The position numbers were made by a program, and so were the translations under genes. Shown piece after piece: positions 1 through 64,000 of a DNA stretch of 64,000 bases (within the stretch, counting starts at the first letter, position 1; every line of letters begins with the position of its first letter). The stretch is from Leptospiraceae bacterium. GTDB lineage: Bacteria > Spirochaetota > Leptospiria > Leptospirales > Leptospiraceae. Under the pieces are notes generated by a model, which was not told where the DNA came from, searched no databases, and saw only the letters and a list, made by a program, of their open reading frames with translations. Location: the NCBI GenBank assembly GCA_022402465.1, contig JAKRSH010000042.1, positions 1-64,000 on the forward strand, written 5' to 3'.

Positions 1-62
1 ATTTATAAAAAAAATCAAGATTTTACTTGAAATTTTGGAAAATAGTAATTCAATGCTACAAC

Positions 63-605
63 ATGAATATGGGAAAAAAAATATTATTTTTATTCATTAT
101 ATTATTCTCCATTCCACTACTTGCTGCCTTATTTATAAGTAAGGATTATGTCGTAGAAAGAGAAATTATAATAAATAAACCTTCTATAGAAGTTTTTAAT
201 TTTGTTAAGCTTCTTAAAAATCAAGAGCTCTATTCAAAATGGGCTACTATGGATACTGAAATGAAGCGAAGCTACAAAGGTACAGATGGTACAGTTGGTT
301 TCATTGCAGCATGGGATAGCCTAAAAGATGATGTTGGCATGGGCGAACAAGAGATTATAGGAATTGAAGAGGGATCTCGTATCGATACAGAACTCCGATT
401 TATCAAACCTTTTGAATCGAAAGATAAATCTTATATAATTACAAAAAAAATAGAACCGAACACTACTAAAGTAATTTGGGGATTTAATGGACGCATGAAT
501 TATCCTATGAATTTAATGCTAGTATTCATGGATTTTCAATCCTTGATAGGCAATGATTTCTCTGAAGGTTTGCAGAATTTGAAAGTTCTATTAGAAAAGA
601 AATAG
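63..605 (+). CDS. SRPBCC-fold membrane-anchored protein
   Basis: The protein is about 180 residues. One N-terminal hydrophobic segment (about residues 5-22 from the ATG) is followed by a soluble domain resembling the SRPBCC/polyketide-cyclase fold, which binds hydrophobic ligands in a deep cavity. Seen: an early 'EREIIINKP..EVF.FV' strand-helix start, typical of the fold, and a C-terminal helix ending 'GLQNLKVLLEKK'. The open frame begins with TTG at 27, but ATG codons at 63 and 69 directly precede the hydrophobic segment and are better starts; no strong ribosome-binding site separates them. It stands alone ahead of a hairpin at 655-684. No ligand or pathway can be assigned. Confidence 0.6.
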   Translation: MNMGKKILFLFIILFSIPLLAALFISKDYVVEREIIINKPSIEVFNFVKLLKNQELYSKWATMDTEMKRSYKGTDGTVGFIAAWDSLKDDVGMGEQEIIGIEEGSRIDTELRFIKPFESKDKSYIITKKIEPNTTKVIWGFNGRMNYPMNLMLVFMDFQSLIGNDFSEGLQNLKVLLEKK

Positions 606-654
606 TGGAATCAAGTTATTTTCTTGGATTCATTTATTTTTCTGATGAACTAAG

Positions 655-684
655 CAATCTACAGAGTTCATAGCCTGTAGATTG
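655..684 (+). terminator. Perfect 10-bp hairpin after the SRPBCC gene
   Basis: CAATCTACAG at 655-664 pairs perfectly with CTGTAGATTG at 675-684 across a 10-nt loop, followed by the T-rich TATTTTG. It lies 50 nt past the stop of the upstream gene and before the promoter-like boxes at 710-738, which fits an intrinsic terminator with a weak U-tract. Confidence 0.55.
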
Positions 685-709
685 TATTTTGTAGATAGAC
701 AATCTTATG

Positions 710-738
710 TTGAATATCTTTCTGTTTTCAATTATAAA
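710..738 (+). promoter_or_regulatory. Sigma-70-like promoter of the DUF389 gene
   Basis: TTGAAT (710-715) and TATAAA (733-738) are separated by exactly 17 nt, a good match to housekeeping -35/-10 boxes. The start codon of the DUF389 gene is at 764, giving a leader of about 20 nt. Confidence 0.55.
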
Positions 739-763
739 GTAAAAGAGTTTCAATTAAAATACT

Positions 764-2194
764 ATGGCATCTCAAAAAGCAAAACACAAATCCCCATTAA
801 ATCTAAATCCTGAGGCTAATGTAATATCAGCTCCAGAGATTTCTCAATCGCCAAGCTCAACCAATCTTTTTTCTGAAATAGTACAGTACATTCTTTCTTT
901 GTTTGCTATTCGAAATGACACCGATCAGAAAGGAACTATTGAATCTATAGAAAAAGGCTCAGACTTTCATGGAGTGACAGTTTGGACTTTGATTTTCGCA
1001 ATATTTATTGCCTCCATAGGATTGAACATGAATTCTACAGCCGTCATCATAGGTGCTATGTTAATATCGCCCTTGATGGGACCTATTATGGGTGCAGGCC
1101 TTGCTATGGGAATTTATGATTTCGAGCTAATGAAGAAATCCTTGCGCAATCTCGCAGTAATGACAATTTTAAGTGTTTCGACTTCAACAATTTATTTCCT
1201 AATTTCGCCGATCTCAGATGCACAATCGGAACTTTTGGCTCGTACCTTTCCAACTGTCTACGATGTTTTAATTGCAATTTTTGGAGGAGCGACAGGTATT
1301 GTGGCCGGTTCCAGAAAGGACAAGTTGACCAACGCAATTCCAGGGGTTGCCATAGCAACAGCTTTGATGCCACCATTGTGTACTGCGGGTTATGGGTTAG
1401 CGAATGGGAATATGAAATACTTCCTTGGAGCTATGTATCTATACATTATCAATAGTGTTTTTATTGGTGTCACTACTTGGGTTTTTGTAAGATATTTTAA
1501 TTTTGAAAGGCGAACCTATCTTGATCCAGGATTCGATAGAAAGATTCGTAGATATATTTTTATCACGTCTTTTTTAATCATTATTCCAAGTATCTTTATG
1601 GCTTACAATGTTATAACCCAATCTAAATTTAAAAAGAATGCCAATCATTTTATAGTATCAAATTTTACCTTTGATAAAACCAAGATTTTAACAACAAATT
1701 ACGTAAATAAGCCTACAGAAAAATACATAGAAGTCACTACAGTCGGTGAACCTCTGTCAGTTGAGATGCAGGCATATTTGAAGAAGCTTTTACCACAATA
1801 CGAATTAGAAGGTGTCGAACTTCGAATTATTCAAACCAATGATAGATTTGGCAATGAGGACAAAATTGAAAATTCAAGGAATGAAATTCTAGCTAATATT
1901 AAATCTAAAGATGATAAAATTCAATTCTTAGAAGCAGAGGTTTTGGCTCTGAGAAGCAAGGATAGATTGTTGCAAAATGCTGCCAAAGAAGCCAATATTT
2001 TATTTCCTACCTTAGAATCTATTTCCTTTGGAGATATGCTTGTTCATAATATTAAAGATCTTAGTACTTTGTCTCAGGTTTCCGTCTTAGTGAAATGGAA
2101 TAAGAATTCTACAGATGTAGATAAGAAAAGGTTGGAACTATTTTTAAAGTCGAGGCTAGAATTGGAAAATCTTCAAGTTCTAGAGACAGATTAA
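764..2194 (+). CDS. DUF389 family multi-spanning membrane protein
   Basis: This is a 476-residue inner-membrane protein. Residues 1-70 are soluble; about residues 70-275 carry the DUF389 membrane core, with the family signatures '[20 protein letters not shown]' and '[16 protein letters not shown]'. The C-terminal 200 residues are soluble and include a coiled coil near residues 375-405. DUF389 proteins are widespread, but I know of no established biochemical role, so none is given. The ATG at 764 has sigma-70-like boxes upstream (710-738). The gene is followed by a 160-bp gap before a lipoprotein gene, so it is probably transcribed alone. Confidence 0.85.
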
Positions 2195-2354
2195 TAACAA
2201 GAATGAAAAACTTTAGCTTGGAAAAATACCATTTTTGACAACAATTTATTCAAACTTCCTCTGTTTCTGGATTAAACAAGAGTTAGATGATCGTTGTCAC
2301 GGATTTTCTTATTGGCTGTCTAAATATTATTAAGAAAATTACAAAGGAAATTCC

Positions 2355-2756
2355 ATGAAAACATCAAAATTTTTCAAATCAAAAATTATAGGGCTTTTAC
2401 TCAGCATACTGCTGCTTGGCTTAGGAATCAATTGCAAAGAGACATCTCAATCTGATTCAATAATGGAAGTTGCAGTTTACAAAATAAAGAAAGACCAGAT
2501 CCAGAACTCAGCTGAGTTTACCAAAACCGTGGATGTTTTTCTACAATCACGTGAGGGATTCATCTCTATCCAAAGATTGCAAGATGTAAACGATCCTTCT
2601 ATCTTTACTGATCTTGTTCTATGGAAGACAAAAGAAGATGCAGAACTTTCTGCAAAGGCCAGTGAGACGGAAGCAAGTTTGGTTCCATTTTTTGAAGCAA
2701 TCGAAAAGATGATCCACTTTGGTCACAATCTGCCCACGAATTCTAAAACCAAATAA
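2355..2756 (+). CDS. Small lipoprotein with ABM-like dimeric alpha/beta-barrel domain
   Basis: The product is 133 residues. A Lys-rich start and a hydrophobic stretch end in LGIN-C (Cys near residue 27), a spirochaete-style lipobox with Asn at -1. The mature part resembles the antibiotic-biosynthesis-monooxygenase-like dimeric alpha/beta barrel: 'EVAVYKIKKDQ', a helix, 'REGFISIQRLQDVNDPSIFTDLVLWKTKEDAE'. This fold binds small hydrophobic ligands or haem in other proteins; no catalytic residue can be assigned. A good ribosome-binding site (AAAGGA) precedes ATG 2355. It ends 14 bp before the GTG start of the sigma factor, so the two are probably cotranscribed. Confidence 0.65.
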   Translation: MKTSKFFKSKIIGLLLSILLLGLGINCKETSQSDSIMEVAVYKIKKDQIQNSAEFTKTVDVFLQSREGFISIQRLQDVNDPSIFTDLVLWKTKEDAELSAKASETEASLVPFFEAIEKMIHFGHNLPTNSKTK

Positions 2757-2770
2757 GAGAGACCTTGGCT

Positions 2771-3643
2771 GTGAATCAGATTTTTGATCCCAATTATTCA
2801 GATTCAGAAGACAAGACCTTAATTTCAGAAGCTTTAGGCGGATCTAGGTCCGCCTTGGATTTCTTAGTTAGGCGGCATTTTGATTTCATATACAATGTTG
2901 CTCTTAGATATGTCTTGAATCCAGATGATGCGGAAGATCTAACACAAGATGTTCTGGTGAAAGTGATTACAAAACTTTCCCAATTCCGTCATGACTCTGA
3001 TTTTAGAACCTGGTTGTATAGAATTGTTTTCAATCATTTTCTAACAATGAAAAAGACAAAGATGGAAAATGTGGTATCTAATTTTGATGAGTATGGTGCT
3101 GGTCTTGACTCAATTCCCAATCAGGATCTTACTGTAGAGGAAGCATTTAGTCTTAAGGAAGAAGTTGTTGATGCCAAGCTCTCTTGCATGACTGGAATGC
3201 TCATGTGCCTCTCCAGAGAACAAAGACTAGTGTACATCTTAGGGGAATTTTTTGACATGGATAGTTCCTTGGGATCAGAAATATTCAGTATCAGCCCAGA
3301 AAATTATAGAAAGCAACTTTCTCGTGCGAGAAAAGACTTATACCAATTTATGAATCAAAAATGTGGACTCATAAATCTGGATAACCCATGCCGTTGTCCC
3401 AAGAAGACCAAGGGCTTCATAGAAGCTGGCTGGGTGAATCAAGAAAATCTTCAATTTAATAAGCACTTTAAACAAAGGATCCATGAGCTAGTCCTCAGCA
3501 AATCCAATCTCTGTGATAGTCTACTCGAAGAAAAATACGGAAGCCTCTTCAAAGATCATCCTTATTACAATAAATCCAATTCCAAGATTAAAATTCTGGA
3601 ATTCACCCAAGACTTAGAAGCAAAAAAGATTTTTGATTTGTAG
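2771..3643 (+). CDS. ECF-type RNA polymerase sigma factor with Cys-containing C-terminal extension
   Basis: Sigma-70 region 2 is clear near residues 25-95 ('LVRRHFDFIYNVALRYVL', 'DAEDLTQDVLVKV', 'FRTWLYRIVFNHFL'). Region 4 lies near 150-195 ('LSREQRLVYIL' ... 'SPENYRKQLSRARKDL'). A further 95 residues follow, containing C-x8-C-x-C ('CGLINLDNPCRC') and a 'KKTKGFI' motif; this tail is an accessory domain seen in some ECF groups. No anti-sigma gene is adjacent. The frame opens at TTG 2765, but GTG 2771 lies about 10 nt after AAGAGAG and is preferred. The partner upstream is a lipoprotein, suggesting an envelope-linked signal (inference). Confidence 0.85.
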   Translation: MNQIFDPNYSDSEDKTLISEALGGSRSALDFLVRRHFDFIYNVALRYVLNPDDAEDLTQDVLVKVITKLSQFRHDSDFRTWLYRIVFNHFLTMKKTKMENVVSNFDEYGAGLDSIPNQDLTVEEAFSLKEEVVDAKLSCMTGMLMCLSREQRLVYILGEFFDMDSSLGSEIFSISPENYRKQLSRARKDLYQFMNQKCGLINLDNPCRCPKKTKGFIEAGWVNQENLQFNKHFKQRIHELVLSKSNLCDSLLEEKYGSLFKDHPYYNKSNSKIKILEFTQDLEAKKIFDL

Positions 3644-3691
3644 AGAAAGTTCATTTTTTATGAAATATTTTACACTCTAAGATGAAAAAAT

Positions 3692-3703
3692 TCTAAGCTT
3701 AGA
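3692..3703. promoter_or_regulatory. Perfect 12-bp palindrome upstream of lipoprotein gene
   Basis: TCTAAGCTTAGA is a perfect palindrome about 90 nt upstream of the ATG at 3792, in an otherwise A/T-rich intergenic stretch (3644-3791). It could be an operator, but no regulator can be tied to it. Confidence 0.2.
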
Positions 3704-3791
3704 TGCTGTTCTATTTTTAAATTTCATGCAAAATGATGTAAAATTTTAGTTAGTACTTGCCAAAACTGAAAAAATTTAAGACTATGTAAGT

Positions 3792-4505
3792 ATGTTCCGT
3801 GCCATTTTAATAATATTATCTTATTGCCTTTTTACGACAGGCTGCAAGCTCAAAAACGAAAATGAAGCCGATTTAGACATAACAACCATAGCTGGATTGA
3901 TCAATGGATCTCCTCTTGTTCTCTACCTCGGTGAAATTGATATGGATAGAACTGCTGACTGTGGAAGAGCCTCTGTGGAGACAGCCGCAGCAGGAGCTCC
4001 AGGAACAACCACACCACCTCCAACAACGGGAACATCCAATACCACGAATTCACGATTTGCCATTGTTTCCACCTTCCAAATGAAAACGGAAGAGGTTCTG
4101 AACCTACGCTATACCTATGATACGAATCAAACCCAGGGCCCTATCAATGCTCAGCAAGGTTTTTCTTTAACAGGTGGCTTGTTTGGTAATTCCGTAACAG
4201 GAAGAACCGGAACAGTTTCTTGGGGAAATGCGGGACTGAATATTGACCCCAAAAGATCTAGCCAACAATTGAATTTCCAACAGATTGATTTGAATATTAC
4301 TGGTTCTTTCATTGCTGGCAATGGAACAACTGCACAGCCTACACTTTGTTTTACTCTGGACAGTGTGAACTGTACAGCCGGTCAGGCAGCTACCCAATGT
4401 TTTACTGTGGATAATAGAACCTGTTTGGTGGATTCAACCTCTAGCGAGGCTAAGCAAGTAACTATCAGAGGTAGAATTACTTGCAGTGCTCCCAACATTT
4501 TCTAA
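3792..4505 (+). CDS. Lipoprotein of unknown function with Thr/Pro-rich linker
   Basis: This 237-residue predicted lipoprotein has a hydrophobic signal ending LFTTG-C (Cys near residue 18). A low-complexity Ala/Gly/Thr/Pro segment (about residues 65-85, 'TTTPPPTTGTSNTTN') separates a short N-terminal part from a beta-rich C-terminal domain with several Cys (sequences near 'TLCFTLDSVNC' and 'TQCFTVDNRTC') that may form disulfides. I recognise no family. It is the last + strand gene before a convergent operon. The mature protein probably sits on the periplasmic or surface face of the outer membrane (inference from lipidation). Confidence 0.65.
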   Translation: MFRAILIILSYCLFTTGCKLKNENEADLDITTIAGLINGSPLVLYLGEIDMDRTADCGRASVETAAAGAPGTTTPPPTTGTSNTTNSRFAIVSTFQMKTEEVLNLRYTYDTNQTQGPINAQQGFSLTGGLFGNSVTGRTGTVSWGNAGLNIDPKRSSQQLNFQQIDLNITGSFIAGNGTTAQPTLCFTLDSVNCTAGQAATQCFTVDNRTCLVDSTSSEAKQVTIRGRITCSAPNIF

Positions 4506-4555
4506 ATTTCAAGATTTCAAAACTAATAATGATTTTATAGCTTAATTTAAGCCAA

Positions 4556-4596
4556 GAATCTAAGTTAGAAATTTAAGAAAGGAATCTAAGTTAGAA
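4556..4596. repeat. Two copies of a 15-bp direct repeat between convergent genes
   Basis: GAATCTAAGTTAGAA occurs at 4556-4570 and again at 4582-4596, 26 bp apart start to start. The second copy overlaps the stop codon of the polyprenyl synthase gene on the minus strand. A small inverted repeat (GCTTAA-T-TTAAGC, 4540-4552) lies just before them. It may be a trace of local duplication; no function is evident. Confidence 0.5.
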
Positions 4597-5515
4597 GTTT
4601 TGAAAGTTGTTCGTTCAGAATATCTTTGGATTTGGATTCAGGAAATTGGGTTAAAAATTCACGCAATTCATGGATGTCTTCATTTAATTCATTGAAACAA
4701 ATTTCTTCAATTTTATAATATTTTAAAAGCTGCATCATCTTAGAAGAATTAGAGCTTTCGATAATTTTTGGAATAAGAGCCTTATCTTGTTTGCTTGCTT
4801 TCTCTTTCAGCATAAGAACAGGATAGGTATATAATTTATTGGCAAAGTCCTTGAATTGATCCTTTCCACTCTTTTTAGTTAGGGTAAAATAATCCAAGAG
4901 ATCATCTCGTTTCTGAAAGACGTCACCCATAAGCAGACCGAATTCTCTATATTCTTCCGACTCTTTAGAACCAATACCAGAAAGTAGAGCAGCCGTCTGT
5001 GTCACTGCACCAAAAAGAGAAGAGGTCTTTCCGTAGATAATTTTCTCATAAATTTCAAAACTAATCTTAGGATCTTTCTGCCATTGCATTTGCAAGAGTT
5101 CACTCACGGACAATTGGCGAATCACATCTGTGAAAATACTAAGAATGGCAGGTTGGTTCAATCGGTTCAAGCGCTCTATACCGCAAGCAAGAAGGAAGTC
5201 TCCTGCTAAGATAGCAGTTTTGTTTCCATAGAGAACTCCAACGGTTTTCTTGCCTCGCCGAGTAGCAGCCTCATCCACTACATCGTCATGCAGAAGGCTA
5301 GCTGCATGAATCAACTCTGCAATAGAACCAACGATCCAATGGTCCTTTCCTTTATAATCCAATAGATCACAGAAGAGTAGGTGGGTTAGTGGACGAATTC
5401 TCTTCCCACCAGATTGAATGATGTATTTCTTGATATCTTTGAGTATCTTAAGATCTTCCTGAATGATGTCATTCAGAGTTGAGTCAATCTTTGAGATAGC
5501 AAGAGTAAGGTTCAA
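4586..5515 (-). CDS. ispB: Polyprenyl (all-trans) diphosphate synthase
   Basis: This 309-residue trans-isoprenyl diphosphate synthase condenses isopentenyl diphosphate onto an allylic primer to make the long prenyl chain of quinones or of lipid carriers. Seen: 'SGGKRIRP' near the N-terminus, the first Asp-rich motif 'LLHDDVVDEATRRG'-like (DDVVD, about residues 77-81) and the second, 'GDVFQKRDDLLDYF' (about 197-210). The usual 'GKxTLP' stretch after the second motif is replaced by 'NKLYTYP'. The start is TTG (5513-5515), 8 nt after the stop of the SirB1-like gene, with AAAAGGT as ribosome-binding site. Chain length cannot be read from sequence alone; the symbol is by family, not specificity. 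Confidence 0.85.
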   Translation of the reverse strand: MNLTLAISKIDSTLNDIIQEDLKILKDIKKYIIQSGGKRIRPLTHLLFCDLLDYKGKDHWIVGSIAELIHAASLLHDDVVDEAATRRGKKTVGVLYGNKTAILAGDFLLACGIERLNRLNQPAILSIFTDVIRQLSVSELLQMQWQKDPKISFEIYEKIIYGKTSSLFGAVTQTAALLSGIGSKESEEYREFGLLMGDVFQKRDDLLDYFTLTKKSGKDQFKDFANKLYTYPVLMLKEKASKQDKALIPKIIESSNSSKMMQLLKYYKIEEICFNELNEDIHELREFLTQFPESKSKDILNEQLSKLLT

Positions 5516-5523
5516 ATTTCAAG

Positions 5524-6405
5524 TTACCTTTTCTTTTCGAGAACATCAGAATAAATTGTCAATAGGTCTTCCATGTCTGTCCAACCAGATTTTTTATAAA
5601 TATTAATGAGGTTTCGGAACATCCTTTTTAGTATTGAATTCGTACTAGTTCGGGCAAAATACTTTTGCGAAGCAGTAAAACCATTGTTCGTTAAAAATTT
5701 CTCACAGGTTTCTCTATCTAAGAGCACACCATTGTGAAAAGGATCTATGTAAGTAGAAAAATCTGGAGAATCAAAAAACAAGAGAAAATGGAAAGGCATA
5801 TTCGTTCCGTATAAAGGAAGGCCGATTCTCTTTGCAACAAGGATATAAATGACCGATAGAGAGATTGGAATTCCTACCTTTGACTTAATTACATTTGTAA
5901 GAAAAGAATTCTCTGGAAGATCATATACTTTTTGATTTCCTGTAAGACCTTCTTCCTCAACCAAAACTCGAATCAGAATATTAACCTTAGATTCATCCGA
6001 AAGAATTTCAAGATTTTCATCAAATAATTCTTCAACACGATTTGCTAGTTTATCTAAGTATTCCTTCATCTCGAAATAAGATGCCTCGGGATCGCCTAAC
6101 TCTGAAATCAGAAAAGCGCCTTCTTCTAAGTCTTCGTAGTTGCGAGAGCTTTGCTTTTCGGATATCTTTTGGAAGCGATAGTAAGTTCTTTCTGTTTGAA
6201 TCAATCTATAATAAGCTCTAGAATTGGTTCTAAGGATAGGATCCTTGAGTGTATCTATCACATCCAAAATCGGGTGTTGCCATGGAATGACAGCTGATAT
6301 TCTACGAATTACATCATGCTTAGATTCTTGGGGCGTGAATTCTAATTCATAGAATAGATTTCCCAATTCTTCAATGGGTAGAGGTTGAATATCAGAAGAC
6401 TTCAT
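5524..6405 (-). CDS. SirB1/transglutaminase-like family protein
   Basis: The product is 293 residues with no signal peptide, so probably cytoplasmic. The central region matches the SirB1/transglutaminase-like (Transglut_core2) family: 'VGIPISLSVIYILVAKRIGLPLYGTNMPFHFLL' followed by 'YIDPFHNGVLL' (about residues 170-235). These proteins keep a protease-like fold, but the nucleophilic Cys is not obvious here, so catalysis is doubtful. It lies in a minus-strand run with transketolase N-terminal subunit (31 bp upstream) and polyprenyl synthase (8 bp downstream), so it is likely cotranscribed. No pathway link is clear. Confidence 0.8.
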   Translation of the reverse strand: MKSSDIQPLPIEELGNLFYELEFTPQESKHDVIRRISAVIPWQHPILDVIDTLKDPILRTNSRAYYRLIQTERTYYRFQKISEKQSSRNYEDLEEGAFLISELGDPEASYFEMKEYLDKLANRVEELFDENLEILSDESKVNILIRVLVEEEGLTGNQKVYDLPENSFLTNVIKSKVGIPISLSVIYILVAKRIGLPLYGTNMPFHFLLFFDSPDFSTYIDPFHNGVLLDRETCEKFLTNNGFTASQKYFARTSTNSILKRMFRNLINIYKKSGWTDMEDLLTIYSDVLEKKR

Positions 6406-6436
6406 AGTATAAAATTTCCCTAGCTAGCCAATCTGG

Positions 6437-7255
6437 TCAAGAATGAACCAATTCTTTGAGAGCGACTTCTTCTTGCTCTTTAGATGGTGGAGTTCCATGC
6501 CATTTTGCTTGGTTCTCCATATAGGACACTCCCTTACCAATCGTAGTTCTGAATACGATTAAACTGGGTGAGCCTTTGTGGTTTTGTACTTTTTCAAAAG
6601 AAGAAATGATTCCCGCCACATCATGGCCATCTGCTTCGATTACATTCCAACCGAAGGCTCTGAATTTGTCTGGAAGAGGTTCCAGTCTCATAACTTCTTC
6701 GGTATTGCCATCTATTTGTATGAAATTTCTATCCATAAAGGCTATGAGATTGTCTGTCTTGAAATGGACAGCTGATTGAGCTGCTTCCCAAGTCATTCCT
6801 TCTCCACATTCTCCATCAGATATACATGTATAGATTTTATGATTTTCATTTTTCAATCTTGCACCTAAGGCTAGTCCTACGGAAAGGGAAAGTCCCTGGC
6901 CCAAGGATCCACTGGAAGTCTCAAGTCCTTCCATATACCTAGTTGATGGGTGGCCTTGTAATCTGGACTTGATGTCCCGAAAGGTTAGAAGATCTTCTAC
7001 TGGAAAATACCCAGCAAGAGCCATAGCTGCATATCGAACTGCGCAGGTGTGACCGTTGGAAAGAACAAGTCTATCTCGGCCTTCCCAATTTGGATCCTGT
7101 GGTTTGTGCTTGAGAATTTTTTTATACAAGACAGCGAAGATATCAGCAAGACCTAGTGGGCCACCTGGGTGTCCCGATTTTGCAGCTGTAACCATTTTGA
7201 TGATATTGATACGAATATCATTTGCAAATTTTTCGATTTCTTTGATTTCACTCAT
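6437..7255 (-). CDS. Transketolase, N-terminal (thiamine diphosphate-binding) subunit
   Basis: This 272-residue protein corresponds to only the first half of a classical transketolase, as in two-subunit enzymes. Seen: '[21 protein letters not shown]' (substrate/ThDP site), 'LSNGH', '[19 protein letters not shown]', the ThDP/Mg motif '[14 protein letters not shown]', and 'HGTPPSKEQ' near the C-terminus. The enzyme moves two-carbon units between sugar phosphates in the pentose phosphate pathway, but needs a C-terminal subunit; none is encoded in this window. ATG 7255 has AAGGA about 10 nt upstream. A small membrane-protein gene ends 12 nt upstream and a SirB1-like gene follows. Confidence 0.88.
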
Positions 7256-7267
7256 TGGAAATAATCC

Positions 7268-7651
7268 TTATACTGATTTAAAAATAAAAAGCCCAGAAAC
7301 ATAGATCATTAAATATAAAACTATAAATGGTTTGTGGAGAAGAATATGCCACTTCCGATTTCTAGTCACACCGAGATAAGCCATTGTCAACATAAGACCA
7401 AGAGTTACAACTGCAAAAGCTCTGTGAGTATGGATGATCCAATCTGAAACAGCATATTGAATTCCAAATTGTTCAAGTCCACCTAATCCATATTTAAGTA
7501 TGAGTAAATAAATTGCAGTCACTAAATTGAAGCCCACTCCACTTAAATTACTAACAACATGGATTGCGTTATTCTTTGTTCGAAAGAAATACCCAATCGT
7601 AAATGCAATTACAGAAAGTGTCATTCCTAAATGGATATAAGTAAGGCTCAT
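7268..7651 (-). CDS. Small four-helix membrane protein, unknown function
   Basis: The product is 127 residues with four predicted membrane spans (about residues 5-22, 35-52, 75-95 and 105-124). Several His residues sit at or near span ends (His7, 'IIHTHRAF', 'WHILLHKPF'), a pattern seen in haem- or quinone-associated small membrane proteins such as DUF420-like families; this resemblance is weak. It is the first gene of a minus-strand run leading into transketolase, SirB1-like and polyprenyl synthase genes. The ATG at 7651 is preceded by a TTGGA ribosome-binding site. Function unknown. Confidence 0.65.
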   Translation of the reverse strand: MSLTYIHLGMTLSVIAFTIGYFFRTKNNAIHVVSNLSGVGFNLVTAIYLLILKYGLGGLEQFGIQYAVSDWIIHTHRAFAVVTLGLMLTMAYLGVTRNRKWHILLHKPFIVLYLMIYVSGLFIFKSV

Positions 7652-7736
7652 AATCCAACTCTAAATTAGGACACTTGCAGGACAAAAAGATTTTTCTATT
7701 GACCGTGTATTTTCTCTTGAAACCATGGTCGTACAC

Positions 7737-7808
7737 GCCGCCTTAGCTCAGTGGTAGAGCAGCTGTCTTGTAAACAGCCGGTCGGAGGTTCGAGTCCCTC
7801 AGGCGGCT
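7737..7808 (+). tRNA. tRNA-Thr(UGU)
   Basis: The 72-nt cloverleaf has a seven-pair acceptor stem (GCCGCCT with AGGCGGC), D arm GCTC/GAGC, anticodon loop CTTGTAA with anticodon TGT at 7769-7771 (reads ACA), and T-loop TTCGAGT. The discriminator is T and CCA is not encoded. The T-stem GGAGG/CCCTC has an A-C mismatch at its third pair. tRNA-Tyr follows 58 nt downstream on the same strand. Confidence 0.93.
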
Positions 7809-7866
7809 AATTGTAAATCAGTCTCTTATCCATTCAGATTTGAGGCATGGTTTTGAGAAATAATAA

Positions 7867-7948
7867 GGGTAGGTACCCAAGTGGTCAACGGGATCAGACT
7901 GTAAATCTGCCGGCTCAGCCTTCGAAGGTTCAAATCCTTCCCTGCCCA
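7867..7948 (+). tRNA. tRNA-Tyr(GUA)
   Basis: This 82-nt tRNA has a long variable arm, as expected for bacterial tRNA-Tyr. Acceptor GGGTAGG pairs with CCTGCCC (one G-T wobble), the anticodon loop CTGTAAA carries GTA at 7901-7903, and the T arm is GAAGG-TTCAAAT-CCTTC. Discriminator A; CCA not encoded. It lies 58 nt after tRNA-Thr, probably in the same transcript, and ends 3 nt before the stop of a convergent gene. Confidence 0.95.
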
Positions 7949-7951
7949 ATT

Positions 7952-8965
7952 TTATTTCGTATACAACCACTTCACTGCATTCTCATAGAACTCTGATTGG
8001 TCTCTTGAAGCTAGGATCTCCCAAGCTATCTTAAGATTTTTCTCGGATTCTTTTCTAAGCTCTCTACTGCATACCAATTTCAAAGTAGTATCAGACTCAG
8101 ATGAGAAATTGTAAGATAATTTACCAAGGCTACAAGCCTTTGTGATTTTTCCTTGAGAAACATAGCTCTTGGCAGATTCTCTCAAGCTTCTTTCTTTGTT
8201 CGCAAGATTTCCACTTATCGTAAAGTTCTCTATCGATTCATTATAATAACTCATTGACTTTAAATACTGAGCATACAAATAAATGGCATCAGAACGCTCT
8301 ATGGCTGTTAAATTCTCTTTATCCAAATACTCTGTTATGCGATCTGCTGTTTGAGAATCTTGTGTTTTCACTAGGATGGCAATTTTCAAAGAAGGTTTGG
8401 CAAGAGATTCGGGAAGATAAAAAAGGAGAGTCCTAAGTGCTTCATAATTAGAAGTATAATTTAGAATACTATAGCAGAATTCTAGTAATTTGGATGAATT
8501 TCTCTCGATCAAAATTTCTAGTAAGACAGATATATTTTCACTTGAAGGGTCAACTAATAAAGGATAGGTTGTATAAAAATCTGAAGAAGTGATTTGGTAG
8601 GCTTTGAACATTTCTTGGAGATTGTTTTGGTGTTCTTTTGATAATTTAAGTTGGGTTCCATATTTTGAATAATGACTTAGAAGTTCAGGATACTTTTTGT
8701 ATTTGCTATAGAGAAAGTACAAGCGGATTGAGGCTATCCTTCTCACGTCTTTGGCAATTGATCCAGAAAGCAATTGCTCATAAATTGGTATGGCAAAAAT
8801 GGGATAATCTTTTTCTAAATGGTAAGCATGTTCATAAAGATTAATACCTTCTGTCTTTACTGAATAAAGGGAATTAGTAAAGGTATGAGATAAAAATGTT
8901 ATAAGAAAAAATACAGCTAAAAATTTATTATTTTTTGATCCTAAGAATAGAAGAAGAGCATGCAT
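7952..8965 (-). CDS. Exported helical-repeat (TPR-like) protein
   Basis: The 337-residue product has a hydrophobic N-terminal segment (about residues 14-32) acting as a signal peptide or anchor, then a wholly helical region resembling degenerate tetratricopeptide repeats: 'YEHAYHLEKDYPIFAIPIYEQLL', 'AIYLYAQYLKSMSYYNESIENFTISG', 'NAVKWLYTK'. Such repeats usually mediate protein contacts. It starts 2 nt after the stop of the class A PBP gene on the same strand, so it is very likely translated with it and may help the PBP in the periplasm (inference from position). No enzyme motif is visible. Confidence 0.65.
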   Translation of the reverse strand: MHALLLFLGSKNNKFLAVFFLITFLSHTFTNSLYSVKTEGINLYEHAYHLEKDYPIFAIPIYEQLLSGSIAKDVRRIASIRLYFLYSKYKKYPELLSHYSKYGTQLKLSKEHQNNLQEMFKAYQITSSDFYTTYPLLVDPSSENISVLLEILIERNSSKLLEFCYSILNYTSNYEALRTLLFYLPESLAKPSLKIAILVKTQDSQTADRITEYLDKENLTAIERSDAIYLYAQYLKSMSYYNESIENFTISGNLANKERSLRESAKSYVSQGKITKACSLGKLSYNFSSESDTTLKLVCSRELRKESEKNLKIAWEILASRDQSEFYENAVKWLYTK

Positions 8966-8967
8966 AC

Positions 8968-11694
8968 TCAGAATAATTCCTGGAGCACTTCTCTATTTCC
9001 TGAGTTTGGTTCTGCAAAGCTACTGCATGAATCTTTTATGACATTGTCTTGAGTAAACCATTCCTGTCCTGGTGGACAATCTGTACAACTTGATTTGATT
9101 GGAAGGCATACTTTTGCAGATACAGCATAGATGGGCTTAGGAAATGATTCTGATTTCAAGTGTCTACCCTTGTCTCCGTAAGCCATGATCTCACCCCAGA
9201 GCGGAGCCGCAACTGTTCCACCGAGACCACTAGAACCCATTCCATACCTTGGGTTATCAAAGCCTGCCCAAACAGCCATAGCAATTCCAGGTCTCAGTCC
9301 AACAAACCAGGAATCTTTATAATCTTGGGTTGTTCCCGTTTTGCCTGCAAGAATTCCTTTGTAGCCAGAACTATACACTCCACTGGCTCGTCCACTATCC
9401 TTAAGAAGAGAAAGTATCACCTCAGAGGTATCTGCTTTCAATACCTTCCTCTCTTCATCTACTTTCAGATCAAATTCATCTTTGTTCTGATTTGTATAAA
9501 TCACTTTCCCACTGGGATCAGTGATTTTTCTAATAAGAAATGGACGAACTATTCGTCCTTCATTTCCAAAGGCAGAGAATGCAGATGCCATTTCGAGTGG
9601 AGATATTTCTAAGGTTCCTAGTGCAAGGGAAAGGTCATTGCGGAAGCGTTTGTTTTTCTCACGAGAATCTGGAAAGAAAAATTGTGAAAAATAATGATCT
9701 AAATTACTAAACCCAAGTTTCTCTGCAACTTGAACTGCGGCGGTGTTTTTGGATTTTGTTAGTGCATATCGTACGGAAATTTCTCCATCATAATTCTTTC
9801 CTAAATTGTCAGGCATCCAATTTGGCATACCTTGCACTCCACGAAAAATCAGGGGTGCATCCATAATTTTATCTGCAGTAGAAATCTTTCCTTCATTGAT
9901 AGCGGATGCGTATAAGATTGGTTTAATGGAAGAACCAGTTTGGCGACGCATTTGATTGACTCGATTGAATTGATTGTCCGATTTAAATTCATCCCCCCCA
10001 TGCATGAATAGTATTTCGCCAGTCTGAGGATTGATCGCAACAACGGCAGCTTGAAGACCAGATTGAACTTCAGCTTGGGTAGTATTTAATTCTGAGGAAG
10101 AAAAAAGTTCCATAGCTAAGTATGCATCATTCATTAATTTTCGAATCGCCAAAGTTTCAGGAGAAGCATTTTCATTGCTTTTTCTTAGAACTGTCTTTCG
10201 AACAGTTCCTCGCTTTTGGACATTTACAAGGTGGCGATGAACTATTTTCTCTAATTCTTCTTGGATTCCTTTTATGATGGTTGTCTCAACAATATACCCA
10301 CCTGAATCATAAATTTCATTGCTTCCATGAATTTTTTTGAGAACTTCTCTTACATGTTCAGTTACATAAGGAGCCAGGTCTTGGCGGTTTCCAAAAACAG
10401 TTTCGTTAGGTGACCTAACAGAAAACTTTGTATATATCTGATTGATTTCTTCATTTTTAATATCTTGGACTAAACCACGGTTCTTGAAAGCTTCAATGAT
10501 GTATTCCAATCGAATTTTAGAACCCTTAGGATTTTTTAAAGGTGAGTTTCGATTGGGAGCAGAAGGTAGTGTTGCAAGTAGAATCGCTTCGGATCGTTTC
10601 AATTCACTAGGATTTTCATTAAAATAAAATTTAATTCCTTCTCCAAATCCAAATGCTCCATGTCCAAGGTACACATTGTTCATGTAATATTCTAAGATCT
10701 CATCTTTACTGAGATATGCCTCTAATGCTAGGGCAAGTTCTAACTCTTTCCATTTTCTTGAAATGGTTTTGGATCTGTCATCCAAGAGAATTCTTGCAAG
10801 CTGCTGAGTAATAGTAGAAGCACCTTGTTTGTATCTTAAGTGAATAATATTTTGAAATAAAGCTCTCACAAGAGCATAGAAATCAATTCCACTGTGTGAA
10901 TAAAAATTTCTATCTTCTACATTCAGTAAGGCAATCTTTAGATTTTCGGGATAATCACTTAATTTTAAAGTACTTGTTCTCTTCTGAAAAATCTCAGATA
11001 CAACCTGTCCATTTCTATCTAGGATTTTGGTCGGCTTGCCTTTGGAGAGGCTTCCCAGAATTTCATTCATCTCCGATTTAAGTTGAAGAATCCCTGTACC
11101 CAAAATGGCTAGCATAATTCCTGTTAAGATTAATGTACTTAAGCCTGACCAATAAAGGTATTTCAACCAAGGAATATTTTGTGTATTATAGCTTTGGGAT
11201 TTAAAACTTTGGAATGATTTAGATCCAGTTCTATTCTCTTTTGGAATGAATAAATTTCTTAAGAAATTTTTAGATCCTTCTATCCACGAAAGAGTTTGTC
11301 CCAACCAACTAGACTGGGAGGATGATTTCTTGATTCTATCTTTTAAGCTTAAGAATGTAGGATTCTCAACCGGGATTTTCTTTTTTTCCCAAAGAGGAAT
11401 TTCTCTAGTGCTATTTTGATTTTGATTCCTTGTATTAGAATATTTTAAACTTGGATTGCTAGAATTTGAATTGCTTCTAAGTGGTGCCTTGGCAGGAGCT
11501 TCCATTCTTCTTGCTGGAATAATATCTTCAATTTGATACCCACCGTCCAAGAAACGGATGAGAGATTTTTCGTGACAAAGAGCACAAGAAATTCTATATT
11601 TTCCAGAGCTAGGAATAGGTTCAGGAAGTTTTGTAGATCCATTACAATGAGGACAGAGGAATCGATCTGAGCTGGATTTAATCTGACTTTCCAT
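8968..11694 (-). CDS. Class A penicillin-binding protein with N-terminal zinc ribbon
   Basis: This 908-residue bifunctional peptidoglycan synthase polymerises glycan strands (GT51 domain) and cross-links peptides (transpeptidase). Residues 14-40 hold a CxxC-x19-CxxC zinc-ribbon pattern (C14, C17, C37, C40), followed by a polar linker to about 175 and one membrane span (about 181-203). The GT51 domain has E260 in 'EDRNFYSH' and 'GASTITQQ' (291-298). The transpeptidase has S588-xx-K591, SKN (648-650) and KTG (785-787). The zinc ribbon should face the cytoplasm, which is unusual for a class A PBP. The ATG at 11694 overlaps the ChaN-like gene by 17 bp, and a TPR-like gene follows 2 nt after the stop. 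Confidence 0.93.
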   Translation of the reverse strand: MESQIKSSSDRFLCPHCNGSTKLPEPIPSSGKYRISCALCHEKSLIRFLDGGYQIEDIIPARRMEAPAKAPLRSNSNSSNPSLKYSNTRNQNQNSTREIPLWEKKKIPVENPTFLSLKDRIKKSSSQSSWLGQTLSWIEGSKNFLRNLFIPKENRTGSKSFQSFKSQSYNTQNIPWLKYLYWSGLSTLILTGIMLAILGTGILQLKSEMNEILGSLSKGKPTKILDRNGQVVSEIFQKRTSTLKLSDYPENLKIALLNVEDRNFYSHSGIDFYALVRALFQNIIHLRYKQGASTITQQLARILLDDRSKTISRKWKELELALALEAYLSKDEILEYYMNNVYLGHGAFGFGEGIKFYFNENPSELKRSEAILLATLPSAPNRNSPLKNPKGSKIRLEYIIEAFKNRGLVQDIKNEEINQIYTKFSVRSPNETVFGNRQDLAPYVTEHVREVLKKIHGSNEIYDSGGYIVETTIIKGIQEELEKIVHRHLVNVQKRGTVRKTVLRKSNENASPETLAIRKLMNDAYLAMELFSSSELNTTQAEVQSGLQAAVVAINPQTGEILFMHGGDEFKSDNQFNRVNQMRRQTGSSIKPILYASAINEGKISTADKIMDAPLIFRGVQGMPNWMPDNLGKNYDGEISVRYALTKSKNTAAVQVAEKLGFSNLDHYFSQFFFPDSREKNKRFRNDLSLALGTLEISPLEMASAFSAFGNEGRIVRPFLIRKITDPSGKVIYTNQNKDEFDLKVDEERKVLKADTSEVILSLLKDSGRASGVYSSGYKGILAGKTGTTQDYKDSWFVGLRPGIAMAVWAGFDNPRYGMGSSGLGGTVAAPLWGEIMAYGDKGRHLKSESFPKPIYAVSAKVCLPIKSSCTDCPPGQEWFTQDNVIKDSCSSFAEPNSGNREVLQELF

Positions 11695-12595
11695 CTTCTT
11701 TTAGTATCGGTTTATTCGTAAAAATTAGAAAGTCAGCAATTTTTCTTTCACTCTCTGTTTTGAGTTCTTCTGGCAATAAAGTAAGGGTCAGTGTTCGAAT
11801 TCCAGCCTTTCGAAGTCTATGGGTCAGCCCCAAACCATAGTCACTATGGAAACGACCATTTAAATGGAAAATCTTCCGTGAACTAATGAGTTGCTGGCTT
11901 GCAATTTTTTCAGTCATTCCAGCATCCCAAAAATTTTGGGCAAGAATAGTGTTCTCAACGCTTGCATGAGAACTATGACCTTGGAAGAGGTCTCTTAATT
12001 TTGTTTCATAGATAGAATTTCTATCTCGGAGAAGATTTTGGGGTAGAGGGTAGAGTCTTTCATTTTTTGGAAAATTTTTGTAGGCTGAAAATCCTTGCCT
12101 TGCAAGAGCATTTGCATACCTTCTTGGAGGATTCGCACAGATAACAGGAATTTGATTCTCTTTAGCCCATCTCACTAAGGGCAGATAATCTTTCTGGAAG
12201 TTATTCCAATATTTTGAATCATTTAAAAAGGCGGATTCAGATATACTTCCTGAAAGAAATTCATTTGTTGTTTCTTGTTGGTGCCATTCAAGCATTTCTA
12301 AAGAAAGAGTTAACGGATATTTTGTGGAAAGTTCTTGGAAAATCTTAAGTGTAATTTCATGTCCCTTTTCATCATTGTGTTCCTCACCAACAATTAGAAC
12401 ATCATGGTTTGCAAATTCCTTAGTTAGTAAGTCTAAATTAAACTTTGAAGATCCAAAATCTAAAACCAAAGCAGATTTGGAATCATTAATATTTAATTGG
12501 AATGTAGCTTCTTGGTTTGATTCAGCTATTAATTCTGAAAGAAAGCTAGATTGAATCAAAATCAGAAAAAAAAGTTGGATTATCGTTTTTTTCAT
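11678..12595 (-). CDS. ChaN-like (DUF399, Tiki-superfamily) exported protein
   Basis: This 305-residue protein has a signal peptide (about residues 1-24) and a ChaN/DUF399 domain: 'VLIVGEEHNDEKGHE' near residues 66-80, 'LEMLEWHQQETTNEFL' near 100-115, 'CANPPRRYANALARQGF' near 150, and a C-terminal 'LNGRFHSDYGLGLTHRLRKAG'. The conserved Glu/His residues match the family's metal or haem ligands; Campylobacter ChaN binds haem, and Tiki relatives are metalloproteases, so either role is possible. The signal has no Cys lipobox. The gene overlaps the downstream PBP gene by 17 bp, indicating translational coupling. Confidence 0.85.
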   Translation of the reverse strand: MKKTIIQLFFLILIQSSFLSELIAESNQEATFQLNINDSKSALVLDFGSSKFNLDLLTKEFANHDVLIVGEEHNDEKGHEITLKIFQELSTKYPLTLSLEMLEWHQQETTNEFLSGSISESAFLNDSKYWNNFQKDYLPLVRWAKENQIPVICANPPRRYANALARQGFSAYKNFPKNERLYPLPQNLLRDRNSIYETKLRDLFQGHSSHASVENTILAQNFWDAGMTEKIASQQLISSRKIFHLNGRFHSDYGLGLTHRLRKAGIRTLTLTLLPEELKTESERKIADFLIFTNKPILKEDGKSD

Positions 12596-12626
12596 AGTCT
12601 ATGTTAATAGTAGGAAATTTAGTTTT

Positions 12627-13064
12627 ATGTACAAGAAAGAATTATTATCTTTATCATTGATTTTTATTTTATTTTCCGGAATTTCAGCTGAAGAAAGTGT
12701 AAGCACGGAATTAACCAAGGTTGAGAATTTTTACAAAACCAAAAATAGCCCCGATCCTAATCCAGACACAATGATTCGTGAAAATCTTGCTTCAGCTTTG
12801 AAATTAGCTGTGATTCGTCATCTACCGAATGGGAAGCAGAAAGCGGATGCTATTCATAAAGAAACAATAAAGTTCGATCAAATTGAAGATAGCAATTTGG
12901 TAGTCACTGTTTTTGAAGACTATGTTTTTGAGTTTCGATTCGGAGCCAACCCAAGGAAATACCATATAAGTCCTGTCAGCCACAGGTATTTTAAGAAAGA
13001 TAAAGAATGGCAGAACTCAGGTTCAAAGCTAAATGAAAAGGTTGAGAAGAAACAAGAGAAGTAA
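12627..13064 (+). CDS. Small exported protein of unknown function
   Basis: The 145-residue product has a clear signal peptide (about residues 1-21, cleavage likely after 'GISA'). The mature part mixes helices and strands ('MIRENLASALKLAVIRHLPNG', 'LVVTVFEDYVFEFRFGANPRKYHISP') and ends in a Lys/Glu-rich tail. I recognise no family. Its promoter must lie in the 31-bp gap shared with the divergent ChaN-like gene, so the two promoters are probably back to back or overlap coding sequence. TAGGAAA precedes ATG 12627 as ribosome-binding site. The gene is separated from the nucleosidase-like gene by 69 bp containing a small hairpin. Confidence 0.6.
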   Translation: MYKKELLSLSLIFILFSGISAEESVSTELTKVENFYKTKNSPDPNPDTMIRENLASALKLAVIRHLPNGKQKADAIHKETIKFDQIEDSNLVVTVFEDYVFEFRFGANPRKYHISPVSHRYFKKDKEWQNSGSKLNEKVEKKQEK

Positions 13065-13097
13065 GCAACAATATTTTCTTTTCAGCTAAAGAAAGAA

Positions 13098-13126
13098 CCT
13101 CATCTTGGTATTTGACTTGGATGAGG
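13098..13126 (+). promoter_or_regulatory. Hairpin covering the ribosome-binding site of the nucleosidase-like gene
   Basis: CCTCATC (13098-13104) pairs perfectly with GATGAGG (13120-13126). The 3' arm contains GAGG, the probable Shine-Dalgarno sequence for the TTG start at 13134. The hairpin is followed by ATTTCTTTT. It could hide the ribosome-binding site or act as a weak terminator for the upstream gene. Confidence 0.4.
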
Positions 13127-13133
13127 ATTTCTT

Positions 13134-14051
13134 TTGCCAATACTACACACTGCACTCCATTCTGAAGCAAAAATTTTCAAAGAAGAATTCAATCTTTCTA
13201 AGATAGAATCCTATCGAAAGATCGAAATTTTTTCTAGAGATGATATTGTTCTTGTTGTAAGTGGAATTGGAAAGATTTCAACATCTATAGCCATATCTCT
13301 TGCATCAGCAATTAAGCCTAATTGTAGAGATTTTTATCTTAATTTTGGTATAGCAGGTTCAGCCAAGAAAGAACACGCATTAGGTGATTTGAGAATGATT
13401 GACAAGGTGGTTGATTTGGCTACGGATCGTTCTTACTTTTCTGATTTTCTGATTCAATCCGAACTCATTTCAGCAAGTCTTGGAACATCAGATTTGCCTG
13501 TTGCCAAAATCAATCCAATAGCTAAGGATGGATTGCAAAGCAATCTTTCCAAAATGAAATACATTCAGCCCAGTGAAAGTGATTTAGATTTGTATGATAT
13601 GGAAGCCTCAGCATTTTATCAATCTGCTATTTATTTTGCTGATTCACATAGAATTCATAGCTTGAAGATAGTATCAGATCATTTAGAAGGAATATATTGC
13701 AAGGCTGAAGATGTTGAAAATTGGGCAGAGCAACAAAAGGATAGAATTTTTACCTTTCTGGAAGAGAATAGAAATTTCTTAACTAAAGAATCCTCTTCAA
13801 AATATAAAATATCTAATCAGCCATCTGGTTTGATGAATTCTATACTGGAAGAAATCCAATCCAATCTTAGACTTACAGCTTCGCAAAAGTCGGAACTCAA
13901 AAAGGCATATGAATACTGGGACCACCATACTAAGCATAAGGATGATAGCTGGAAGAAATTTCTCTATGCAGACTCGGACAAAGTGAACAAAGCAGAAGGT
14001 AAGATTCGCTTACAACAAGTAATATCTACCTTTTATAACAGGGCCGGATAG
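13134..14051 (+). CDS. MTA/SAH nucleosidase-like protein with C-terminal extension
   Basis: This 305-residue protein has an N-terminal domain (about 1-215) of the nucleoside phosphorylase/MTAN superfamily. Seen: the catalytic-type Glu in 'ALHSEAKIF', 'LNFGIAGS' (ribose/phosphate loop), 'DLYDMEASAFYQSA' (the ME pair that binds ribose) and 'IVSDH' (the purine-site Asp). This fits cleavage of a nucleoside such as 5'-deoxyadenosine or methylthioadenosine. The last 90 residues are helical and charged, with no family recognised. The start is TTG 13134 after GAGG. The stop overlaps the GTG start of the radical SAM gene by 1 nt (TAGTG), so the two are translationally coupled. Confidence 0.7.
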   Translation: MPILHTALHSEAKIFKEEFNLSKIESYRKIEIFSRDDIVLVVSGIGKISTSIAISLASAIKPNCRDFYLNFGIAGSAKKEHALGDLRMIDKVVDLATDRSYFSDFLIQSELISASLGTSDLPVAKINPIAKDGLQSNLSKMKYIQPSESDLDLYDMEASAFYQSAIYFADSHRIHSLKIVSDHLEGIYCKAEDVENWAEQQKDRIFTFLEENRNFLTKESSSKYKISNQPSGLMNSILEEIQSNLRLTASQKSELKKAYEYWDHHTKHKDDSWKKFLYADSDKVNKAEGKIRLQQVISTFYNRAG

Positions 14052-15052
14052 TGAAACTTCCAAATTATTCGCATATTTACCTCGAAGAAAAGGCAAAATA
14101 TTCTCGTATAACAAACGATATACTTTCAAAATTGCCTAAATCTAAAGTCATACTTATCAAAGATTATAAAGAAATTTTCAATCGTCCTGGACAAGACTTC
14201 CAAGTTCAAAAACAAAGTCCCAAGCTTATACTTGCAAACAAAAAGGATCATTTTTTATATAAGGGATCTGATCTTGCTCCCGATTTCGGTGAGGATCACT
14301 TTTATTATAATTCTTTAGTTTTAAATTGCCCGTACAATTGTGACTATTGTTATCTTCAAGGAATGTATAGCTCTGGAAATATTGTAATTTTTGTAAATAT
14401 TGATGATTTCTTTCAAGCTACCGAAGAGAAGTTGCAAGAACTAGGAAGGCTCTATCTTTGTTTATCCTATGATACCGATCTTTTAGGTATGGAATCATGG
14501 ATAGGATATTCAAAGTTATGGATAGAATTTGCCAGAAGTCGTCCCAATCTTATCCTAGAGTTAAGAACTAAGTCAGCAAATGCAAAAGCCTTGGAGGGAT
14601 GCAAGCCAATAGAAAATTTAATTCTAGCTTGGACCCTCTCCCCTGATGTTGTAGTCACTAACTTTGAGAAGAAAACTGCAAGTCTAAGCGCAAGAATAAG
14701 AGCGATGAAAGCTGCCGTGGATATTGGCTGGAAGGTTAGAATCTGTATAGATCCTATACTAGATTTTCCTGGCTGGCAAGACGCATATGCTCAGTTAGTT
14801 GAAACTTTGGAGAAGTCCAAGATTCTCGATCGAGTCGAACAGATTAGTTTAGGAACTTTTCGAATGAACAAGGATTATTTTGTAAGAATTCGGAAGAATC
14901 GCAAGTCGGATTCAAGTTTATTTCTCAATGAGTTTGTAATTGAGCAAGGAGCTGTATTCTACCCACTTGCAAGTCGAGAAAGATTAATCGATCATTTGCA
15001 AGAAAATTTGGCGATCAAATCAAATTCTAATATTTACTTTCGGGATTATTAA
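14051..15052 (+). CDS. Spore photoproduct lyase-like radical SAM protein
   Basis: The 333-residue protein carries the radical SAM cluster motif C-x3-C-x2-C in 'NCPYNCDYCYLQG' (about residues 95-107), followed by 'VIFVNIDDFF'. This combination is typical of the spore photoproduct lyase (SPL) family rather than generic radical SAM proteins. SPL reverses the thymine dimer of UV-damaged spores; this organism is not expected to form spores, so the substrate may be another DNA lesion. A Cys lies shortly before 'DTDLLGME', near where SPL keeps its H-donor Cys (from memory, not an alignment). The GTG start overlaps the stop of the nucleosidase-like gene. Confidence 0.85.
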   Translation: MKLPNYSHIYLEEKAKYSRITNDILSKLPKSKVILIKDYKEIFNRPGQDFQVQKQSPKLILANKKDHFLYKGSDLAPDFGEDHFYYNSLVLNCPYNCDYCYLQGMYSSGNIVIFVNIDDFFQATEEKLQELGRLYLCLSYDTDLLGMESWIGYSKLWIEFARSRPNLILELRTKSANAKALEGCKPIENLILAWTLSPDVVVTNFEKKTASLSARIRAMKAAVDIGWKVRICIDPILDFPGWQDAYAQLVETLEKSKILDRVEQISLGTFRMNKDYFVRIRKNRKSDSSLFLNEFVIEQGAVFYPLASRERLIDHLQENLAIKSNSNIYFRDY

Positions 15053-15079
15053 TAAAATTGAAGATCTATAAAATTTAAA

Positions 15080-16414
15080 ATGAAAAAACAAATAGAAGGA
15101 AAACTAACCAAAGGATCAATTGCACAGCATGTAATCAAGATGTCTCTTGCTGCAAGTGTTGGACTAGCTGCTATTTTTCTTGTAGATTTAATTGATATTT
15201 ATTTCCTAAGTTTACTTGGTAAGGATGAAATTACAGCAGCAGTTGGTTATGCGAGTACTATCATCTTCTTTACAACATCACTTTCTATAGGCTTTGCCAT
15301 TGTTATGACAGCATTAGTCTCAAGATCCATAGGTGAAAGAGATCATGAGATAGCAAGTCGTTGGATGACAAATGTTTTTGCTTTGACTATCATCATCACA
15401 ACTCCTATCGCTATACTTATTTGGATTTTCATTCCATTTTGTTTGGAGTTGCTTGGAGCCCAAGGTTCAAGCTTAGATATGGCTTCCGCCTATCTACGTA
15501 TCTTGATTCCTTCTGCTCCCATATTGGGCTTTGCGATGTCTTCTGCCTCCGTGCTTCGTTCCTTAGGTGATGCAAAAAGAGCAATGTTAGCTACAGTAGG
15601 TGGTGCATTCGTCAATGCAGTTTTCGATCCAATTTTTATTTTCACCTTGGATTTGGGAATTGAAGGAGCAGCCTATGCTACAGTCCTTGCTCGTTTATCG
15701 GTCTTCTATCTTGCTTTTTATCCTGTGAAGAAATACCATGATATGCATATTTACTTTGATTGGAGATTGTTTAAGAAAGATCTGAGACCAATGATACAAA
15801 TTTTTGTTCCTGCTGTTCTTACGAATCTAGCTACTCCAATTGGAAATGCCTATGTTATGTTCGCCATATCTAAGTTTGGTGAATCTGCTGTTGCAGGAAT
15901 CTCTGTAATAGGTCGATTGACTCCAGTTGCATTCGCTGTTGTCTATGCTACATCAGGAGCTGTTGGTCCAATAATTGGTCAGAATTATGGTGCTAAGTAC
16001 ATAGATAGAGTACAAGAGACCTTGTCGAAAACCCTACAGTTTTTACTGCTGTATGTTATCTTGACGTCAATAATTCTTTGGCTTCTAGCTGATACAATAG
16101 CAGCCTCCTTTCACTTAGATGCAGAAGGTAGAGAATTGGTAATCCTATTTTGTAAATATATTTCTATTACTTTTTTCTTAAATGGTGCTATCTTTGTTTC
16201 CAATGCAGCATATAATAATTTAGGCAAAGCAAAAGTATCAACTTATATTAATTTTGCGAAAGCAACAATCTTTACTATGCCCTTTGTCTATTTTGGAGCA
16301 GAATACTATGGAGCAATAGGAATCTTAGTGGGGCAGGCTCTAGGCGCAAGTATTATTGGTATTGCCGCAATACTATACGCCTTCCAGTTTATTCGAAACT
16401 TGAAATCTAATTAG
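15080..16414 (+). CDS. MATE family multidrug/Na+-driven efflux transporter
   Basis: This 444-residue protein has about 12 predicted membrane spans in two homologous halves, as in the MATE/DinF family of cation-antiport exporters. Seen: the N-terminal 'GSIAQHVIKMSLAASVGLAAIFLVDLIDIYFLSLLG', a first-half 'AVGYASTIIFF', 'ALVSRSIGERDHEIA' and a second-half 'GISVIGRLTPVAFAVVYATSGAVGPIIGQNYGA'. Substrates of this family include organic cations, dyes and antibiotics; they cannot be told from sequence. It lies 27 bp after the radical SAM gene and may belong to its transcript. It ends 3 bp from a convergent lipoprotein gene. Confidence 0.9.
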   Translation: MKKQIEGKLTKGSIAQHVIKMSLAASVGLAAIFLVDLIDIYFLSLLGKDEITAAVGYASTIIFFTTSLSIGFAIVMTALVSRSIGERDHEIASRWMTNVFALTIIITTPIAILIWIFIPFCLELLGAQGSSLDMASAYLRILIPSAPILGFAMSSASVLRSLGDAKRAMLATVGGAFVNAVFDPIFIFTLDLGIEGAAYATVLARLSVFYLAFYPVKKYHDMHIYFDWRLFKKDLRPMIQIFVPAVLTNLATPIGNAYVMFAISKFGESAVAGISVIGRLTPVAFAVVYATSGAVGPIIGQNYGAKYIDRVQETLSKTLQFLLLYVILTSIILWLLADTIAASFHLDAEGRELVILFCKYISITFFLNGAIFVSNAAYNNLGKAKVSTYINFAKATIFTMPFVYFGAEYYGAIGILVGQALGASIIGIAAILYAFQFIRNLKSN

Positions 16415-16417
16415 AGT

Positions 16418-16975
16418 CTAGAAGTATTTACTTGCATCATCAAAGAATGTTTTAGTCACTCTTTCAAATACAGATTTTTCAGTAGCTGTGTCATTATTCA
16501 TCCATATAACAAAGAATAGTGGAAACCACTGGGCATAATTTCTTTCAACTGTATAAGAGAAGGTCTCCATCTCTTTGCCATCTTTGTAAAGCACATATCG
16601 GATATCATAACCATCATGCTGGCTCCAAGCAGGTAATATTGTCCCAGTCAAAGTCGATGCAGCTAAGAATACCAAGGCAGGTGTTGTTGGTGATCTATAA
16701 TCAACTTTCACATCAACTAAATATCCATCATTAGGAACCTTAGTGCCTGCCTCTGTAGTTTTGAATGGTGTTTTAACTTGGAAATAAGTTTCTAATGCTT
16801 CCTTGCCTCCCAAATTGAACTGGGGAAAGTAAGGTAGATTATAAACTAATTTCTTATCATATATTTTCTTTTGGCTATTTAGTACATCTGCTTTCTCATA
16901 ACCCTTGTAGTCAATTAGGCAATTTCCTAAGACAAATGCAAGCAATCCTGCTAAGGAGAATCTTAAGGTGTTCAT
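16418..16975 (-). CDS. Lipoprotein of unknown function
   Basis: The product is about 185 residues starting at ATG 16975, which has CAGGA about 8 nt upstream; the frame is open further upstream (to 17065) but has no signal there. The N-terminus 'MNTLRFSLAGLLAFVLGNC' gives a lipobox LGN-C with Asn at -1. The mature part has a DVKVDYRSPT strand region, a possible short hydrophobic stretch ('TPALVFLAASTLTGTILPA') and ends 'VTKTFFDDASKYF'. I recognise no family. It is a single gene between a convergent MATE gene and a divergent small-protein gene. Confidence 0.65.
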   Translation of the reverse strand: MNTLRFSLAGLLAFVLGNCLIDYKGYEKADVLNSQKKIYDKKLVYNLPYFPQFNLGGKEALETYFQVKTPFKTTEAGTKVPNDGYLVDVKVDYRSPTTPALVFLAASTLTGTILPAWSQHDGYDIRYVLYKDGKEMETFSYTVERNYAQWFPLFFVIWMNNDTATEKSVFERVTKTFFDDASKYF

Positions 16976-17119
16976 TTTTATTCCTGTAATCATAGTTACA
17001 ACTCTATCTTTCATAAATTGCCTTGTCAAGAGGATTTCCCTAGGGAAAAATTCATTGCTAAGCAAGCTTGGTTCTCAAAACTGGAGAAAATCAGTGATTA
17101 CCTAAGAGGGGAAAACTTC

Positions 17120-17287
17120 ATGTCTGAAGAAAATCAAGAAAAGAAAAACAAGAAAATATCTAAAATGACTCTAGCCGAGATCGATTCTGCAGTTAAAAAA
17201 GCAGCAGAAGCAATGAATGGTCAGACCTCACTTTATATCAAACACCTTAACCAAAGAAAAGAAGAACTTTTAGCTAAAAAATCCTAA
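17120..17287 (+). CDS. Small basic helical protein (55 aa)
   Basis: The start is ATG 17120, preceded by AGAGGGG about 8 nt upstream; a longer open frame from 17018 has no better start. The 55-residue product is rich in Lys and Glu: 'KKNKKISKMTLAEIDSAVKKAAEAMNGQTSLYIKHLNQRKEELLAKKS'-type helices, predicted alpha-helical or coiled. I recognise no family. It ends 12 bp before the ABC-F gene and is probably cotranscribed with it, so a ribosome-related role is possible but unproven. Confidence 0.7.
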   Translation: MSEENQEKKNKKISKMTLAEIDSAVKKAAEAMNGQTSLYIKHLNQRKEELLAKKS

Positions 17288-17299
17288 AACTTAAATAGT

Positions 17300-19240
17300 T
17301 TGATCCAATTTGTAGATATTCATCATAGATTTGGATCGAACGTTTTGTTCGATGGTTTCCAGTGGCATATCAAACCTGGAACCAGGACTGCTTTAGTCGG
17401 ACCGAATGGATCTGGCAAGACAACACTTTTTCAAATCGCAAGTGGTAAAGCTAAGCCTGATTCAGGTACTGTCTCCCGGTCTAAGGGAACAACCATTTCC
17501 TTATTCCAACAGATTCCCCATTTTGATCCCGAACAATCTATTCTTGCAACTTCCTTAGAAGAAAACAAATTATATAAATCTTATTCCAATCGTATTCACG
17601 AAATTCACAAACTCATGGATACTACCGATCCTAGTTCTGATGCTTTCGAAAAATTACTGCATGATCAAAGTGAGATAGAAGATTTTGCAAATGAGCATGA
17701 TCTTCATAATTTAGAGGTGAGAGCTAAGAAAATTCTAACCGGACTTGGTTTTACAGTTGAGTCTATGGAAAAACCAGTTAAATCCTTTTCACCTGGCTAC
17801 CAACATAGATTAGGACTTGCAATAGCCTTATTAAATAAGCACAATCTTCTCTTGTTAGATGAACCAACGAATCATTTGGATGATTCCGCCAAGGAATGGT
17901 TAGCCGAATATTTAATCAATCAAAATGCTGCCTTTGTTTTGGTTACACATGATCCTGATTTCCTCAATAAGACAACAAACTCTATTACCGAAATCAATTC
18001 CAAAGGTGTGTTCGAATTCCAAGGATCATTGGAAGAATTCTTTGAAGCTAAAAATGAAATCCATGATCGTCTAAGTAAGCAATTTGCCAAAGAAGAAAGT
18101 TATCTGAAATCAAGATTGGATTGGGTAGAAAGATTTCGTGCCAAGGCAACCAAGGCAAGAGCCGCACAGAGTGTACTCAAACGACTTGAGAAAAGAGAAA
18201 AACTTGAAAGACCTGAGGACTCTTTTTGGAATCAGAAGCCTGAGTATGTATTCAAATATGAAGAAGCGAGTAAGATCGCTTTTCGTGTTATTGATGGTGC
18301 TTATAATTATCCAGGTAAATCAGAAGCTATTTTCTCCAAGGCTAGTATGGAATTTAACAATGGAGAAAAAGTTGCCTTGGTTGGACCTAACGGTGCTGGT
18401 AAGTCAACCTTTCTTAGATGTGTGGCCAAGATACATCCATTTTCTAAAGGAGAAACTATGTATGGGCCTAGAACTAAGCTTGGTTATTTTTCTCAAACTC
18501 ATACAGAAGACCTAGATCCAGAGAAAAACCTATTGCAATCAGTGATAGCGTCCTTTCCATTTTTATCAGAAATGGAAGCCCGAAGTTTGCTTGGACATTT
18601 TGCATTTTCCAATGATTCTGTATTCAAGCAAGTAAAATCTTTGTCAGGTGGAGAACAGAGTCGACTTAGATTAGCAATGCTTGTTTATAGACCAACAAAC
18701 TGTTTGCTGTTAGATGAGCCTACCAACCATTTAGATATAGTAGTAAGAGATGCACTTAGGCGAGCTCTCATTGATTACAAAGGTGCAGTATTAGTAATTA
18801 GCCATGATCCTGAATTTCTTTCTGGACTTTGTGATAAGACTTTCCAACTTTCCGGTGGCAGTTTACATGATTTAAATTGTTCCTTTGAAGATTATTTGAA
18901 ATACCACAAAGAAGAAGAGAGTTCTGAAATATCCAAATTAACATCTTCTCAGAATAAAGAGGATATCGTTCAGACTAAATCAGCCAAGAACCAAATTAAA
19001 AACAAGATAAAAACTCTAGAAAAAGAAATCCCAAGTATAGAAAAAAAAATTGAGCTTTTAGAAAAAAATAAAAAAGACAAAGAAGATTTATTAGCTGATC
19101 CAAATTTTTATAAAAATAGATCCTACCAATCAGAATTAGATTCCTACAATGAAATAAAAAATGAGATTGCGTCCTTGACCGCAAGGTGGGAAAATGTTCA
19201 CTTAGAACTAGAAACATTCAAAGAACAGGTGAACTCATGA
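17300..19240 (+). CDS. ABC-F family ATPase (ribosome-associated type)
   Basis: The product is 646 residues with two ABC domains and no membrane span, as in ABC-F translation factors that act at the ribosomal E site. Walker A motifs 'GPNGSGKTT' (about residue 34) and 'GPNGAGKST' (about 361), and Walker B 'LLLLDEPTNHLD' and 'CLLLDEPTNHLD', are intact. The second signature is 'SGGEQSRLRL', but the first is degenerate ('SPGYQHRLGL'). The linker between domains ('LKSRLDWVERFRAKATKARAAQ') is the charged tRNA-contacting type, and the C-terminus has a coiled coil (about 545-646). The start is TTG 17300. ATGA overlap couples it to the rhodanese gene. Confidence 0.92.
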   Translation: MIQFVDIHHRFGSNVLFDGFQWHIKPGTRTALVGPNGSGKTTLFQIASGKAKPDSGTVSRSKGTTISLFQQIPHFDPEQSILATSLEENKLYKSYSNRIHEIHKLMDTTDPSSDAFEKLLHDQSEIEDFANEHDLHNLEVRAKKILTGLGFTVESMEKPVKSFSPGYQHRLGLAIALLNKHNLLLLDEPTNHLDDSAKEWLAEYLINQNAAFVLVTHDPDFLNKTTNSITEINSKGVFEFQGSLEEFFEAKNEIHDRLSKQFAKEESYLKSRLDWVERFRAKATKARAAQSVLKRLEKREKLERPEDSFWNQKPEYVFKYEEASKIAFRVIDGAYNYPGKSEAIFSKASMEFNNGEKVALVGPNGAGKSTFLRCVAKIHPFSKGETMYGPRTKLGYFSQTHTEDLDPEKNLLQSVIASFPFLSEMEARSLLGHFAFSNDSVFKQVKSLSGGEQSRLRLAMLVYRPTNCLLLDEPTNHLDIVVRDALRRALIDYKGAVLVISHDPEFLSGLCDKTFQLSGGSLHDLNCSFEDYLKYHKEEESSEISKLTSSQNKEDIVQTKSAKNQIKNKIKTLEKEIPSIEKKIELLEKNKKDKEDLLADPNFYKNRSYQSELDSYNEIKNEIASLTARWENVHLELETFKEQVNS

Positions 19241-19587
19241 ACATACCAGAAATCGACACTCCCTCACTCAAGAAAAGACTTGATCTTCGAGCAAAGGGGG
19301 AAGATGACTTTTTTTTGTTAGATGTTCGAAATTCACACGAGCAAGATGTAGCCTTGATTCCCGGAACAGATAGTTTAATTCCTGTTACAGAACTTGAATC
19401 TAGGATTTCGGAGTTGGATCCAGTAAAGAAACAATCCAAAGAAATTCTCATCTATTGTAGATCTGGTGGAAGATCTGGAAATGCTGTGCGAATATTGATG
19501 GAACATGGGTATACCAATTGTAAAAATGTGATTGGTGGTACCTTAGCTTATGCGGATCAAGTTGATCCTACTATGGCAAAGTACTAA
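19237..19587 (+). CDS. Rhodanese-like domain protein
   Basis: This 116-residue single-domain rhodanese starts at ATG 19237, within the ATGA overlap with the ABC-F stop. Seen: 'FFLLDVRNSHEQDVALIPGTDSL' and the active-site loop 'YCRSGGRSG' with the catalytic Cys. Such proteins carry persulfide sulfur or act as thiosulfate/protein sulfurtransferases in the cytoplasm. No signal peptide. Coupling to an ABC-F gene is positional; a functional tie is not known to me. Confidence 0.88.
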   Translation: MNIPEIDTPSLKKRLDLRAKGEDDFFLLDVRNSHEQDVALIPGTDSLIPVTELESRISELDPVKKQSKEILIYCRSGGRSGNAVRILMEHGYTNCKNVIGGTLAYADQVDPTMAKY

Positions 19588-19629
19588 ATAAGCCTTCTTC
19601 CTTAAAGCCATACAAATATTGATTCAGAA

Positions 19630-20940
19630 ATGATTCACCCCAAAACTAAGCTGCGAGCATTGTGGGATGTCCTTATTCTACTGCTTGTAGTTTATATTGC
19701 TATAGAGTACCCACTCAGATACATATTAAATTATACGCCTAATAAATACTTGAAGGCTATGGATATTATAACCACCGTATTTTTCTGTTTGGATATTGTT
19801 GTGCATTTTAGGACTTCTTATATTGATAGGGGAATAGTTGTAACAGAAGCAAGGCTCGTTGCTAAAAAATATCTTAAAAGTTGGTTTATCATAGACCTTA
19901 TCTCAGGTCTACCTTTTGAAATTTTATTGAACTACAGTGGCATGTATGGTCAACTTTTGAAAATTTTAAGATTGGTTCGCTTAACTCGGTTGATGAAACT
20001 CTTTAAGATGAATGCAATTCTTATGGGTCGAGCCAGAGTTTACAATATTCAACCAGGAATAATGCGTTTAATGATTTTTTTACTTTGGATTACATTATTT
20101 GCACATTGGATAGCCTTAGGTTGGTTGCATTTGGGTGGTATATCAAATTCACTTTCTTTTGCACACCAATACCTACGATCGATTTATTGGACTGTTACAA
20201 CCTTAACGACAATTGGTTATGGAGATATTGTTCCCATCACCAATGCCCAGACAATATATACTATTTTAATTATGCTAACAGGTGTTGGTGTTTATGGATA
20301 TGTAATTGGAAATATCGCGAATCTTATGAGTAATTTGGATATTGTTCATTCCTCTCATGCGAAGCGTATGGAAAAAGTGAATGCATTTATTAAATACCGT
20401 AGACTTCCTAAAAAATTAAAAAATCGCATACTTGATTATTATGAGTATCTCTTTGAGAGAAATATAGGTTCTGATGAATCAGATTTTTATAGTGATCTTC
20501 CCAAATCTTTAGTTCGTGATATTAAATTGTTTTTAAGTAAGGACTTGATTGCTAAGATTCCTTTTTTTAAAAATGCATCAGATGCTTTACTTACTGAACT
20601 TGTCCTATCCTTAAAACCTGTTATTTATCTTCCTGGAGATTATGTGATGCGTTATGGAGAAATTGGTCATAATCTTTATTTCATAAACAAAGGTCATGTT
20701 CAGGTTTTATCAAATGACCAAGGAGATGTAATCGCAACCTTAAGTGAGGGATCTTTCTTTGGAGAGCAGGCTTTACTTTCGGATGAACCAAGAAATGCTT
20801 CTATTCGTACGAATGATTTTTGTGAGTTGTTTACTCTAGAAAAGAAAAAATTCCAAGATGTGATCAAAAAATTTCCAGCATTTGCGAAAGAGATGGAGAT
20901 AGAAAGAATCCAAAGGGATAAGACGACGCACAAGCTATAA
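19630..20940 (+). CDS. Cyclic-nucleotide-gated potassium-type channel (SthK/LliK-like)
   Basis: This 436-residue channel has six membrane spans: a voltage-sensor-like S1-S4 (S4 with regularly spaced Arg in 'LKILRLVRLTRLMKLFKM', about residues 113-131), a pore with 'TTLTTIGYGD' (about residues 193-202), S6, a helical C-linker and a C-terminal cyclic-nucleotide-binding domain (about 305-425). The phosphate cassette reads 'GSFFGEQALLSDEPRNASIR', keeping the Gly-Glu and Arg that hold cAMP/cGMP. The layout matches the prokaryotic CNG channels SthK and LliK, known from spirochaetes. Start ATG 19630 lies 42 bp after the rhodanese stop. Ion selectivity for K+ is inferred from GYG. Confidence 0.93.
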   Translation: MIHPKTKLRALWDVLILLLVVYIAIEYPLRYILNYTPNKYLKAMDIITTVFFCLDIVVHFRTSYIDRGIVVTEARLVAKKYLKSWFIIDLISGLPFEILLNYSGMYGQLLKILRLVRLTRLMKLFKMNAILMGRARVYNIQPGIMRLMIFLLWITLFAHWIALGWLHLGGISNSLSFAHQYLRSIYWTVTTLTTIGYGDIVPITNAQTIYTILIMLTGVGVYGYVIGNIANLMSNLDIVHSSHAKRMEKVNAFIKYRRLPKKLKNRILDYYEYLFERNIGSDESDFYSDLPKSLVRDIKLFLSKDLIAKIPFFKNASDALLTELVLSLKPVIYLPGDYVMRYGEIGHNLYFINKGHVQVLSNDQGDVIATLSEGSFFGEQALLSDEPRNASIRTNDFCELFTLEKKKFQDVIKKFPAFAKEMEIERIQRDKTTHKL

Positions 20941-20945
20941 GAAAT

Positions 20946-21200
20946 TTATTGCCTAGCTTTCATTTTATTGAGAATTTTCACTAGATTGCTTTTGATTCTT
21001 CTCTTTTGGTCTTCTGTTAAAATGAGTTCGCCTCTTTCCGCTTTGTCAATAACAAGTTCCGCTTTCTCGACAAAGTCCAATCCCTTTTCATCAATCTTGT
21101 CTTGGTTCTTGCGATATTCCTCTAGTGCTTTCTGAACATCTAAGAGCTCTTTGGATATTCCACCAATGGTTACATTTAAATTTATGATATCTTCATTCAT
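20946..21200 (-). CDS. Small coiled-coil protein, unknown function
   Basis: The 84-residue, highly charged product is almost wholly alpha-helical with heptad-like spacing ('ISKELLDVQKALEEYRKNQDKIDEKGL', 'KAELVIDKAERGELILTEDQKRRIKSNLVKILNKM'). No signal peptide, membrane span or known motif. It sits 9 bp downstream of the mltG gene on the same strand and is probably cotranscribed. It converges with the channel gene with only 5 bp between stops. Function unknown. Confidence 0.6.
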   Translation of the reverse strand: MNEDIINLNVTIGGISKELLDVQKALEEYRKNQDKIDEKGLDFVEKAELVIDKAERGELILTEDQKRRIKSNLVKILNKMKARQ

Positions 21201-21209
21201 TGCTAAAGA

Positions 21210-22232
21210 TCATTGGTAAAGCACATCGATATATTTTTTCTTAGCTTCCAAATGTTCTTTGAAAGTTTCAGAAAAATAATGCGATCCATCAGGTTTCAAT
21301 AGAAAAAATAATTTATTAGACTTGGTTGGTTTAAATGCTGCCTCTAGTGCTGGAAGACCTGGATTTGATATAGGACCTGGTGGCCAGCCCTCATGAATAT
21401 AAGTATTGTATGGGCTTTCGATTTTCAAATCTCTTTCAAATAACCTCTTCTTAGGTTTGTCAAAAAGATATTGAATTGTAGCACAGCTTTCGAGAGGCAT
21501 ATTTTTATCAATTCTTGTTTCAAAAACTCCCGCCATTAGAGGTCTTTCTTCTGGCTTTACTGCCTCTCTTTCCACTACCGAAGCTAAGACAACTTTGTAA
21601 TGGAGTTCTTTAGGGCTTAGCTTTTCAGAACCTTCAATTTTCTTTAGCTTAACAAAGAATCGCTTCAACATCATTTCGGTAATTTTATTCAGTGGATAAT
21701 TGATAGGAACAGAGTAGGTCTCTGGAAAAAGATATCCTTCCAAATCATTTGCAGGTATCTTATACGTTTCTATGAGCTTCTTGTCTTGGGCTGCTAGTAG
21801 AAAATCTTGTCTTGAATTTGCAAGATTCTTCTTAGTCAGTAAATCTCCAATCTGACGGTTGTTATATCCTTCTGGTATTGTAAAATGAACCAATTTTACT
21901 TTCCCATCAACAATCACTTGAAGGATCTTTCTGGAATTCATTCCATCATTGATTTCATAAACACCTGTCTTGATTTTAGAAGCTGAACGTGTAAAGCGAA
22001 TTAAATAATTGAAATAAACGGAGGATTTGATCATCCCATTTTTACTTAATTCTTGGACAACCTTGGAAGGAGCAGTCCCTGGATCAATGATAAGATCGAA
22101 CTTATTCTGCCCATCTCCAACCGCACCACCTTTGGTTTCATCAATGTATGCGATTCCTGCAATTGCTATCAAAAGTAGAATTGCTAGTCCAAGTAAAGAA
22201 AAAATGAATATGCGAGATTTGAGAAGCTTCAC
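21210..22232 (-). CDS. mltG: Endolytic transglycosylase MltG
   Basis: This 340-residue protein has one N-terminal membrane span (about residues 8-28) and a periplasmic YceG/MltG domain. Seen: 'FTIPEGYNNRQIGDLL' (LysM-like part), 'DLEGYLFPETYSVP' and 'VVLASVVEREA' with the catalytic Glu, 'ESCATIQY', and 'SPYNTYIHEGWPPGPISNPG'. MltG cuts nascent glycan strands near the membrane and sets chain length, working with class A PBPs such as the one at 8968-11694. The start is GTG 22232 (no ATG fits before the span), with no strong ribosome-binding site. Confidence 0.92.
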   Translation of the reverse strand: MKLLKSRIFIFSLLGLAILLLIAIAGIAYIDETKGGAVGDGQNKFDLIIDPGTAPSKVVQELSKNGMIKSSVYFNYLIRFTRSASKIKTGVYEINDGMNSRKILQVIVDGKVKLVHFTIPEGYNNRQIGDLLTKKNLANSRQDFLLAAQDKKLIETYKIPANDLEGYLFPETYSVPINYPLNKITEMMLKRFFVKLKKIEGSEKLSPKELHYKVVLASVVEREAVKPEERPLMAGVFETRIDKNMPLESCATIQYLFDKPKKRLFERDLKIESPYNTYIHEGWPPGPISNPGLPALEAAFKPTKSNKLFFLLKPDGSHYFSETFKEHLEAKKKYIDVLYQ

Positions 22233-22320
22233 GTTTAAAATGCTATGAAAGCCATACTACATGTAAAGAAAAAATTCATGACAAATCTAAACTTCTTCAA
22301 AGAGCAATTCCAAGCTTATT

Positions 22321-23007
22321 TCAAAGGAATTTCATTATATATTTTTCAACCAAAAGAAAGCTAATTGCAAGAGCTCCAGTATAAAATAATGCCACAGAGG
22401 CTGAGTGAAGTATGCTTGCCCCCAGGCTGGAATCTTTGGCTTGTTCATAAGTGTAGCTAAAGAATAAACCGAGTAAAAATTCTGCTGGTAGCACATATAT
22501 AGCTGAGTTGCCAATTGTCTGGACATTTTGTGCATACCAAACGGGAATTAGGTGCATAGTTTCCTCTGAAATCCAAAAGATGATTAGAGCTATTAGGCCA
22601 GTTGCAAAATGGTTAAACGTTCGAGGAAGGACACCTTGTTCAGTAAGCATTCTTGCAAATCTAGCAGATAAAAATAAAGGTATAGTCCAAAGCCCAGCCA
22701 TGTAAAGTGAGACTGTGCCAATTTTCGGAAAGCCATCTTCTGGAAAAACTAATACAGCTAAGACCTTAGAAAGAAACCAATCAGGGAATACTTGGAAGAG
22801 ACTTGTAAGTAAGCTGAAGTAAAATAATTTCCTTCCACCAAAAGCCTTATGAATTTCGATAAGATAAATCATGCTTAGTATAAATAGACAAACCAAAATT
22901 GCCATTTTATGCCCTGTTCGTATTCCAATTGGAAAAAATAAAATTCCAACCGAAAAGGCAGAATAAACAATTAAAAACAAGGAAAGGTTTTTCAGTTCTC
23001 GAGACAT
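22321..23007 (-). CDS. Multi-spanning membrane protein, unknown function
   Basis: The 228-residue product has about seven hydrophobic spans (near residues 8-26, 33-50, 58-90, 100-118, 132-150, 165-185 and 200-222). Features in loops: 'VFPEDGFPKIGTVSLY', 'EETMHLIPVWY' and 'LPAEFLLGLFFSYTYEQAKDSSLG'. I recognise no transporter or enzyme family with confidence. ATG 23007 faces the divergent marR gene 91 bp away, and mltG follows 88 bp downstream. Confidence 0.6.
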   Translation of the reverse strand: MSRELKNLSLFLIVYSAFSVGILFFPIGIRTGHKMAILVCLFILSMIYLIEIHKAFGGRKLFYFSLLTSLFQVFPDWFLSKVLAVLVFPEDGFPKIGTVSLYMAGLWTIPLFLSARFARMLTEQGVLPRTFNHFATGLIALIIFWISEETMHLIPVWYAQNVQTIGNSAIYVLPAEFLLGLFFSYTYEQAKDSSLGASILHSASVALFYTGALAISFLLVEKYIMKFL

Positions 23008-23073
23008 GCACTGATTCTAATAGAAGAAATAGAATTGTAAAGGAAGATTTTTAAGAAATTTGCTTGCCATCCA

Positions 23074-23097
23074 AATTGATTTAAGATTAAACTAATT
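23074..23097. promoter_or_regulatory. Imperfect 24-bp palindrome, candidate MarR operator
   Basis: AATTGATTTAA-GA-TTAAACTAATT matches its reverse complement at 9 of 11 positions per arm. It ends 1 bp before the MarR start codon at 23099, where a bound repressor would block the gene's own expression, as MarR proteins often do. Confidence 0.4.
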
Positions 23098-23098
23098 T

Positions 23099-23560
23099 AT
23101 GGGTACAAGATACAAAGGAAATTCGCGAGAAGTTCAATCTTTAGATGCATTTATAAAGTTGAAACGTGCCTCAGAATCTATATCTACAAGATTGTATCCA
23201 AGCTTACAAGAATATGGCTTGACAGAATCACAGTTAGGCGTAATGGAAGCTCTCTACCATCTTGGCTCTATGTGCCAGAAACAGCTTGGAGCCAAAATTC
23301 TCAAATCAACAGGGAATATTACTCTTGTGATAGATAATTTGGAGAAGAGAAATCTTGTGCAACGAATTCGAAGCACTGAGGATAGAAGGTATATTTCTAT
23401 TGTACTTACAGAGCAGGGAAGTAAATTAATTTCCGAGTTTATGCCTCTCCATGTTAAATCTATTACCAATGAAATGTCCATTCTTAGCAAAGAAGAGTTA
23501 GACCAACTTCAGAAAATTTGTAAGAAAATTGGTCTTCAGAATTCGGATTGCACTTCTTAA
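23099..23560 (+). CDS. MarR family transcriptional regulator
   Basis: This 153-residue winged-helix protein is typical of MarR repressors. Seen: the DNA-binding helix region 'TESQLGVMEALYHLGSMCQKQLGAKILKSTGNITLVIDNLEKRNLVQRI' (about residues 41-90) and the wing 'RSTEDRRYISIVLTEQG' (about 90-106). MarR proteins bind small phenolic, quinone-like or oxidising ligands and release DNA. An imperfect palindrome sits just ahead of its start, and a DoxX gene follows on the same strand 138 bp downstream, its probable target. Confidence 0.9.
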   Translation: MGTRYKGNSREVQSLDAFIKLKRASESISTRLYPSLQEYGLTESQLGVMEALYHLGSMCQKQLGAKILKSTGNITLVIDNLEKRNLVQRIRSTEDRRYISIVLTEQGSKLISEFMPLHVKSITNEMSILSKEELDQLQKICKKIGLQNSDCTS

Positions 23561-23698
23561 ATTATCCCTTAACTAGATCAAAGAATTTATTTTACTTACC
23601 CAATAATTCAATGTTTATCGGAAAATAGTTTGATATTAAGATATTGTGGTAGCAATAGTATAGAACTAAATTAAATTGACTATATTAGGAGAAAACCA

Positions 23699-24070
23699 AT
23701 GGCAAAGTTACCAATGATTATTAGATATTTAATGGGCTTGATTTTTTTAGTTTTTGGATTGAATGGATTTTTACATTTTATTGATCCAGGACTTAAAGGA
23801 GCCCCTCTCGATTTTATTATGAGTTTAGTGAATTCTGGTTATTTAATGACACTGATTAAAATCACTGAAATTATAGTAGGGATTCTGTTACTCGCAAATC
23901 TATATGTTCCTTTAGCACTCGTAGTAATAGCACCAATTTCTTTAAACATCTTTCTATTTCATGCTTTCTTAGAGCAACAAGGTTTACCTGTTGGTATAGC
24001 CTTAGTTGTATTCAATGCATACTTAGGATATGTAAATCGTGCAGCATATGCTGGTATGTTAAAGAAATAA
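23699..24070 (+). CDS. DoxX family membrane protein
   Basis: This 123-residue protein has four predicted spans (about 8-26, 45-68, 72-92 and 97-115) and the DoxX-like opening 'IIRYLMGLIFLVFGLNGFLHFI'. DoxX proteins are small quinone- or redox-associated membrane proteins, often induced by oxidative or thiol stress and controlled by a neighbouring MarR regulator; that pairing is seen here. A strong ribosome-binding site (AGGAG) lies 9 nt before ATG 23699. Confidence 0.8.
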   Translation: MAKLPMIIRYLMGLIFLVFGLNGFLHFIDPGLKGAPLDFIMSLVNSGYLMTLIKITEIIVGILLLANLYVPLALVVIAPISLNIFLFHAFLEQQGLPVGIALVVFNAYLGYVNRAAYAGMLKK

Positions 24071-24086
24071 ATTCTTTCTTGTCTAT

Positions 24087-24121
24087 AGTCTGCTTTATTG
24101 AATATTTTCTCAAGGCAGACT
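24087..24121. terminator. Hairpin between convergent doxX and LtaS-like genes
   Basis: AGTCTGC (24087-24093) pairs with GCAGACT (24115-24121) across a 21-nt A/T-rich loop, followed by TTATTA. It lies between two convergent stop codons (24070 and 24154), so a weak bidirectional terminator is plausible. Confidence 0.35.
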
Positions 24122-24153
24122 TTATTACAGAGAACTAAGAGGCATTGACTGTT

Positions 24154-26145
24154 TTATTTACTATCAGCTTGGTTGCCTGGAAAAATTCGATTTTGATTCA
24201 TTAAATCCATACTTAAATTATAAAAAGCTTTAGCCTTGAGATTGGACATTTGGCAGATCAAGGGGTTCATTTCGCATTCTTTAAAATCTATATGCGGTGG
24301 ATTGACCGTTAACTTTAAATCTTGGGGCCCGTCTGAGTACTGAAAGTAAAATAGATTCTCTTCTATCCATCCAAAACTACTTCCGTAAGCAAAGTAGGCG
24401 CTATTAATATTTGCACTTGGATCCAAGAGGTCTCTTCCCATAGCTGAAAAAGATATTTCTTCATTGATCAAACCTAAAATAGTCGGAACTATATCCAATT
24501 GACTTGTTATACGATTGTCTTGTTTTGGGCCAATGATTCCAGGAGCATAGACCAAGAGCGGAACATTTCTATCTTCATAGTAATTTAGAAATCTATGATG
24601 CGTATGGTCTCCAACAAAAATAAAAATCGTATTTTTGAATCGAGCAGATTTCTTCATAGATTCAATAAAATTATGGATAGCCCAATCAGCATAGTGCATA
24701 GTATTGAAATAATCAAAATCTTGAACATCTTTATCAAATATTTCAAATTTTTTGTCAGGAACTTTATACGGATAATGTGTAGTCATTGTTAAGGCAGTTG
24801 CAAGGAAGGGCTTGTCGGGAGAAGTCTTATCGATTTCCTTTTCTAAGACCTTAAGAAGATTCTCATCATCATAGCCCCAAGCACCTAAGGGATATTCATT
24901 TAAAGATTCAATATATTCTTTCCCGTATACAGTATCAAATCCCCATCTCGGCATTATCAATTTAACATTATCAAAGCTAAGATCAGCACCTTTTACAAAA
25001 ATTGTATTGTATCCTAGAGGTTTAAGAATATTGCCTATTCCCGAAAAATTAGAAAGGATCTGTGGTGTTCTTACAGCTGTTAATCCTGGTCTATCTGGAA
25101 TTCCTGTAAGTATAGAAAGCATTCCATTTGTAGTCCGACCTCCTGTTGCAAAAAATTTCTGAAAGGAATGTCCTTTTTTACTTAAAGCATTGAAGTAAGG
25201 TGTTACTTCTATTCCATTTACAAATCCATTTCCACTAGATGCTGTCAGCTTACCTGTCCAACTCTCTAGTAGAATGATAACAATATTAGGCTTGGATGGA
25301 ATATTTTTATTGATTAGTAGGCGACGATTTTTCTTTGGAATAGTTTTTCGAAGAAGAGGGAATTGCGGGTCATTAGCCCATTTTGCTCCTTCATAATCTA
25401 ACTCAGCCCGAACAATCTCTACTGCTTGTAGTTCGTCCATTTTAAGAATAGAAGGTATCTTCTGGCTCTTCATATCCATGATGGAAGTAAAGATTCCATT
25501 CAAGGCTATATTATTGATAAAATTATCTTCAGATATGATAGAATGAGATGCTCGAAGAGGACTGTCATTAATTCCACCTCGAATTAAAATTGCAGAGAAT
25601 ACTAGGACAATTATTACATTTCGTACTGTGATCCAGAATTTTTCAGGGAGAAATTCAAATTGGAAATATTTTCTATAGATTTTAAATGAAAAGATAATAT
25701 AAAAACTGATCCCTATTATACTTAAGAAAAATGTTAAAGGATCATTCTTTGCAAAGGAAGAAATAATAGTAAATAAATCTTTCCCAAAGAATACGAATCC
25801 TTCATATCCTATGTGTTTATTTGCATTCTCAAAGTAAATTAAATCCCCTATCATGTGAGCGAGAACCCAGGCGAACAAAAGAATGGGAAGATAAGACCAA
25901 ATTATAACATACAATCGATATCGATTTAGTATATGCAAAGAAGATAATATCCAAAATAGACCAAGAATCATCGCCAAAGAAGCTAGGTCGAATTGTATTC
26001 CGATTAGAATTGCTCGAAAAACTAAACTAGGCTCATAAACGTCCATTCTGTAAGAATATTTTAGGATAAACAAAAATCTAAAAATAGTTAAAAGGGCTAG
26101 AAAGACGATTGAATAAGCGAAAAAATAACGAAATCGTTTGATCAT
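24154..26145 (-). CDS. LtaS-like sulfatase-fold phosphoglycerol/phosphoethanolamine transferase
   Basis: This 663-residue protein has five N-terminal membrane spans (about residues 5-190) and a large extracytoplasmic alkaline-phosphatase-superfamily domain. Seen: 'NIVIILLESWTGK' with metal-ligand Glu294, 'ATGGRTTNGMLS' with probable nucleophile Thr338, and the metal site 'FVGDHTHH'. LtaS relatives move glycerophosphate from phosphatidylglycerol to polymers or sugars; in diderms similar enzymes decorate periplasmic glucans or lipid A. The substrate here is unknown, and lipoteichoic acid is not expected. It is a single gene, with a 186-bp divergent gap upstream. Confidence 0.85.
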   Translation of the reverse strand: MIKRFRYFFAYSIVFLALLTIFRFLFILKYSYRMDVYEPSLVFRAILIGIQFDLASLAMILGLFWILSSLHILNRYRLYVIIWSYLPILLFAWVLAHMIGDLIYFENANKHIGYEGFVFFGKDLFTIISSFAKNDPLTFFLSIIGISFYIIFSFKIYRKYFQFEFLPEKFWITVRNVIIVLVFSAILIRGGINDSPLRASHSIISEDNFINNIALNGIFTSIMDMKSQKIPSILKMDELQAVEIVRAELDYEGAKWANDPQFPLLRKTIPKKNRRLLINKNIPSKPNIVIILLESWTGKLTASSGNGFVNGIEVTPYFNALSKKGHSFQKFFATGGRTTNGMLSILTGIPDRPGLTAVRTPQILSNFSGIGNILKPLGYNTIFVKGADLSFDNVKLIMPRWGFDTVYGKEYIESLNEYPLGAWGYDDENLLKVLEKEIDKTSPDKPFLATALTMTTHYPYKVPDKKFEIFDKDVQDFDYFNTMHYADWAIHNFIESMKKSARFKNTIFIFVGDHTHHRFLNYYEDRNVPLLVYAPGIIGPKQDNRITSQLDIVPTILGLINEEISFSAMGRDLLDPSANINSAYFAYGSSFGWIEENLFYFQYSDGPQDLKLTVNPPHIDFKECEMNPLICQMSNLKAKAFYNLSMDLMNQNRIFPGNQADSK

Positions 26146-26252
26146 AGAGTTAAATTCAATTTATTCTTAAAAAATTCTAAAGTCAAGTTTAACTTATCTA
26201 GTTTTTTAAGATTCATGGATTCTAAAAATTAAAATAATTTTATTAGAATGAC

Positions 26253-26281
26253 TTGAAATTGCTTTTCATGAAAAATAGAAT
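26253..26281 (+). promoter_or_regulatory. Sigma-70-like promoter of lipoprotein/PP2C operon
   Basis: TTGAAA (26253-26258) and TAGAAT (26276-26281) are separated by exactly 17 nt, a strong match. The downstream ATG is at 26332, leaving a leader of about 45 nt with AAAGGAG before it. Confidence 0.6.
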
Positions 26282-26331
26282 ATCTAAAATCGTTTGAAGA
26301 CTTGTTTAAAAGCCAAAGGAGAATTTAATTC

Positions 26332-27075
26332 ATGAATCATTTAAAATATTGGGGACTTGTAGCATTATTCGCTTTTGTAGGATGCAAAGATCAATCCATA
26401 ATTCCTGACCAAATCGTTGGTGTAAGATATGCGAATTATACACAATGGATCTACAAGGAGCCTGGTTCTAAGAAAAAAGAAGACCAGGTAGCTTTAGTTT
26501 ATGGCCTTGAAGAAGTTACTGCTACTGATACCAAAGAAATAAGCATCCAAGAAGGAAAAGAAGAAAAGAAAGAAATCTACCTCAAGCTTAAGACTGTTGA
26601 TAATAAAGAAGGTTATGCTGCAGCTTCTGGTTTCGCTGAAGCCGTCTATTTCATATTAGATGGAAATTTAGACGCATTTGTTAAACCAACATTAACATCA
26701 AGTACAAAAGGGAAAGTGTCAAGAGGCTCTTATTGCTTATTGAAAGAAACTATTGGGGAATTTTCTAAGGTTGATTGTAAAGAAACAGTTCTACAAGCTG
26801 GAGCAAATAAACTGAACGATATATATAACGTTTGGGTCTCTAATAAAGAGACTAGTCTTTCTAATGATCCATTATTAGGTGAAACTGTAAAAATTATGAG
26901 ACAATCTTCCTCTGATCTTCTGAAAATTGCATCACAACCTGGGGCAACTGAAAATGCAAAACTTATTGAAAATAATCTTAAGGAATTAGATAAGGCTATT
27001 GAAAAAAACGACGCGTTTATCGAAGATGCTACCCAACTTAAAGCACAATTTTCAAATATTGGTTTAGGTGAATAA
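26332..27075 (+). CDS. Lipoprotein of unknown function, possibly SH3-like
   Basis: The 247-residue predicted lipoprotein has signal and lipobox FVG-C (Cys18). The mature part has two short beta-rich blocks ('ALVYGLEEVTA' and 'DAFVKPTLTSSTKGKVSRGSYCLLKETIGEFSKVDC') resembling bacterial SH3-like repeats, then a helical tail ('ENNLKELDKAIEKNDAFIEDATQLKAQF'). The family assignment is weak. AAAGGAG lies ahead of ATG 26332. Its stop overlaps the GTG start of the PP2C receptor by 8 bp, so the two are translationally coupled; the lipoprotein may feed signals to the sensor (inference). Confidence 0.65.
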   Translation: MNHLKYWGLVALFAFVGCKDQSIIPDQIVGVRYANYTQWIYKEPGSKKKEDQVALVYGLEEVTATDTKEISIQEGKEEKKEIYLKLKTVDNKEGYAAASGFAEAVYFILDGNLDAFVKPTLTSSTKGKVSRGSYCLLKETIGEFSKVDCKETVLQAGANKLNDIYNVWVSNKETSLSNDPLLGETVKIMRQSSSDLLKIASQPGATENAKLIENNLKELDKAIEKNDAFIEDATQLKAQFSNIGLGE

Positions 27076-29008
27076 ATTTAGACTATTTGCTTGTTTAATT
27101 TTATTATTATTTATTCAGAACAATTTGTTCGCTCAAATAAGAGTAGAAGATCCTAAACAAGTTTATGAAATTCACTCAGGTTGGACTTTTCAGCCTGAGG
27201 GCTTTTTGCCAGAACAAGTGCAAGTTGGTAAAGGACTTGTAAGCCAAAATATAATTCCTCCAATTTCTGGAACCTATTCTGTGGAAATAGAATATTCGGT
27301 TCATGACTTAAATTATCCGCAAGGAATATTTCTAGATCGAATCCAAGATGCTGATAGAGTTTATTTCAATGGTCAGTTAATTGGAAGTACAGGAATCTTT
27401 CCATCAGAAGGTGACTACAATCCAAATTGGTTATTGAAAAGATTATACTTCATTCCTTCAAATTTAATTAATTTAGAGGGAAAAAATCAGTTAAAAATTG
27501 AAATTATTTTTATGAATCCTGCATTTCCTGGAGGTTTGTTTCGATCGATACCTACAATTGGAAACATGCAAATTTTAGAAGAAAGAATTATCTATGAAGA
27601 CGGTAGAGATTTTGCATTGATTATGCTGTTCTTTGGTGTAGGTGCATATCAACTGTTCTCAATATTTCTAAGAAGGCAAGCTCTTGCTAATTTTTATTTA
27701 TTGATGAGCTCATTTTCATACATTATGTGGAGAGTGCCATTAATTAATTTCTTCATTAATAACTCTGGAATACCCTTTGTTAATATTTTATCTATCTTCT
27801 TTTTCTTTCAAACTGTATTCCCTGTTAGCATTTTATTTTTTTGTTATTCGATCATAGAGCAAAAGGTAAAGTGGTTTGAAAAAATTATGATTTTTATTTT
27901 CCTTTTAATTGCGACTATTCAAGCTTTTTCTATAGATATGGATTTGCGAATCGATCTATTGCATGTTTGGGAAATACTTTTAATTCCATCAATTTTTTTA
28001 CTAACATTTCGGATAATTGCTGCTATTCGACAAGATAAAAAGGAAGCAATTTTAATAACAATTGGAATCTGTATTCTGTTTTTTGCAGGAATAACGGATA
28101 TATTGATTGATATCTTAACAGGAAGGAATATCTATCTTACTCAGTATGGATTTTTAGGTATGATGATATTTTCTGCAATTTCTGTTTCTTATAGGAATGC
28201 GAAAAACGAAAAGGAATTATCAAAGCTAACAGTTGAACTTGAAAAAAGAGTCTTAGATAGAACCCAGGAGATAGTAAAGAAGAATGAAGATTTAGTTAAG
28301 GATCTAAGTTTTGCAGCACGAATCCAAGTCGGATTGTTACCAAGTTCAGCACCAAATGTTAAAAATTTAAAAATAGCAGCAAAATATATTCCAATGTCTC
28401 AAGTAGGAGGTGATTTTTATGATTGGATCGAAATAGATGAGCACAGATTACTTTTGATATTGATTGATGTTTCTGGACATGGAGTTTCATCAGCCTTGAT
28501 TTCATCTATGGTAAAAGTACAATTTACAAATTTTGTAAAAGAATATGAAAGCCCTGATGAAATTTTATATCATATTAATAATTCCCTTTCTAATTTAAAG
28601 ATGAATTCTTTTGTAACGGCTAATTGTACTTTATTTGATACCTTAAATGAGAAAGTTTATTTTGCTAGTGCCGGCCATCCGCACCCATTAGTTACTAATA
28701 TAAATAGTAAAGAAACAGAATATATTGAACTTAAAGGAATGATTTTGGGTTGGAAAGGAAATAAGAAGTATCCTCTTGTTGAAAGATCGATTAAGTCTGG
28801 TGAGAGATATTTTTTTTATACAGATGGAGTAACAGAAGCTAAATCTAAAAATAGTTTATTTGGTGAGGAAAAATTGTTTTCTCTAATTCAATCAACTAAA
28901 TCTATTTCTATTGAAGATGCGAGTAAAGAAATTTTAGAAACTTTAATGTTGTATAATGGGAATGTTGCTCAAGATGATTTGACCTTTGTCATTGTCGATA
29001 TAATCTAA
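27068..29008 (+). CDS. 7TMR-DISM-type sensor with SpoIIE (PP2C) phosphatase domain
   Basis: This 646-residue protein has a signal peptide (about 1-22), an extracytoplasmic jelly-roll region like 7TMR-DISM proteins (about 25-180), seven membrane spans (about 185-375), a coiled coil (about 385-415) and a C-terminal SpoIIE-type PP2C domain. All metal-site motifs are intact: 'VGGDFYD', 'IDVSGHG', 'YTDGVTEA' and 'DDLTFVIVD'. It should remove phosphate from Ser/Thr on a partner, usually an anti-sigma antagonist, in response to an outside ligand. No partner gene is nearby. The GTG start at 27068 overlaps the lipoprotein gene. Confidence 0.92.
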   Translation: MNKFRLFACLILLLFIQNNLFAQIRVEDPKQVYEIHSGWTFQPEGFLPEQVQVGKGLVSQNIIPPISGTYSVEIEYSVHDLNYPQGIFLDRIQDADRVYFNGQLIGSTGIFPSEGDYNPNWLLKRLYFIPSNLINLEGKNQLKIEIIFMNPAFPGGLFRSIPTIGNMQILEERIIYEDGRDFALIMLFFGVGAYQLFSIFLRRQALANFYLLMSSFSYIMWRVPLINFFINNSGIPFVNILSIFFFFQTVFPVSILFFCYSIIEQKVKWFEKIMIFIFLLIATIQAFSIDMDLRIDLLHVWEILLIPSIFLLTFRIIAAIRQDKKEAILITIGICILFFAGITDILIDILTGRNIYLTQYGFLGMMIFSAISVSYRNAKNEKELSKLTVELEKRVLDRTQEIVKKNEDLVKDLSFAARIQVGLLPSSAPNVKNLKIAAKYIPMSQVGGDFYDWIEIDEHRLLLILIDVSGHGVSSALISSMVKVQFTNFVKEYESPDEILYHINNSLSNLKMNSFVTANCTLFDTLNEKVYFASAGHPHPLVTNINSKETEYIELKGMILGWKGNKKYPLVERSIKSGERYFFYTDGVTEAKSKNSLFGEEKLFSLIQSTKSISIEDASKEILETLMLYNGNVAQDDLTFVIVDII

Positions 29009-29010
29009 AT

Positions 29011-30384
29011 TTAGAATCTAATAGTGATTAGAGAACCTTTGTTTCGACGTTTCTTTTTATCAATCCAATACATAGGTACTCCATTGCTATCACAAGCTTG
29101 GATAAAATCGTCTGGTATGGTGCGCGAATAGACAGCTACTGGTCTTGCCTTCCAGTAATCCAAACATAGTGTAGAATCAGGATAGGCTAGGTGGATTTCT
29201 CCAAGGGATCTTAAGAAAGGAAGATTTTGAATCGAAGAAACATCTTGGCTAGAAGATTGCTTCCAATAAATGAAAATGCTGAATACTAAAGAAAGTATGA
29301 AATAAAATACTCTCCACTTAGAAACAGCAATCTTCCAGATGAGGATAAATTGAAGAAGCGGTAGGTAACGCAAAGAAAAGTATCTGGAGAAACTGATGTA
29401 TGCTATTGAAATAAATAAATTGATAAATCCTATTTGGGATAAGCTTTTGCTTGGAAATAATTTATTCTCAATTTTTCTTGTAGAAAAGAAAATAAGCACC
29501 AGAAAATAAAGCCAGTAATTTGCTAAGATGGATAGAAATAGATTTACCACTGAATCTAAATGCTTAAAGTTAAATCTATCGATGGAAAAATATTGCGTGT
29601 AATAAGTGTGAGAACTCGTAATTATTCCGAAATGATTGAATAATATAGAAGTAGAATATCCTAATAAGGCTATTGATGTAAATCCTATTCTAAATTTATA
29701 ACGATTTAAAAAAGGGATTGGTTTGTTCTTGGATGGAGATGGTCTTTCAGAACTGTAATTTATTGAATTCTCATAGGTTGGAAAAGCATTCGATATCCAT
29801 AGAAAGATTATGATAAGAGAGCAGAACATGGAATCCGAAAGAGATCCAAGAAAAATTGTGAGGGAAAGTAGGCTTAAGTTATAAGACCGGATTGCAACTA
29901 GACAGAGCAGTATTAGAATAATAACTCCGCTATGATTGGTGAATAGTACTTGATCTAGATTGAATTCTAGAATTAAAACGCTTAAGTTCAGGATAGTAAG
30001 TGCTGTTAAACTATAGAAAAATGTTTTCTGAAATCGCTTAACATTATTGTCATAGATTCCTAAGTTGGATAGTTTTGCTATCAGAGTAGCAATTGAAATT
30101 TGAAAAAGAAATATAGTTAAGATAAAATGAAATTCAGGTCTTAGTATATGAAGGAAGGAAAGAATTAGAAAACTAATTCCAGAGAGGATCAAATCAGGAA
30201 ATATGTAGTTCGAAGGAGGAAAGTTCCAGTCGATCAGATCATGAATGGAGTTTAAACTTTTAAAATAAGAGTAAGGAAAGAGATAGTCCGCATTTCCAAA
30301 TGTCTTCCACCAGAATCTTTCTGTGAGGAAATCTTTGTAGAGGAAATACAAAGAAAAAAAGTAGAGCAGAACTCTACTTTTCAT
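29011..30384 (-). CDS. Large multi-spanning membrane protein with soluble C-terminus
   Basis: The 457-residue product has roughly ten hydrophobic spans and many Phe/Ile/Leu residues; the overall layout recalls GT-C-like membrane glycosyltransferases or polymer-processing proteins, but no catalytic Asp motif is certain. After the last span a short soluble tail (about residues 385-457) reads 'LPFLRSLGEIHLAYPDSTLCLDYWKARPVAVYSRTIPDDFIQACDSNG', which includes two Cys. Function unknown. The gene is convergent with the PP2C receptor (2 bp between stops). A 52-bp gap separates it from the upstream HEAT-repeat gene. Confidence 0.6.
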   Translation of the reverse strand: MKSRVLLYFFSLYFLYKDFLTERFWWKTFGNADYLFPYSYFKSLNSIHDLIDWNFPPSNYIFPDLILSGISFLILSFLHILRPEFHFILTIFLFQISIATLIAKLSNLGIYDNNVKRFQKTFFYSLTALTILNLSVLILEFNLDQVLFTNHSGVIILILLCLVAIRSYNLSLLSLTIFLGSLSDSMFCSLIIIFLWISNAFPTYENSINYSSERPSPSKNKPIPFLNRYKFRIGFTSIALLGYSTSILFNHFGIITSSHTYYTQYFSIDRFNFKHLDSVVNLFLSILANYWLYFLVLIFFSTRKIENKLFPSKSLSQIGFINLFISIAYISFSRYFSLRYLPLLQFILIWKIAVSKWRVFYFILSLVFSIFIYWKQSSSQDVSSIQNLPFLRSLGEIHLAYPDSTLCLDYWKARPVAVYSRTIPDDFIQACDSNGVPMYWIDKKKRRNKGSLITIRF

Positions 30385-30436
30385 ATTTTAAAAATAGAAA
30401 AATGGAAATTTGTATACTGAATAAGAAAAATCTAAT

Positions 30437-30949
30437 TCAGGAATTTTCTTCGATTGCAAATTTTGCTTTCAGTTTTTCTAAAATATCAGCAACAAATGCA
30501 TCCTTGCTTTTATTTTTGTATGCAAAGGTTAATGCCTCTTTGGCTGTCGGATCGACTTCTTCATCTTTTTTGTGAATGTTAAAGAGACCAAGAATGCAAG
30601 AGTAAACTACTTCTGGATTTTCATCAAAAAGAATTTTATCTTTCAATGCAGTTGTAGATTCACCTTTTTCTCCAATTCTTCCTAAGGTAATTGCTGCTTG
30701 GCTTGCTACCTTTGAACTATCTGTATCTTTGAGAACTTCAATAATCGCTGGAATCACAGTTTTGTCTTTTTCTTTAGCGAAAAATACAAGAGCATCGATT
30801 CTCTCATGGTCAGTTCCTGTTGAAAGTAAAACTTTATGTTGCTCGCTTGTTTTTGCTTCGGATGAGCTATTCGCAATCAAAGAGGAACTTGAGACGATTG
30901 CAAAAGTTACAAATGCGATGATAGCGAGAGAGTTTCTTGAAAATTTCAT
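30437..30949 (-). CDS. Exported HEAT-repeat protein
   Basis: The product is 170 residues from ATG 30949, which has the strong ribosome-binding site TAGGAGA; an in-frame ATG further upstream (30976) has none. A signal peptide covers about residues 1-28. The mature part is made of HEAT-like helical pairs: 'RIDALVFFAKEKDKTVIPAIIEVLKDTDSSKVASQAAITLGRIG', 'NPEVVYSCILGLFNI'. Such repeats bind other proteins; no enzyme motif is seen. It lies upstream of a membrane protein gene on the same strand, and diverges from the LptF/G gene. Confidence 0.75.
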   Translation of the reverse strand: MKFSRNSLAIIAFVTFAIVSSSSLIANSSSEAKTSEQHKVLLSTGTDHERIDALVFFAKEKDKTVIPAIIEVLKDTDSSKVASQAAITLGRIGEKGESTTALKDKILFDENPEVVYSCILGLFNIHKKDEEVDPTAKEALTFAYKNKSKDAFVADILEKLKAKFAIEENS

Positions 30950-31034
30950 AATTTTTCTCCTAATCATAGGATTCAATCTTAAGACTTATGGGTCAACAAA
31001 AAATGTTCTTTGCGAAGAATAGAAAAATTAGAAA

Positions 31035-32177
31035 TTGGATGAAGTGAAACTGAAAAAATTCATAAAAGATCTAGCTCGTGAATACTATCCCATACGTATT
31101 TTGGATAGATATTTATTTATGGAATTTTTCAGCACATTTATTGGAACATTGCTGATGTTAACAGCTATGATTCTTGTGTATGAGATAACCAATAATATGA
31201 AATATTTTGTTGAGAGCAGGGAGAGTCCAGTATATACTTATCTTTATATTGCCTATAGCATTCCATCTATGGTAATTCAGGTGATTTCACCAAGTCTTAT
31301 GTTTAGTGTTTGTTTTGTTGTCGGTCAATTCAGTGCAAATAAAGAATTAGTATCTATTATGGTTGCTGGAGTATCCTTTCTTAGAATTGTCTCTCTCATT
31401 CTTGCTTTTGGTTTTTTTATGTGGATCTTTGTAGCCATCTTCACACAGTTTGTAGTTATTCCTTCGAATAAAAAAGCACAGAATAACTACTCATTTATGG
31501 TGAAAGGTGCAGGTAAACTAACAGATCTTGTCTACCAATACCATGTCAAAGGCAGAGAAGGATTCTACTATGTTTACTGGTATGACGTAAAGGAAAGTGC
31601 TGTTAAAGGTGGATTTAATTATATCAAAGTTCTACCTGGAGGTCTACCTGAGTATGTGATTTCTGCACAAAGAGCCAATTACAAGGCTGATGTGAAGACT
31701 TGGGAGCTATTGGATATAGAAGAGATTCATTTCAATGAAAATTTGGAAGTCTCAAAATACGAAAAAATTTCGAACAAAACGTACAACTTTCCTGAATCTA
31801 TTGATTATTTCTCCAAACCAACTAGAAATGCTGATGGTTTAAACTTTTTTGAGTTAGGCGAAGAAATTGAAGAACGTAAGTTTAAGGGAATTCCATATAA
31901 AGATCTTATCGTTGAAAGACATGCAAGCTTTGCTATGCCACTTATGTCCTTTGTCGTTGTAAGTATTGGAGCCTTAGCTGGTGCCTTAACTAAGAAATCG
32001 GCTGGGGTAGCTTCTCTAGGAATTACTATTGCAGTTGTGCTACTGTATTATATTTTTTATTCAACAGGTAGATCCCTTGCTGAGAGTGGAGGGGTTCCCG
32101 CTTTTGCAGCCATATGGTTTACCCCATGTCTCTTTATAGGTGGCGCCTATTATCTTTATAAGAAGATGAATGTATAA
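31035..32177 (+). CDS. LptF/LptG (YjgP/YjgQ) family permease
   Basis: This 380-residue inner-membrane protein has three N-terminal and three C-terminal spans flanking a periplasmic beta-jellyroll domain (about residues 140-280), as in LptF and LptG, which together with the LptB ATPase pull lipopolysaccharide out of the inner membrane. Seen: 'RILDRYLFMEFFSTFIGTLL' at the start, 'FSANKELVSIMVAGVSFLRI' (the coupling helix), and 'SFAMPLMSFVVVSIGALAGALTKKS'. Only one such permease is encoded here, so the partner must lie elsewhere. The frame opens at TTG 31035; GTG 31044 is an alternative start. Confidence 0.88.
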   Translation: MDEVKLKKFIKDLAREYYPIRILDRYLFMEFFSTFIGTLLMLTAMILVYEITNNMKYFVESRESPVYTYLYIAYSIPSMVIQVISPSLMFSVCFVVGQFSANKELVSIMVAGVSFLRIVSLILAFGFFMWIFVAIFTQFVVIPSNKKAQNNYSFMVKGAGKLTDLVYQYHVKGREGFYYVYWYDVKESAVKGGFNYIKVLPGGLPEYVISAQRANYKADVKTWELLDIEEIHFNENLEVSKYEKISNKTYNFPESIDYFSKPTRNADGLNFFELGEEIEERKFKGIPYKDLIVERHASFAMPLMSFVVVSIGALAGALTKKSAGVASLGITIAVVLLYYIFYSTGRSLAESGGVPAFAAIWFTPCLFIGGAYYLYKKMNV

Positions 32178-32180
32178 AGT

Positions 32181-33728
32181 TTAACTTAAAAATACTCTCT
32201 TATAAAGATCAGTTTGTAGAATTGATTTTGGATCGTATTTTTTCTTAAGTGAATAGAATTGTTTGAGATTTTTCTCAGGAAAAAATCGTTTAGCTATCCC
32301 TGGTCGCATAGTTGCATCCTTAGCAAAATAAAATTTTCCTTTATTGCGAAGAACAATTTCATCTAGTTCGTAAGTTAAGGCCCATACTTTAGAACGAGTA
32401 GAATTCTTAACGGGAAAATCCATAGCCATTGAAAATCCATCCAAAGAATGCGTCAAAAGAAAAGGATCAGGTCTGTGTTTCTTGAATACAGCGAGCCAGG
32501 ATACGATCTTTCTCTTCTGGCAGTGTAAAAATATTTCCTCCATAGCTGCTTTAGCCGTTTCCTTAGGTAAAAATACTTGGTATTGAATCATGTAACCAGG
32601 TTTGTAAATATATTTCCAATTTGGAACATAGTCAAGTAGAAAGGCATATTCTGCATGCCCTTGCATATAAGGTTTGTTATTTGAAAGAAATCCACTAAGG
32701 TACTTTCCAAAATTAACAAATTTCATTCCAAGGGGAAAGCTAAAAGGTTTCATAAACAACCACATCCAAGATTTCGGAATGATTCCAAGGAAACGAGTAG
32801 GCAGATTTTGATTTTCCAATTTGCAATTTTCTGGAAAATCTTTATCCTCTCCTTCTTGCAAATGAACTGATTTATGAATTAAACCTCTACCTAATCCTTT
32901 GCCTGATCCAAAGGCATCAACCCAACCAACTAGATAATCTGATTGTTTGTATTCTTGTTCAAAATAATTAAACATTTCTTGGAAATTTCTTGTAACGACC
33001 GGCCAAACTTTCATTTTGCCAGCATGAATTGGTTTCATCTTGATAATCACTTCTAAGAAGCAACCAAGCATCCCTAAACCAGAAATCGCTGAGTAATATA
33101 GATCAGAATTTAATTTAGGGGTGCATTTGAGAATTTTGCCATTAGCAGTAAGGAAGGTAAATTCGGATACATGTTCACCTATGGTTCCTACTGCAAAATT
33201 ATTCTTTCCATGAATGTTCATGGAAAGTGCCCCACCTAATGTTGGATACATGGTTCCACTCACCACAGGAGGCCAGAATCCTCTTTCTATCCCATACTCC
33301 CATAATTGTTTAATCGTTACACCAGATTCTGCTTTCAGCTTACCACTGGAGGCATCGAACTCAAGAATTTTATTGTAATCAGATAAATCTAGGATAATTC
33401 CATCATTATTAATAGAAGCATCTCCATAACTGCATCCACCGCCACGTAGTCCAATTTTTAAGGAGTGGGAATTCGCATATTGAAAAATTTCAACTATTTC
33501 AGCACTTGTTTTCGGTCGCAGAACAGAGCTTAGGGAATGAGAATTCATGCCCCAGGCTTGAACTTTTTCTGGGTGAGGTAGGCTTATTTTGAATCCTTGG
33601 TTTTCACCTTTATTCAATTTATCTTTATTCTCTGGAAGTTTGTTTTTTGTTTGAATTGATTTCTTCTTTGCGGAAACCGATTTGTTCTTTCCAGAGTTTA
33701 CTTGTTTCTTTTTTGCTGCTCTTGCCAT
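32181..33728 (-). CDS. DprE1-like FAD-dependent oxidoreductase
   Basis: This 515-residue protein has a Lys-rich N-terminal extension (about 1-50) and a VAO/DprE1-type FAD-binding core. Seen: '[13 protein letters not shown]', '[31 protein letters not shown]' (the DprE1 HGKN segment), and '[18 protein letters not shown]'. DprE1 oxidises a polyprenyl-phosphate-linked ribose to a 2-keto sugar, which a partner SDR (DprE2) reduces to arabinose; the SDR gene lies 8 bp upstream. The sugar in this organism is not known. The N-terminal Lys stretch is unusual. ATG 33728 is the chosen start. Confidence 0.85.
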
Positions 33729-33736
33729 TGTAACTC

Positions 33737-34492
33737 CTAAATATTCAGTTTACGAAAAATAAAGGAAGGAATGTTGCGAATGATAAGTCCGACCAAAGCC
33801 CATCTTCCTGGGACGTAGAATTCTTCTGAACCTGAGGAAATTTTTTGTATAATAATTTTTGCAGCAGCTTCTGGAGTAATTGGTTTTAGAAATCCCTTGT
33901 CTGGTACCTTGGCATCCTTAAGCATATCTGTAGAAACAAAACCAGGTTTGATTGTTACAATTTGTACGCCTTTGACGGCTAAGCGATTTCTAAGTGCTTC
34001 AAGGTAGGTGTTTAAGGCTGACTTAGAGGTATTGTAGACAGGAGCTCCCCTTCTTCCACGGTCTCCTGCAATCGACGAAATTCCAGCTATCATGCCTTTG
34101 CCGATTGATTGAAAGTATTCTGCTGCTGGATTCAAAATTGCAATCGCACCAAGTAAATTCGTATTAATCATAGCAATGTCTTTATCTGTTGAGAACTCAT
34201 CTGGTGCCACAGTTGGCATAACTCCTGAGGCATAATAAATTCCATCAATGCTTCCGAATTCTTTTAGAATCTTCGCGAATACTGTTTTCGCTGAGGCAAA
34301 AAGTGTTGAGTCGTACTTGACGGTTAAGGCAATACGATTCTTGGGATCTGTGTTGAACTTGCTTGCAAATTCCTTGAGTACTTTATCTCTACGAGCAAGT
34401 AAGGCTACTTGGTTGCCTTCTGAAAGAAGCTGTTCGGCTAATGCTTTTCCGATTCCGCTAGATGCACCGACGACTATGAATTTTTTTCCCAT
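33737..34492 (-). CDS. DprE2-like short-chain dehydrogenase/reductase
   Basis: This 251-residue SDR has the NAD(P)-binding motif 'GASSGIG' near residues 8-14, 'SSIAGDRG' with the catalytic Ser, and the active-site 'YNTSKSALN' (Tyr-x3-Lys). The C-terminus '[14 protein letters not shown]' closely resembles the end of mycobacterial DprE2 ('IPRSIFRKLPI'), from memory. DprE2 reduces the keto sugar made by DprE1, and the DprE1-like gene follows by 8 bp. ATG 34492 has GGTAG upstream. It diverges from the YacP-like gene. Confidence 0.85.
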
Positions 34493-34553
34493 ACTACCTT
34501 TTTTTTCCTGGAATCTTCTTTAGCAAGCTGTATTCTTCTGAATAAGAGATACA

Positions 34554-35060
34554 ATGAAAGTTCTAATTGATGCTTTAAATTTAATCTATAAATTTCCTGA
34601 TTTGGAACTTTGCATGTATGAGGATCGTTTGGATGAGGCAAAATCTGGGCTTCTGAAGATTTTGCAAGATTGCTCTAGAAAGTGGAAGGATTATGAGTTT
34701 ATCATATTCATCGATGGCCAAAGAATCAAAGGGGATTATGAAACCTACCAAGAAAAAGCCAATGGAATGGATGTGTTTTATAGTCATGAGAAAGAAGCCG
34801 ATGATTTAATTCGAGAATATATTAAAGAAAATCCATTTCCAAATCGCTTAACACTCATTACATCAGATAAAAAGATTTTACAGTATGCAAGACAATTTAA
34901 AGTGAAATATTACACCTCAGAACAATTTTCTGAGATGATACGACTTCTGTTAAATGAGGAAGCAAGCGAAGATCCTGACTCTAAACCAATTGAAAGGGTA
35001 TCAGAAGATTTAGAACATTGGTATAATGTTTTTACTCAGCATCAATCACAAACCAAGTAA
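34554..35060 (+). CDS. YacP-like NYN domain ribonuclease-type protein
   Basis: This 168-residue protein resembles YacP (DUF901, NYN/PIN-like nuclease family). Seen: 'VLIDALNLIYKFP' at the N-terminus with a metal-ligand Asp, 'FIIFIDGQRIKG', 'HEKEADDLIREYI' and 'LITSDKKILQYAR', which together give the acidic cluster of the fold. Related proteins cut RNA (Rae1 cuts mRNA on ribosomes). It reads into a convergent PP2C gene, with a 29-bp overlap of the two 3' ends (35032-35060). No signal peptide; cytoplasmic. Confidence 0.8.
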   Translation: MKVLIDALNLIYKFPDLELCMYEDRLDEAKSGLLKILQDCSRKWKDYEFIIFIDGQRIKGDYETYQEKANGMDVFYSHEKEADDLIREYIKENPFPNRLTLITSDKKILQYARQFKVKYYTSEQFSEMIRLLLNEEASEDPDSKPIERVSEDLEHWYNVFTQHQSQTK

Positions 35061-36849
35061 TATCATCTGGATATCTTCTACCTTCAGAGTGAGATAGAAT
35101 TTCTGATTCCAACTTAGTTGAAAATTCTTCTATAGAAAGATGTCCATTATTGGATACAAAATTTTGGATACTTTCTTCTCCGTAAGGAACATTTGCTGGA
35201 TTCATAACATCCATCAAGCCATCAGTAAAAAGAAAGAACCTGGAATTAGAATTATAAGAAAGAGAGATGATTTTTAAAAATTTATCTGTGTTAAGCGGTA
35301 ATCCTAAGACTGGATTCAATTTATCAAAGATTTGAGTGCCCTTTTCCTTTTTTTTCTCTTGGTAGATAAGACCAGGATGTCCTGCATTTGCATAATCAAT
35401 TCGTTTTTCTTTTGTATTGAAAACTATAAAGTGAAGGGGTACTATTGATTTGCCTGGAGGAAGATTTTCTTTGATGCTTACTGCTAACTTTTTTAAAATA
35501 TCTAAGTAATCATTGCTAGTTGCTGTAATTTGAAGAAACAAGACTTTCACAACTGTCATCATCATTGCAGCTTGCAAGCCATGACCAATTACATCTGCCA
35601 TTACAAATAAATACCTATCATCATCTAATTGAATGAAATCATAGTAATCACCACCTACTTGGTAGTAAGGTTTATAAAAAACTTTGAATTTGAGTCCATT
35701 AAAATCCGCCTTATCATTTGGCAAATATTCTTCCTGAATGGTTTTAGCCATTTCCATTTCTTGCTCAAACATAAGTTTCTTTGCCGTCAAATCTCTTAGT
35801 ATGATAGAATACCCTTCTGGATCGGAACTTTCCCCGAACCAAGGAGAGAGAGTCACTTCCCAGGTTTTATCTCTTTGGATTTCCCAAACATACTTCATGA
35901 TATTTGTTTTAGAAGTATTCATTCTGAATTGAGAATCCTTATTAATTTCAATATGAAGGTCAGGGTTTTCTTCGAAGATTTGATTTAAAATTTTATTAGC
36001 TGCAATAATCTTCAACTCCTTGGTGACTATTGCTGCACCAATTGGAAGATTATCCACAAAAGAAGATAATTTATTTTTCTCTTTTTTCAATTCTGCCATA
36101 TAACGGGCGATAAAATAAGAAACAGAAGTTACAAAAATGATAATTAGAATAAAACTTAATCCAATGCGAATTAATCCAATGCGCACCTTTGATATAATTT
36201 CATTCTTAGATTTAATAATAATTAAATGGAAGGGCAGGGTAGGCATTCTAGATGAAATTACAAAGTGGGAATCTGAAGATTTTCTAAATAGAGAGAGGAA
36301 GCTTAGATTTTTATTTCCTTCAATGATTTGTTTGGATGCTTGGTTAATTTGAAAATTATCCTCAATAACACTTGAAACTCCTTTTTGATCAATATTATTG
36401 AGAATAATAATGATTTCTTGTGGGCTTGTTAGATCAGAATCTAACATTTTATCGATTAGAAAATCAGCATGGAATTTCCAAATTTCAATTTCAGAACCAA
36501 TTTTCCTTTGGAAATGAAAATACGGACTTTCAGACTCCCAAACAATTTTCAGTATGGGTTCTAGGCTGGTCTTTTGGTTGCTTGCAATTCTATAATTACT
36601 AAGCCATTCCTTAGAATTTCTGGATGGATAGATTCTATCTTTGATAGAACTTTCAAGGCTTGCTGAAATAGCTTTTGATTTTACAAGAAGTTCATCCTCT
36701 TCTTTTTCGATGAGGGATGAATAAAAATTTTGAACAAGAAACAAAGAAAAAACTGTTAAAGGAAGGGTAAAAAAAAGGGAAAAAAGAATTAAATAATATA
36801 TAAAAAACTTCGATTGGAGCTTGATTTTAAATTGGTTTAGCTTTGACAT
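35032..36849 (-). CDS. Membrane sensor with PAS-like and SpoIIE (PP2C) phosphatase domains
   Basis: This 605-residue protein has a first span (about 15-35), an extracytoplasmic sensor (about 36-225), a second span (about 228-248), a PAS-like region (about 260-365, 'SFVDNLPIGAAIVTKELKIIAANKILNQIFEENPD') and a PP2C/SpoIIE domain with intact 'VGGDYYDF', 'ADVIGHGLQAAM', 'FTDGLMDVM' and 'DDITWFVID'. It probably dephosphorylates a Ser/Thr-phosphorylated partner. Its 3' end overlaps the convergent YacP-like gene by 29 bp. The upstream OmpL47-like gene ends 45 bp away on the same strand. Confidence 0.92.
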   Translation of the reverse strand: MSKLNQFKIKLQSKFFIYYLILFSLFFTLPLTVFSLFLVQNFYSSLIEKEEDELLVKSKAISASLESSIKDRIYPSRNSKEWLSNYRIASNQKTSLEPILKIVWESESPYFHFQRKIGSEIEIWKFHADFLIDKMLDSDLTSPQEIIIILNNIDQKGVSSVIEDNFQINQASKQIIEGNKNLSFLSLFRKSSDSHFVISSRMPTLPFHLIIIKSKNEIISKVRIGLIRIGLSFILIIIFVTSVSYFIARYMAELKKEKNKLSSFVDNLPIGAAIVTKELKIIAANKILNQIFEENPDLHIEINKDSQFRMNTSKTNIMKYVWEIQRDKTWEVTLSPWFGESSDPEGYSIILRDLTAKKLMFEQEMEMAKTIQEEYLPNDKADFNGLKFKVFYKPYYQVGGDYYDFIQLDDDRYLFVMADVIGHGLQAAMMMTVVKVLFLQITATSNDYLDILKKLAVSIKENLPPGKSIVPLHFIVFNTKEKRIDYANAGHPGLIYQEKKKEKGTQIFDKLNPVLGLPLNTDKFLKIISLSYNSNSRFFLFTDGLMDVMNPANVPYGEESIQNFVSNNGHLSIEEFSTKLESEILSHSEGRRYPDDITWFVIDAE

Positions 36850-36894
36850 TCTTTGATTCTAAATCGCTTCAATTTGGACATAAGAAAATCTAAT

Positions 36895-37797
36895 CTAATC
36901 AATGTATGAAAATAGATAAGTTCTAATCTCCTCTTGATTGCCAACCTTATCTACAGAGTAGTATTGAATCTGAAATCCTGATTTGCAGAAGTTGATGCCG
37001 TCGTTGATATCAATTGGCTCAAGAAATTTACTATATTCCGTTTCCTTACCATTGATACATACAAATCTATAATTTGTAAAGTCAATTCCACTCACTTCAT
37101 CCTTTGCATTCAATTTAAATTTAGTCTTACCTGAAATAAATCCTTCTGGAAATAAATTATTATCAGAACTTATAAATTCAAGCTCCGTTAAAGGGGATCG
37201 AATATCAACTATGAAATTCACTGATTTAGTTGATTCTTTGTTTCCTATTCTATCGACAGAGTAATAATCCATTTGGTATTCACCATCTTTTATGAACCTT
37301 AATCCCTTCTCAGAATAAGTGTTCCAATCTCCACCATTCAATCTGTAAAATGTTTTATCGATACCAACTTCAGATTTAGAGATTTCAAAACCTACTTTAT
37401 CCCCATTTAGATAAAAAGTTTTCTCTCCATTTTTTTCTAAAACAATAAACACATCATCAGATTTTATTGGTTTTTTCTCTTCCAATTTGATTTTAGAAAT
37501 TGATTTAGATTTGTTGAAGTCGCTTACCTTAAGATTATCTGACCAAAAGCCTTTTGAATTGTATCTTCCAATTGCTCTGAGTCTGAACATTTCGTACGGT
37601 ATTGATTCTTTATTTTTGTAATACTTTCCCTTAAATATCTCTGAGCGTGGTTCCTTTCCATTTGTAAAGAACTCAATTTCATATTCATTGCCTTCCTCAG
37701 ATTCAATGATAAATTCCATTTCGGCAAAGATCACTTGAAATGGAATTAAAATCATCAAACAAACAATAGTTATTAAGATTCTCTTCATTGTTTTCAT
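36895..37797 (-). CDS. Exported protein with OmpL47-type repeats
   Basis: The 300-residue product has a signal peptide (about residues 1-25) and repeated beta-rich units of the OmpL47 type, recognised by 'YYSVDRIGNKE' (about residue 180) and 'YYSVDKVGNQE' (about 280) at the end of each unit, each preceded by 'TFYRLNGG' or a 'SGIDFTNYRF'-like start. Such repeats occur in leptospiral surface proteins. ATG 37797 (or the in-frame ATG at 37788) follows the LysM-FecR stop by 7 bp, so it forms an operon with it. No lipobox. It is likely surface-exposed or periplasmic (inference). Confidence 0.8.
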   Translation of the reverse strand: MKTMKRILITIVCLMILIPFQVIFAEMEFIIESEEGNEYEIEFFTNGKEPRSEIFKGKYYKNKESIPYEMFRLRAIGRYNSKGFWSDNLKVSDFNKSKSISKIKLEEKKPIKSDDVFIVLEKNGEKTFYLNGDKVGFEISKSEVGIDKTFYRLNGGDWNTYSEKGLRFIKDGEYQMDYYSVDRIGNKESTKSVNFIVDIRSPLTELEFISSDNNLFPEGFISGKTKFKLNAKDEVSGIDFTNYRFVCINGKETEYSKFLEPIDINDGINFCKSGFQIQYYSVDKVGNQEEIRTYLFSYID

Positions 37798-37804
37798 CCC
37801 AATT

Positions 37805-38605
37805 TCATTCCTTAGAAATTTTAGGTGGATCAGGAATTTTAAATGGTTCTAGGGGAGGTTTTCCTTTCTCTACAAAGGTTGCATATCCTTGTGGGACATC
37901 TACGGTTTTGTTTTCTGCTGAAACCTCAACTAGACCTTCAAAACAAGAAATTGTTGAGTTATCTTTAGGATCCAAATCAACTCGAAATTCTGTGCCTCTA
38001 ACGCCTGCTATTGAAGAGGGAGTTATGATTCTTAATTTTTCTTCTTGTTTTTGTTGGGATGATTTAAAAAGTTTTGAGACAAAGGCATCAATACTTCCCT
38101 TCCTTAAGAAAATGGAAGGAGGATCTTTATCTGATTTTAGTGCATTTATCTGTACTAAAGTGTTTTCATGAATTCTTATCAATCCTGTACCTTGGACTTG
38201 AAGATCAACTTTCGCATTCGAAAGCGTACGAACTGTATCTAAGGGAAACAAGCCTTGCTTTTGTTTTAGGCTATTCCATTCCTGGCTTCCTTCTCCTTCC
38301 TTATAATCAACCTGTCCTTTGATGAAATCAGCAGAAGCTATGGGTTCTTTTCCTAAGTGGGCTGGGATCAATAATTCAAGTCCAGGACGAATGAGATTGG
38401 GGTTGGGAATATTGTTGTATTTGAGAAGTTCTCTCCAACGACTTGGGTTAGAAAGGTGGGTTTTAGCAATTACAGAAAGTGTCTCCCCCTTCTTTACAAT
38501 TATTTTCTTAACACCCAGTTTTTCTGTAGATGGTTCAGCATAAAGAGAGAGAATTAGAAAAAATGTTAAGCTAATGCTTGGAAGTATGGATTTGTATTTC
38601 TGCAT
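37805..38605 (-). CDS. LysM and FecR domain protein
   Basis: This 266-residue exported protein has a signal peptide (about 1-23), a LysM peptidoglycan-binding domain (about 31-80, 'IVKKGETLSVIAKTHLSNPSRWRELLKYNNI', 'IRPGLELLIP') and a FecR-type domain (about 90-255) with 'TRVDLQVQG'-like strands and the signature 'ITPSSIAGVRGTEFRVDL'. LysM anchors the protein to the wall; FecR domains act as sensors or scaffolds. The pair with an OmpL47-type protein 7 bp downstream suggests an envelope-anchored module. AAGGA precedes ATG 38605. Confidence 0.88.
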   Translation of the reverse strand: MQKYKSILPSISLTFFLILSLYAEPSTEKLGVKKIIVKKGETLSVIAKTHLSNPSRWRELLKYNNIPNPNLIRPGLELLIPAHLGKEPIASADFIKGQVDYKEGEGSQEWNSLKQKQGLFPLDTVRTLSNAKVDLQVQGTGLIRIHENTLVQINALKSDKDPPSIFLRKGSIDAFVSKLFKSSQQKQEEKLRIITPSSIAGVRGTEFRVDLDPKDNSTISCFEGLVEVSAENKTVDVPQGYATFVEKGKPPLEPFKIPDPPKISKE

Positions 38606-38690
38606 TTGGTTCCTTTTGTGAAAGATTCTATTAGAGATTGACAGGATTTCGGTTTATTTCCAAAGTATTTTAAAAAGTTCAACCCATACA

Positions 38691-40172
38691 ATGCTCTTTA
38701 ATTCTATATCATTTCTTTTCTTTTTTTCCTTTGTTTATCTAGTATATTGGAGTATCCCTGAAAAAAACCGCAAAGCATTTTTATTGCTTTCAGGGATTGT
38801 TTTTTACTCATTTTTCTCTTGGGCACTCTCATTTCACTTTTTAATCACTGTCGGAATAAACTATTATTTCTATAGATGTATCATTCGGTTTAAAGATGAA
38901 AAATGGCCTCTTAGAACTGCTGTAATTTTAAATATACTGAATTTAGGATTTTTTAAATACTTTTACTTCTTCAATAGAGTCATTGCAGACGCTACGGGCT
39001 ACCCTTTTTTTGAAGGTATTTCAAGTTTCGTACATATTGCACTTCCCATGGCAATTAGTTTTTACAGCTTCCAAATGATTGCAGCAGCTGTTGACACAAA
39101 ACGAAATATTCCTTCCAAACCTGTTTCCGCCTTTGATTACTATCTTTTCGTTGTTTTCTTTCCTGTTTTGATCGCAGGTCCCATTATGAGGATGGGAGAT
39201 TTTTTCCCTAATCTATCTCAATTAAAACCAGAAAGCGATAAGGTCTATAGAGCAAGTTATCTAATGATGGCGGGTTTAATCAAAAAGGTATTAGTCGCCG
39301 ACCCTATCTCCTCAACAATCCAGCCTATTTTTGCTGAACCAGGTATTTATGATAGTTATTCCTTATTTATGGCTGGGATTTGTTATTCCATTCAAGTGTA
39401 TTGCGACTTTTCCGGTTTAACTGACATGGCTAGATCGGTTGCTCTTTTTCTGGGATTTGATATCCCTGAGAATTTTAAAGCACCCTTCTTTTCGACTTCA
39501 GGCAGCGAGCTATGGAAAAGATGGCACATAACACTCTCACTATGGTTGAGAGATTACATTTACTTTCCATTAGGCGGATCACGTGTGTCTGAATGGCGAG
39601 GTTATTTCAATTTAATTGTAACTATGACCTTGGGAGGCTTTTGGCATGGAGCCGATTATACCTTTGTAGTCTGGGGTTTTTATTGGGGAGTTATTCTTTC
39701 AGCAGAAAGAATGCTTGAAGATAAATACAAACTTCCACTGACCCCACAGAAAAGTTTCCCTCTCAAAGTATTTAAAGCAAGTATTGTATTTGTTCTTTTC
39801 TCAATCAGTGGATTGATGTTTCGTTCCAATGACGCTGCTTCCATGGTTTTACTTTTCCAAGGACTCATAACAAACTCTTCAAATTTTATTTTGGATTCTC
39901 TATCATCCGGCTCAAGCCAATGGGTACAGCAAGCAGGATCTATAGTTGGTGGGACTGACTTTTTCATTATGGAAAGAATTTCTAATTTAGAGAGAGTTTC
40001 CTATATGTTTACAGTGATGGTGCTTTTCCATTGGGTTCAATATTCTCCTGAGATTTTAACGAAATTTCGTAAGCATGATGCATGGATGATGCCAGTGCTT
40101 GGTGCTATTACGATACTAATGCTTGCTATGCTATCCCAAGATGGAGGAGAGTTCATTTACTACAAATTTTAA
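38691..40172 (+). CDS. MBOAT family O-acyltransferase (AlgI-like)
   Basis: This 493-residue membrane-bound O-acyltransferase has about 11 spans. Seen: 'LFNSISFLFFFSFVYLVYWSIP' opening, 'GYFKYFYFF'-type segment, 'VYCDFSGLTDMARSVALFLGF', 'LWKRWHITLSLWLRDYIYFPLGGSR' and 'GGFWHGADYTFVVWG' with catalytic His319. AlgI-type enzymes move acyl groups through the membrane to a periplasmic partner that acylates sugars. The next gene, an SGNH-like protein starting 2 nt after the stop, is a likely partner. The substrate here is unknown; surface polysaccharide or LPS is a guess. Confidence 0.9.
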   Translation: MLFNSISFLFFFSFVYLVYWSIPEKNRKAFLLLSGIVFYSFFSWALSFHFLITVGINYYFYRCIIRFKDEKWPLRTAVILNILNLGFFKYFYFFNRVIADATGYPFFEGISSFVHIALPMAISFYSFQMIAAAVDTKRNIPSKPVSAFDYYLFVVFFPVLIAGPIMRMGDFFPNLSQLKPESDKVYRASYLMMAGLIKKVLVADPISSTIQPIFAEPGIYDSYSLFMAGICYSIQVYCDFSGLTDMARSVALFLGFDIPENFKAPFFSTSGSELWKRWHITLSLWLRDYIYFPLGGSRVSEWRGYFNLIVTMTLGGFWHGADYTFVVWGFYWGVILSAERMLEDKYKLPLTPQKSFPLKVFKASIVFVLFSISGLMFRSNDAASMVLLFQGLITNSSNFILDSLSSGSSQWVQQAGSIVGGTDFFIMERISNLERVSYMFTVMVLFHWVQYSPEILTKFRKHDAWMMPVLGAITILMLAMLSQDGGEFIYYKF

Positions 40173-40173
40173 T

Positions 40174-41259
40174 ATGACACTGATAAAAAATAAATTCATA
40201 CTCGCTCCTTTTTTAGCTTTTATCTTAGCCTTTATCTTGGATAAGGTTTTGCTTTCGGAGAATATCCAGACATATTTTTCAAAGACTATGTCCGAGATCA
40301 ATTACTCTCAAAAGGAAGAATTGTATGATGAGCTCAAAGCATATTTGAAACAAGAGAATCACCGTAAAGTTTTAGTATATTTTGGAACTTCTAGAGCCTT
40401 GCTTTTTGAAAACAATTATATTGAATCTGAATTCAAAGATTGGACTTTGTTTAATTTTTCTGTACCAGGTGGAACTCCTGATTATACCTTGTATTGGCTT
40501 GAAAGATTCCAAGAGGATAAGGTTAAACCTAACTTTGTATTATTGGATCAATCCGTAGAAGCTTATAATTCTGCTGCTGTAATCAGCCTAGATGATGTTC
40601 TCACCAATGGACTCAGTGTATCATTTGTACTCAGACATTCCAAAAATTATTCATCCTCAGAAATTTCTACCTTACTTGCCAAGAGAATGTTTAAGACCTA
40701 CCACTATCGCCCCAAGATGGCAACTGTTCTTGCGAGAGTGAAAGATGATTTTGCTATTTTAAAAAGCTATCGTGAACTTCGCGCGGGACTTAAGAAAAGC
40801 CTTAAAGATGGGAAAGGATCTGCTATGACTCCAGGAACTTCTTCTGGAATCATGCCCGATGAAATGCTCAAGAAGTCTTCCTGGGGAGATTTCCATTCTT
40901 ACATGGTTCCATATCATTTCAAAGACCAACCCATGTATTTTCTAGGTCTATCTTATCAGATTCTAGATGAAATGAATATTCCCCATGCAGCAATTTGGGT
41001 TCGTTTATCTAGACCATATTATACATTGATTCAAAATGAACTGGTAACAACCAAAAGCAAAGAAAAATCTACCGTCTATAATCTTTGGTTTCCAGAGATA
41101 TCAAAATTTCAGAAAGAGCATAAAGTTGATTTATGGAATATGAATGATGATCCTAATTACAATTGTGATTTGTTCTTGGACTCTGGTCATATGTCACCTG
41201 CATGTTACAAGGATTATACGAATTATATATTTAACCAACTAAAGAAATCGGGCAATTGA
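40174..41259 (+). CDS. DUF1574-like/SGNH-fold partner of MBOAT
   Basis: The 361-residue product starts at ATG 40174, just after the MBOAT stop (upstream in-frame codons at 40123 and 40141 would overlap it). One N-terminal span (about residues 8-24) anchors a periplasmic domain. Seen: 'VLVYFGTSRALLF' (Ser/GDS-like nucleophile region) and a C-terminal 'DLFLDSGHMSPACY' (Asp/His pair), which fits an SGNH hydrolase/acyltransferase fold as in AlgJ/AlgX or the DUF1574 family of Leptospira. It probably takes the acyl group from the MBOAT protein to a sugar. Confidence 0.75.
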   Translation: MTLIKNKFILAPFLAFILAFILDKVLLSENIQTYFSKTMSEINYSQKEELYDELKAYLKQENHRKVLVYFGTSRALLFENNYIESEFKDWTLFNFSVPGGTPDYTLYWLERFQEDKVKPNFVLLDQSVEAYNSAAVISLDDVLTNGLSVSFVLRHSKNYSSSEISTLLAKRMFKTYHYRPKMATVLARVKDDFAILKSYRELRAGLKKSLKDGKGSAMTPGTSSGIMPDEMLKKSSWGDFHSYMVPYHFKDQPMYFLGLSYQILDEMNIPHAAIWVRLSRPYYTLIQNELVTTKSKEKSTVYNLWFPEISKFQKEHKVDLWNMNDDPNYNCDLFLDSGHMSPACYKDYTNYIFNQLKKSGN

Positions 41260-41339
41260 TTTTCTAACAGAACTAAGACGATTATTTAAAAAATAAATTA
41301 TTTAGCTAAGACACTCAGAGGGCAAAGGATTTGAATAAA

Positions 41340-41717
41340 ATGGGTTTAACAATAACAATTATCACATTGGTTGTATCAACAATTTTTTTAGTTTTTCGAT
41401 TCTCAAATCGAAATGTAAAATTAGGTGGATCGAGTGCAGCACAGCAAGCACATTCTAAAATTCAAGAAGGTGCCACCATCATTGATGTAAGATCAAGTAT
41501 AGAATACGCTGTCTCATCTTTTCCAGGATCTATCAATATTCCTGTAGCTGATATATCTGACAAATTAAATTCTATTCCAAAGGATAAGCCCATAGTTGTT
41601 TATTGTGCTTCTGGAGGAAGATCTGCTTCAGCAAGGGACATTTTGATCCGAAATGGTTTTTCTGATGTAACAAACGCAGGTGGGCTTAGTGATTTAGAAG
41701 CAGCTTCGCAAAAGTAG
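41340..41717 (+). CDS. Membrane-anchored rhodanese-like protein
   Basis: The product is 125 residues from ATG 41340, with AAGGA about 10 nt upstream; an earlier TTG at 41331 is less likely because the site would be too close. A span (about residues 2-20) is followed by a rhodanese domain: 'GATIIDVRSSIEYAVSSFPGSINIPV' and active-site loop 'YCASGGRSASA' with the catalytic Cys. The domain probably faces the periplasm. It could act in sulfur transfer or thiol repair; no partner is clear. Confidence 0.85.
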   Translation: MGLTITIITLVVSTIFLVFRFSNRNVKLGGSSAAQQAHSKIQEGATIIDVRSSIEYAVSSFPGSINIPVADISDKLNSIPKDKPIVVYCASGGRSASARDILIRNGFSDVTNAGGLSDLEAASQK

Positions 41718-41779
41718 TTTGAATTGATTTAGGAAATGAAATATTTGATTCCTTCTAAAGCCAGAGACTGCTTGAACTA

Positions 41780-41816
41780 GATTTAGAAAATAAGTCAATT
41801 CAAGATTTTCTAAATC
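41780..41816. terminator. Perfect 12-bp hairpin between convergent genes
   Basis: GATTTAGAAAAT (41780-41791) pairs perfectly with ATTTTCTAAATC (41805-41816) around a 13-nt loop. It lies between the rhodanese stop (41717) and the cupin stop (41849), so it may end transcripts from both sides although neither side has a run of T. Confidence 0.5.
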
Positions 41817-41848
41817 AATAATTCTATTAAGCTTCAATTGGGAAATTT

Positions 41849-42220
41849 CTACACGTCCTCTCTGTGAACAGCTTCAATTGAGAATGCTGGAGTGCAAATT
41901 GCCCAGTATTCTGCCTCTTCTTCGAAAGGGTTTGAATATCTAACCCTCGTTCCTTTTTTGATGAGGATGGATTCTCCTGCTGAGACAGTTACTTTTTCAC
42001 CCTCAATTTCAAGAATCTTTTTCCCTCTAAGCATCAAGGTATATTCATCAAAGTCAGGAGTTTGGAAAGGTTCCGACCAACCAGGAGGTGCAATCATATG
42101 TGCTATACTTATATCGGAGGAATTAGTTGCCACTTTGCCAAAATGTTCTAGAATCATTTTCAGATCTGGCACTGGGATTGGGCTTGGATTGTTCTGGTGG
42201 AAAAATTTTTGTGATTTCAT
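41849..42220 (-). CDS. Cupin-domain protein
   Basis: This 123-residue single cupin has the two conserved motifs: 'APPGWSEPFQTPDFDEYTLMLRGKKILEIEGEKVTV' (motif 1, though with few His) and 'ESILIKKGTRVRYSNPFEEEAEYWAICTPAF' (motif 2). The metal-binding His cluster is largely missing, so metal-dependent catalysis is doubtful. Small cupins of this type often accompany ethanolamine or amino-acid uptake genes, and an ethanolamine-permease-like gene diverges from it 251 bp away. Cytoplasmic. Confidence 0.8.
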   Translation of the reverse strand: MKSQKFFHQNNPSPIPVPDLKMILEHFGKVATNSSDISIAHMIAPPGWSEPFQTPDFDEYTLMLRGKKILEIEGEKVTVSAGESILIKKGTRVRYSNPFEEEAEYWAICTPAFSIEAVHREDV

Positions 42221-42345
42221 AAATGCTCTTTTAAATTTCTTATTAGACTAAAACTAAATTTTATAATTATCATAACTAATTCAATTTTCTGTGATTTTCC
42301 TTTTTCAATCCTATGGTGAGTCTATGTAAAAAAAAAAGAATCTAA

Positions 42346-42373
42346 TTCATAAATTATATATTTTATTTATGAA
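42346..42373. promoter_or_regulatory. A/T-rich inverted repeat next to an A-tract upstream of the permease
   Basis: TTCATAAA (42346-42353) and TTTATGAA (42366-42373) form a perfect 8-bp inverted repeat with a 12-nt A/T spacer, following a run of ten A (about 42328-42337). It lies in the largest intergenic gap (42221-42471) between the cupin and permease genes and may be a regulator site. No clear promoter boxes were found in this gap. Confidence 0.3.
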
Positions 42374-42471
42374 AATACAAATTTCACTTTTCATTCTGCG
42401 ATTGTGCCATATCTTAAGAGCTTGTTAATGTTTTTGAGAAACTTTAAGATAATCAATTAGGATTTATAAGA

Positions 42472-43821
42472 ATGAAAATGAATCAATCCTTGGGTCCCAT
42501 ACATCTTTGGGCTATAGCAGTTGGTCTGGTAATCTCGGGTGATTACTTTGGATGGAATTTTGGTTGGCAATATGCTAATTTCAAAGAATTCGCAATTGCA
42601 GTTGGAATTGTAGCTATTTTTTATAGTTTGTTTAGTTTTAGTTTCACTGAACTATCGGCATCTCTCCCTCATTCCGGTGGACCCTCTGCATATGCTCATT
42701 TCGCCTTTGGTGCTTGGGGAGGTTTTTTGGTTGGCTTCTTTACCTTGGTAGAATTTGTTTTAGCTCCACCCGCCATAGCAAGTGCATTAGGTGCTTATTT
42801 TCATTTTATTTTTCCTACTGTTCCACCTATGCTTGCTTCCATATCTTTTTTTATTCTTCTATTAATTGTGAATCTCTTTGGTGTAAAGCAAACAGCCAAA
42901 TTCGAACTTTTCGTAACTTTGGTAGCGGTCTCTGGATTAGTAATCTATACTGTTAGCTTAGTTCCCACCTTCGATCCTGCGAAACTAGACTTCCGTCAGG
43001 ATTGGAAATTTCTTCCTATTTTACATGCATTACCATATGCTATTTGGTTTTTCTTAGCAGTTGAAGGTGTTGCTATGTCTGCAGAAGAGGTTAAGAATCC
43101 TTCCACAGATATACCAAAAGGTTATGGAGCAGGGATTTCTACTTTAATTTTTTTTGCATTTACTGTTCTTTTTGTAACTGCTGGAAATATAGATACAAGA
43201 TCTGCATCAAAGCTTGATTATCCACTTTCCTTTGTTATGGGTTCTGTTTTTGGAACAAATTTTTGGTTGGTTCAAGTTTTTACCTTTATTGGTTTGTTTG
43301 GATTAATAGCTTCCTTAATGGGAATTATTCTTGGCTTTTCGCGGCAGATTTTTGCTCTAGCTAGAGAAGGCTATTTGCCTAACTTTCTTTCACGACTTGA
43401 TTCTAAATCATTCATTCCATCCAACGCAGTGCTTTTTGGTGGAGCTATAGGAATCATAGCACTTTTGTTTGGCGACACAGATCAATTGATCACTTTAGCC
43501 GCTATGGGAGCCTGTGGAATGTATATGATCTCTATGTTATCTTTCTTTCATTTGCGTGTCTATAAACCTGATCTACATCGTCCATTCCAAATGATTGGAT
43601 ATCCCATTTTACCAGGAATATCCTTATTGCTTTCTGTTTTATTTTTCTTTGCGATGATATTTTTATATAAGAAACTATTTCTCATTTTAGGAATGTTTCT
43701 TGTTCTCTGGGCACTATTTTTTGGTGTGAGAACAAGAAAGAAGATTGGAAGAATTCCTAGAAATCAACTTTCTGCTGATGGAATGGAATCGCCTCTCTCA
43801 AGAGCAGATACAGATTTTTAA
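42472..43821 (+). CDS. APC-family transporter, ethanolamine permease-like
   Basis: This 449-residue protein has about 12 spans. The opening 'LGPIHLWAIAVGLVISGDYFGWNFGWQYANF' and 'FTELSASLPHSGGPSAYAHFAFG' match the ethanolamine permease branch of the APC (amino acid/polyamine/organocation) superfamily; 'AVEGVAMSAEEVKNPSTDIPKGY' is the conserved loop after span 6. It should import ethanolamine or a similar amine for use as carbon/nitrogen or for lipid head groups. No ammonia-lyase genes are nearby. A divergent cupin gene lies upstream. Confidence 0.85.
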   Translation: MKMNQSLGPIHLWAIAVGLVISGDYFGWNFGWQYANFKEFAIAVGIVAIFYSLFSFSFTELSASLPHSGGPSAYAHFAFGAWGGFLVGFFTLVEFVLAPPAIASALGAYFHFIFPTVPPMLASISFFILLLIVNLFGVKQTAKFELFVTLVAVSGLVIYTVSLVPTFDPAKLDFRQDWKFLPILHALPYAIWFFLAVEGVAMSAEEVKNPSTDIPKGYGAGISTLIFFAFTVLFVTAGNIDTRSASKLDYPLSFVMGSVFGTNFWLVQVFTFIGLFGLIASLMGIILGFSRQIFALAREGYLPNFLSRLDSKSFIPSNAVLFGGAIGIIALLFGDTDQLITLAAMGACGMYMISMLSFFHLRVYKPDLHRPFQMIGYPILPGISLLLSVLFFFAMIFLYKKLFLILGMFLVLWALFFGVRTRKKIGRIPRNQLSADGMESPLSRADTDF

Positions 43822-43829
43822 AGAGAGTA

Positions 43830-43862
43830 GCTGATTTGGAAATAAAATATTTTCAAATCAGC
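43830..43862. terminator. Strong hairpin between permease and fusion gene
   Basis: GCTGATTTG (43830-43838) pairs with CAAATCAGC (43854-43862), and the stem continues inward through GAAA/TTTT with one G-T pair. It lies between two convergent genes (stops at 43821 and 43901) and may terminate both; no long T-run follows. Confidence 0.45.
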
Positions 43863-43900
43863 GCAATTGAAAACAGAAATTAGATAGCCATATTCAAATC

Positions 43901-45901
43901 TTATACATGTCCTATTGCAAACACAATCATCAATGTTCCATAAGCATCTGGATTCTTAACAAGTTCAAAGAATTCTGCTTTTGCCTTGTTTACCATCTCA
44001 TCACTCGCTCCAGATCGCTTTAGATGATCAAATTTAAAACCATAAGCAGCAAAAATAAAAGCTTCCATTCCAACCTTAAGAGAACTAACAGGAAGGTATT
44101 TGATGGAGATTTTACTAAATCCAGCATTTTTCATCATTGCGTAAAGTTTTCTTCCTATGAGTCTATCTCCACCTAACTCTTTTTGAATTTTTTCAGAAGT
44201 ATTTTGAACTAAATCATAAGATTCAGGCTTTGGTTCTAAGAAGAGTAGGCCGTCATCAATATCTTCTATGATCACAAGACCATTAGGCTTTATAACTCTT
44301 TTCAGTTCTTTAACACCCTTTATAGGATTTTCTAAATGTTGAAAAACGAATCTAGAATAAACTAAATCATAGCTTGCATCTTTAAGGGGAAGTTCATACA
44401 CACTTCCTTGGGTAAATTTCATGGCAGGAACTGAGGAGTTTTCTTTTGTTGCTATATTGATAAGATTGGTATCAAGTTCAATTCCATGGATTATTTTTGG
44501 TTTATATGCATTATATACTTCATTTGCAAAAAATGCAGGTCCACAACCCACATCTAAAATTTCAGAACCATGATTAATACCGAAGCTATCAAACATTTTT
44601 CTTTCTAGATCAAAACCTGCCTTGGCTTGGAATCTCAATCTATCTAGTTCCCCAGATGAATCTGCAAATTCTGCAACTACATATGACCCTTTGGTTTTTT
44701 CTTCACTCATTCCGTTCTCTCCTAGGTTATGGTTGATATCTTTTGTATAATCAAATAATACTGTGTCTAAGACTGCTCTGGCTTCCATGAGTGCTTCATG
44801 TTTTTCATTAAAGCGATTGACTAAGATAGAAAATAAATTTGTGAGTAGTTTTAATGCTAGTGAAGGGAAGTTTGCTTCTAATTTTACAAATTCCTTTTGG
44901 TTGAGTAGAAGAATTTTAGATTTTTCCCTTACAACAATTTTAGCTGTTCTCTTTATCTTAGATACAAACCCAAGTTCGCCGAAGATTTCTCCCTGACTAA
45001 GAATTGCTAACAATTGGTGACCTTTCAAACCAGGAATAACAACTTCAACAGAACCTTCTAAGATACAATACATACCTTCACTTTCGTCATCTTTCTCGAA
45101 TACAACATCAGATCGATCAAAATCCAATAAATCAAGTTGGCCTAAAATCTTAGTCGCTTCTTCCGAAGTAAATCCTGACATAAAAGTTAGAACTTTTCTT
45201 GGATCTATGTTTACTTGTTCTGTAAATGTATTCCAAAGTACCTCATGACTCATGGAGAATAAAGGCTTTACACTGTAGTATTTTGGAAATTGCTTCTTGA
45301 AGAATTCTGCAGTATTCTTCTTGTTCTCATATTTCTTAGCAATTCTTTGAAAAGGAGATCTAACTTCTTTTAAATAATCTAAATCGTCTAGTATGAGTAC
45401 CAAAGGTATCGCATTTCCAAATTCAGGATGGTTGATATTTTCTTTATAAAATCTATAGCCCAATTGTTGGTACAGACGAACTAAATGCGGTCTAGTATCA
45501 ATGATATTAAATTGCAATCCCCATTCTCTATGAATTTCATAAGCGCTCATACAAAGTAAACTAGCAGCCATAGAATTTCTATATTTATCCAATACCAGGA
45601 GTTTGGTTGTCATAGAAATTGAGTTTGGATAAAAGGGTGTAAATTTTTCTAATTCATAAAGCTCTTCATATTCCAGGGGACCATCCATTTTTCGATTCAT
45701 CCTAAGAGTACCAACAATTTCATCATCGTCCTTCACATAAAGTAAATGGGCGGTATCATCCCAGGGTTCTTGGATTGTCTTTAGATCATGGTTTGCGAAG
45801 GCTTGGTTTCGCTTCAGCTCATCTATATATATATGATAACGTAAAGCAAAAATTCTTTGCTTTTCTTCGTGAGTTTTAGCGATTGATACGGAAAGTGACA
45901 T
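43901..45901 (-). CDS. Fusion: autoinducer-synthase-like acyltransferase, cNMP-binding domain, SAM methyltransferase
   Basis: This 666-residue cytoplasmic protein has three domains. Residues 1-175 resemble the GNAT/LuxI-FeeM-type N-acyl transferase fold ('RYHIYIDELKRNQ', 'DDTAHLLYV', 'EIVGTLRMNR', 'LGYRFYKEN'). Residues 240-360 are a cyclic-nucleotide-binding domain with cassette 'GEIFGELGFVSKIKRTAKIVV' (Glu309, Arg318 and Thr319 keep the phosphate-binding pattern). Residues 430-650 are a class I methyltransferase ('ILDVGCGPAFF', 448-458). A cNMP may gate the acyl transfer or methylation. Substrates are unknown. ATG 45901 diverges from a PP2C gene. Related acetyltransferase/cNMP fusions exist in mycobacteria, but this order with a methyltransferase is not one I know. 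Confidence 0.85.
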   Translation of the reverse strand: MSLSVSIAKTHEEKQRIFALRYHIYIDELKRNQAFANHDLKTIQEPWDDTAHLLYVKDDDEIVGTLRMNRKMDGPLEYEELYELEKFTPFYPNSISMTTKLLVLDKYRNSMAASLLCMSAYEIHREWGLQFNIIDTRPHLVRLYQQLGYRFYKENINHPEFGNAIPLVLILDDLDYLKEVRSPFQRIAKKYENKKNTAEFFKKQFPKYYSVKPLFSMSHEVLWNTFTEQVNIDPRKVLTFMSGFTSEEATKILGQLDLLDFDRSDVVFEKDDESEGMYCILEGSVEVVIPGLKGHQLLAILSQGEIFGELGFVSKIKRTAKIVVREKSKILLLNQKEFVKLEANFPSLALKLLTNLFSILVNRFNEKHEALMEARAVLDTVLFDYTKDINHNLGENGMSEEKTKGSYVVAEFADSSGELDRLRFQAKAGFDLERKMFDSFGINHGSEILDVGCGPAFFANEVYNAYKPKIIHGIELDTNLINIATKENSSVPAMKFTQGSVYELPLKDASYDLVYSRFVFQHLENPIKGVKELKRVIKPNGLVIIEDIDDGLLFLEPKPESYDLVQNTSEKIQKELGGDRLIGRKLYAMMKNAGFSKISIKYLPVSSLKVGMEAFIFAAYGFKFDHLKRSGASDEMVNKAKAEFFELVKNPDAYGTLMIVFAIGHV

Positions 45902-45913
45902 AGGAAATTATTT

Positions 45914-45919
45914 ATTATA
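45914..45919 (-). promoter_or_regulatory. -10-like box ahead of the fusion gene
   Basis: TATAAT on the minus strand (45914-45919) is a perfect -10 match, but it lies only 13 nt before the ATG at 45901, so it would give a very short leader. No good -35 box is visible at 16-18 nt. Confidence 0.25.
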
Positions 45920-45984
45920 CTTTTAATCTAACTATTAATACTAATCGACGTCTAGATAGACAAAAAAAAGCTAATCTTTCACTT

Positions 45985-46014
45985 TTGACTAGATTTTATA
46001 TTTTCTTTTATTAT
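45985..46014 (+). promoter_or_regulatory. Promoter-like boxes ahead of PP2C gene
   Basis: TTGACT (45985-45990) and TATTAT (46009-46014) are 18 nt apart, followed by AAGG and ATG 46036. The region is shared with the divergent fusion gene, so the two could be coordinately controlled. Confidence 0.45.
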
Positions 46015-46035
46015 TTTTGTCCAAGGTAAGAAATT

Positions 46036-47571
46036 ATGGATAACCATCACAGCACACATGCAGAAGAAGAAAAGGCGTTTCGATTTCAACTCACTGATTA
46101 TTGGAAGAAAAGAATCCATGAAATACAGGTTGAAGGTGAGATTAAGGCTGAGTATTTTGCCTCTCAGTTTCGATTTTTCTTCATAGGGTTTTTAATTCTA
46201 TTTTCGGTTCTTTCCCGTTTAGGAGGAAGACCGGTAGTTGAATTGTATGGTCAATTGAGCGCAATTTCTATTCTTTTAGTATTTAATATTATTGTTTTTG
46301 TTCTATTGAAAAAGTCCAAAAAATCGGGAGTTTATTATAGTCAGATCAAATACTTCGCTAGTTTTTTAGAGATTACAATCTTAACAACTTTGCTTTGGTA
46401 TCTATCTATCTCGTCCTTGAATCCTACCCATACCTATACTGGTGCTATGTCCTTCATCTATTTTATGTTGATAGCTCTTGCCTCAATCCGAAATAGAAAA
46501 TCAGTAATCTACTTCGCAGCGGCCCTTGCTATATTGCAATATGGTGGATTGATGTTTTATTTTTATGGGGACATGAAGCCCATGCTTGCAAAATTAATAG
46601 AACTCAGCGCAAATATTTCTCCTGAGATGGGCGAGGCTGGTGAGAAATTTATCCTTGTTTCTATCGCTCCTATGGGTTTTATCCTCAAATCCTTTTACAT
46701 GGGACTAACCGCTTATCTAGTCATTTATTCTATTAAAAATGCGAATGATACTTCCCAAAGGCAAGCGAACCTTATTTTTGATACGGAAAAGAAAGCTATA
46801 CTCGAAGAGAATATGAGACTAGGTATGGAATTGGATGTAGCCAGACAATTGCAGGCTATGGTGCTTCCTAGCTCGCAAGAAATTTCCAATTGTAAGGATT
46901 TACAAGTTGCTGCAATGATGGAAGCAGCCAATGAAGTAGGTGGAGATTATTACGATGTCTATCCTATGCCGAACGGTTCTACTTACTTTGCTATGGGAGA
47001 TGTTACGGGTCACGGTCTACAATCAGGTGTAGTAATGATGATGACTCAGTGTTCTTTTCGTTCTTCTCTAGAGAGGGGAGGGCAGACTTTACCAGAGATG
47101 CTTATGAATATAAATTCCGTTCTATTTGGAAATATTCAAGGCAGAATGAAGGATACAAGAAATCTCACCTTATCTTTGTTCCACTATCAAAATGGAAAAA
47201 TATTTCTAACTGGTCAGCATGAAGACTTTTTGATTATGAAATCTGGACAGAAAGAATCCAAGATCATTGATACTATAGATTTGGGAATTTATGTAGGTCT
47301 CACTGATAATATTGAAGGGATGGTTGCAGAGCGAGAAATAGATTTTGCAATTGGAGATACATTTCTTGGATACACAGATGGAGTGACTGAGGCTGAGAAT
47401 CACGAGAAACATTACTATGGCCATCACCGCCTAAAGGCAAAATTTGAAGAACTTGCACATTTACCAGCAGCAGAAATAGTTGCTGGTATTTATGCGGATC
47501 TAAAAGTATTCATAGGATCTACAGAAATCTATGATGATATTAGTCTAATGGTCGTTAAGCGAGTTGCTTAA
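46036..47571 (+). CDS. Membrane-bound SpoIIE (PP2C) phosphatase
   Basis: This 511-residue protein has a short cytoplasmic N-terminus, about six spans (residues 48-235), a helical linker and a SpoIIE/PP2C domain (about 280-511). Motifs are intact: 'VGGDYYDVY', 'GDVTGHGLQSGVV', 'YTDGVTEAE' and 'DDISLMVVKR'. The membrane part is probably the sensor. It should dephosphorylate a Ser/Thr-phosphorylated partner. It diverges from the acyltransferase/cNMP/methyltransferase fusion gene, 134 bp away. AAGG precedes the ATG. Its 3' end is 3 bp from the convergent YhaN-like gene. Confidence 0.92.
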   Translation: MDNHHSTHAEEEKAFRFQLTDYWKKRIHEIQVEGEIKAEYFASQFRFFFIGFLILFSVLSRLGGRPVVELYGQLSAISILLVFNIIVFVLLKKSKKSGVYYSQIKYFASFLEITILTTLLWYLSISSLNPTHTYTGAMSFIYFMLIALASIRNRKSVIYFAAALAILQYGGLMFYFYGDMKPMLAKLIELSANISPEMGEAGEKFILVSIAPMGFILKSFYMGLTAYLVIYSIKNANDTSQRQANLIFDTEKKAILEENMRLGMELDVARQLQAMVLPSSQEISNCKDLQVAAMMEAANEVGGDYYDVYPMPNGSTYFAMGDVTGHGLQSGVVMMMTQCSFRSSLERGGQTLPEMLMNINSVLFGNIQGRMKDTRNLTLSLFHYQNGKIFLTGQHEDFLIMKSGQKESKIIDTIDLGIYVGLTDNIEGMVAEREIDFAIGDTFLGYTDGVTEAENHEKHYYGHHRLKAKFEELAHLPAAEIVAGIYADLKVFIGSTEIYDDISLMVVKRVA

Positions 47572-47574
47572 TCT

Positions 47575-49863
47575 CTAGACAGTTAAATTGTTTAGATCCA
47601 CTAAATTGCAATCAGATTGGAAAATCTCTTGAACTAAAGAGCGCAGTTGGTAATCTTTCGAAAGAATTACCAGTTGCCAACCTTTGTTATCTACATAATC
47701 TTTAATTATGTTTAGAGATTTTCTCTCTCTTTCTTCATCCAGAGACAAAAAAGGCTCATCCATTAAAAATAATTTTAAATCAGGATCTCTCTTACTGCAT
47801 AGGGATAACTTCGCAGCTATATAAAATGCATCCTTGGTGCCCAAAGAAAGTTTATCAATTGCTCTTTTAACATTTCCTTTGTCTACCATTTCCATTTTAT
47901 CATCCTTGAGTTCATTGATCACCACAGTACGGTTTTCATTGAAAATGTTATTGCTTGAAATTGAAATTTCTTCAGCAAGAGTGCGAAGTGTATCACTAGC
48001 ATCTAAGGCTAGCTCTTTGAATATCTCATTTGCTTCTTTGGTTGCTTCTAGGCTCAATTCTAAGCTGGATCGTTCATTTTGCTTTTCAATTAATTCAGAT
48101 TGGATGTTTAGTATGGATATTGAAAGTGGTTTGAGTTGTGCATCCAACTTAGCTTTGAGATTGGTAGCACTTGAAAAGAGATTTGCATCTTCTTTTTTTA
48201 AATTCTCTAATTCTCTTTCCATTTGATTGCGGTTATATTTAAGACTTTGAAATTCAGCATCGTTTAATTTCGGAAGTGAAATTCCTTTCTCAGAAGCAGA
48301 TTCGATTTCTCTATTTGTATCTTTTAGGAAGTTTTCAAATTCTTGGCTATTAAGTTTGTATCTTTCTTTAAGACTTGTTTCAATGGAAATTTTCTTCTCT
48401 TTAGCAAATAAATACTCCGTACGTTTCTTAGAGTATTCATCAGGGTTCATAAGATTTAATTCTTTTAGAAAAGATTCAAGCTTTTTGGCGAATGATTCTG
48501 CTTCTTGTCTTTCAACAATAGATTCTTCTTGAAGGCTTAGTTTCTCAGCTTCTTTTTTTTGGATAGTATCCTTTTGAGCATCAATGTGAGCTTTCTGATT
48601 AGATCTGTTGTTAAGAAATAAGATCAAAGATTCACGAAGTTCATCTAAAGTTTTGTCATTTTCAAAATCACTTCTTTGTGTAGATTGCTTCCACTCTCTT
48701 TGGATATCACGAACAGCTTGTACGGCATATGCTGAATCTTGCAAGATTTCTTTGCTTCTGGCAAAAAGTAAAAACACAAGCCCGAGCGCCAAACAGCCAA
48801 GGCCTAGCAGGAATAGCGTAGATTTTTCTTGGATATCAAGAAAAGCTAAAATGCTTCCAAGTATCATACTCACTAAGGCTAGTATAAGATAGCTAAGATT
48901 CCAATTGGTTTGGGTGATTAATTTAGGTGAACGTAAAATTTGTAAGATCTTATCTTGGTTGATTCGAGCTAACTTTTCAAGGGAATCTTCTTTCTCATAT
49001 TTTGATTTTGTTTCTTCCAAAACTTTCCTTAAGTTCAGAATTTCTATTTCCTTATTTTGGATAGATTTTTCTTTATTTTCCATTTGGATTTTAGATTCTT
49101 GTATGGACTTAAGAATTCCAGCTAACTCTTGGCTGCGATCTTTTTCAAATTGTTTGAGTCCTTCTAGGGTAAGATTTGCCTCTTTCCAATTGGAAATAGA
49201 TTTATAATTTTGTTTATTTTCTCTAAGCTTGTTTGCTTCTTCTTCCTGGAGGATTTGCTTTTTTGTTTCTTCTAATTTTTCTTCTAATTTACGAATACTA
49301 CTAAGTGTTTTGTCTCTATTCAAGGAAGCATCTTGCAGATTCTTTTCTTCTTGGAGAAGGCTATTTTTTTCAGAAATGAGAGATTTTAATTTTGCTTCCA
49401 ATTCCTGGATATTTAAACTAAGGTTTGTTATTGGTTTTGAGAAGGTTCCATTTGCCCAAATCTTGGATCGTCGTTCAAGCTCCTCAACTATGTTATTTGG
49501 ATCTATACCGCCTGAAAATAATTCCTGCTTTACCTTATCTAGCCAAGAACTATTTTCCTTGAGATCCCAAGCTATAGCTCCCGCTTTCAAGGTATGTAGG
49601 TTGATGAACTCTTCAGGAACGATTCCTTCGGGAACTTTTCCTTGAATTTGAACTAGCTTGTCTTTTTTTCCTTTCCCATAACGCTCTGCTATATTTCTCC
49701 CAATTTTCGATGTTCCAGATGGATTGCTTAGCCCATATACAAAGGCATCGAAGATGGTTGTCTTACCCGACTCATTGTCCCCAAAGAAAAAATTCACCTT
49801 ACCAAGGTTAAATTTCTGTCCAACCCATTTCCCAAATTTAGAGATTTCTATTGATTCTAACAT
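47575..49863 (-). CDS. YhaN/Rad50-type SMC-like ATPase with membrane segments
   Basis: This 762-residue protein is of the Rad50/SbcC type. The N-terminal Walker A is 'FFGDNESGKTT' (about residues 27-37); a C-terminal part has the signature 'LSLGTKDAFYIAAKL' and Walker B 'LFLMDEPFLSLDEER'. Between them lie long coiled coils (about 150-320 and 380-640). Two hydrophobic spans sit between the coils (about 325-345 and 350-370). This is the YhaN rather than SbcC layout, so it is probably a membrane-tied partner of the phosphoesterase whose gene ends 1 bp upstream. The role is DNA-end processing or repair by family. Confidence 0.85.
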   Translation of the reverse strand: MLESIEISKFGKWVGQKFNLGKVNFFFGDNESGKTTIFDAFVYGLSNPSGTSKIGRNIAERYGKGKKDKLVQIQGKVPEGIVPEEFINLHTLKAGAIAWDLKENSSWLDKVKQELFSGGIDPNNIVEELERRSKIWANGTFSKPITNLSLNIQELEAKLKSLISEKNSLLQEEKNLQDASLNRDKTLSSIRKLEEKLEETKKQILQEEEANKLRENKQNYKSISNWKEANLTLEGLKQFEKDRSQELAGILKSIQESKIQMENKEKSIQNKEIEILNLRKVLEETKSKYEKEDSLEKLARINQDKILQILRSPKLITQTNWNLSYLILALVSMILGSILAFLDIQEKSTLFLLGLGCLALGLVFLLFARSKEILQDSAYAVQAVRDIQREWKQSTQRSDFENDKTLDELRESLILFLNNRSNQKAHIDAQKDTIQKKEAEKLSLQEESIVERQEAESFAKKLESFLKELNLMNPDEYSKKRTEYLFAKEKKISIETSLKERYKLNSQEFENFLKDTNREIESASEKGISLPKLNDAEFQSLKYNRNQMERELENLKKEDANLFSSATNLKAKLDAQLKPLSISILNIQSELIEKQNERSSLELSLEATKEANEIFKELALDASDTLRTLAEEISISSNNIFNENRTVVINELKDDKMEMVDKGNVKRAIDKLSLGTKDAFYIAAKLSLCSKRDPDLKLFLMDEPFLSLDEERERKSLNIIKDYVDNKGWQLVILSKDYQLRSLVQEIFQSDCNLVDLNNLTV

Positions 49864-49864
49864 A

Positions 49865-50941
49865 CTAAGCCTTGATTTTCCCTATAATTTCTTCCAGACC
49901 GATTTGCCTAGCTTTGAGCAGGATGGGAATTCTATCTTCAGGAGATTCAGCAAATTTCACATTCCATTTTTCAAGAAATTTCTTTACAATCGCTTCCGAT
50001 GAAAAACCATCTAAATACTTAATCATCTCTGTGTTGATTACCACCTTTCGGTAGTTTTGTGACCATTCTTTTAGTTTAGTATCTCGCCAGATATTTAGAA
50101 TAGTTTCGTTGTCAGCAACTCCTTGCAATTCAATGGATAGATAGTCTTCTTTTTTGGCGGAGATATGATCTGGTTCCCAGGCTTGCACATTGCCATTTGG
50201 TTCTATATTCAATAGGACTTCGCGGTAAACTCCAGCTGAGGCAATAGGTAAAGCTTTGACTTGGATACTTCCCGATTCTGGAATTTCTAAGAGGTTAACG
50301 GAACGCTGCCCCTTTTCCCCTTTGCGCCATACTCTAGGAGAGCCAGGGTAGTGTACGGATAGTCCGTTGATTTGCAAATCAGATCGTTTATGAATATGAC
50401 CAAGAAGAATACAATCGGCATCAAATTTTGACAAAAGATCAATTTCGAGAATATGAGAACCTTCTTCGGAGTCAGGTCCTGTATAAGCTACCGCCTCAGG
50501 TACCATTCCATGTGCCATCAACAATCTTCGTTTCTTCTTTTGAGGGATTTTCCAATTTCTATAATCCGCATAATCTTGGCTATATGGTAATGCATATAAC
50601 TCCCAGGAATCACTCTCAGCTGTTGCGAGATGAAAACCTGGATTGTGGAACCATGAAATTTTGCTAAGATCATAAGTAGCAAGATTCTGATTCTTGATCT
50701 GAAGGTATTCGTGGTTACCAGCTATTGCAATTATACGTAATTTAGAATCCACAGCTAATTTCAAAAATGTCTCTCGACAGGCTACCAAATCTTCAAATGT
50801 ATCGAAGACATCTCCAGCTACACAGATTGCTTCTACTTTTTCACTTTTGCCAATCTCTAAAATTTCAGACCATACTTTAGCGCAGTAATCAAGTTCTTCT
50901 TCTTTGAAATGTATATCCGAACAATGTAATATTTTTATCAT
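49865..50941 (-). CDS. YhaO/SbcD-type metallophosphoesterase (Mre11-like)
   Basis: This 358-residue nuclease-type protein has the five metal motifs of the Mre11/SbcD/YhaO family: 'HCSDIHFKEEE', 'GDVFDTFEDL', 'GNHEYLQ', 'AHGMVPE' and 'LGHIHKRSDL'. It should be a Mn-dependent nuclease that trims DNA ends with the Rad50-type ATPase, whose ATG begins right after its stop (TAGTATG). The C-terminal 120 residues form a capping region. Start ATG 50941. Confidence 0.88.
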   Translation of the reverse strand: MIKILHCSDIHFKEEELDYCAKVWSEILEIGKSEKVEAICVAGDVFDTFEDLVACRETFLKLAVDSKLRIIAIAGNHEYLQIKNQNLATYDLSKISWFHNPGFHLATAESDSWELYALPYSQDYADYRNWKIPQKKKRRLLMAHGMVPEAVAYTGPDSEEGSHILEIDLLSKFDADCILLGHIHKRSDLQINGLSVHYPGSPRVWRKGEKGQRSVNLLEIPESGSIQVKALPIASAGVYREVLLNIEPNGNVQAWEPDHISAKKEDYLSIELQGVADNETILNIWRDTKLKEWSQNYRKVVINTEMIKYLDGFSSEAIVKKFLEKWNVKFAESPEDRIPILLKARQIGLEEIIGKIKA

Positions 50942-51055
50942 ATCTCTATTATAATTCCAACCTAGACAAATTTTTAAGGCTTGCTATTTTTTTTTGAATT
51001 TTAGAGGTTTATTCAATTTAAAATCTCTCAAATTCTAAAAGTCTCTTTCGTTTCT

Positions 51056-51802
51056 TTAAGTTAGAACCCTTAGGTATTCCTGGATGGTTTTCTCAAAGCC
51101 CCATTCAAGAGCAGTTGATACCAATCTGTGACCAATAGAAACCTCTTTAAGACCTGGTAGCTTAGAAAATAGAACCAGATTTTCATGATCCAGGTCATGA
51201 CCAGCATTCACTTCTAAACCAACTTTGTTTGCTTCTTGAGCTGTATATTCATACCTTGTGTATATAGCTTTTGCTTTCAAAGGATCCTTATCATAGCTTT
51301 CTGCAAAAGGTCCTGTATACAATTCAATTCTATCTGCGCCCATTTCCTTGGCAAGTGCAAGACCACTTGCACCAGCTTCTACAAACAAGGCGACACGAAT
51401 TCCAGCTTTCTTGATTTGGGCTATGATAGGAGCTAGAATTTCCTTATCCTTGGGGAATTGGAAGCCATGATCTGAGGTGATCTCTCCTGGTTTAACAGGT
51501 ACTAAAGTTGCTTGGTCTGGTTTGTATTGCAGAACAATGTCTAGAAAACGCTGAGACGCCTCTCCTTCAATATTGAATTCCTTGTAATCCTTGGATTTTT
51601 CATTCCAGCTAACCATTAAATCTTTAAGGACTGCTATATCTTCTCTGCGAATATGTCTTTGGTCTTCTCTTGGATGTATCGTTAAACCATGAGCACCGTA
51701 TTGGAGAATTTTTTCAGAAAGTTCTTTCAGGTTTGGATGATTTCCACCCCTAGAATTTCGTAGAGTTGCAATTTTGTTCACATTTACGCTGAGTTTCACC
51801 AT
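51056..51802 (-). CDS. pdxJ: Pyridoxine 5'-phosphate synthase PdxJ
   Basis: This 248-residue TIM-barrel enzyme condenses 3-amino-2-oxopropyl phosphate with deoxyxylulose 5-phosphate to form pyridoxine phosphate, the last ring-forming step of vitamin B6 synthesis. Seen: 'LSVNVNKIATLRNSRGGNHP', 'GLTIHPREDQRHIRREDI', 'LVPVKPGEITSDHG' and 'VNAGHDLDHENL' with 'EVSIGHRLVSTAL' at the end. The start is ATG 51802; an upstream TTG (51811) is possible. It lies upstream of the YhaO gene on the same strand, 114 bp away, so it may or may not be in that transcript. Confidence 0.94.
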   Translation of the reverse strand: MVKLSVNVNKIATLRNSRGGNHPNLKELSEKILQYGAHGLTIHPREDQRHIRREDIAVLKDLMVSWNEKSKDYKEFNIEGEASQRFLDIVLQYKPDQATLVPVKPGEITSDHGFQFPKDKEILAPIIAQIKKAGIRVALFVEAGASGLALAKEMGADRIELYTGPFAESYDKDPLKAKAIYTRYEYTAQEANKVGLEVNAGHDLDHENLVLFSKLPGLKEVSIGHRLVSTALEWGFEKTIQEYLRVLT

Positions 51803-51867
51803 GGAACTCAAGAATTGGAAATGCTAAGCTAAAATCAAGATGAGAAACTCAGGTATTTAAAAAAAAG

Positions 51868-51896
51868 TTGATCTAGGGGGCAGTAAAAAATATAAG
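51868..51896 (+). promoter_or_regulatory. Sigma-70-like promoter of the FYDLN-miaA-hfq operon
   Basis: TTGATC (51868-51873) and TATAAG (51891-51896) are exactly 17 nt apart, a good match. The first gene starts at 51964, so the leader would be about 60 nt. This is the only clear promoter before a run of eight genes. Confidence 0.55.
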
Positions 51897-51963
51897 GACA
51901 GGATAGCTTTTTTCAACATTTCAATGAGAAGCATTGGATGGAATTAAGTCTAAATCGAGACAT

Positions 51964-52425
51964 ATGGCAGTCAAAAAAAAAGTAACAAAACCGGCACCTA
52001 AAAAGAAGGCAAGCCCTGCTAGCAAAAAGAATACAAAGTCGTCTGTATCTTCTTCTCGACCTGCAACTAAGAAAGCTCCCTCTGAGGTAAGCAAGCCCGC
52101 TAAGGCTCCTGCTAAGAAAACTTCCGCAACCGTAGCAATAGACCCTAAGAATCCTTTAGGCAAGAAATTTTCCTGCTACAATTGTGGAACCAAATTCTAT
52201 GACTTGAACAAGGCTGATAAAATTTGTCCCAAATGTGGAGCAGACCAATTGGCCAAGCCAGCTTTAAAATCTAAGCAAGCTGCATTGAAGTCAGGAGAAT
52301 ATGATGTTGAGGAAGAAGAAGCACCATCTATAGCAAATGAAGATGATGATTCTATTCTAGATGATGAAGAAGTAGAAGAAGCCCAAGAAGACGAAGAAGC
52401 GGAAGAAACTGTAGAGGATGAATAA
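51964..52425 (+). CDS. FYDLN acid-domain zinc-ribbon protein
   Basis: The 153-residue protein starts at ATG 51964. It has a Lys/Ala/Pro-rich basic N-terminus (about 1-60), a zinc-ribbon-like centre '[27 protein letters not shown]' with CxxC and CxxC (FYDLN signature), and a long acidic tail ('[23 protein letters not shown]'). The FYDLN acid family is widespread, with no settled role. The stop overlaps the miaA start by 8 bp, so they are translationally coupled. Confidence 0.88.
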
Positions 52426-53350
52426 AGCAGGGGAGAGAGCTCTCCCCGATCTTATACTACTAACAGGACCAACAGCCAGCGGCAAGACAGCATTAGTATC
52501 GTCTTTGGATTCTGATCTTTTCGAAGTAATCTCTTTTGATTCAAGACAGGTCTACAAAGATCTACCTGCAGGAACTGCCTGTCCTTCTAAAGAAGAACAA
52601 GCGAGGATGCCTCATGCCTTAGTTGAGTTTCTAAGCTCGGACCAAAGCTTGGATGCAAAAGATTTCTCTGAACTAGCTCACCAAGCTTACCAAAGAATTA
52701 TTGAAAAAGGTAAGCTGCCCATCTTAGTAGCTGGAACAGGTTTTTATTTGAAGGCATTTTTGTATGGGATGTATCCAATTCCAGATGTCTCCGAGGAAGT
52801 TCACCAAGCTGTATTAGATCTACCTGATGAACTTGTTCTGGAAGAATTAAAAGAAAAAGATCCTGAGGCCTTCCAAGAAATTTCAAGCAATGATTTCTAC
52901 CGATATCGAAGGGCCTTAGAAGTTTGTCGAAGTTCAGGTTCTTTAACAAAGTTCAAACAAGAAACAATTGGTGGACTGCTAAGGTCTAAAGACAAATTCA
53001 ATGTTCTGGGTTTTTTTTTAGACTGGGATAGAGATATTCTCTATTCTCGAATCAATAAAAGAGCTCGAAATTTACTGATGCCTATGGTAGAAGAAGCAAA
53101 GTTAGTGAGAGAGAAATACAGTGCAGATTGTCCAGGTCTTAGGACTCTCGGTTATAATTTTGCGCTTGACTTTCTTGATGAGAAAATGAATCTAGATTCA
53201 TTCTATGAAGGAATTGCCAAGGCCCATAGGAATTATGCAAAAAGGCAGATAACCTGGTTTAAAAAGGAACCCTTATTGCAGAAAGTTTCCTGGGATTTTG
53301 CCATGGAGCACCTTCAAGAAGTTCAATTGCTAGTAATAAAAAATAAATAA
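52418..53350 (+). CDS. miaA: tRNA dimethylallyltransferase MiaA
   Basis: This 310-residue enzyme adds a dimethylallyl group to A37 of tRNAs that read codons beginning with U (including tRNA-Tyr). Seen: P-loop '[13 protein letters not shown]', '[19 protein letters not shown]', '[14 protein letters not shown]' and '[14 protein letters not shown]'. ATG 52418 overlaps the FYDLN stop; hfq starts 2 bp after its stop. The miaA-hfq order is conserved in many bacteria. Confidence 0.94.
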
Positions 53351-53352
53351 AA

Positions 53353-53613
53353 ATGGATAGCAAAATGTCTGCGAAAAACAACATACAAGACCAACTACTT
53401 AACACAGCTCGAAAAGATAAAGTCGATCTAACAATTTACCTACTCAATGGGGTACCATTGAAAGGCAGAGTTGTAAGTTTTGATAATTTTACTATCATCT
53501 TAGAAAATGAAACCAAACAGAACTTAATCTATAAGCATGCAATTTCTACTATCATTCCTGCTAAGCCAATTCGCTTCCATATCGAAGAACCCAAAGAAGC
53601 AACAGCGGAGTAA
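53353..53613 (+). CDS. hfq: RNA chaperone Hfq
   Basis: This 86-residue Sm-fold protein has Sm1 '[26 protein letters not shown]' and Sm2 '[13 protein letters not shown]', the hallmark YKHAI of Hfq. The hexamer binds small RNAs and A-rich mRNA regions. N-terminus: ATG 53353 (MDSKM) or 53365. A short acidic tail follows. It lies 2 bp after miaA; the next gene begins 5 bp after its stop. Confidence 0.95.
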
Positions 53614-53618
53614 GAATT

Positions 53619-54674
53619 ATGGAAAAACCCGTTGTCCTTATAATGGCGGGTGGCAAAGGAGAAAGGTTCTGGCCGCGTTCCAGAACATCAACTCCTAAGC
53701 AACTCAGAAAGGTATATTCCAACAAAACGCTTTTGAAAGAAACGATAGATCGTGCTTTAACTATCACATCCTTAGATCGTATCTTTATTGGAACCAATGC
53801 ATCCTTGAAGAAAGCGATTCTTGAACAAGAAAAAAGCTTTCCCGAGAAGAATTTCATCTTAGAACCTGAAGGCAAGAATACTGCACCTATCATTGCTCTG
53901 GCAACTTTGTACTTCCAGAAGATGTTTGGTGACCCTATACAAGTTGTACTTTCAGCTGACGCATTTATCGAACCGGTTAAAGAATTCACCAAGACTATGA
54001 AGCTAGCCATACAGGAAGCCGAATCGCACTTGGTACTCTTGGGAGTGAAGCCCAATCGCCCAGAGACAGGCTATGGCTATATAGCTACTGGCAAAGAGAA
54101 TGGAATTGCAAAGTCCGTTAAGGAATTTGTCGAAAAACCTGATGCTAAGACTGCAACCAAATACATTAAGAAGGAGAACTTTTATTGGAATCCAGGAATC
54201 TTCATTTGGAAGACGAGTCTGATACTCCAAGAATTTAAAGTTCATTCTCCTGAAATCATTGAACCATTGTTACGTGGTTTTCCTTTCAAGAACCTTGGAA
54301 GTTTGGCAGAGGTATTTCGATTGCTTCCTTCCACACCCATAGACATTGCAATCATGGAGAAATCTAAGAACATCTCTATGATTCCAGCTCTCTTTCAGTG
54401 GGATGATGTTGGTTCTTGGCTATCTCTGGCTCGTATTTTGCCAGAAGGAAAGGAGGGAAACCACCACCAAGGCAAGGAAGTTCTGCATTTCAATGCTAAG
54501 GGAAATATTTCATCTGTAAGCAAGGATTTAATCGCTTTTCTAGGCGTTGATAACCTGGTAGTGGTCGAGGAATCGGATGTTCTTCTAGTTGCATCTAGAG
54601 ATGGTCTGGATGATATAAAATTGATGCTTGGGCAAATGAAGAAAAATCGAAGTTTACAAAAATATCTCGAATAA
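53619..54674 (+). CDS. manC: Mannose-1-phosphate guanylyltransferase
   Basis: This 351-residue nucleotidyltransferase makes GDP-mannose from mannose 1-phosphate and GTP, a donor for surface glycans. Seen: '[26 protein letters not shown]' (activation loop), 'NTAPIIALA', '[10 protein letters not shown]', '[14 protein letters not shown]' and 'WNPGIFIWK'. It is the single-domain form (no isomerase domain). It follows hfq by 5 bp in the operon, so expression is tied to the miaA-hfq group. A tiny ribosomal-protein gene follows after 32 bp. Confidence 0.93.
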
Positions 54675-54706
54675 GAGCCTGGTGGAACACACAATAAGGA
54701 GAACTT

Positions 54707-54796
54707 ATGCCTTCAGGTAAGAAGAGAAAGAGAAGAAAAATCTCAACTCATAAAAGAAAAAAGAAAAGAAGAGCCAATCGTCACAAAAAGAAATAG
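54707..54796 (+). CDS. 29-residue COX24/AURKAIP1-type ribosomal protein
   Basis: This very short gene (29 residues) starts at ATG 54707 with the strong ribosome-binding site TAAGGAG upstream. The product 'MPSGKKRKRRKISTHKRKKK' continues with 'RRANRHKKK': over half Lys/Arg with His. This matches the bacterial AURKAIP1/COX24-domain family of tiny small-subunit-associated ribosomal proteins known from several bacterial phyla. It lies in the same operon as hfq and the mannose-1-phosphate enzyme, 32 bp downstream. Confidence 0.85.
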   Translation: MPSGKKRKRRKISTHKRKKKRRANRHKKK

Positions 54797-54843
54797 TTCA
54801 TCGATTTGATTAAGCTTTTTCCACCTTCTCCGATACTATTAGT

Positions 54844-55626
54844 ATGGATCTCAATGAATTGGAAACATACAGGGGTTGGTGGAGGAAGCAGAATTCTCGA
54901 ATCCAAGGATTCAATCGCTCTTTCCTAGCAGTTACTCCTGAGGGAGATACTCTCGAAGCTGATTTCAATTTCCACGACAAACTTGTTCGCCTCTCTATAG
55001 AGGTAGCCAATGAAAATGGCAAAAATTATGCAGCAACCATCAAAAATGGCAACATAATTAAAGAAAAAGATATCACCAGTGGGCGAAACTATCCAATTGG
55101 AAAGAAAATACGGCCCTTTCGGGACATATTTTCCTGTATTCCAGATGCTGATCTACTAGATTCCTTAGGTGGAACCTATGAGATTTCTTTAACCCCCCTT
55201 GGAAAGAAGGTAGAGCGCAGGGTTGGACGAGGTATCTACCAAGAAGAAGAATCTGGTTTTGGAAGGTTTGATCTTCCGAAATCTACCAAGTACGATTCTA
55301 TTTTTGGGATTCAAAGAGAGACTTGGTTTCAAAGATGGCAAAGAAAGCGATGGGAAAGGCGCATCAATAGAGAACCTCTTTGGACTAGATTTAAGAGAAG
55401 GTTCTGGGCAGAATTGCATGATTTTGTTCTAGGAGCTGGAATGGCTTGGGTGGTTTACAATTACTATTTTGATTTTGTTATTTTAGGTTTAGCACTGGGA
55501 GCATTTGGTTTTTTCACAGGTGGTTTGGATTGGGCCTTTCGAAAAAGAAATCCACTGCTATTAAAAGTGTTGTCATTTATATCCCTAGGTTCATACTTTT
55601 TCTATAACGGCTATACCCGTTTTTGA
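54844..55626 (+). CDS. Protein of unknown function with C-terminal membrane spans
   Basis: The 260-residue product has a soluble N-terminal part (about 1-190) beginning 'MDLNELETYRGWWRKQNSR' with a strand-rich region up to about 100, then a strongly basic, Trp/Arg-rich stretch ('WFQRWQRKRWERRINREPLWTRFKRRFW', about 160-190), and two or three C-terminal spans (about 195-255). I recognise no family. The basic stretch before the spans suggests the N-terminus is cytoplasmic. It lies 47 bp after the tiny ribosomal-protein gene and 3 bp before cheW. Confidence 0.7.
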   Translation: MDLNELETYRGWWRKQNSRIQGFNRSFLAVTPEGDTLEADFNFHDKLVRLSIEVANENGKNYAATIKNGNIIKEKDITSGRNYPIGKKIRPFRDIFSCIPDADLLDSLGGTYEISLTPLGKKVERRVGRGIYQEEESGFGRFDLPKSTKYDSIFGIQRETWFQRWQRKRWERRINREPLWTRFKRRFWAELHDFVLGAGMAWVVYNYYFDFVILGLALGAFGFFTGGLDWAFRKRNPLLLKVLSFISLGSYFFYNGYTRF

Positions 55627-55629
55627 AAA

Positions 55630-56100
55630 ATGAGCAAAGCATCAATAAATTTAATTCTGGATCAATATATCATCTTCAACTTGGGTGAAGAAGAATACGC
55701 TGTACCAATTTCTATCGTCGAGGAGATTGTAAAGATTTCCAATCTTATCAAAGTTCCTAAATCCAAAAGCTATTTTGCTGGGATCATGGATATTCGAGGT
55801 AAGGTTGTTCGAATGATCGATCTTTCTAAAAAACTAAACATCCGAACTCAAGAAGAAATTCCTCAAGATAGAGCTATCGTTATTAAAATCGGTGGCAAGT
55901 CCATTGGAGTTATTGTTGATAAGGTTTCTCATGTTGTTCATTTTCCCCAAAGCCAAATTGATCCACCTCCCCCCTCTGTTAAAGGAATATCTTCCAGATA
56001 TATTTTGGGAGTGGGTAAGAAAGACAATCGTTTCATTATTTTAATTGACATTGAAAAGATTCTATCCGTAGAAGAAATCAACGAAATGAGTCTTGCCTAA
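55630..56100 (+). CDS. CheW-like chemotaxis adaptor protein
   Basis: This 156-residue CheW domain protein has '[24 protein letters not shown]', '[20 protein letters not shown]', '[22 protein letters not shown]' and '[26 protein letters not shown]'. CheW links chemoreceptors to the CheA kinase; a solo CheW outside a che cluster may serve a separate signalling array. It is part of the plus-strand operon and ends 9 bp before the phoU-like gene. Confidence 0.92.
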
Positions 56101-56109
56101 GAAATTGCT

Positions 56110-56817
56110 ATGAACAATATTACAGCCATTTCTAAATTTTTCTACCTTAGAAAAAATTTATATAGTATGGCTGAAATGGTTCTAGAACAAGTGCTTATGT
56201 TAGGTGATAGTTTGGAGAATGACGATTACTCCATTGCGGCTGAAATCATTGCACGAGATGATTTAATCGATGAATTAGAAAAAGAAAACGACAATCTCTC
56301 TCAAAATGCGATCTTAGAAGCCATTGCATCCAGAAATTCCTTGGGAATAGGCGAGATAAGTGATGAAATTGTTTTTAAAAAAGATCCTCTAAGATTTGCA
56401 CTATCTTGTATTCGTATAACAAGAAATATAGAACGTCTAGGCGATCAAGTTGTCAATGTTGCAAAATTTTTCCAAAACGGTCATATTCAAAAAGGTTTAT
56501 TCAAAAGAGATGAGGGCATGAGCAAGATCCTCTCACGTGTGATTACACTTTCTGGTATGGCTGTAGAATCTCTTGTTGAAGAAAAAGAACGATTCATGGG
56601 TTCCGTGAATGCTCTGGAACAAGAATTAAATGATCTTTGTGCTGAAGCCTTTCATAAATATGTTTCTGATCCTAATATGTCCAAGGTGGAATTTGCTGAT
56701 CTTTATCGAGCCATTTTATCTATGGAAAGAATTGGTGATTACTCTGTAAATATCGCTGAGGAATTGGTCCGACTTAATACAGGCCAGGACATTCGGCATA
56801 TGGACTTAGGCGTCTAA
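56110..56817 (+). CDS. PhoU-domain protein
   Basis: This 235-residue helical protein has two PhoU repeats: '[38 protein letters not shown]' and '[17 protein letters not shown]', with the characteristic '[18 protein letters not shown]' and '[18 protein letters not shown]' motifs. PhoU proteins bind metals and restrain phosphate uptake or its sensor kinase. No pst or pho genes are nearby, so its target is elsewhere. It is the last gene of the operon. Start ATG 56110. Confidence 0.9.
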
Positions 56818-56847
56818 GGGTAAATTTTCTCTTCATCCTTACAAGAT

Positions 56848-59055
56848 TCAATCTTTAAAGCTTATACCAATAAAGCAAATATCATCCTTAATTTTCATAG
56901 GATGTATCCAGTCTGAAATATACTTGGGAAGCTCCTCATAACTTCTCTTTCCTAGGCAAATATTCAAAAAGAATTCTGCAATTCTATGCTCTCCCAATAT
57001 TTCATCATTTGAGTTAAATTGTTCAAATAAACCATCAGTAAATAACAATAGAGAAGATTGCTTGTTGAATGAAATCTCCCTCAGTTTATAATTTACGTTC
57101 TGATTGAATCCCATGAGAGGACCGGTGTAATCCAATTCTTTAATGGTATTAGAATCGTAGAAATATTGAGATGGATGACCAGCAGAAGCCATTTTGATAT
57201 TCTGATTATCTAGGTCTATGTCTAGTAATATGCAAGTAAAAAATCGATTTAAATATTTATATTTACTAATGTATCTTTTGTTCAATTCATCCAGAATGCT
57301 ATTGGGAGGATCAGCATAAAACTTTAGATTCTCATATTCTGATTTGACTAACATGGTTATTAAACCAGCTTGAACACCATGTCCAGTTGCATCGGCTAGG
57401 AAAATCCTATATGTATTAACGCCAATTTGATTTACATCATAAAGGTCACCTCCCACTTCATCCATAGGTTCATAGTATGTATGAAATTGAATTCTTTCGT
57501 TAAGTGATTTAAGTTGAGGCATTAAATTGGTTTGAATTTGTTTTGCAAGAAGCAGATCATTGTGTCTAGCATCGATAGTCTTTTGGAGAATTTGCGTTCG
57601 GTCTGCAATCATTCTATCTAGATCTTTATTCATTTGTAGTATATCTAAATTTAATTTATCTGTTTTATTCCAAGTATTTGAATTAATTTTGGCTATCATT
57701 ACAGCTTGTCCGAAAATAAAAATTACCAAGCCTATTCCCGATAATTCATACCATTGGTAAATTCCAAAGGATATTAAAACATCATTTACTACAGCTGAAG
57801 AGAAAAGAAAGAACACTATGGCTAAGGTTTTGATAATGGTTTGAAGTTCCGAATCTTGATTACGCCATTTGAGGATCATTTCATAAATGGCATAAGCAAT
57901 AGAGAGAAAAATACTAAAAATTGCAGCTAGTAAATAGCGTGAAAAAATGGATGACTCTGTTAAGAGAATAAAGCAAGAGATTGCAATGGGATAAAATATT
58001 GCGAAAATAAAAGCAGATTTATTAGAATGACCATTCAGTAGGTAGCGAATAAATAATAAGAATAAAATCGGCGTAAGTGTAAAACTCAGGTATTCTAATT
58101 TTAATAAAATTTCAAAACTTTCAGAATTGGGAAAGTATAACTGATAAATTCTTGAGACTAAGGCAACTCGAAAAGAAATTGCAATACAAAGTAAACTAAA
58201 CCAAAGTAATTCTTTTTGTTTAGTCCTAAAAAAGAATAAAATAAAACTATAAAGTCCCACCATAGAAATAAATCCACAAAGCAGCATTTGCTCCTGGTGA
58301 TAAATCATAGTATTTTTTTGAATAATAGATTTTGGGCCTAGATTTATCGCATAACCTAAATAACCAGATCTATGGTGAAAATTTGCTACTTCTACTATTA
58401 AGGATACATTCCCACCCTGAGTTTCAAAATTTGAACTGACTCCTTTCCACATTGGTCTTGTCGTATCTTTGGAATTTGATGGATAACCAATGCTAGATAA
58501 TAATTTCAATTTCTTTTGATTTTCTAAAACCCATATTCTTCCAGATGAAGAGAGAACCCAGTTCTCTTGAAAGATTCCATATTCTCCTTTAGGAAGAATT
58601 AAATCAATTCTATAGACTGCAGTACCTATGCTACCTTGAATAGAAGGGTCCAAGGTTTCCCAATTGTGAAAAGAAGTTGCCTCGATAAATTTTTCATTGC
58701 CAAGTACTATCTTATGGCCTTTTTCAGAGATGAAATGATTGTTACAAAATTTTTCATCACTTTTCCAATTTAAATTTTGATAGTACTCACATCCTTCGTT
58801 TATTTCTCGTAAGTCGATTATTTCATCAGACCTTTCAAATAACATTGAATTGGGAAAGAATTTCCACCCCTTATGAAGTTCAATTGGTTCTGCTTGAATC
58901 GAATTATTTAGACTAAAATTGTATTCCAGCTTTTCAGGATTAACTGGAGGTAAGGCTTGCGGAATATATTTGCAATTAGTTGATAGGAAGAATGCATATC
59001 CTAGCAGAATGAAGATTGTGGAATTTATATAGAATTTTGATAAATTGAGGATCAA
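56848..59055 (-). CDS. 7TMR-DISM-type sensor with SpoIIE (PP2C) phosphatase domain
   Basis: This 735-residue protein has an N-terminal hydrophobic signal ending in STN-C (possible lipobox), an extracytoplasmic domain (about 30-250), seven spans (about 255-470), a coiled coil and a PP2C/SpoIIE domain with intact 'VGGDLYDVN', 'ADATGHGVQAGL', 'FTDGLFEQF' and 'DDICFIGISF'. It resembles the 27068-29008 protein, with a longer outer domain. It starts at TTG 59055 since no ATG fits ahead of the signal; no clear ribosome-binding site. It probably removes phosphate from a regulator. Confidence 0.9.
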   Translation of the reverse strand: MILNLSKFYINSTIFILLGYAFFLSTNCKYIPQALPPVNPEKLEYNFSLNNSIQAEPIELHKGWKFFPNSMLFERSDEIIDLREINEGCEYYQNLNWKSDEKFCNNHFISEKGHKIVLGNEKFIEATSFHNWETLDPSIQGSIGTAVYRIDLILPKGEYGIFQENWVLSSSGRIWVLENQKKLKLLSSIGYPSNSKDTTRPMWKGVSSNFETQGGNVSLIVEVANFHHRSGYLGYAINLGPKSIIQKNTMIYHQEQMLLCGFISMVGLYSFILFFFRTKQKELLWFSLLCIAISFRVALVSRIYQLYFPNSESFEILLKLEYLSFTLTPILFLLFIRYLLNGHSNKSAFIFAIFYPIAISCFILLTESSIFSRYLLAAIFSIFLSIAYAIYEMILKWRNQDSELQTIIKTLAIVFFLFSSAVVNDVLISFGIYQWYELSGIGLVIFIFGQAVMIAKINSNTWNKTDKLNLDILQMNKDLDRMIADRTQILQKTIDARHNDLLLAKQIQTNLMPQLKSLNERIQFHTYYEPMDEVGGDLYDVNQIGVNTYRIFLADATGHGVQAGLITMLVKSEYENLKFYADPPNSILDELNKRYISKYKYLNRFFTCILLDIDLDNQNIKMASAGHPSQYFYDSNTIKELDYTGPLMGFNQNVNYKLREISFNKQSSLLLFTDGLFEQFNSNDEILGEHRIAEFFLNICLGKRSYEELPKYISDWIHPMKIKDDICFIGISFKD

Positions 59056-59106
59056 ATAGTAGTCATTTTAAGAATTTGCAATTTTAAGTCAATAAATTAT
59101 GAACAA

Positions 59107-59147
59107 ATCAACCCATTAAGCAAAAGACTTGAAGGGTTGATATTTTT
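59107..59147. terminator. Hairpin between DUF2147 and PP2C genes
   Basis: ATCAACCC (59107-59114) pairs perfectly with GGGTTGAT (59134-59141), followed on the plus strand by ATTTTTT. Both flanking genes are on the minus strand, where the hairpin lies just after the DUF2147 stop (59169) with only a few T after it. It probably ends that transcript. Confidence 0.5.
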
Positions 59148-59168
59148 TACAAGACTGGAAGGTTTAGA

Positions 59169-59675
59169 CTATTTCATGCAATCCCAAGCTGGATCGCTTA
59201 GGTTTACTCCTGAAAGTTTGGTCCAAGTATTCGTTTTACCCAACCATGAAGAAATACAAAGATGGCCTTTTAATTCAAGTTTATTACCATCCATTTGCAT
59301 CTTTGCACAATAGGTCTTACCATCACGTGGGTTGTAAACCTTTCCACTATCGTATTTTCCGCCACCTACTGCAACCATTCCGCTTAGGAATTGCATACCA
59401 AGGTTAGGTTTTTTTTTCAATTTTGGATCTGGGTTGTTGTGGTCTAGGTATGGAGTTCCAGGAACACCATCTTTCGAGTCGGCTGGGTATTTATTGTCTT
59501 TAATACACGCAGTGCGACCGCAGTATTTATCTCCGCATTTATATATTTCGATAACAGAATCCTTCTCTGGGGGAAGGTATTTCCCTACCGCAGAATCATC
59601 GGAAGTTTGGGCTAGTAACGCACCAGCCATAAAAATCGCTGATAGAGTTAGAAATGCAATTTGTGTCTTTTTCAT
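59169..59675 (-). CDS. DUF2147 exported protein
   Basis: This 168-residue protein has a signal peptide (about 1-22) and a DUF2147 domain: 'VGKYLPPEKDSVIEIYKCGDKYCGRTACI', 'GMQFLSGM', 'GGKYDSGKVYNPRDGKTYCAKMQM' and 'LELKGHLCISSWLGKTNTWTKL'. These small periplasmic or secreted proteins bind unknown ligands. Five Cys in the mature part may form disulfides. A strong ribosome-binding site (AAGGAG) precedes ATG 59675. A hairpin at 59107-59147 follows. Confidence 0.9.
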   Translation of the reverse strand: MKKTQIAFLTLSAIFMAGALLAQTSDDSAVGKYLPPEKDSVIEIYKCGDKYCGRTACIKDNKYPADSKDGVPGTPYLDHNNPDPKLKKKPNLGMQFLSGMVAVGGGKYDSGKVYNPRDGKTYCAKMQMDGNKLELKGHLCISSWLGKTNTWTKLSGVNLSDPAWDCMK

Positions 59676-59741
59676 AGATACTCCTTAAGTTGAAAATCTT
59701 ATCCATTTGAATTTATGGAAAAAGAATTTGCAACTGTCTTT

Positions 59742-62700
59742 TTAGACATTTTTTTCTAAAAGTTGAAATAGTTTTATTACATTTTTGTTATCTGGGTCTT
59801 TTTCCTGAGCCAAGAATGCATACTTTTTCGATTCCTCTATATTTCCTAGCAATCGATACAAATCTGCTATATTGATGAGATTTGAAAGAAAATCCTTCAT
59901 CGTCTCATAGGATTTTAATCCAGCATCTAGTGCTTTCTGGAACTCGCCTAACTTTTTCTGAGCGGCAGATAGATAATACCAAAATTCCCCCGCATCAGGG
60001 TCTTGTTTTAGGTAAACACCAAGAACATCCACAGCTTTCTCATAGTCTCTGCCTTTGAAGGAGAGTAGACTCAGTAATTTATTCAATTTGGGATCATTAG
60101 AATCTACTGAATATGCCTTATACATGATGCTAATGGCATCATCTATGTCGCCCGATTTGTACAACTTACGGCCTTCTTCGTAAGCACCTTCTGTGGTGTA
60201 TTTCTTATCCCATTCTTCATCTTCCGATGGCATAAAGGTATCATCTGCATTGCCTGTATCATCTAAGGCATCAAAGCCTGAATCAAAAGAGGATGCACTA
60301 GAAGAAATTGAACTTCCTGTTGAGCTAGGGGCTTTGAAGTCCAATCTCATAATAGACAAGTCATCTGTGAGCTCTCCCTTCGACTGGAGGATTCTTTCAA
60401 TTTCATAGATATCCGCCTTGGCTTCTTCTACGTGCTTTAGGAAAATATTCTCATCTTCATTGATGGTTCGGAACTCTTCATCGGGAGTGAGATCTATATC
60501 ATCTCTACCGTCCGTTCCAAGTATTAAAGTATCACCTGGCTGGAGTTGGAATTTCTTAACTTCAAAAGGAATCTCCGAGTCTAGTCCAAGCTTTCGAAGG
60601 AGTAGTTCTTTTTCTATGAAGGATGCTTTGCCGTCTCGGTACAAGACAGTAAAAGGATGTTCTGCATTAAAATACCAACATTCTCCTGTTAGATCATCGA
60701 TCAAGAAAATGACAGCTGAAATAACCATAGTACCATTGAAGGATTTAAATACAGAGTTACATTCCTCGTAAACATCAGCAAGCCACTCTTCGGGAGTTCT
60801 GTTAAGTATCCTTTTGTTGCCCGCTGAACGTGCCATAATGGAATTCATTACAACTCCCATCACAAGAGATCCTCCAGCACCTTGCATGGATTTACCCATA
60901 GCATCACCGTTCACAGCAACTGTGTATCTGCGGAAACTATCTGGCTTTCCTAGTTTTAAATTTCCTGTTACGGAAATATCACCACCAAGATCTCCCGTTT
61001 TCTTACGGAATTCAAATTGTTTCTTTTGGTGAACAAAGAAATCAGTAACTACTGTTGAGGATTTATTTGCATTATAATACAGAGGTTTTGCAAGTAAGGA
61101 GGTTAAGAAGTAGTCACCATCTTGTTGGATCTTGAGGTTCTGAACCTCTTCCATTTTCTCTTGAACTTCTTTGGTTCTTTCTTGGACTTTTACTTCGAGA
61201 TTTTCAGCATAGTCTTCCAACTGTCTTCTCGCTTCTTTGATCGAGGTAACCATTTTATTGAAAGAATCCGCTAAGAAACCAATCTCATCTCTTACATGAA
61301 TAGGTACTTTTGCTTCCAAATCACCTTCATTTACTTTTTCTACCCCAGAGAGTAATTCATTGAGTGGAGTCCCCAAACTGATTTTGAAGAAGAGCGGGAA
61401 GAGTACAAGTAATACAAATAAGGCGACAAACATCAATCCCATTTCTTTTACAGCAGTTCGGTTCATATCTTTTCTATAGTCTATATAGGGAAAACCAACT
61501 TCTTCCATGAGTTTTTGTTTATCATTGTATACCATAAAGGCAACATAGTGAGCAGTATTTTCTGAATTCTTTCTGTAGTGCCTGGTTTCTGCGGATTTAA
61601 AATAGCGAAAGTATTGAAGAACCTTATCTCGTAGTTCAACTGGTGTAATTGCCTGGCCATTCCAGTTACAATCTGTTAGCTGGTGATGGATTGCTTCTTG
61701 GAAAAATTCCAATCCTTTTGTCGTAGAGATATATTTTTCTGCTTTCTCACAAAAAGTTGGAACGTCATAATCCCCAATTTTATTGGATGCAACGAAGGTA
61801 GCTTGGTTGAGTTTCACAAAATAGCTAGTCATAGATTCTTTCAAATCTGCATCGCTTAGATCTTTGTTTTCCTTGAGATAGTTAAGAATAGAAAGCTTAT
61901 ATCCTTCAAACTCCCTGGAAGTGTTCCCTACAATGGCTTGGATATTATTTCGAAAATTGGATGTTCCTAACTTCTTGATTTCTTCAAAAATTCTGCTATT
62001 CTCCATATCTGTCTGAATCATAGGAAGATCCAAATTCATTTCGTTTGTATACTTGGGGAAAGAAAGTTTGTTATCATCCAAACTATAACGTATAATATAA
62101 CTTGCAGAATTTTTGCTATTCACATCTGAAAGAATTTTCTGAATACGAGAGATACTAATTTTATCATAAGAATCTTCTTTCTCTTGGTTGTAGATAAATC
62201 CTAACTGTTCGAAAATCAACATCACTGTAACAAGAGAGATACCTACGATTTTAATCATGAAGGTAGTTTTCTCTGTACTGGTATTAATAAAAATAATCGT
62301 GATTAAAAAGAAGGCGAAGTAAAAGCATAGCACTAAGGAAGTTAGGTAAGTAGCTCTCTCCATGGCGCCATCACGACTAAGAACATTGAAAGTTGCAGGA
62401 ACGATAGTTGCTACGAGGAAGGATAAAACGTAAGCTAGGTGAAGAATGCGATTTCTACCTGTCAACTTGAAGATCATTCTCCAACCTGGAAAAATCACAA
62501 AATTGACTAAACTAAATAAGCCAATCATAATACCAAGATACTTGGATGCATCTTCTGCATTAAAATCCCAGTGGTGAGCTGTGAAGTGGTATTTGTATTC
62601 GCTGCTTAAAGTAGAGTAAACAAAAAGTATAAGAACTATGGTTGTTATTGCATATTCAACAATTAGTAAGGTTAAAGCTCTTCGCTTGTTCTCATTGTTA

Positions 62701-62993
62701 GGCCATCTGAGTAAGAATTGACCGAAGTGTATGATAGCAGGAAGAATTAAACCACCAGTTATCCAACGGTGGTAGGCGCCTATGGGATGGTAGAGAAAGG
62801 CTCCAAGAAAATAACCGAAGTTAAATATACCAAGTAGGATGCAAGCTATGCCTAAATGGAAGGTGGATTTGGTTTTGTCCTTTAAAGAAAGAAAGAAAGT
62901 TCCAATCAATAGAATGATAATTGAAACTAATAGACTTCCAAAAGAGAAATAGTTAAAAAGTATATTTTCCGAAGACAAACTCATAAAATCCAT
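59742..62993 (-). CDS. Large SpoIIE-type sensor protein with HAMP and C-terminal TPR
   Basis: This 1083-residue protein has about seven N-terminal spans (1-245), an eighth span (about 250-270), an extracytoplasmic segment (about 275-515), another span (about 525-545), HAMP (about 546-590), coiled coil, a SpoIIE-like domain (about 640-880), a Ser-rich linker and TPR repeats (about 930-1083, 'GRKLYKSGDIDDAISIMYKAY'). The phosphatase motifs are changed: 'LGGDISVTG' lacks YD, and 'VNGDAMGKSMQGAGG' replaces DVxGHG, though 'GTDGRDDI' and 'TDDLSIM' remain. This is a distinct subgroup, and activity cannot be assumed. ATG 62993 follows AGGA. Confidence 0.88.
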   Translation of the reverse strand: MDFMSLSSENILFNYFSFGSLLVSIIILLIGTFFLSLKDKTKSTFHLGIACILLGIFNFGYFLGAFLYHPIGAYHRWITGGLILPAIIHFGQFLLRWPNNENKRRALTLLIVEYAITTIVLILFVYSTLSSEYKYHFTAHHWDFNAEDASKYLGIMIGLFSLVNFVIFPGWRMIFKLTGRNRILHLAYVLSFLVATIVPATFNVLSRDGAMERATYLTSLVLCFYFAFFLITIIFINTSTEKTTFMIKIVGISLVTVMLIFEQLGFIYNQEKEDSYDKISISRIQKILSDVNSKNSASYIIRYSLDDNKLSFPKYTNEMNLDLPMIQTDMENSRIFEEIKKLGTSNFRNNIQAIVGNTSREFEGYKLSILNYLKENKDLSDADLKESMTSYFVKLNQATFVASNKIGDYDVPTFCEKAEKYISTTKGLEFFQEAIHHQLTDCNWNGQAITPVELRDKVLQYFRYFKSAETRHYRKNSENTAHYVAFMVYNDKQKLMEEVGFPYIDYRKDMNRTAVKEMGLMFVALFVLLVLFPLFFKISLGTPLNELLSGVEKVNEGDLEAKVPIHVRDEIGFLADSFNKMVTSIKEARRQLEDYAENLEVKVQERTKEVQEKMEEVQNLKIQQDGDYFLTSLLAKPLYYNANKSSTVVTDFFVHQKKQFEFRKKTGDLGGDISVTGNLKLGKPDSFRRYTVAVNGDAMGKSMQGAGGSLVMGVVMNSIMARSAGNKRILNRTPEEWLADVYEECNSVFKSFNGTMVISAVIFLIDDLTGECWYFNAEHPFTVLYRDGKASFIEKELLLRKLGLDSEIPFEVKKFQLQPGDTLILGTDGRDDIDLTPDEEFRTINEDENIFLKHVEEAKADIYEIERILQSKGELTDDLSIMRLDFKAPSSTGSSISSSASSFDSGFDALDDTGNADDTFMPSEDEEWDKKYTTEGAYEEGRKLYKSGDIDDAISIMYKAYSVDSNDPKLNKLLSLLSFKGRDYEKAVDVLGVYLKQDPDAGEFWYYLSAAQKKLGEFQKALDAGLKSYETMKDFLSNLINIADLYRLLGNIEESKKYAFLAQEKDPDNKNVIKLFQLLEKNV

Positions 62994-63093
62994 TCAATCC
63001 TACCTTATTTCTTCATGGCATGCAAATCGTATATTTAGGGATAAAATAGCCATGAAAGTATATTTTCATAACTAAATAGGACGTTTGCAAGAG

Positions 63094-63122
63094 AAAAAAA
63101 AAGACGAGCAAAAACGCCCGTC
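63094..63122 (-). terminator. Intrinsic terminator of the RlpA gene
   Basis: On the minus strand, GACGGGC and GCTCGTC (63116-63122 and 63103-63109) form a 7-bp G+C-rich stem (one G-T pair), followed at once by nine T (63094-63102). It lies 31 bp after the RlpA stop, a textbook Rho-independent terminator. Confidence 0.85.
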
Positions 63123-63152
63123 CTCTCCAACATTCCTTATCATCAGAAATTT

Positions 63153-64000
63153 CTAATTTCTTGGGATAAAGCACTCAATTCCGTTGTATCTTAGTTTTGA
63201 TTTAAGACTTTCAGCCTTGTCTCTGGAAGCAAAATCTCCCATCTGCACTACATATCCATCTTCTCTAGAAAAAACGAAAACTTCATGGCTATAATCTTTT
63301 TTCATCATTTCTTTGTATTTGGCTGCTCGGTTTTGATCGCGAAATACTCCAACTTGCACAGTATATCCTTTGGGTTGTTTCCCGTTGGATTTACTTGCAT
63401 AACTAGAATCTTTCTTAGGAGCTAGTTTCTCAGGCTTATCACCCCCAACTAATTCCAATTCCTCATCTAAATCTCCGTCATCCAAATCTTCAAAGGAGTC
63501 ATTTCCTTTTTTGACAACAGTTAAGCCAACTTTAGTAATACCTTGTTCTTTGAAAGCGAGGATCTCAGCTGTTTTTTCAGAGACATCCATGATTCTTCCT
63601 TTTACAAAAGGACCACGATCATTCACACGAACCATAGCTTCTTTTTGGTTTTCTAAATTTTGCACTCTTACGATAGAACCTAAGGGCAGTGTTCTATGAG
63701 CTGCTGTAAGTTTTGCTGAATCAAAAGGCTCACCACTGGCAGTAGGCTTGCCTTGGAACTTAGCACCATACCAAGAAGAGTAACCAACCTCATCAAAGTT
63801 GCCAGAAGTATCAGCGGCTTTTTCAGGTACGTCAAATTTTGCAACAGTAGAAGGTTTTAAATCTTCCTCTACAGATCTCGCTACCTTCATTTCTTCCGGC
63901 TTCATAGATTTTTCAAAAAATATATCTTCTGGGTCACCCGATGCTGAAACCTTTCTTCGACTAGACTCAGCAGTGGAGCATGCGCTCATCCAAATCAGAA
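63153..64000 (-). CDS. rlpA: RlpA-like septal/rare lipoprotein A with SPOR domain (5' end off window)
   Basis: The reading frame continues past position 64000, so the true N-terminus is missing; the visible start 'LIWMSAC' is the end of a lipoprotein signal with Cys at the lipobox. The DPBB domain (about residues 65-160 after the first visible Met) has 'GYSSWYGAKFQGKPTASGEPFD', 'TAAHRTLPLGSIVRV', 'RVNDRGPFVKGRIMDVS'. A C-terminal SPOR domain ('YTVQVGVFRDQNRAAKY', 'YVVQMGDFASRDKAESLKSKL') binds denuded glycan at the division site. RlpA is a lytic transglycosylase in some species. An acidic linker joins the domains. Confidence 0.9.
   Translation of the reverse strand, partial: LIWMSACSTAESSRRKVSASGDPEDIFFEKSMKPEEMKVARSVEEDLKPSTVAKFDVPEKAADTSGNFDEVGYSSWYGAKFQGKPTASGEPFDSAKLTAAHRTLPLGSIVRVQNLENQKEAMVRVNDRGPFVKGRIMDVSEKTAEILAFKEQGITKVGLTVVKKGNDSFEDLDDGDLDEELELVGGDKPEKLAPKKDSSYASKSNGKQPKGYTVQVGVFRDQNRAAKYKEMMKKDYSHEVFVFSREDGYVVQMGDFASRDKAESLKSKLRYNGIECFIPRN

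Follow-up and report, generated by a model that had tools for sequence, protein, structure and literature searches.

The window, a stretch of 64,000 nucleotides of DNA from a Leptospiraceae bacterium, carries two adjacent genes coding for a nucleosidase-like protein (hereafter the partner) and for a radical SAM protein of a group related to spore photoproduct lyase (SPL) and referred to here as SPL-A. The two genes are linked, co-occur across genomes and are fused in some hosts, and their products display the folds and residues described below. A strong functional link between SPL-A and the partner is highly probable and the observations point to an enzyme system so far unstudied; no literature on the pair was found by title or abstract in the open literature, most subscription papers being outside this scope. 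The reading preferred here, for and against which we regard the chances as even, is that the pair forms a radical SAM enzyme of two subunits, one of them a dedicated nucleosidase that would remove 5'-deoxyadenosine on the spot. If this is true, a nucleosidase that serves a single radical SAM enzyme would constitute a built-in answer to product inhibition, the relief of which the fusion proteins make directly testable in one polypeptide.

Organisation of the locus

A preliminary description of this DNA had proposed that a nucleosidase-like and an SPL-like gene are translationally coupled through a TAGTG sequence, and both open reading frames and their overlap were confirmed (Table 1). The coupling is believed to be beyond chance because the same adjacent order is seen again in Clostridia and Fusobacterium. 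The TTG start of the partner lines up with the Met start of its relatives in the alignment. The pair is preceded by Tiki/ChaN-family and LIC11625-like genes and followed by a MATE transporter gene, as identified by Pfam and NCBIfam.

Table 1. Features of the nucleosidase-like and SPL-A genes, numbered from the first base of the window
Feature	Position	Strand	Remarks
Nucleosidase-like partner gene	13134..14051	+	ORF, 305 aa, TTG start; MTAN-fold domain and C-terminal helical domain
Glu11, equivalent of MTAN Glu12	13164..13166	+	Invariant in the 38 rows of alignment A2; E in 64/71 partners
YFSD, window form of the family motif [FY]-Y-P-D	13434..13445	+	P in 69/71 rows, S in the window
Asp155-Met156-Glu157, equivalent of MTAN Met-Glu	13596..13604	+	E157 in 67/71, M156 in 62/71
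Ser181-Asp182, equivalent of MTAN Ser-Asp	13674..13679	+	D182 in 64/71, S181 in 57/71
C-terminal helical domain, approximately residues 230-304	13821..14045	+	Model helices 232-245, 249-266 and 286-304; conserved K286
TAGTG stop/start overlap, one base	14049..14053	+	TAG 14049-14051, GTG 14051-14053
SPL-A radical SAM gene	14051..15052	+	ORF, 333 aa, GTG start; Pfam SPL E 3.3e-19
C93-x3-C97-x2-C100, [4Fe-4S] cluster motif	14327..14350	+	Three Cys in 73/73 SPL-A rows
Tyr140 at the SPL hydrogen-donor Cys position	14468..14470	+	Tyr in 72/73 SPL-A rows, Phe in 1
Cys232 in VRICIDP, SPL-A-specific, candidate alternative hydrogen donor	14744..14746	+	Cys in 58/73 SPL-A, 0/28 others

One perfect GAAC-N4-GTTC palindrome, GAACTCAGGTTC, lies at 13013-13024, within the last part of the upstream gene and about 110 bases before the partner start. 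SOS regulation was considered as a candidate and rejected, as GAAC-N4-GTTC is present in 2 of the 59 regions preceding the partner gene and in 1 of 310 random stretches, and three other boxes in 0, 2 and 0 of the 59 against 5, 5 and 3 of the 310. An Rfam scan of 12 loci gave seven matches (T-box, TPP, tRNA), none adjoining the genes under study, and anti-phage defence models searched against five proteins gave no match.

The nucleosidase-like partner

The partner of the window is a member of the PNP_UDP_1 superfamily in Pfam (29 bits against a cut-off of 25.1, over residues 32-102 only) and scores under the NCBIfam equivalog cut-offs for MTAN (23.6 against 169 and 16.4 against 73.8) and under the cut-off for futalosine hydrolase (TIGR03664, 25.6 bits against 124.7). 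Futalosine hydrolase is also the nearest named NCBIfam family for the partner at the clostridial locus L003, with 44.8 bits. The AlphaFold model of the window partner (pLDDT 87.2, pTM 0.71) has an MTAN structure, 3dp9, as its top Foldseek match (E 1.4e-12).

MTAN-type residues (a Glu, an ME pair and an Asp) had been noted in the preliminary description, and a profile alignment bears them out, with E11, D155-M156-E157 and S181-D182 falling on the corresponding Glu, Met-Glu and Ser-Asp residues of the MTAN of S. aureus (3bl6). We take E11, E157 and D182 to correspond to the MTAN catalytic residues Glu12, Glu174 and Asp197. Mutants of Glu12 and Asp197 are named in the titles of the PDB entries 1z5n and 1z5o. 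Residue counts out of 71 refer to all aligned partners, while alignment A2 comprises 38 partner rows from which truncated, eroded and near-identical partners are excluded.

In the fusions described below, the C-terminal helical domain connects the partner to the radical SAM domain, and a Pfam search of this part of the partner found no family common to the members. The window genome has a further PNP/MTAN-family gene (C42:177659-178378, 152 bits) and the partner is therefore not the sole such gene.

The SPL-A radical SAM protein

The SPL-A protein of the window matches the Pfam SPL family with 69.4 bits against a cut-off of 27 and falls short of the NCBIfam equivalog cut-offs for SPL (74.2 against 400) and SPL-family (54.2 against 437.55) proteins. 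The C-x3-C-x2-C motif and the VIFVNIDDFF segment reported earlier are both present, and the Tyr before the third cluster Cys occurs in all 73 SPL-A rows, in which one gene is counted twice (as L164 and as G195). In SPL, according to an excerpt of PMC5368176, the hydrogen for the substrate radical comes from a Cys, and a pair of Tyr relays the radical back, with regeneration of SAM. The window protein has Tyr140 in place of this hydrogen-donor Cys (C140/C141), and the phmmer alignment to the SPL structures 4fhc/4fhg likewise pairs Tyr140 with the donor Cys. As the substitution by Tyr holds in 72 of the 73 rows, SPL-A fails this defining SPL feature. The column of the Cys of clostridial SPL (C. 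acetobutylicum C74) has Cys in none of the 73 SPL-A rows, the loop lengths being different, and the position four columns further (position 76) has Cys in 62 of the 73 and in none of the rows of the window and its family.

A search of 392 Clostridia genomes with the L003 relative identified SPL-A in 60 genomes at E<=1e-57 (36-100% identity) and, across a wide gap, 38 weaker matches with E values from 1e-21 to 1e-12, six of which, true-SPL-like genes, are in genomes that also have SPL-A. In a tree of 101 rows, the SPL-A (73), true-SPL-like (10), group B (9) and group C (9) sequences each occupy one side of a branch, the SPL-A branch having a support of 100/100 apart from true SPL. The tree is midpoint-rooted for drawing only and the adjacency of SPL-A and group B, which carries Glu rather than Tyr at the SPL donor position, depends on the root. 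Judged from the tree, SPL-A is a clade of its own, apart from true spore photoproduct lyase. This divides the SPL-like genes, for which DNA repair photolyase is a frequent annotation; SPL-A, failing a key SPL residue, probably has another role, and the group spans Clostridia, Fusobacterium and relatives of Leptospira. SPL-like genes were observed in 127 of 295 Spirochaetota genomes, mostly outside SPL-A, and the group C loci examined have no obvious partner.

These features bear on the possibility that SPL-A is an SPL-like DNA-lesion lyase with another hydrogen donor, be it Cys232, the loop Cys or Tyr140. The SPL fold (in the model of the fusion at L156), the conserved cluster Cys with the neighbouring Tyr, and the frequent Cys232 and position 76 Cys, the latter lacking in the window, are consistent with this possibility, as are the use of a different Cys, C74, in C. 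acetobutylicum SPL (an excerpt of PMC5368176) and a UDG-family gene just upstream of SPL-A in the genome G002. It is nevertheless unlikely, given the separate clade, the coexistence with true-SPL-like genes in six genomes, the scores far under the SPL equivalog cut-offs, the lack of enrichment of GAAC-N4-GTTC upstream and the rarity of UDG-like genes nearby (L200, L154, L157 and L210 of 75 loci). The earlier suggestion of DNA repair of the SPL type is, accordingly, unsupported by the Tyr at the donor position, the coexisting true-SPL-like genes and the SOS-box counts; a nucleic-acid substrate for SPL-A is possible.

Distribution and fusion of the pair

SPL-A was searched for in the Spirochaetota, in one sample of Clostridia, among plasmid and phage records and, by a single pattern scan, in GTDB contigs. 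Among the 392 Clostridia, the partner was detected at E<=1e-6 in 56 of the 60 genomes with SPL-A and in none of the 332 without it (Fisher 1.3e-63, a value to be taken as indicative only, since these genomes share ancestry and one of their number, G296, was the source of the query sequences). In the four remaining SPL-A genomes a partner-like ORF likewise lies upstream, with the residues present at L147 and eroded at L137, L160 and L161. The 62 loci inspected include 59 of the 60 Clostridia by region, L003 for the 60th, and additionally L002 and G195; the partner lies just upstream of SPL-A on the same strand in the inspected loci, and, where the pair is unfused and the partner was matched (56 cases), no more than 100 bases separate its stop from the beginning of the SPL-A match, with the sole exception of L114, where the frame of the partner is broken. 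Clustering of the neighbours at the 62 loci placed the partner with 37 of 37 SPL clusters, an SDR reductase with 24 and the next families with 5, and found no further conserved neighbour around SPL-A.

The partner and SPL-A are joined in a single ORF at three Clostridia loci (L150, L156 and L158) and in Fusobacterium vincentii (NZ_CP084075.1, L210), where a 623-aa fusion is followed by SDR, and the four fusions sit at separate places in the tree. The model of the L156 fusion (pLDDT 90.6, pTM 0.86) gives VIA Z scores of 31.9 to SPL 4rh0 (residues 291-620) and 22.5 to MTAN 2h8g (residues 1-199), and the predicted pTM suggests a defined domain arrangement. Co-occurrence beyond close relatives had been set as a test of the pairing, and the pair indeed recurs in Spirochaetota, Clostridia and Fusobacteriota.

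NZ_CP084075.1 is labelled as an F. vincentii plasmid, yet at 2,108,235 bases it is probably a chromosome. Two faecal scaffolds labelled 'Bacteriophage sp.' carry related genes, L212 (MT835770.1) with the partner, SPL-A and SDR and L211 (MT835514.1) with SPL-A, SDR and only a remnant of the partner, and may be bacterial contamination. One scan of viral contigs with the Fusobacterium protein found no relative.

SPL-A is present in all eight genomes examined of the window's family; in the seven others the partner is also present, matched over nearly its whole length and unlinked to SPL-A. Among the 295 Spirochaetota genomes, the partner profile reaches its C-terminal end in eight only, all of them within the 11 genomes with a strong SPL-A match (E<=3.7e-60), and the remaining three of these (G195, G125 and G223) have an eroded ORF upstream. 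In the other 118 matching genomes the profile aligned over a shorter part only, and the corresponding ORFs, mostly of MTAN or futalosine-hydrolase length, are presumably such enzymes. That the pair is unlinked in seven of eight genomes of the window's family would suit a conserved operon of functionally unlinked genes. This explanation is extremely improbable, as all eight genomes keep both genes, and it is already contradicted by the fusions in Clostridia and Fusobacterium and the phyletic match of 56/60 against 0/332.

The SDR reductase

A specific SDR group (43-55% identity, E<=3.1e-45) is found in 37 of the 60 Clostridia genomes with SPL-A and in none of the 332 others (Fisher 2.1e-36), with nothing else at E<=1e-35 in the 392 genomes, and is missing from 23 of the 60. 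It adjoins SPL-A in 34 genomes, mostly downstream, and is located elsewhere in G406, G421 and G580. The SDR retains TGxxxGIG, Ser138, Tyr151 and Lys155 (Tyr-x3-Lys), and its Arg39 suggests NADP(H) as the cofactor. Within the window's family, the SDR adjoins SPL-A in G003, is about 9-11 kb off in G004, G006 and G007 and is elsewhere in G001 and G005; a search for the orthologue found none in the window genome or G002, the best SDR of the window genome being a partial match (31% identical, E 6.8e-19) against 34-42% and E<=3.9e-35 for the orthologues of the related genomes. Of the module defined here as SPL-A, nucleosidase and SDR, the window thus has SPL-A and the adjacent partner, and the SDR was not found in its genome.

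UDG-superfamily genes were observed at L200:6383-7000 (G002), in the usual place of the partner, and two genes beyond the SDR in Fusobacterium (L210:8699-9292).

Erosion of the nucleosidase site

All three acidic residues (E11, E157 and D182) are present in 61 of the 71 aligned partners. The ten exceptions comprise two trimming artefacts (L145 and L146), a masked sequence (L121), a broken frame (L114) and six apparently real losses of catalytic residues, in L120 and L124 (both Asp to Gly), L160, G195, G125 and G223; L137 and L161, outside the 71-row alignment, are additional partners with the residues lost. The eroded L137, L160 and L161 retain the YPD segment (YFPD in L161) and the C-terminal domain. 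The group B partners match the partner profile through the C-terminal domain (hhalign probability 96.8%, E 2.2e-10), have no Met-Glu and Ser-Asp pattern and look eroded. From these substitutions, the partner appears not to be an active nucleosidase in every lineage. A further PNP/MTAN-family gene, such as that of the window genome, could substitute where the partner is eroded, which would explain the loss of the site with the pairing kept, and such repeated erosion represents a natural experiment on the purpose of the partner. The Pfam matches of two group B partners (L017:501-1502 and L023:2460-3410) to DndB (E 0.0021) and to the C-terminal arm of Ku (E 0.0087) are weak, lie below threshold and are probably due to chance.

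The erosion is of particular relevance to the view that the partner serves chiefly as a subunit for structure or substrate binding, in which [FY]YPD and the C-terminal domain would complete the radical SAM site and the nucleosidase activity would be auxiliary and repeatedly lost. Such a view, a minority possibility that we hold to be somewhat unlikely, is in agreement with what the eroded L137, L160 and L161 retain and with the profile relationship of the group B partners, and is opposed by the apparent catalytic triad in the large majority of partners, two of the ten exceptions being artefacts, since the strong conservation of E11, E157 and D182 implies that catalysis is under selection in most hosts.

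Loss of the site with the pairing kept is also less favourable to a route that cannot dispense with the nucleosidase step. In one such futalosine-like route, SPL-A would attach the 5'-deoxyadenosyl radical to an acceptor molecule, adenine would be stripped from the adduct by the nucleosidase and the exposed sugar aldehyde would be reduced by the SDR. MqnE provides the comparison for radical adenosylation. The futalosine hydrolase family as the nearest named relative of the partner, the absence of the SAM-restoring donor Cys from SPL-A, and the intact motifs, Arg39 and distribution (37/60 against 0/332) of the SDR fit this route, which would represent a second, non-menaquinone case of radical adenosylation followed by deadenination. 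We nevertheless consider it quite unlikely, because repeated loss of the nucleosidase residues with SPL-A retained and the absence of the SDR from 23 of the 60 genomes are odd for obligate steps, and the radical abstracts hydrogen in nearly every radical SAM enzyme, as stated in an excerpt of PMC11994313.

Proposed mechanism

In the preferred reading of a two-subunit enzyme with its own nucleosidase, SPL-A would split SAM to give the 5'-deoxyadenosyl radical. As the donor Cys that restores SAM in SPL is missing, SAM is probably consumed, so that 5'-deoxyadenosine stays behind at the active site. The clearing of 5'-deoxyadenosine from radical SAM enzymes is usually attributed to a general nucleosidase. 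In the present pair, the C-terminal domain would hold the partner against SPL-A, in unfused pairs as well, and the partner would release adenine and a deoxyribose part from 5'-deoxyadenosine or from a product that carries the adenosyl group. As 5'-deoxyadenosine is an inhibitor of radical SAM enzymes (an excerpt of PMC8102628), this cleavage would relieve product inhibition of SPL-A. The NADP(H)-type SDR present in many hosts would probably reduce a carbonyl made by the pair. In favour of this reading are the co-occurrence and the fusions, the two folds in the L156 model, the conserved MTAN residues and the Tyr at the donor position; against it stand the eroded partners, the unlinked genes in the seven other genomes of the window's family, futalosine hydrolase as the closest NCBIfam family and the failure to find the SDR orthologue in the window genome and G002. 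The proposal of the preliminary description that the first enzyme clears a nucleoside by-product of the second is favoured for the window, where the intact nucleosidase residues make clearance of 5'-deoxyadenosine plausible, and fares less well as a general rule, several lineages having lost the residues and retained the partner.

Comparison with known systems

Spore photoproduct lyase (SplB; PF20903, TIGR04070; structures 4fhc-4fhg and 4rh0) resembles SPL-A in the cluster motif with its adjacent Tyr and in the fold (VIA Z approximately 31.7-31.9, rmsd 2.5-2.8 over 312-319 residues, measured on the fusion homologue L156 rather than the window protein). SPL-A differs from it in the Tyr at the donor position, the separate clade, the scores far under the equivalog cut-offs and the nucleosidase-like partner upstream in all the Clostridia loci examined. 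MTAN (MTA/SAH nucleosidase, Pfs; PF01048) shares the fold and the Glu, Met-Glu and Ser-Asp residues with the partner, whereas the latter is extended by a C-terminal helical domain of roughly 75 residues and has the [FY]YPD motif, sub-equivalog scores and a genetic tie to SPL-A.

The futalosine hydrolase MqnB (TIGR03664) is the best NCBIfam match of the partner, and its pathway also runs beside radical SAM enzymes; the partner differs in its low scores (25.6 bits in the window and 44.8 in L003, against 124.7), in being without an MqnE/MqnC-type partner and in having the C-terminal domain. The spirochaete SPL-like group B adjoins SPL-A in the midpoint-rooted tree and has an upstream partner-like ORF at L017, L018, L019 and L023, and is distinguished from the SPL-A module by the Glu at the donor position and by partners in which the nucleosidase residues are not retained.

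Follow-up and report, generated by a model that had tools for sequence, protein, structure and literature searches.

Organization of the locus

The window, that is, the whole stretch of 64,000 nucleotides analysed here, carries on its minus strand (43901..45901) a single gene whose product joins a FeeM-type acyltransferase domain, a cyclic-nucleotide (cNMP)-binding domain and a class I SAM methyltransferase domain. The open reading frame is uninterrupted over 666 codons, with neither a stop nor a frame break, its coordinates take in the stop codon, and no membrane segments are predicted in the 666-residue protein. A preliminary description of this DNA had read one frame of that length, containing a GNAT/LuxI-FeeM-like domain, a cNMP-binding domain with a kept phosphate cassette and a class I methyltransferase with the motif ILDVGCGPA. 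This reading is borne out in all its parts: the sequence motifs named, ILDVGCGPA and the FGE and RTA of the cassette, are all present, and a domain search of each third returns FeeM, cNMP_binding and Methyltransf_11, all above their curated Pfam cut-offs. The intact frame and the three domain matches together confirm the fusion as real.

The same architecture occurs in one order-mate belonging to another family (G103), where a full-length, collinear orthologue shows 50% identity (E = 5e-228), its Met aligning with the start codon at 45901. Such an orthologue excludes a chance resemblance, and it rules out that separate genes were brought together by a frameshift or by an assembly artefact.

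On the other side of an intergenic region of 134 bp (45902..46035) lies, in divergent orientation, a gene on the plus strand (46036..47571) for a SiaA-like PP2C phosphatase of 511 residues with a membrane sensor region. A second membrane-anchored SpoIIE-type PP2C, distant from the first (23% over 260 aa), is encoded at 35032-36849, and a gene for an MBOAT-like membrane acyltransferase, in overlap with that for a possible SGNH/DltD-like partner, was recognized, by eye only, at 38691-41259.

Domains of the fusion protein

The acyltransferase domain (residues 1-200, 45302..45901, minus strand) matches FeeM (PF21926) over residues 17-164 with 33.6 bits, a modest margin above the cut-off of 27, and Acetyltransf_5 over residues 20-116 with 31.2 bits against 22.4. 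The FeeM scores of its relatives are 48.3 bits for the orthologue in the order-mate and 41.3 bits for a protein of G067, a genome of the same class. An AlphaFold2 model of this region, built from 17 sequences, reaches a pLDDT of 93.4 and a pTM of 0.89, and the best Foldseek match in the PDB is FeeM itself (2g0b, E 9e-10, TM 0.69 when normalized to query length), the structurally aligned residues being 14-15% identical. The AHL synthases RpaI, MesI, BjaI, TofI and LasI also stand high, with ordinary GNATs close behind. Structure prediction, which had been proposed as a check, thus agrees with the FeeM/LuxI fold, and it is well supported that the first domain is an acyltransferase, to judge from the model closest, within the GNAT superfamily, to its FeeM/LuxI side. 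For the full-length protein the alignment depth was too low (pLDDT 48), and the structural reading is limited to this domain.

Five residues (R21, E28, G64, R108 and G148) are invariant across 17 relatives of the acyltransferase domain, OlsB-like proteins among them, and a profile of the four close relatives recovers OlsB-like GNATs throughout the order as remote homologues. The possibility that the domain is OlsB itself was rejected, a better candidate being encoded elsewhere in the same genome (C6:105054, which scores 187 bits with the OlsB model, whose cut-off is 320). FeeM-like GNATs fused to a class I/II aminotransferase were encountered in two other spirochaetes (L109 in G021, 1480-3177, and L099 in G033), the aminotransferase of L099 being identified from its translation only.

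The middle domain, with its C-helix, extends over about residues 228-370 (44792..45220, minus strand), and cNMP_binding (PF00027) matches residues 261-341 with 56.1 bits against a cut-off of 27.5. Its phosphate cassette, GEIFGELGFVSKIKRTAKI, contains FGE and RTA in a stretch that reads GEIFGELGF...KRTA. Within it, F307, G308, E309 and R318 are invariant in four aligned relatives, two of which come from another family of the class; the claim that the cassette is kept therefore stands for its Glu309 and Arg318 as well. From these sequence features, cNMP binding by the middle domain is predicted as likely. Matches to this part on rhizobial plasmids were dropped as stand-alone proteins, in unrelated contexts where annotated.

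The methyltransferase domain, carrying ILDVGCGPA as its motif I, occupies about residues 404-666 (43904..44692, minus strand), with Methyltransf_11 matching residues 449-545 at 75.1 bits against 21.2. It belongs to the UbiE/BioC-like class I group, its nearest solved structure by sequence is 3mgg, and among plasmid-encoded proteins it is matched best by one from a cyanobacterium that consists of this domain alone (31% over 266 aa). Further plasmid matches to this part pointed to the rhizobial PP2C operons described below.

Distribution of the fusion

The full three-domain protein is present in 2 of 393 Spirochaetota genomes, namely the window's genome and G103. Two further genomes from the class of the window's genome (G067 and G159) encode a two-domain FeeM-cNMP protein of about 375 residues, bringing the FeeM-cNMP proteins found to four. 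Neither form was found in seven family-mates of the window's genome, whose genus is represented by one genome in the comparison set, and a search of IMG/VR and GTDB contigs with strict peptide patterns returned no full relative. The preliminary description knew of no family with this domain order plus a methyltransferase; this holds insofar as no single NCBIfam model spans the protein, and requires correction insofar as the orthologue and the two-domain form show that it is not a one-off. The protein is, in fact, a rare, conserved three-domain enzyme, and it has a conserved sensor partner.

The divergent sensor and its exchanged output domain

The gene at 46036-47571 has about five transmembrane segments in residues 1-255, followed by a PP2C domain (SpoIIE, 99.6 bits against a cut-off of 25) in which the motifs VGGDYYD, GDVTGHG and TDGVTE, with their metal-binding Asp motifs, are kept. 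Its score against the SiaA model is 34.8 bits, where the cut-off is 700. In the order-mate, too, the fusion gene has a divergent neighbour, about 80 bp away, and this neighbour carries the same sensor (48% over 247 aa). There, the sensor is joined not to PP2C but to a class III cyclase domain (PF00211, 189 bits) containing KTIGD and YDIWGDTVN, which we take to be adenylate-type residues. Among the 393 genomes the sensor has only two close copies (3e-164 and 4e-67; the next match is at 6e-8), both beside the fusion, and the probability of such a co-occurrence by chance is 1.3e-5.

Class III cyclases are abundant in these genomes of about 4 Mb, with 32 matches in the window's genome and 56 in that of the order-mate. 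Consequently, adjacency to any cyclase is weak evidence when taken alone, and it is the identity of the sensor that carries the weight. On this comparison it is well supported that sensor and fusion travel together, with the output domain exchanged between cyclase and PP2C. Nothing speaks more strongly for a connection of the PP2C with the fusion enzyme than this pattern, which also provides indirect evidence for a connection with a cyclic nucleotide. The earlier suggestion that the phosphatase 134 bp away shares a circuit with the fusion is strengthened both by the restriction of the sensor to the fusions and by the PP2C genes found in the FeeM-cNMP operon of the relatives. No description of the cyclase/PP2C swap or of the three-domain combination was found in the literature searched, though each domain is known.

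Association with the slr1658-slr1659 module

In G067 and G159, the two-domain protein is encoded in an operon comprising a methyltransferase, a PP2C, an slr1658-type ATPase, an slr1659-type STAS protein, FeeM-cNMP, an outer-membrane-like protein and a hydrolase. The PP2C domains of this operon share 43-44% identity with that of the window; in G067 a few bases are shared between the STAS and FeeM-cNMP genes, and a gene for an adenylate-type cyclase lies divergent to the operon methyltransferase. A cyclase 49% identical to that of G067 stands beside PP2C-slr1658-slr1659 in G255. A methyltransferase gene adjoins the same trio in G202 (slr1659 by profile), and one of another subfamily does so in G093, G098 and G021. 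On rhizobial plasmids, a STAS-methyltransferase fusion, PP2C, slr1658 and slr1659 follow in series.

Three such plasmid loci (L073, L077 and L078) encode a GGDEF-EAL protein ahead of the STAS-methyltransferase fusion and PP2C, with a small ATPase-like protein between the GGDEF-EAL and fusion genes in L077 and L078, and slr1658 and slr1659 downstream in L073 and L078. In G188 (L137, 7221-7871), a weak GNAT gene separates PP2C from slr1658 in an operon that also encodes an FAD oxidase; this GNAT was set aside as not recognizably FeeM-like (18% identity, E 0.046).

No kinase or STAS gene lies beside the PP2C of the window. Elsewhere in this genome, at a second locus (G000:C38), slr1658 and slr1659, above cut-off, occur together with a methyltransferase and a lipoprotein-like alpha/beta hydrolase, so the genome has most of the parts of the operon, split over two loci. 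A second slr1658-type gene is divergent to this four-gene row (L094, G000:C38:67000-86900, 6265-9924). Of the 393 genomes, 8 contain slr1659, and these include 3 of the 4 with a FeeM-cNMP protein (P 2e-5, a value not corrected for phylogeny). Neither slr1658 nor slr1659 is above cut-off in the order-mate, so the enzyme does not strictly require the relay.

The idea that the fused methyltransferase is the operon methyltransferase simply joined on was rejected, as both the tree and BLAST set the two apart. They fall on different branches, in a tree with support that is weak in parts and with long branches, and the fusion is therefore no proof that the operon methyltransferase and FeeM-cNMP share one pathway.

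Proposed function and alternatives

Taken together, these features suggest a cNMP-gated, partner-switch-linked enzyme that makes an acylated, and probably methylated, small molecule, a reading to which we assign a probability of about 0.5. The protein would be a soluble cyclic-nucleotide-gated synthase, in which the FeeM-type domain would transfer an acyl chain from acyl-ACP or acyl-CoA to the amine of a small acceptor, for example an amino acid. The middle domain would bind a cNMP, most likely cAMP, and thereby switch the flanking catalytic domains, while the C-terminal domain would, in the simplest case, methylate either the product of the acylation or a precursor of it, so that both catalytic domains might serve one product. 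The adjacent membrane sensor would drive the circuit: at the orthologous locus the sensor protein itself would make the cyclic nucleotide, and in the window it would act via its PP2C, most likely by dephosphorylating the slr1659-type STAS protein from the second locus. A broader and more tentative proposal is that this sensor family controls the fused enzyme by two interchangeable outputs, a cyclase acting via the cNMP domain or a PP2C acting via the slr1659 switch, for the synthesis of a methylated N-acyl small molecule; this would be a previously undescribed module.

Two alternatives are rather less probable than that proposal and equally so to each other. The fusion could be a membrane aminolipid enzyme, which would N-acylate an amino acid for a lipid and methylate the head group as OlsG does, under stress control by the sensor, the product staying in the membrane and serving as no signal. 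The residues that the acyltransferase domain holds invariant in common with the OlsB-like proteins of the same genomes would fit such an enzyme, as would its weak matches to OlsB (E 0.001, with scores far below the OlsB cut-offs) and the N-methylation of ornithine lipids by OlsG in a planctomycete (PMC12493201). However, the separate and much better OlsB candidate already present in the genome argues against it, the fold search ranks FeeM and the AHL synthases first with no OlsB among the 50 PDB matches listed, and no OlsA-type O-acyltransferase is adjacent to the fusion.

Alternatively, the acyltransferase and methyltransferase could act on separate substrates, or on protein, and be joined only through a common cNMP and sensor control, for example as a Pat-like protein acyltransferase. 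Mycobacterial Pat is indeed an enzyme that acetylates proteins under the control of cAMP (PMC8556138); G067 and G159 encode the two activities in separate genes, and the rhizobial PP2C-slr1658-slr1659 operon includes a related methyltransferase with no acyltransferase among the adjacent genes read. Against separate substrates stand the collinear conservation of the fusion in two families of the order and a fold closest to the small-molecule acyltransferases FeeM and the AHL synthases, even if ordinary GNATs rank nearly as high.

It is improbable that the cNMP-like domain is a nucleotide-free scaffold or dimerization module, with control via the PP2C/STAS pathway or transcription alone: CRP-fold domains with other ligands, or with none, are numerous, and what adjoins the fusion in the window is a phosphatase rather than a cyclase, but the cassette residues Glu309 and Arg318 are invariant in all four proteins and two of the four loci have a cyclase gene next to them, which in one case takes the orthologous position and carries the same sensor.

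Returning to the gated synthase, the control of AHLs and other acyl signals is usually transcriptional. In the fusion, by contrast, a receptor for a second messenger and a modifying enzyme are built into the synthase itself, and the sensor next to it shows a natural swap between cyclase and phosphatase outputs. If the proposal is correct, a single circuit would connect the synthesis of acyl small molecules with both cyclic-nucleotide signalling and partner switching, in spirochaetes with dozens of nucleotide cyclases.

Comparison with known systems

The first domain shares its fold and Pfam family with the N-acyl amino acid synthase FeeM (PF21926; 2g0b); FeeM as solved comprises the acyltransferase domain alone, to which the fusion adds the cNMP-binding and methyltransferase domains. 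The mycobacterial proteins Rv0998/MtPat and MSMEG_5458 likewise join a cNMP domain to a GNAT-fold acyltransferase (PMC8556138). In Pat, however, the cNMP domain comes first, whereas the fusion has the reverse order, a GNAT of the FeeM/LuxI side and an extra methyltransferase; the Pat model, with a cut-off of 460, gives 23.5 bits and aligns with nothing but the cNMP part, which places the fusion outside that family.

With OlsB and OlsG the fusion has in common an acyl-ACP-type GNAT core, and the methylation of an acylated amino acid would be the same kind of chemistry, although OlsB and OlsG are separate proteins without a cNMP domain. A compound of the NAMEs type would be the simplest product of the fusion architecture, a link drawn from domain logic; no synthase gene for NAMEs was known as of PMC11580390.

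The regulatory part finds its closest counterpart in SiaABCD of Pseudomonas aeruginosa, which consists of a PP2C, a kinase, a STAS-like protein and a diguanylate cyclase, and for whose SiaABC components partner switching has been shown (PMC7647112). The relatives of the fusion similarly encode a PP2C, an ATPase-fold kinase-like protein and a STAS protein in one operon. Unlike in SiaABCD, the slr1658 and slr1659 superfamilies replace SiaB and SiaC, the output is an acyltransferase plus a methyltransferase, and in the window's genome the module is distributed over two loci.
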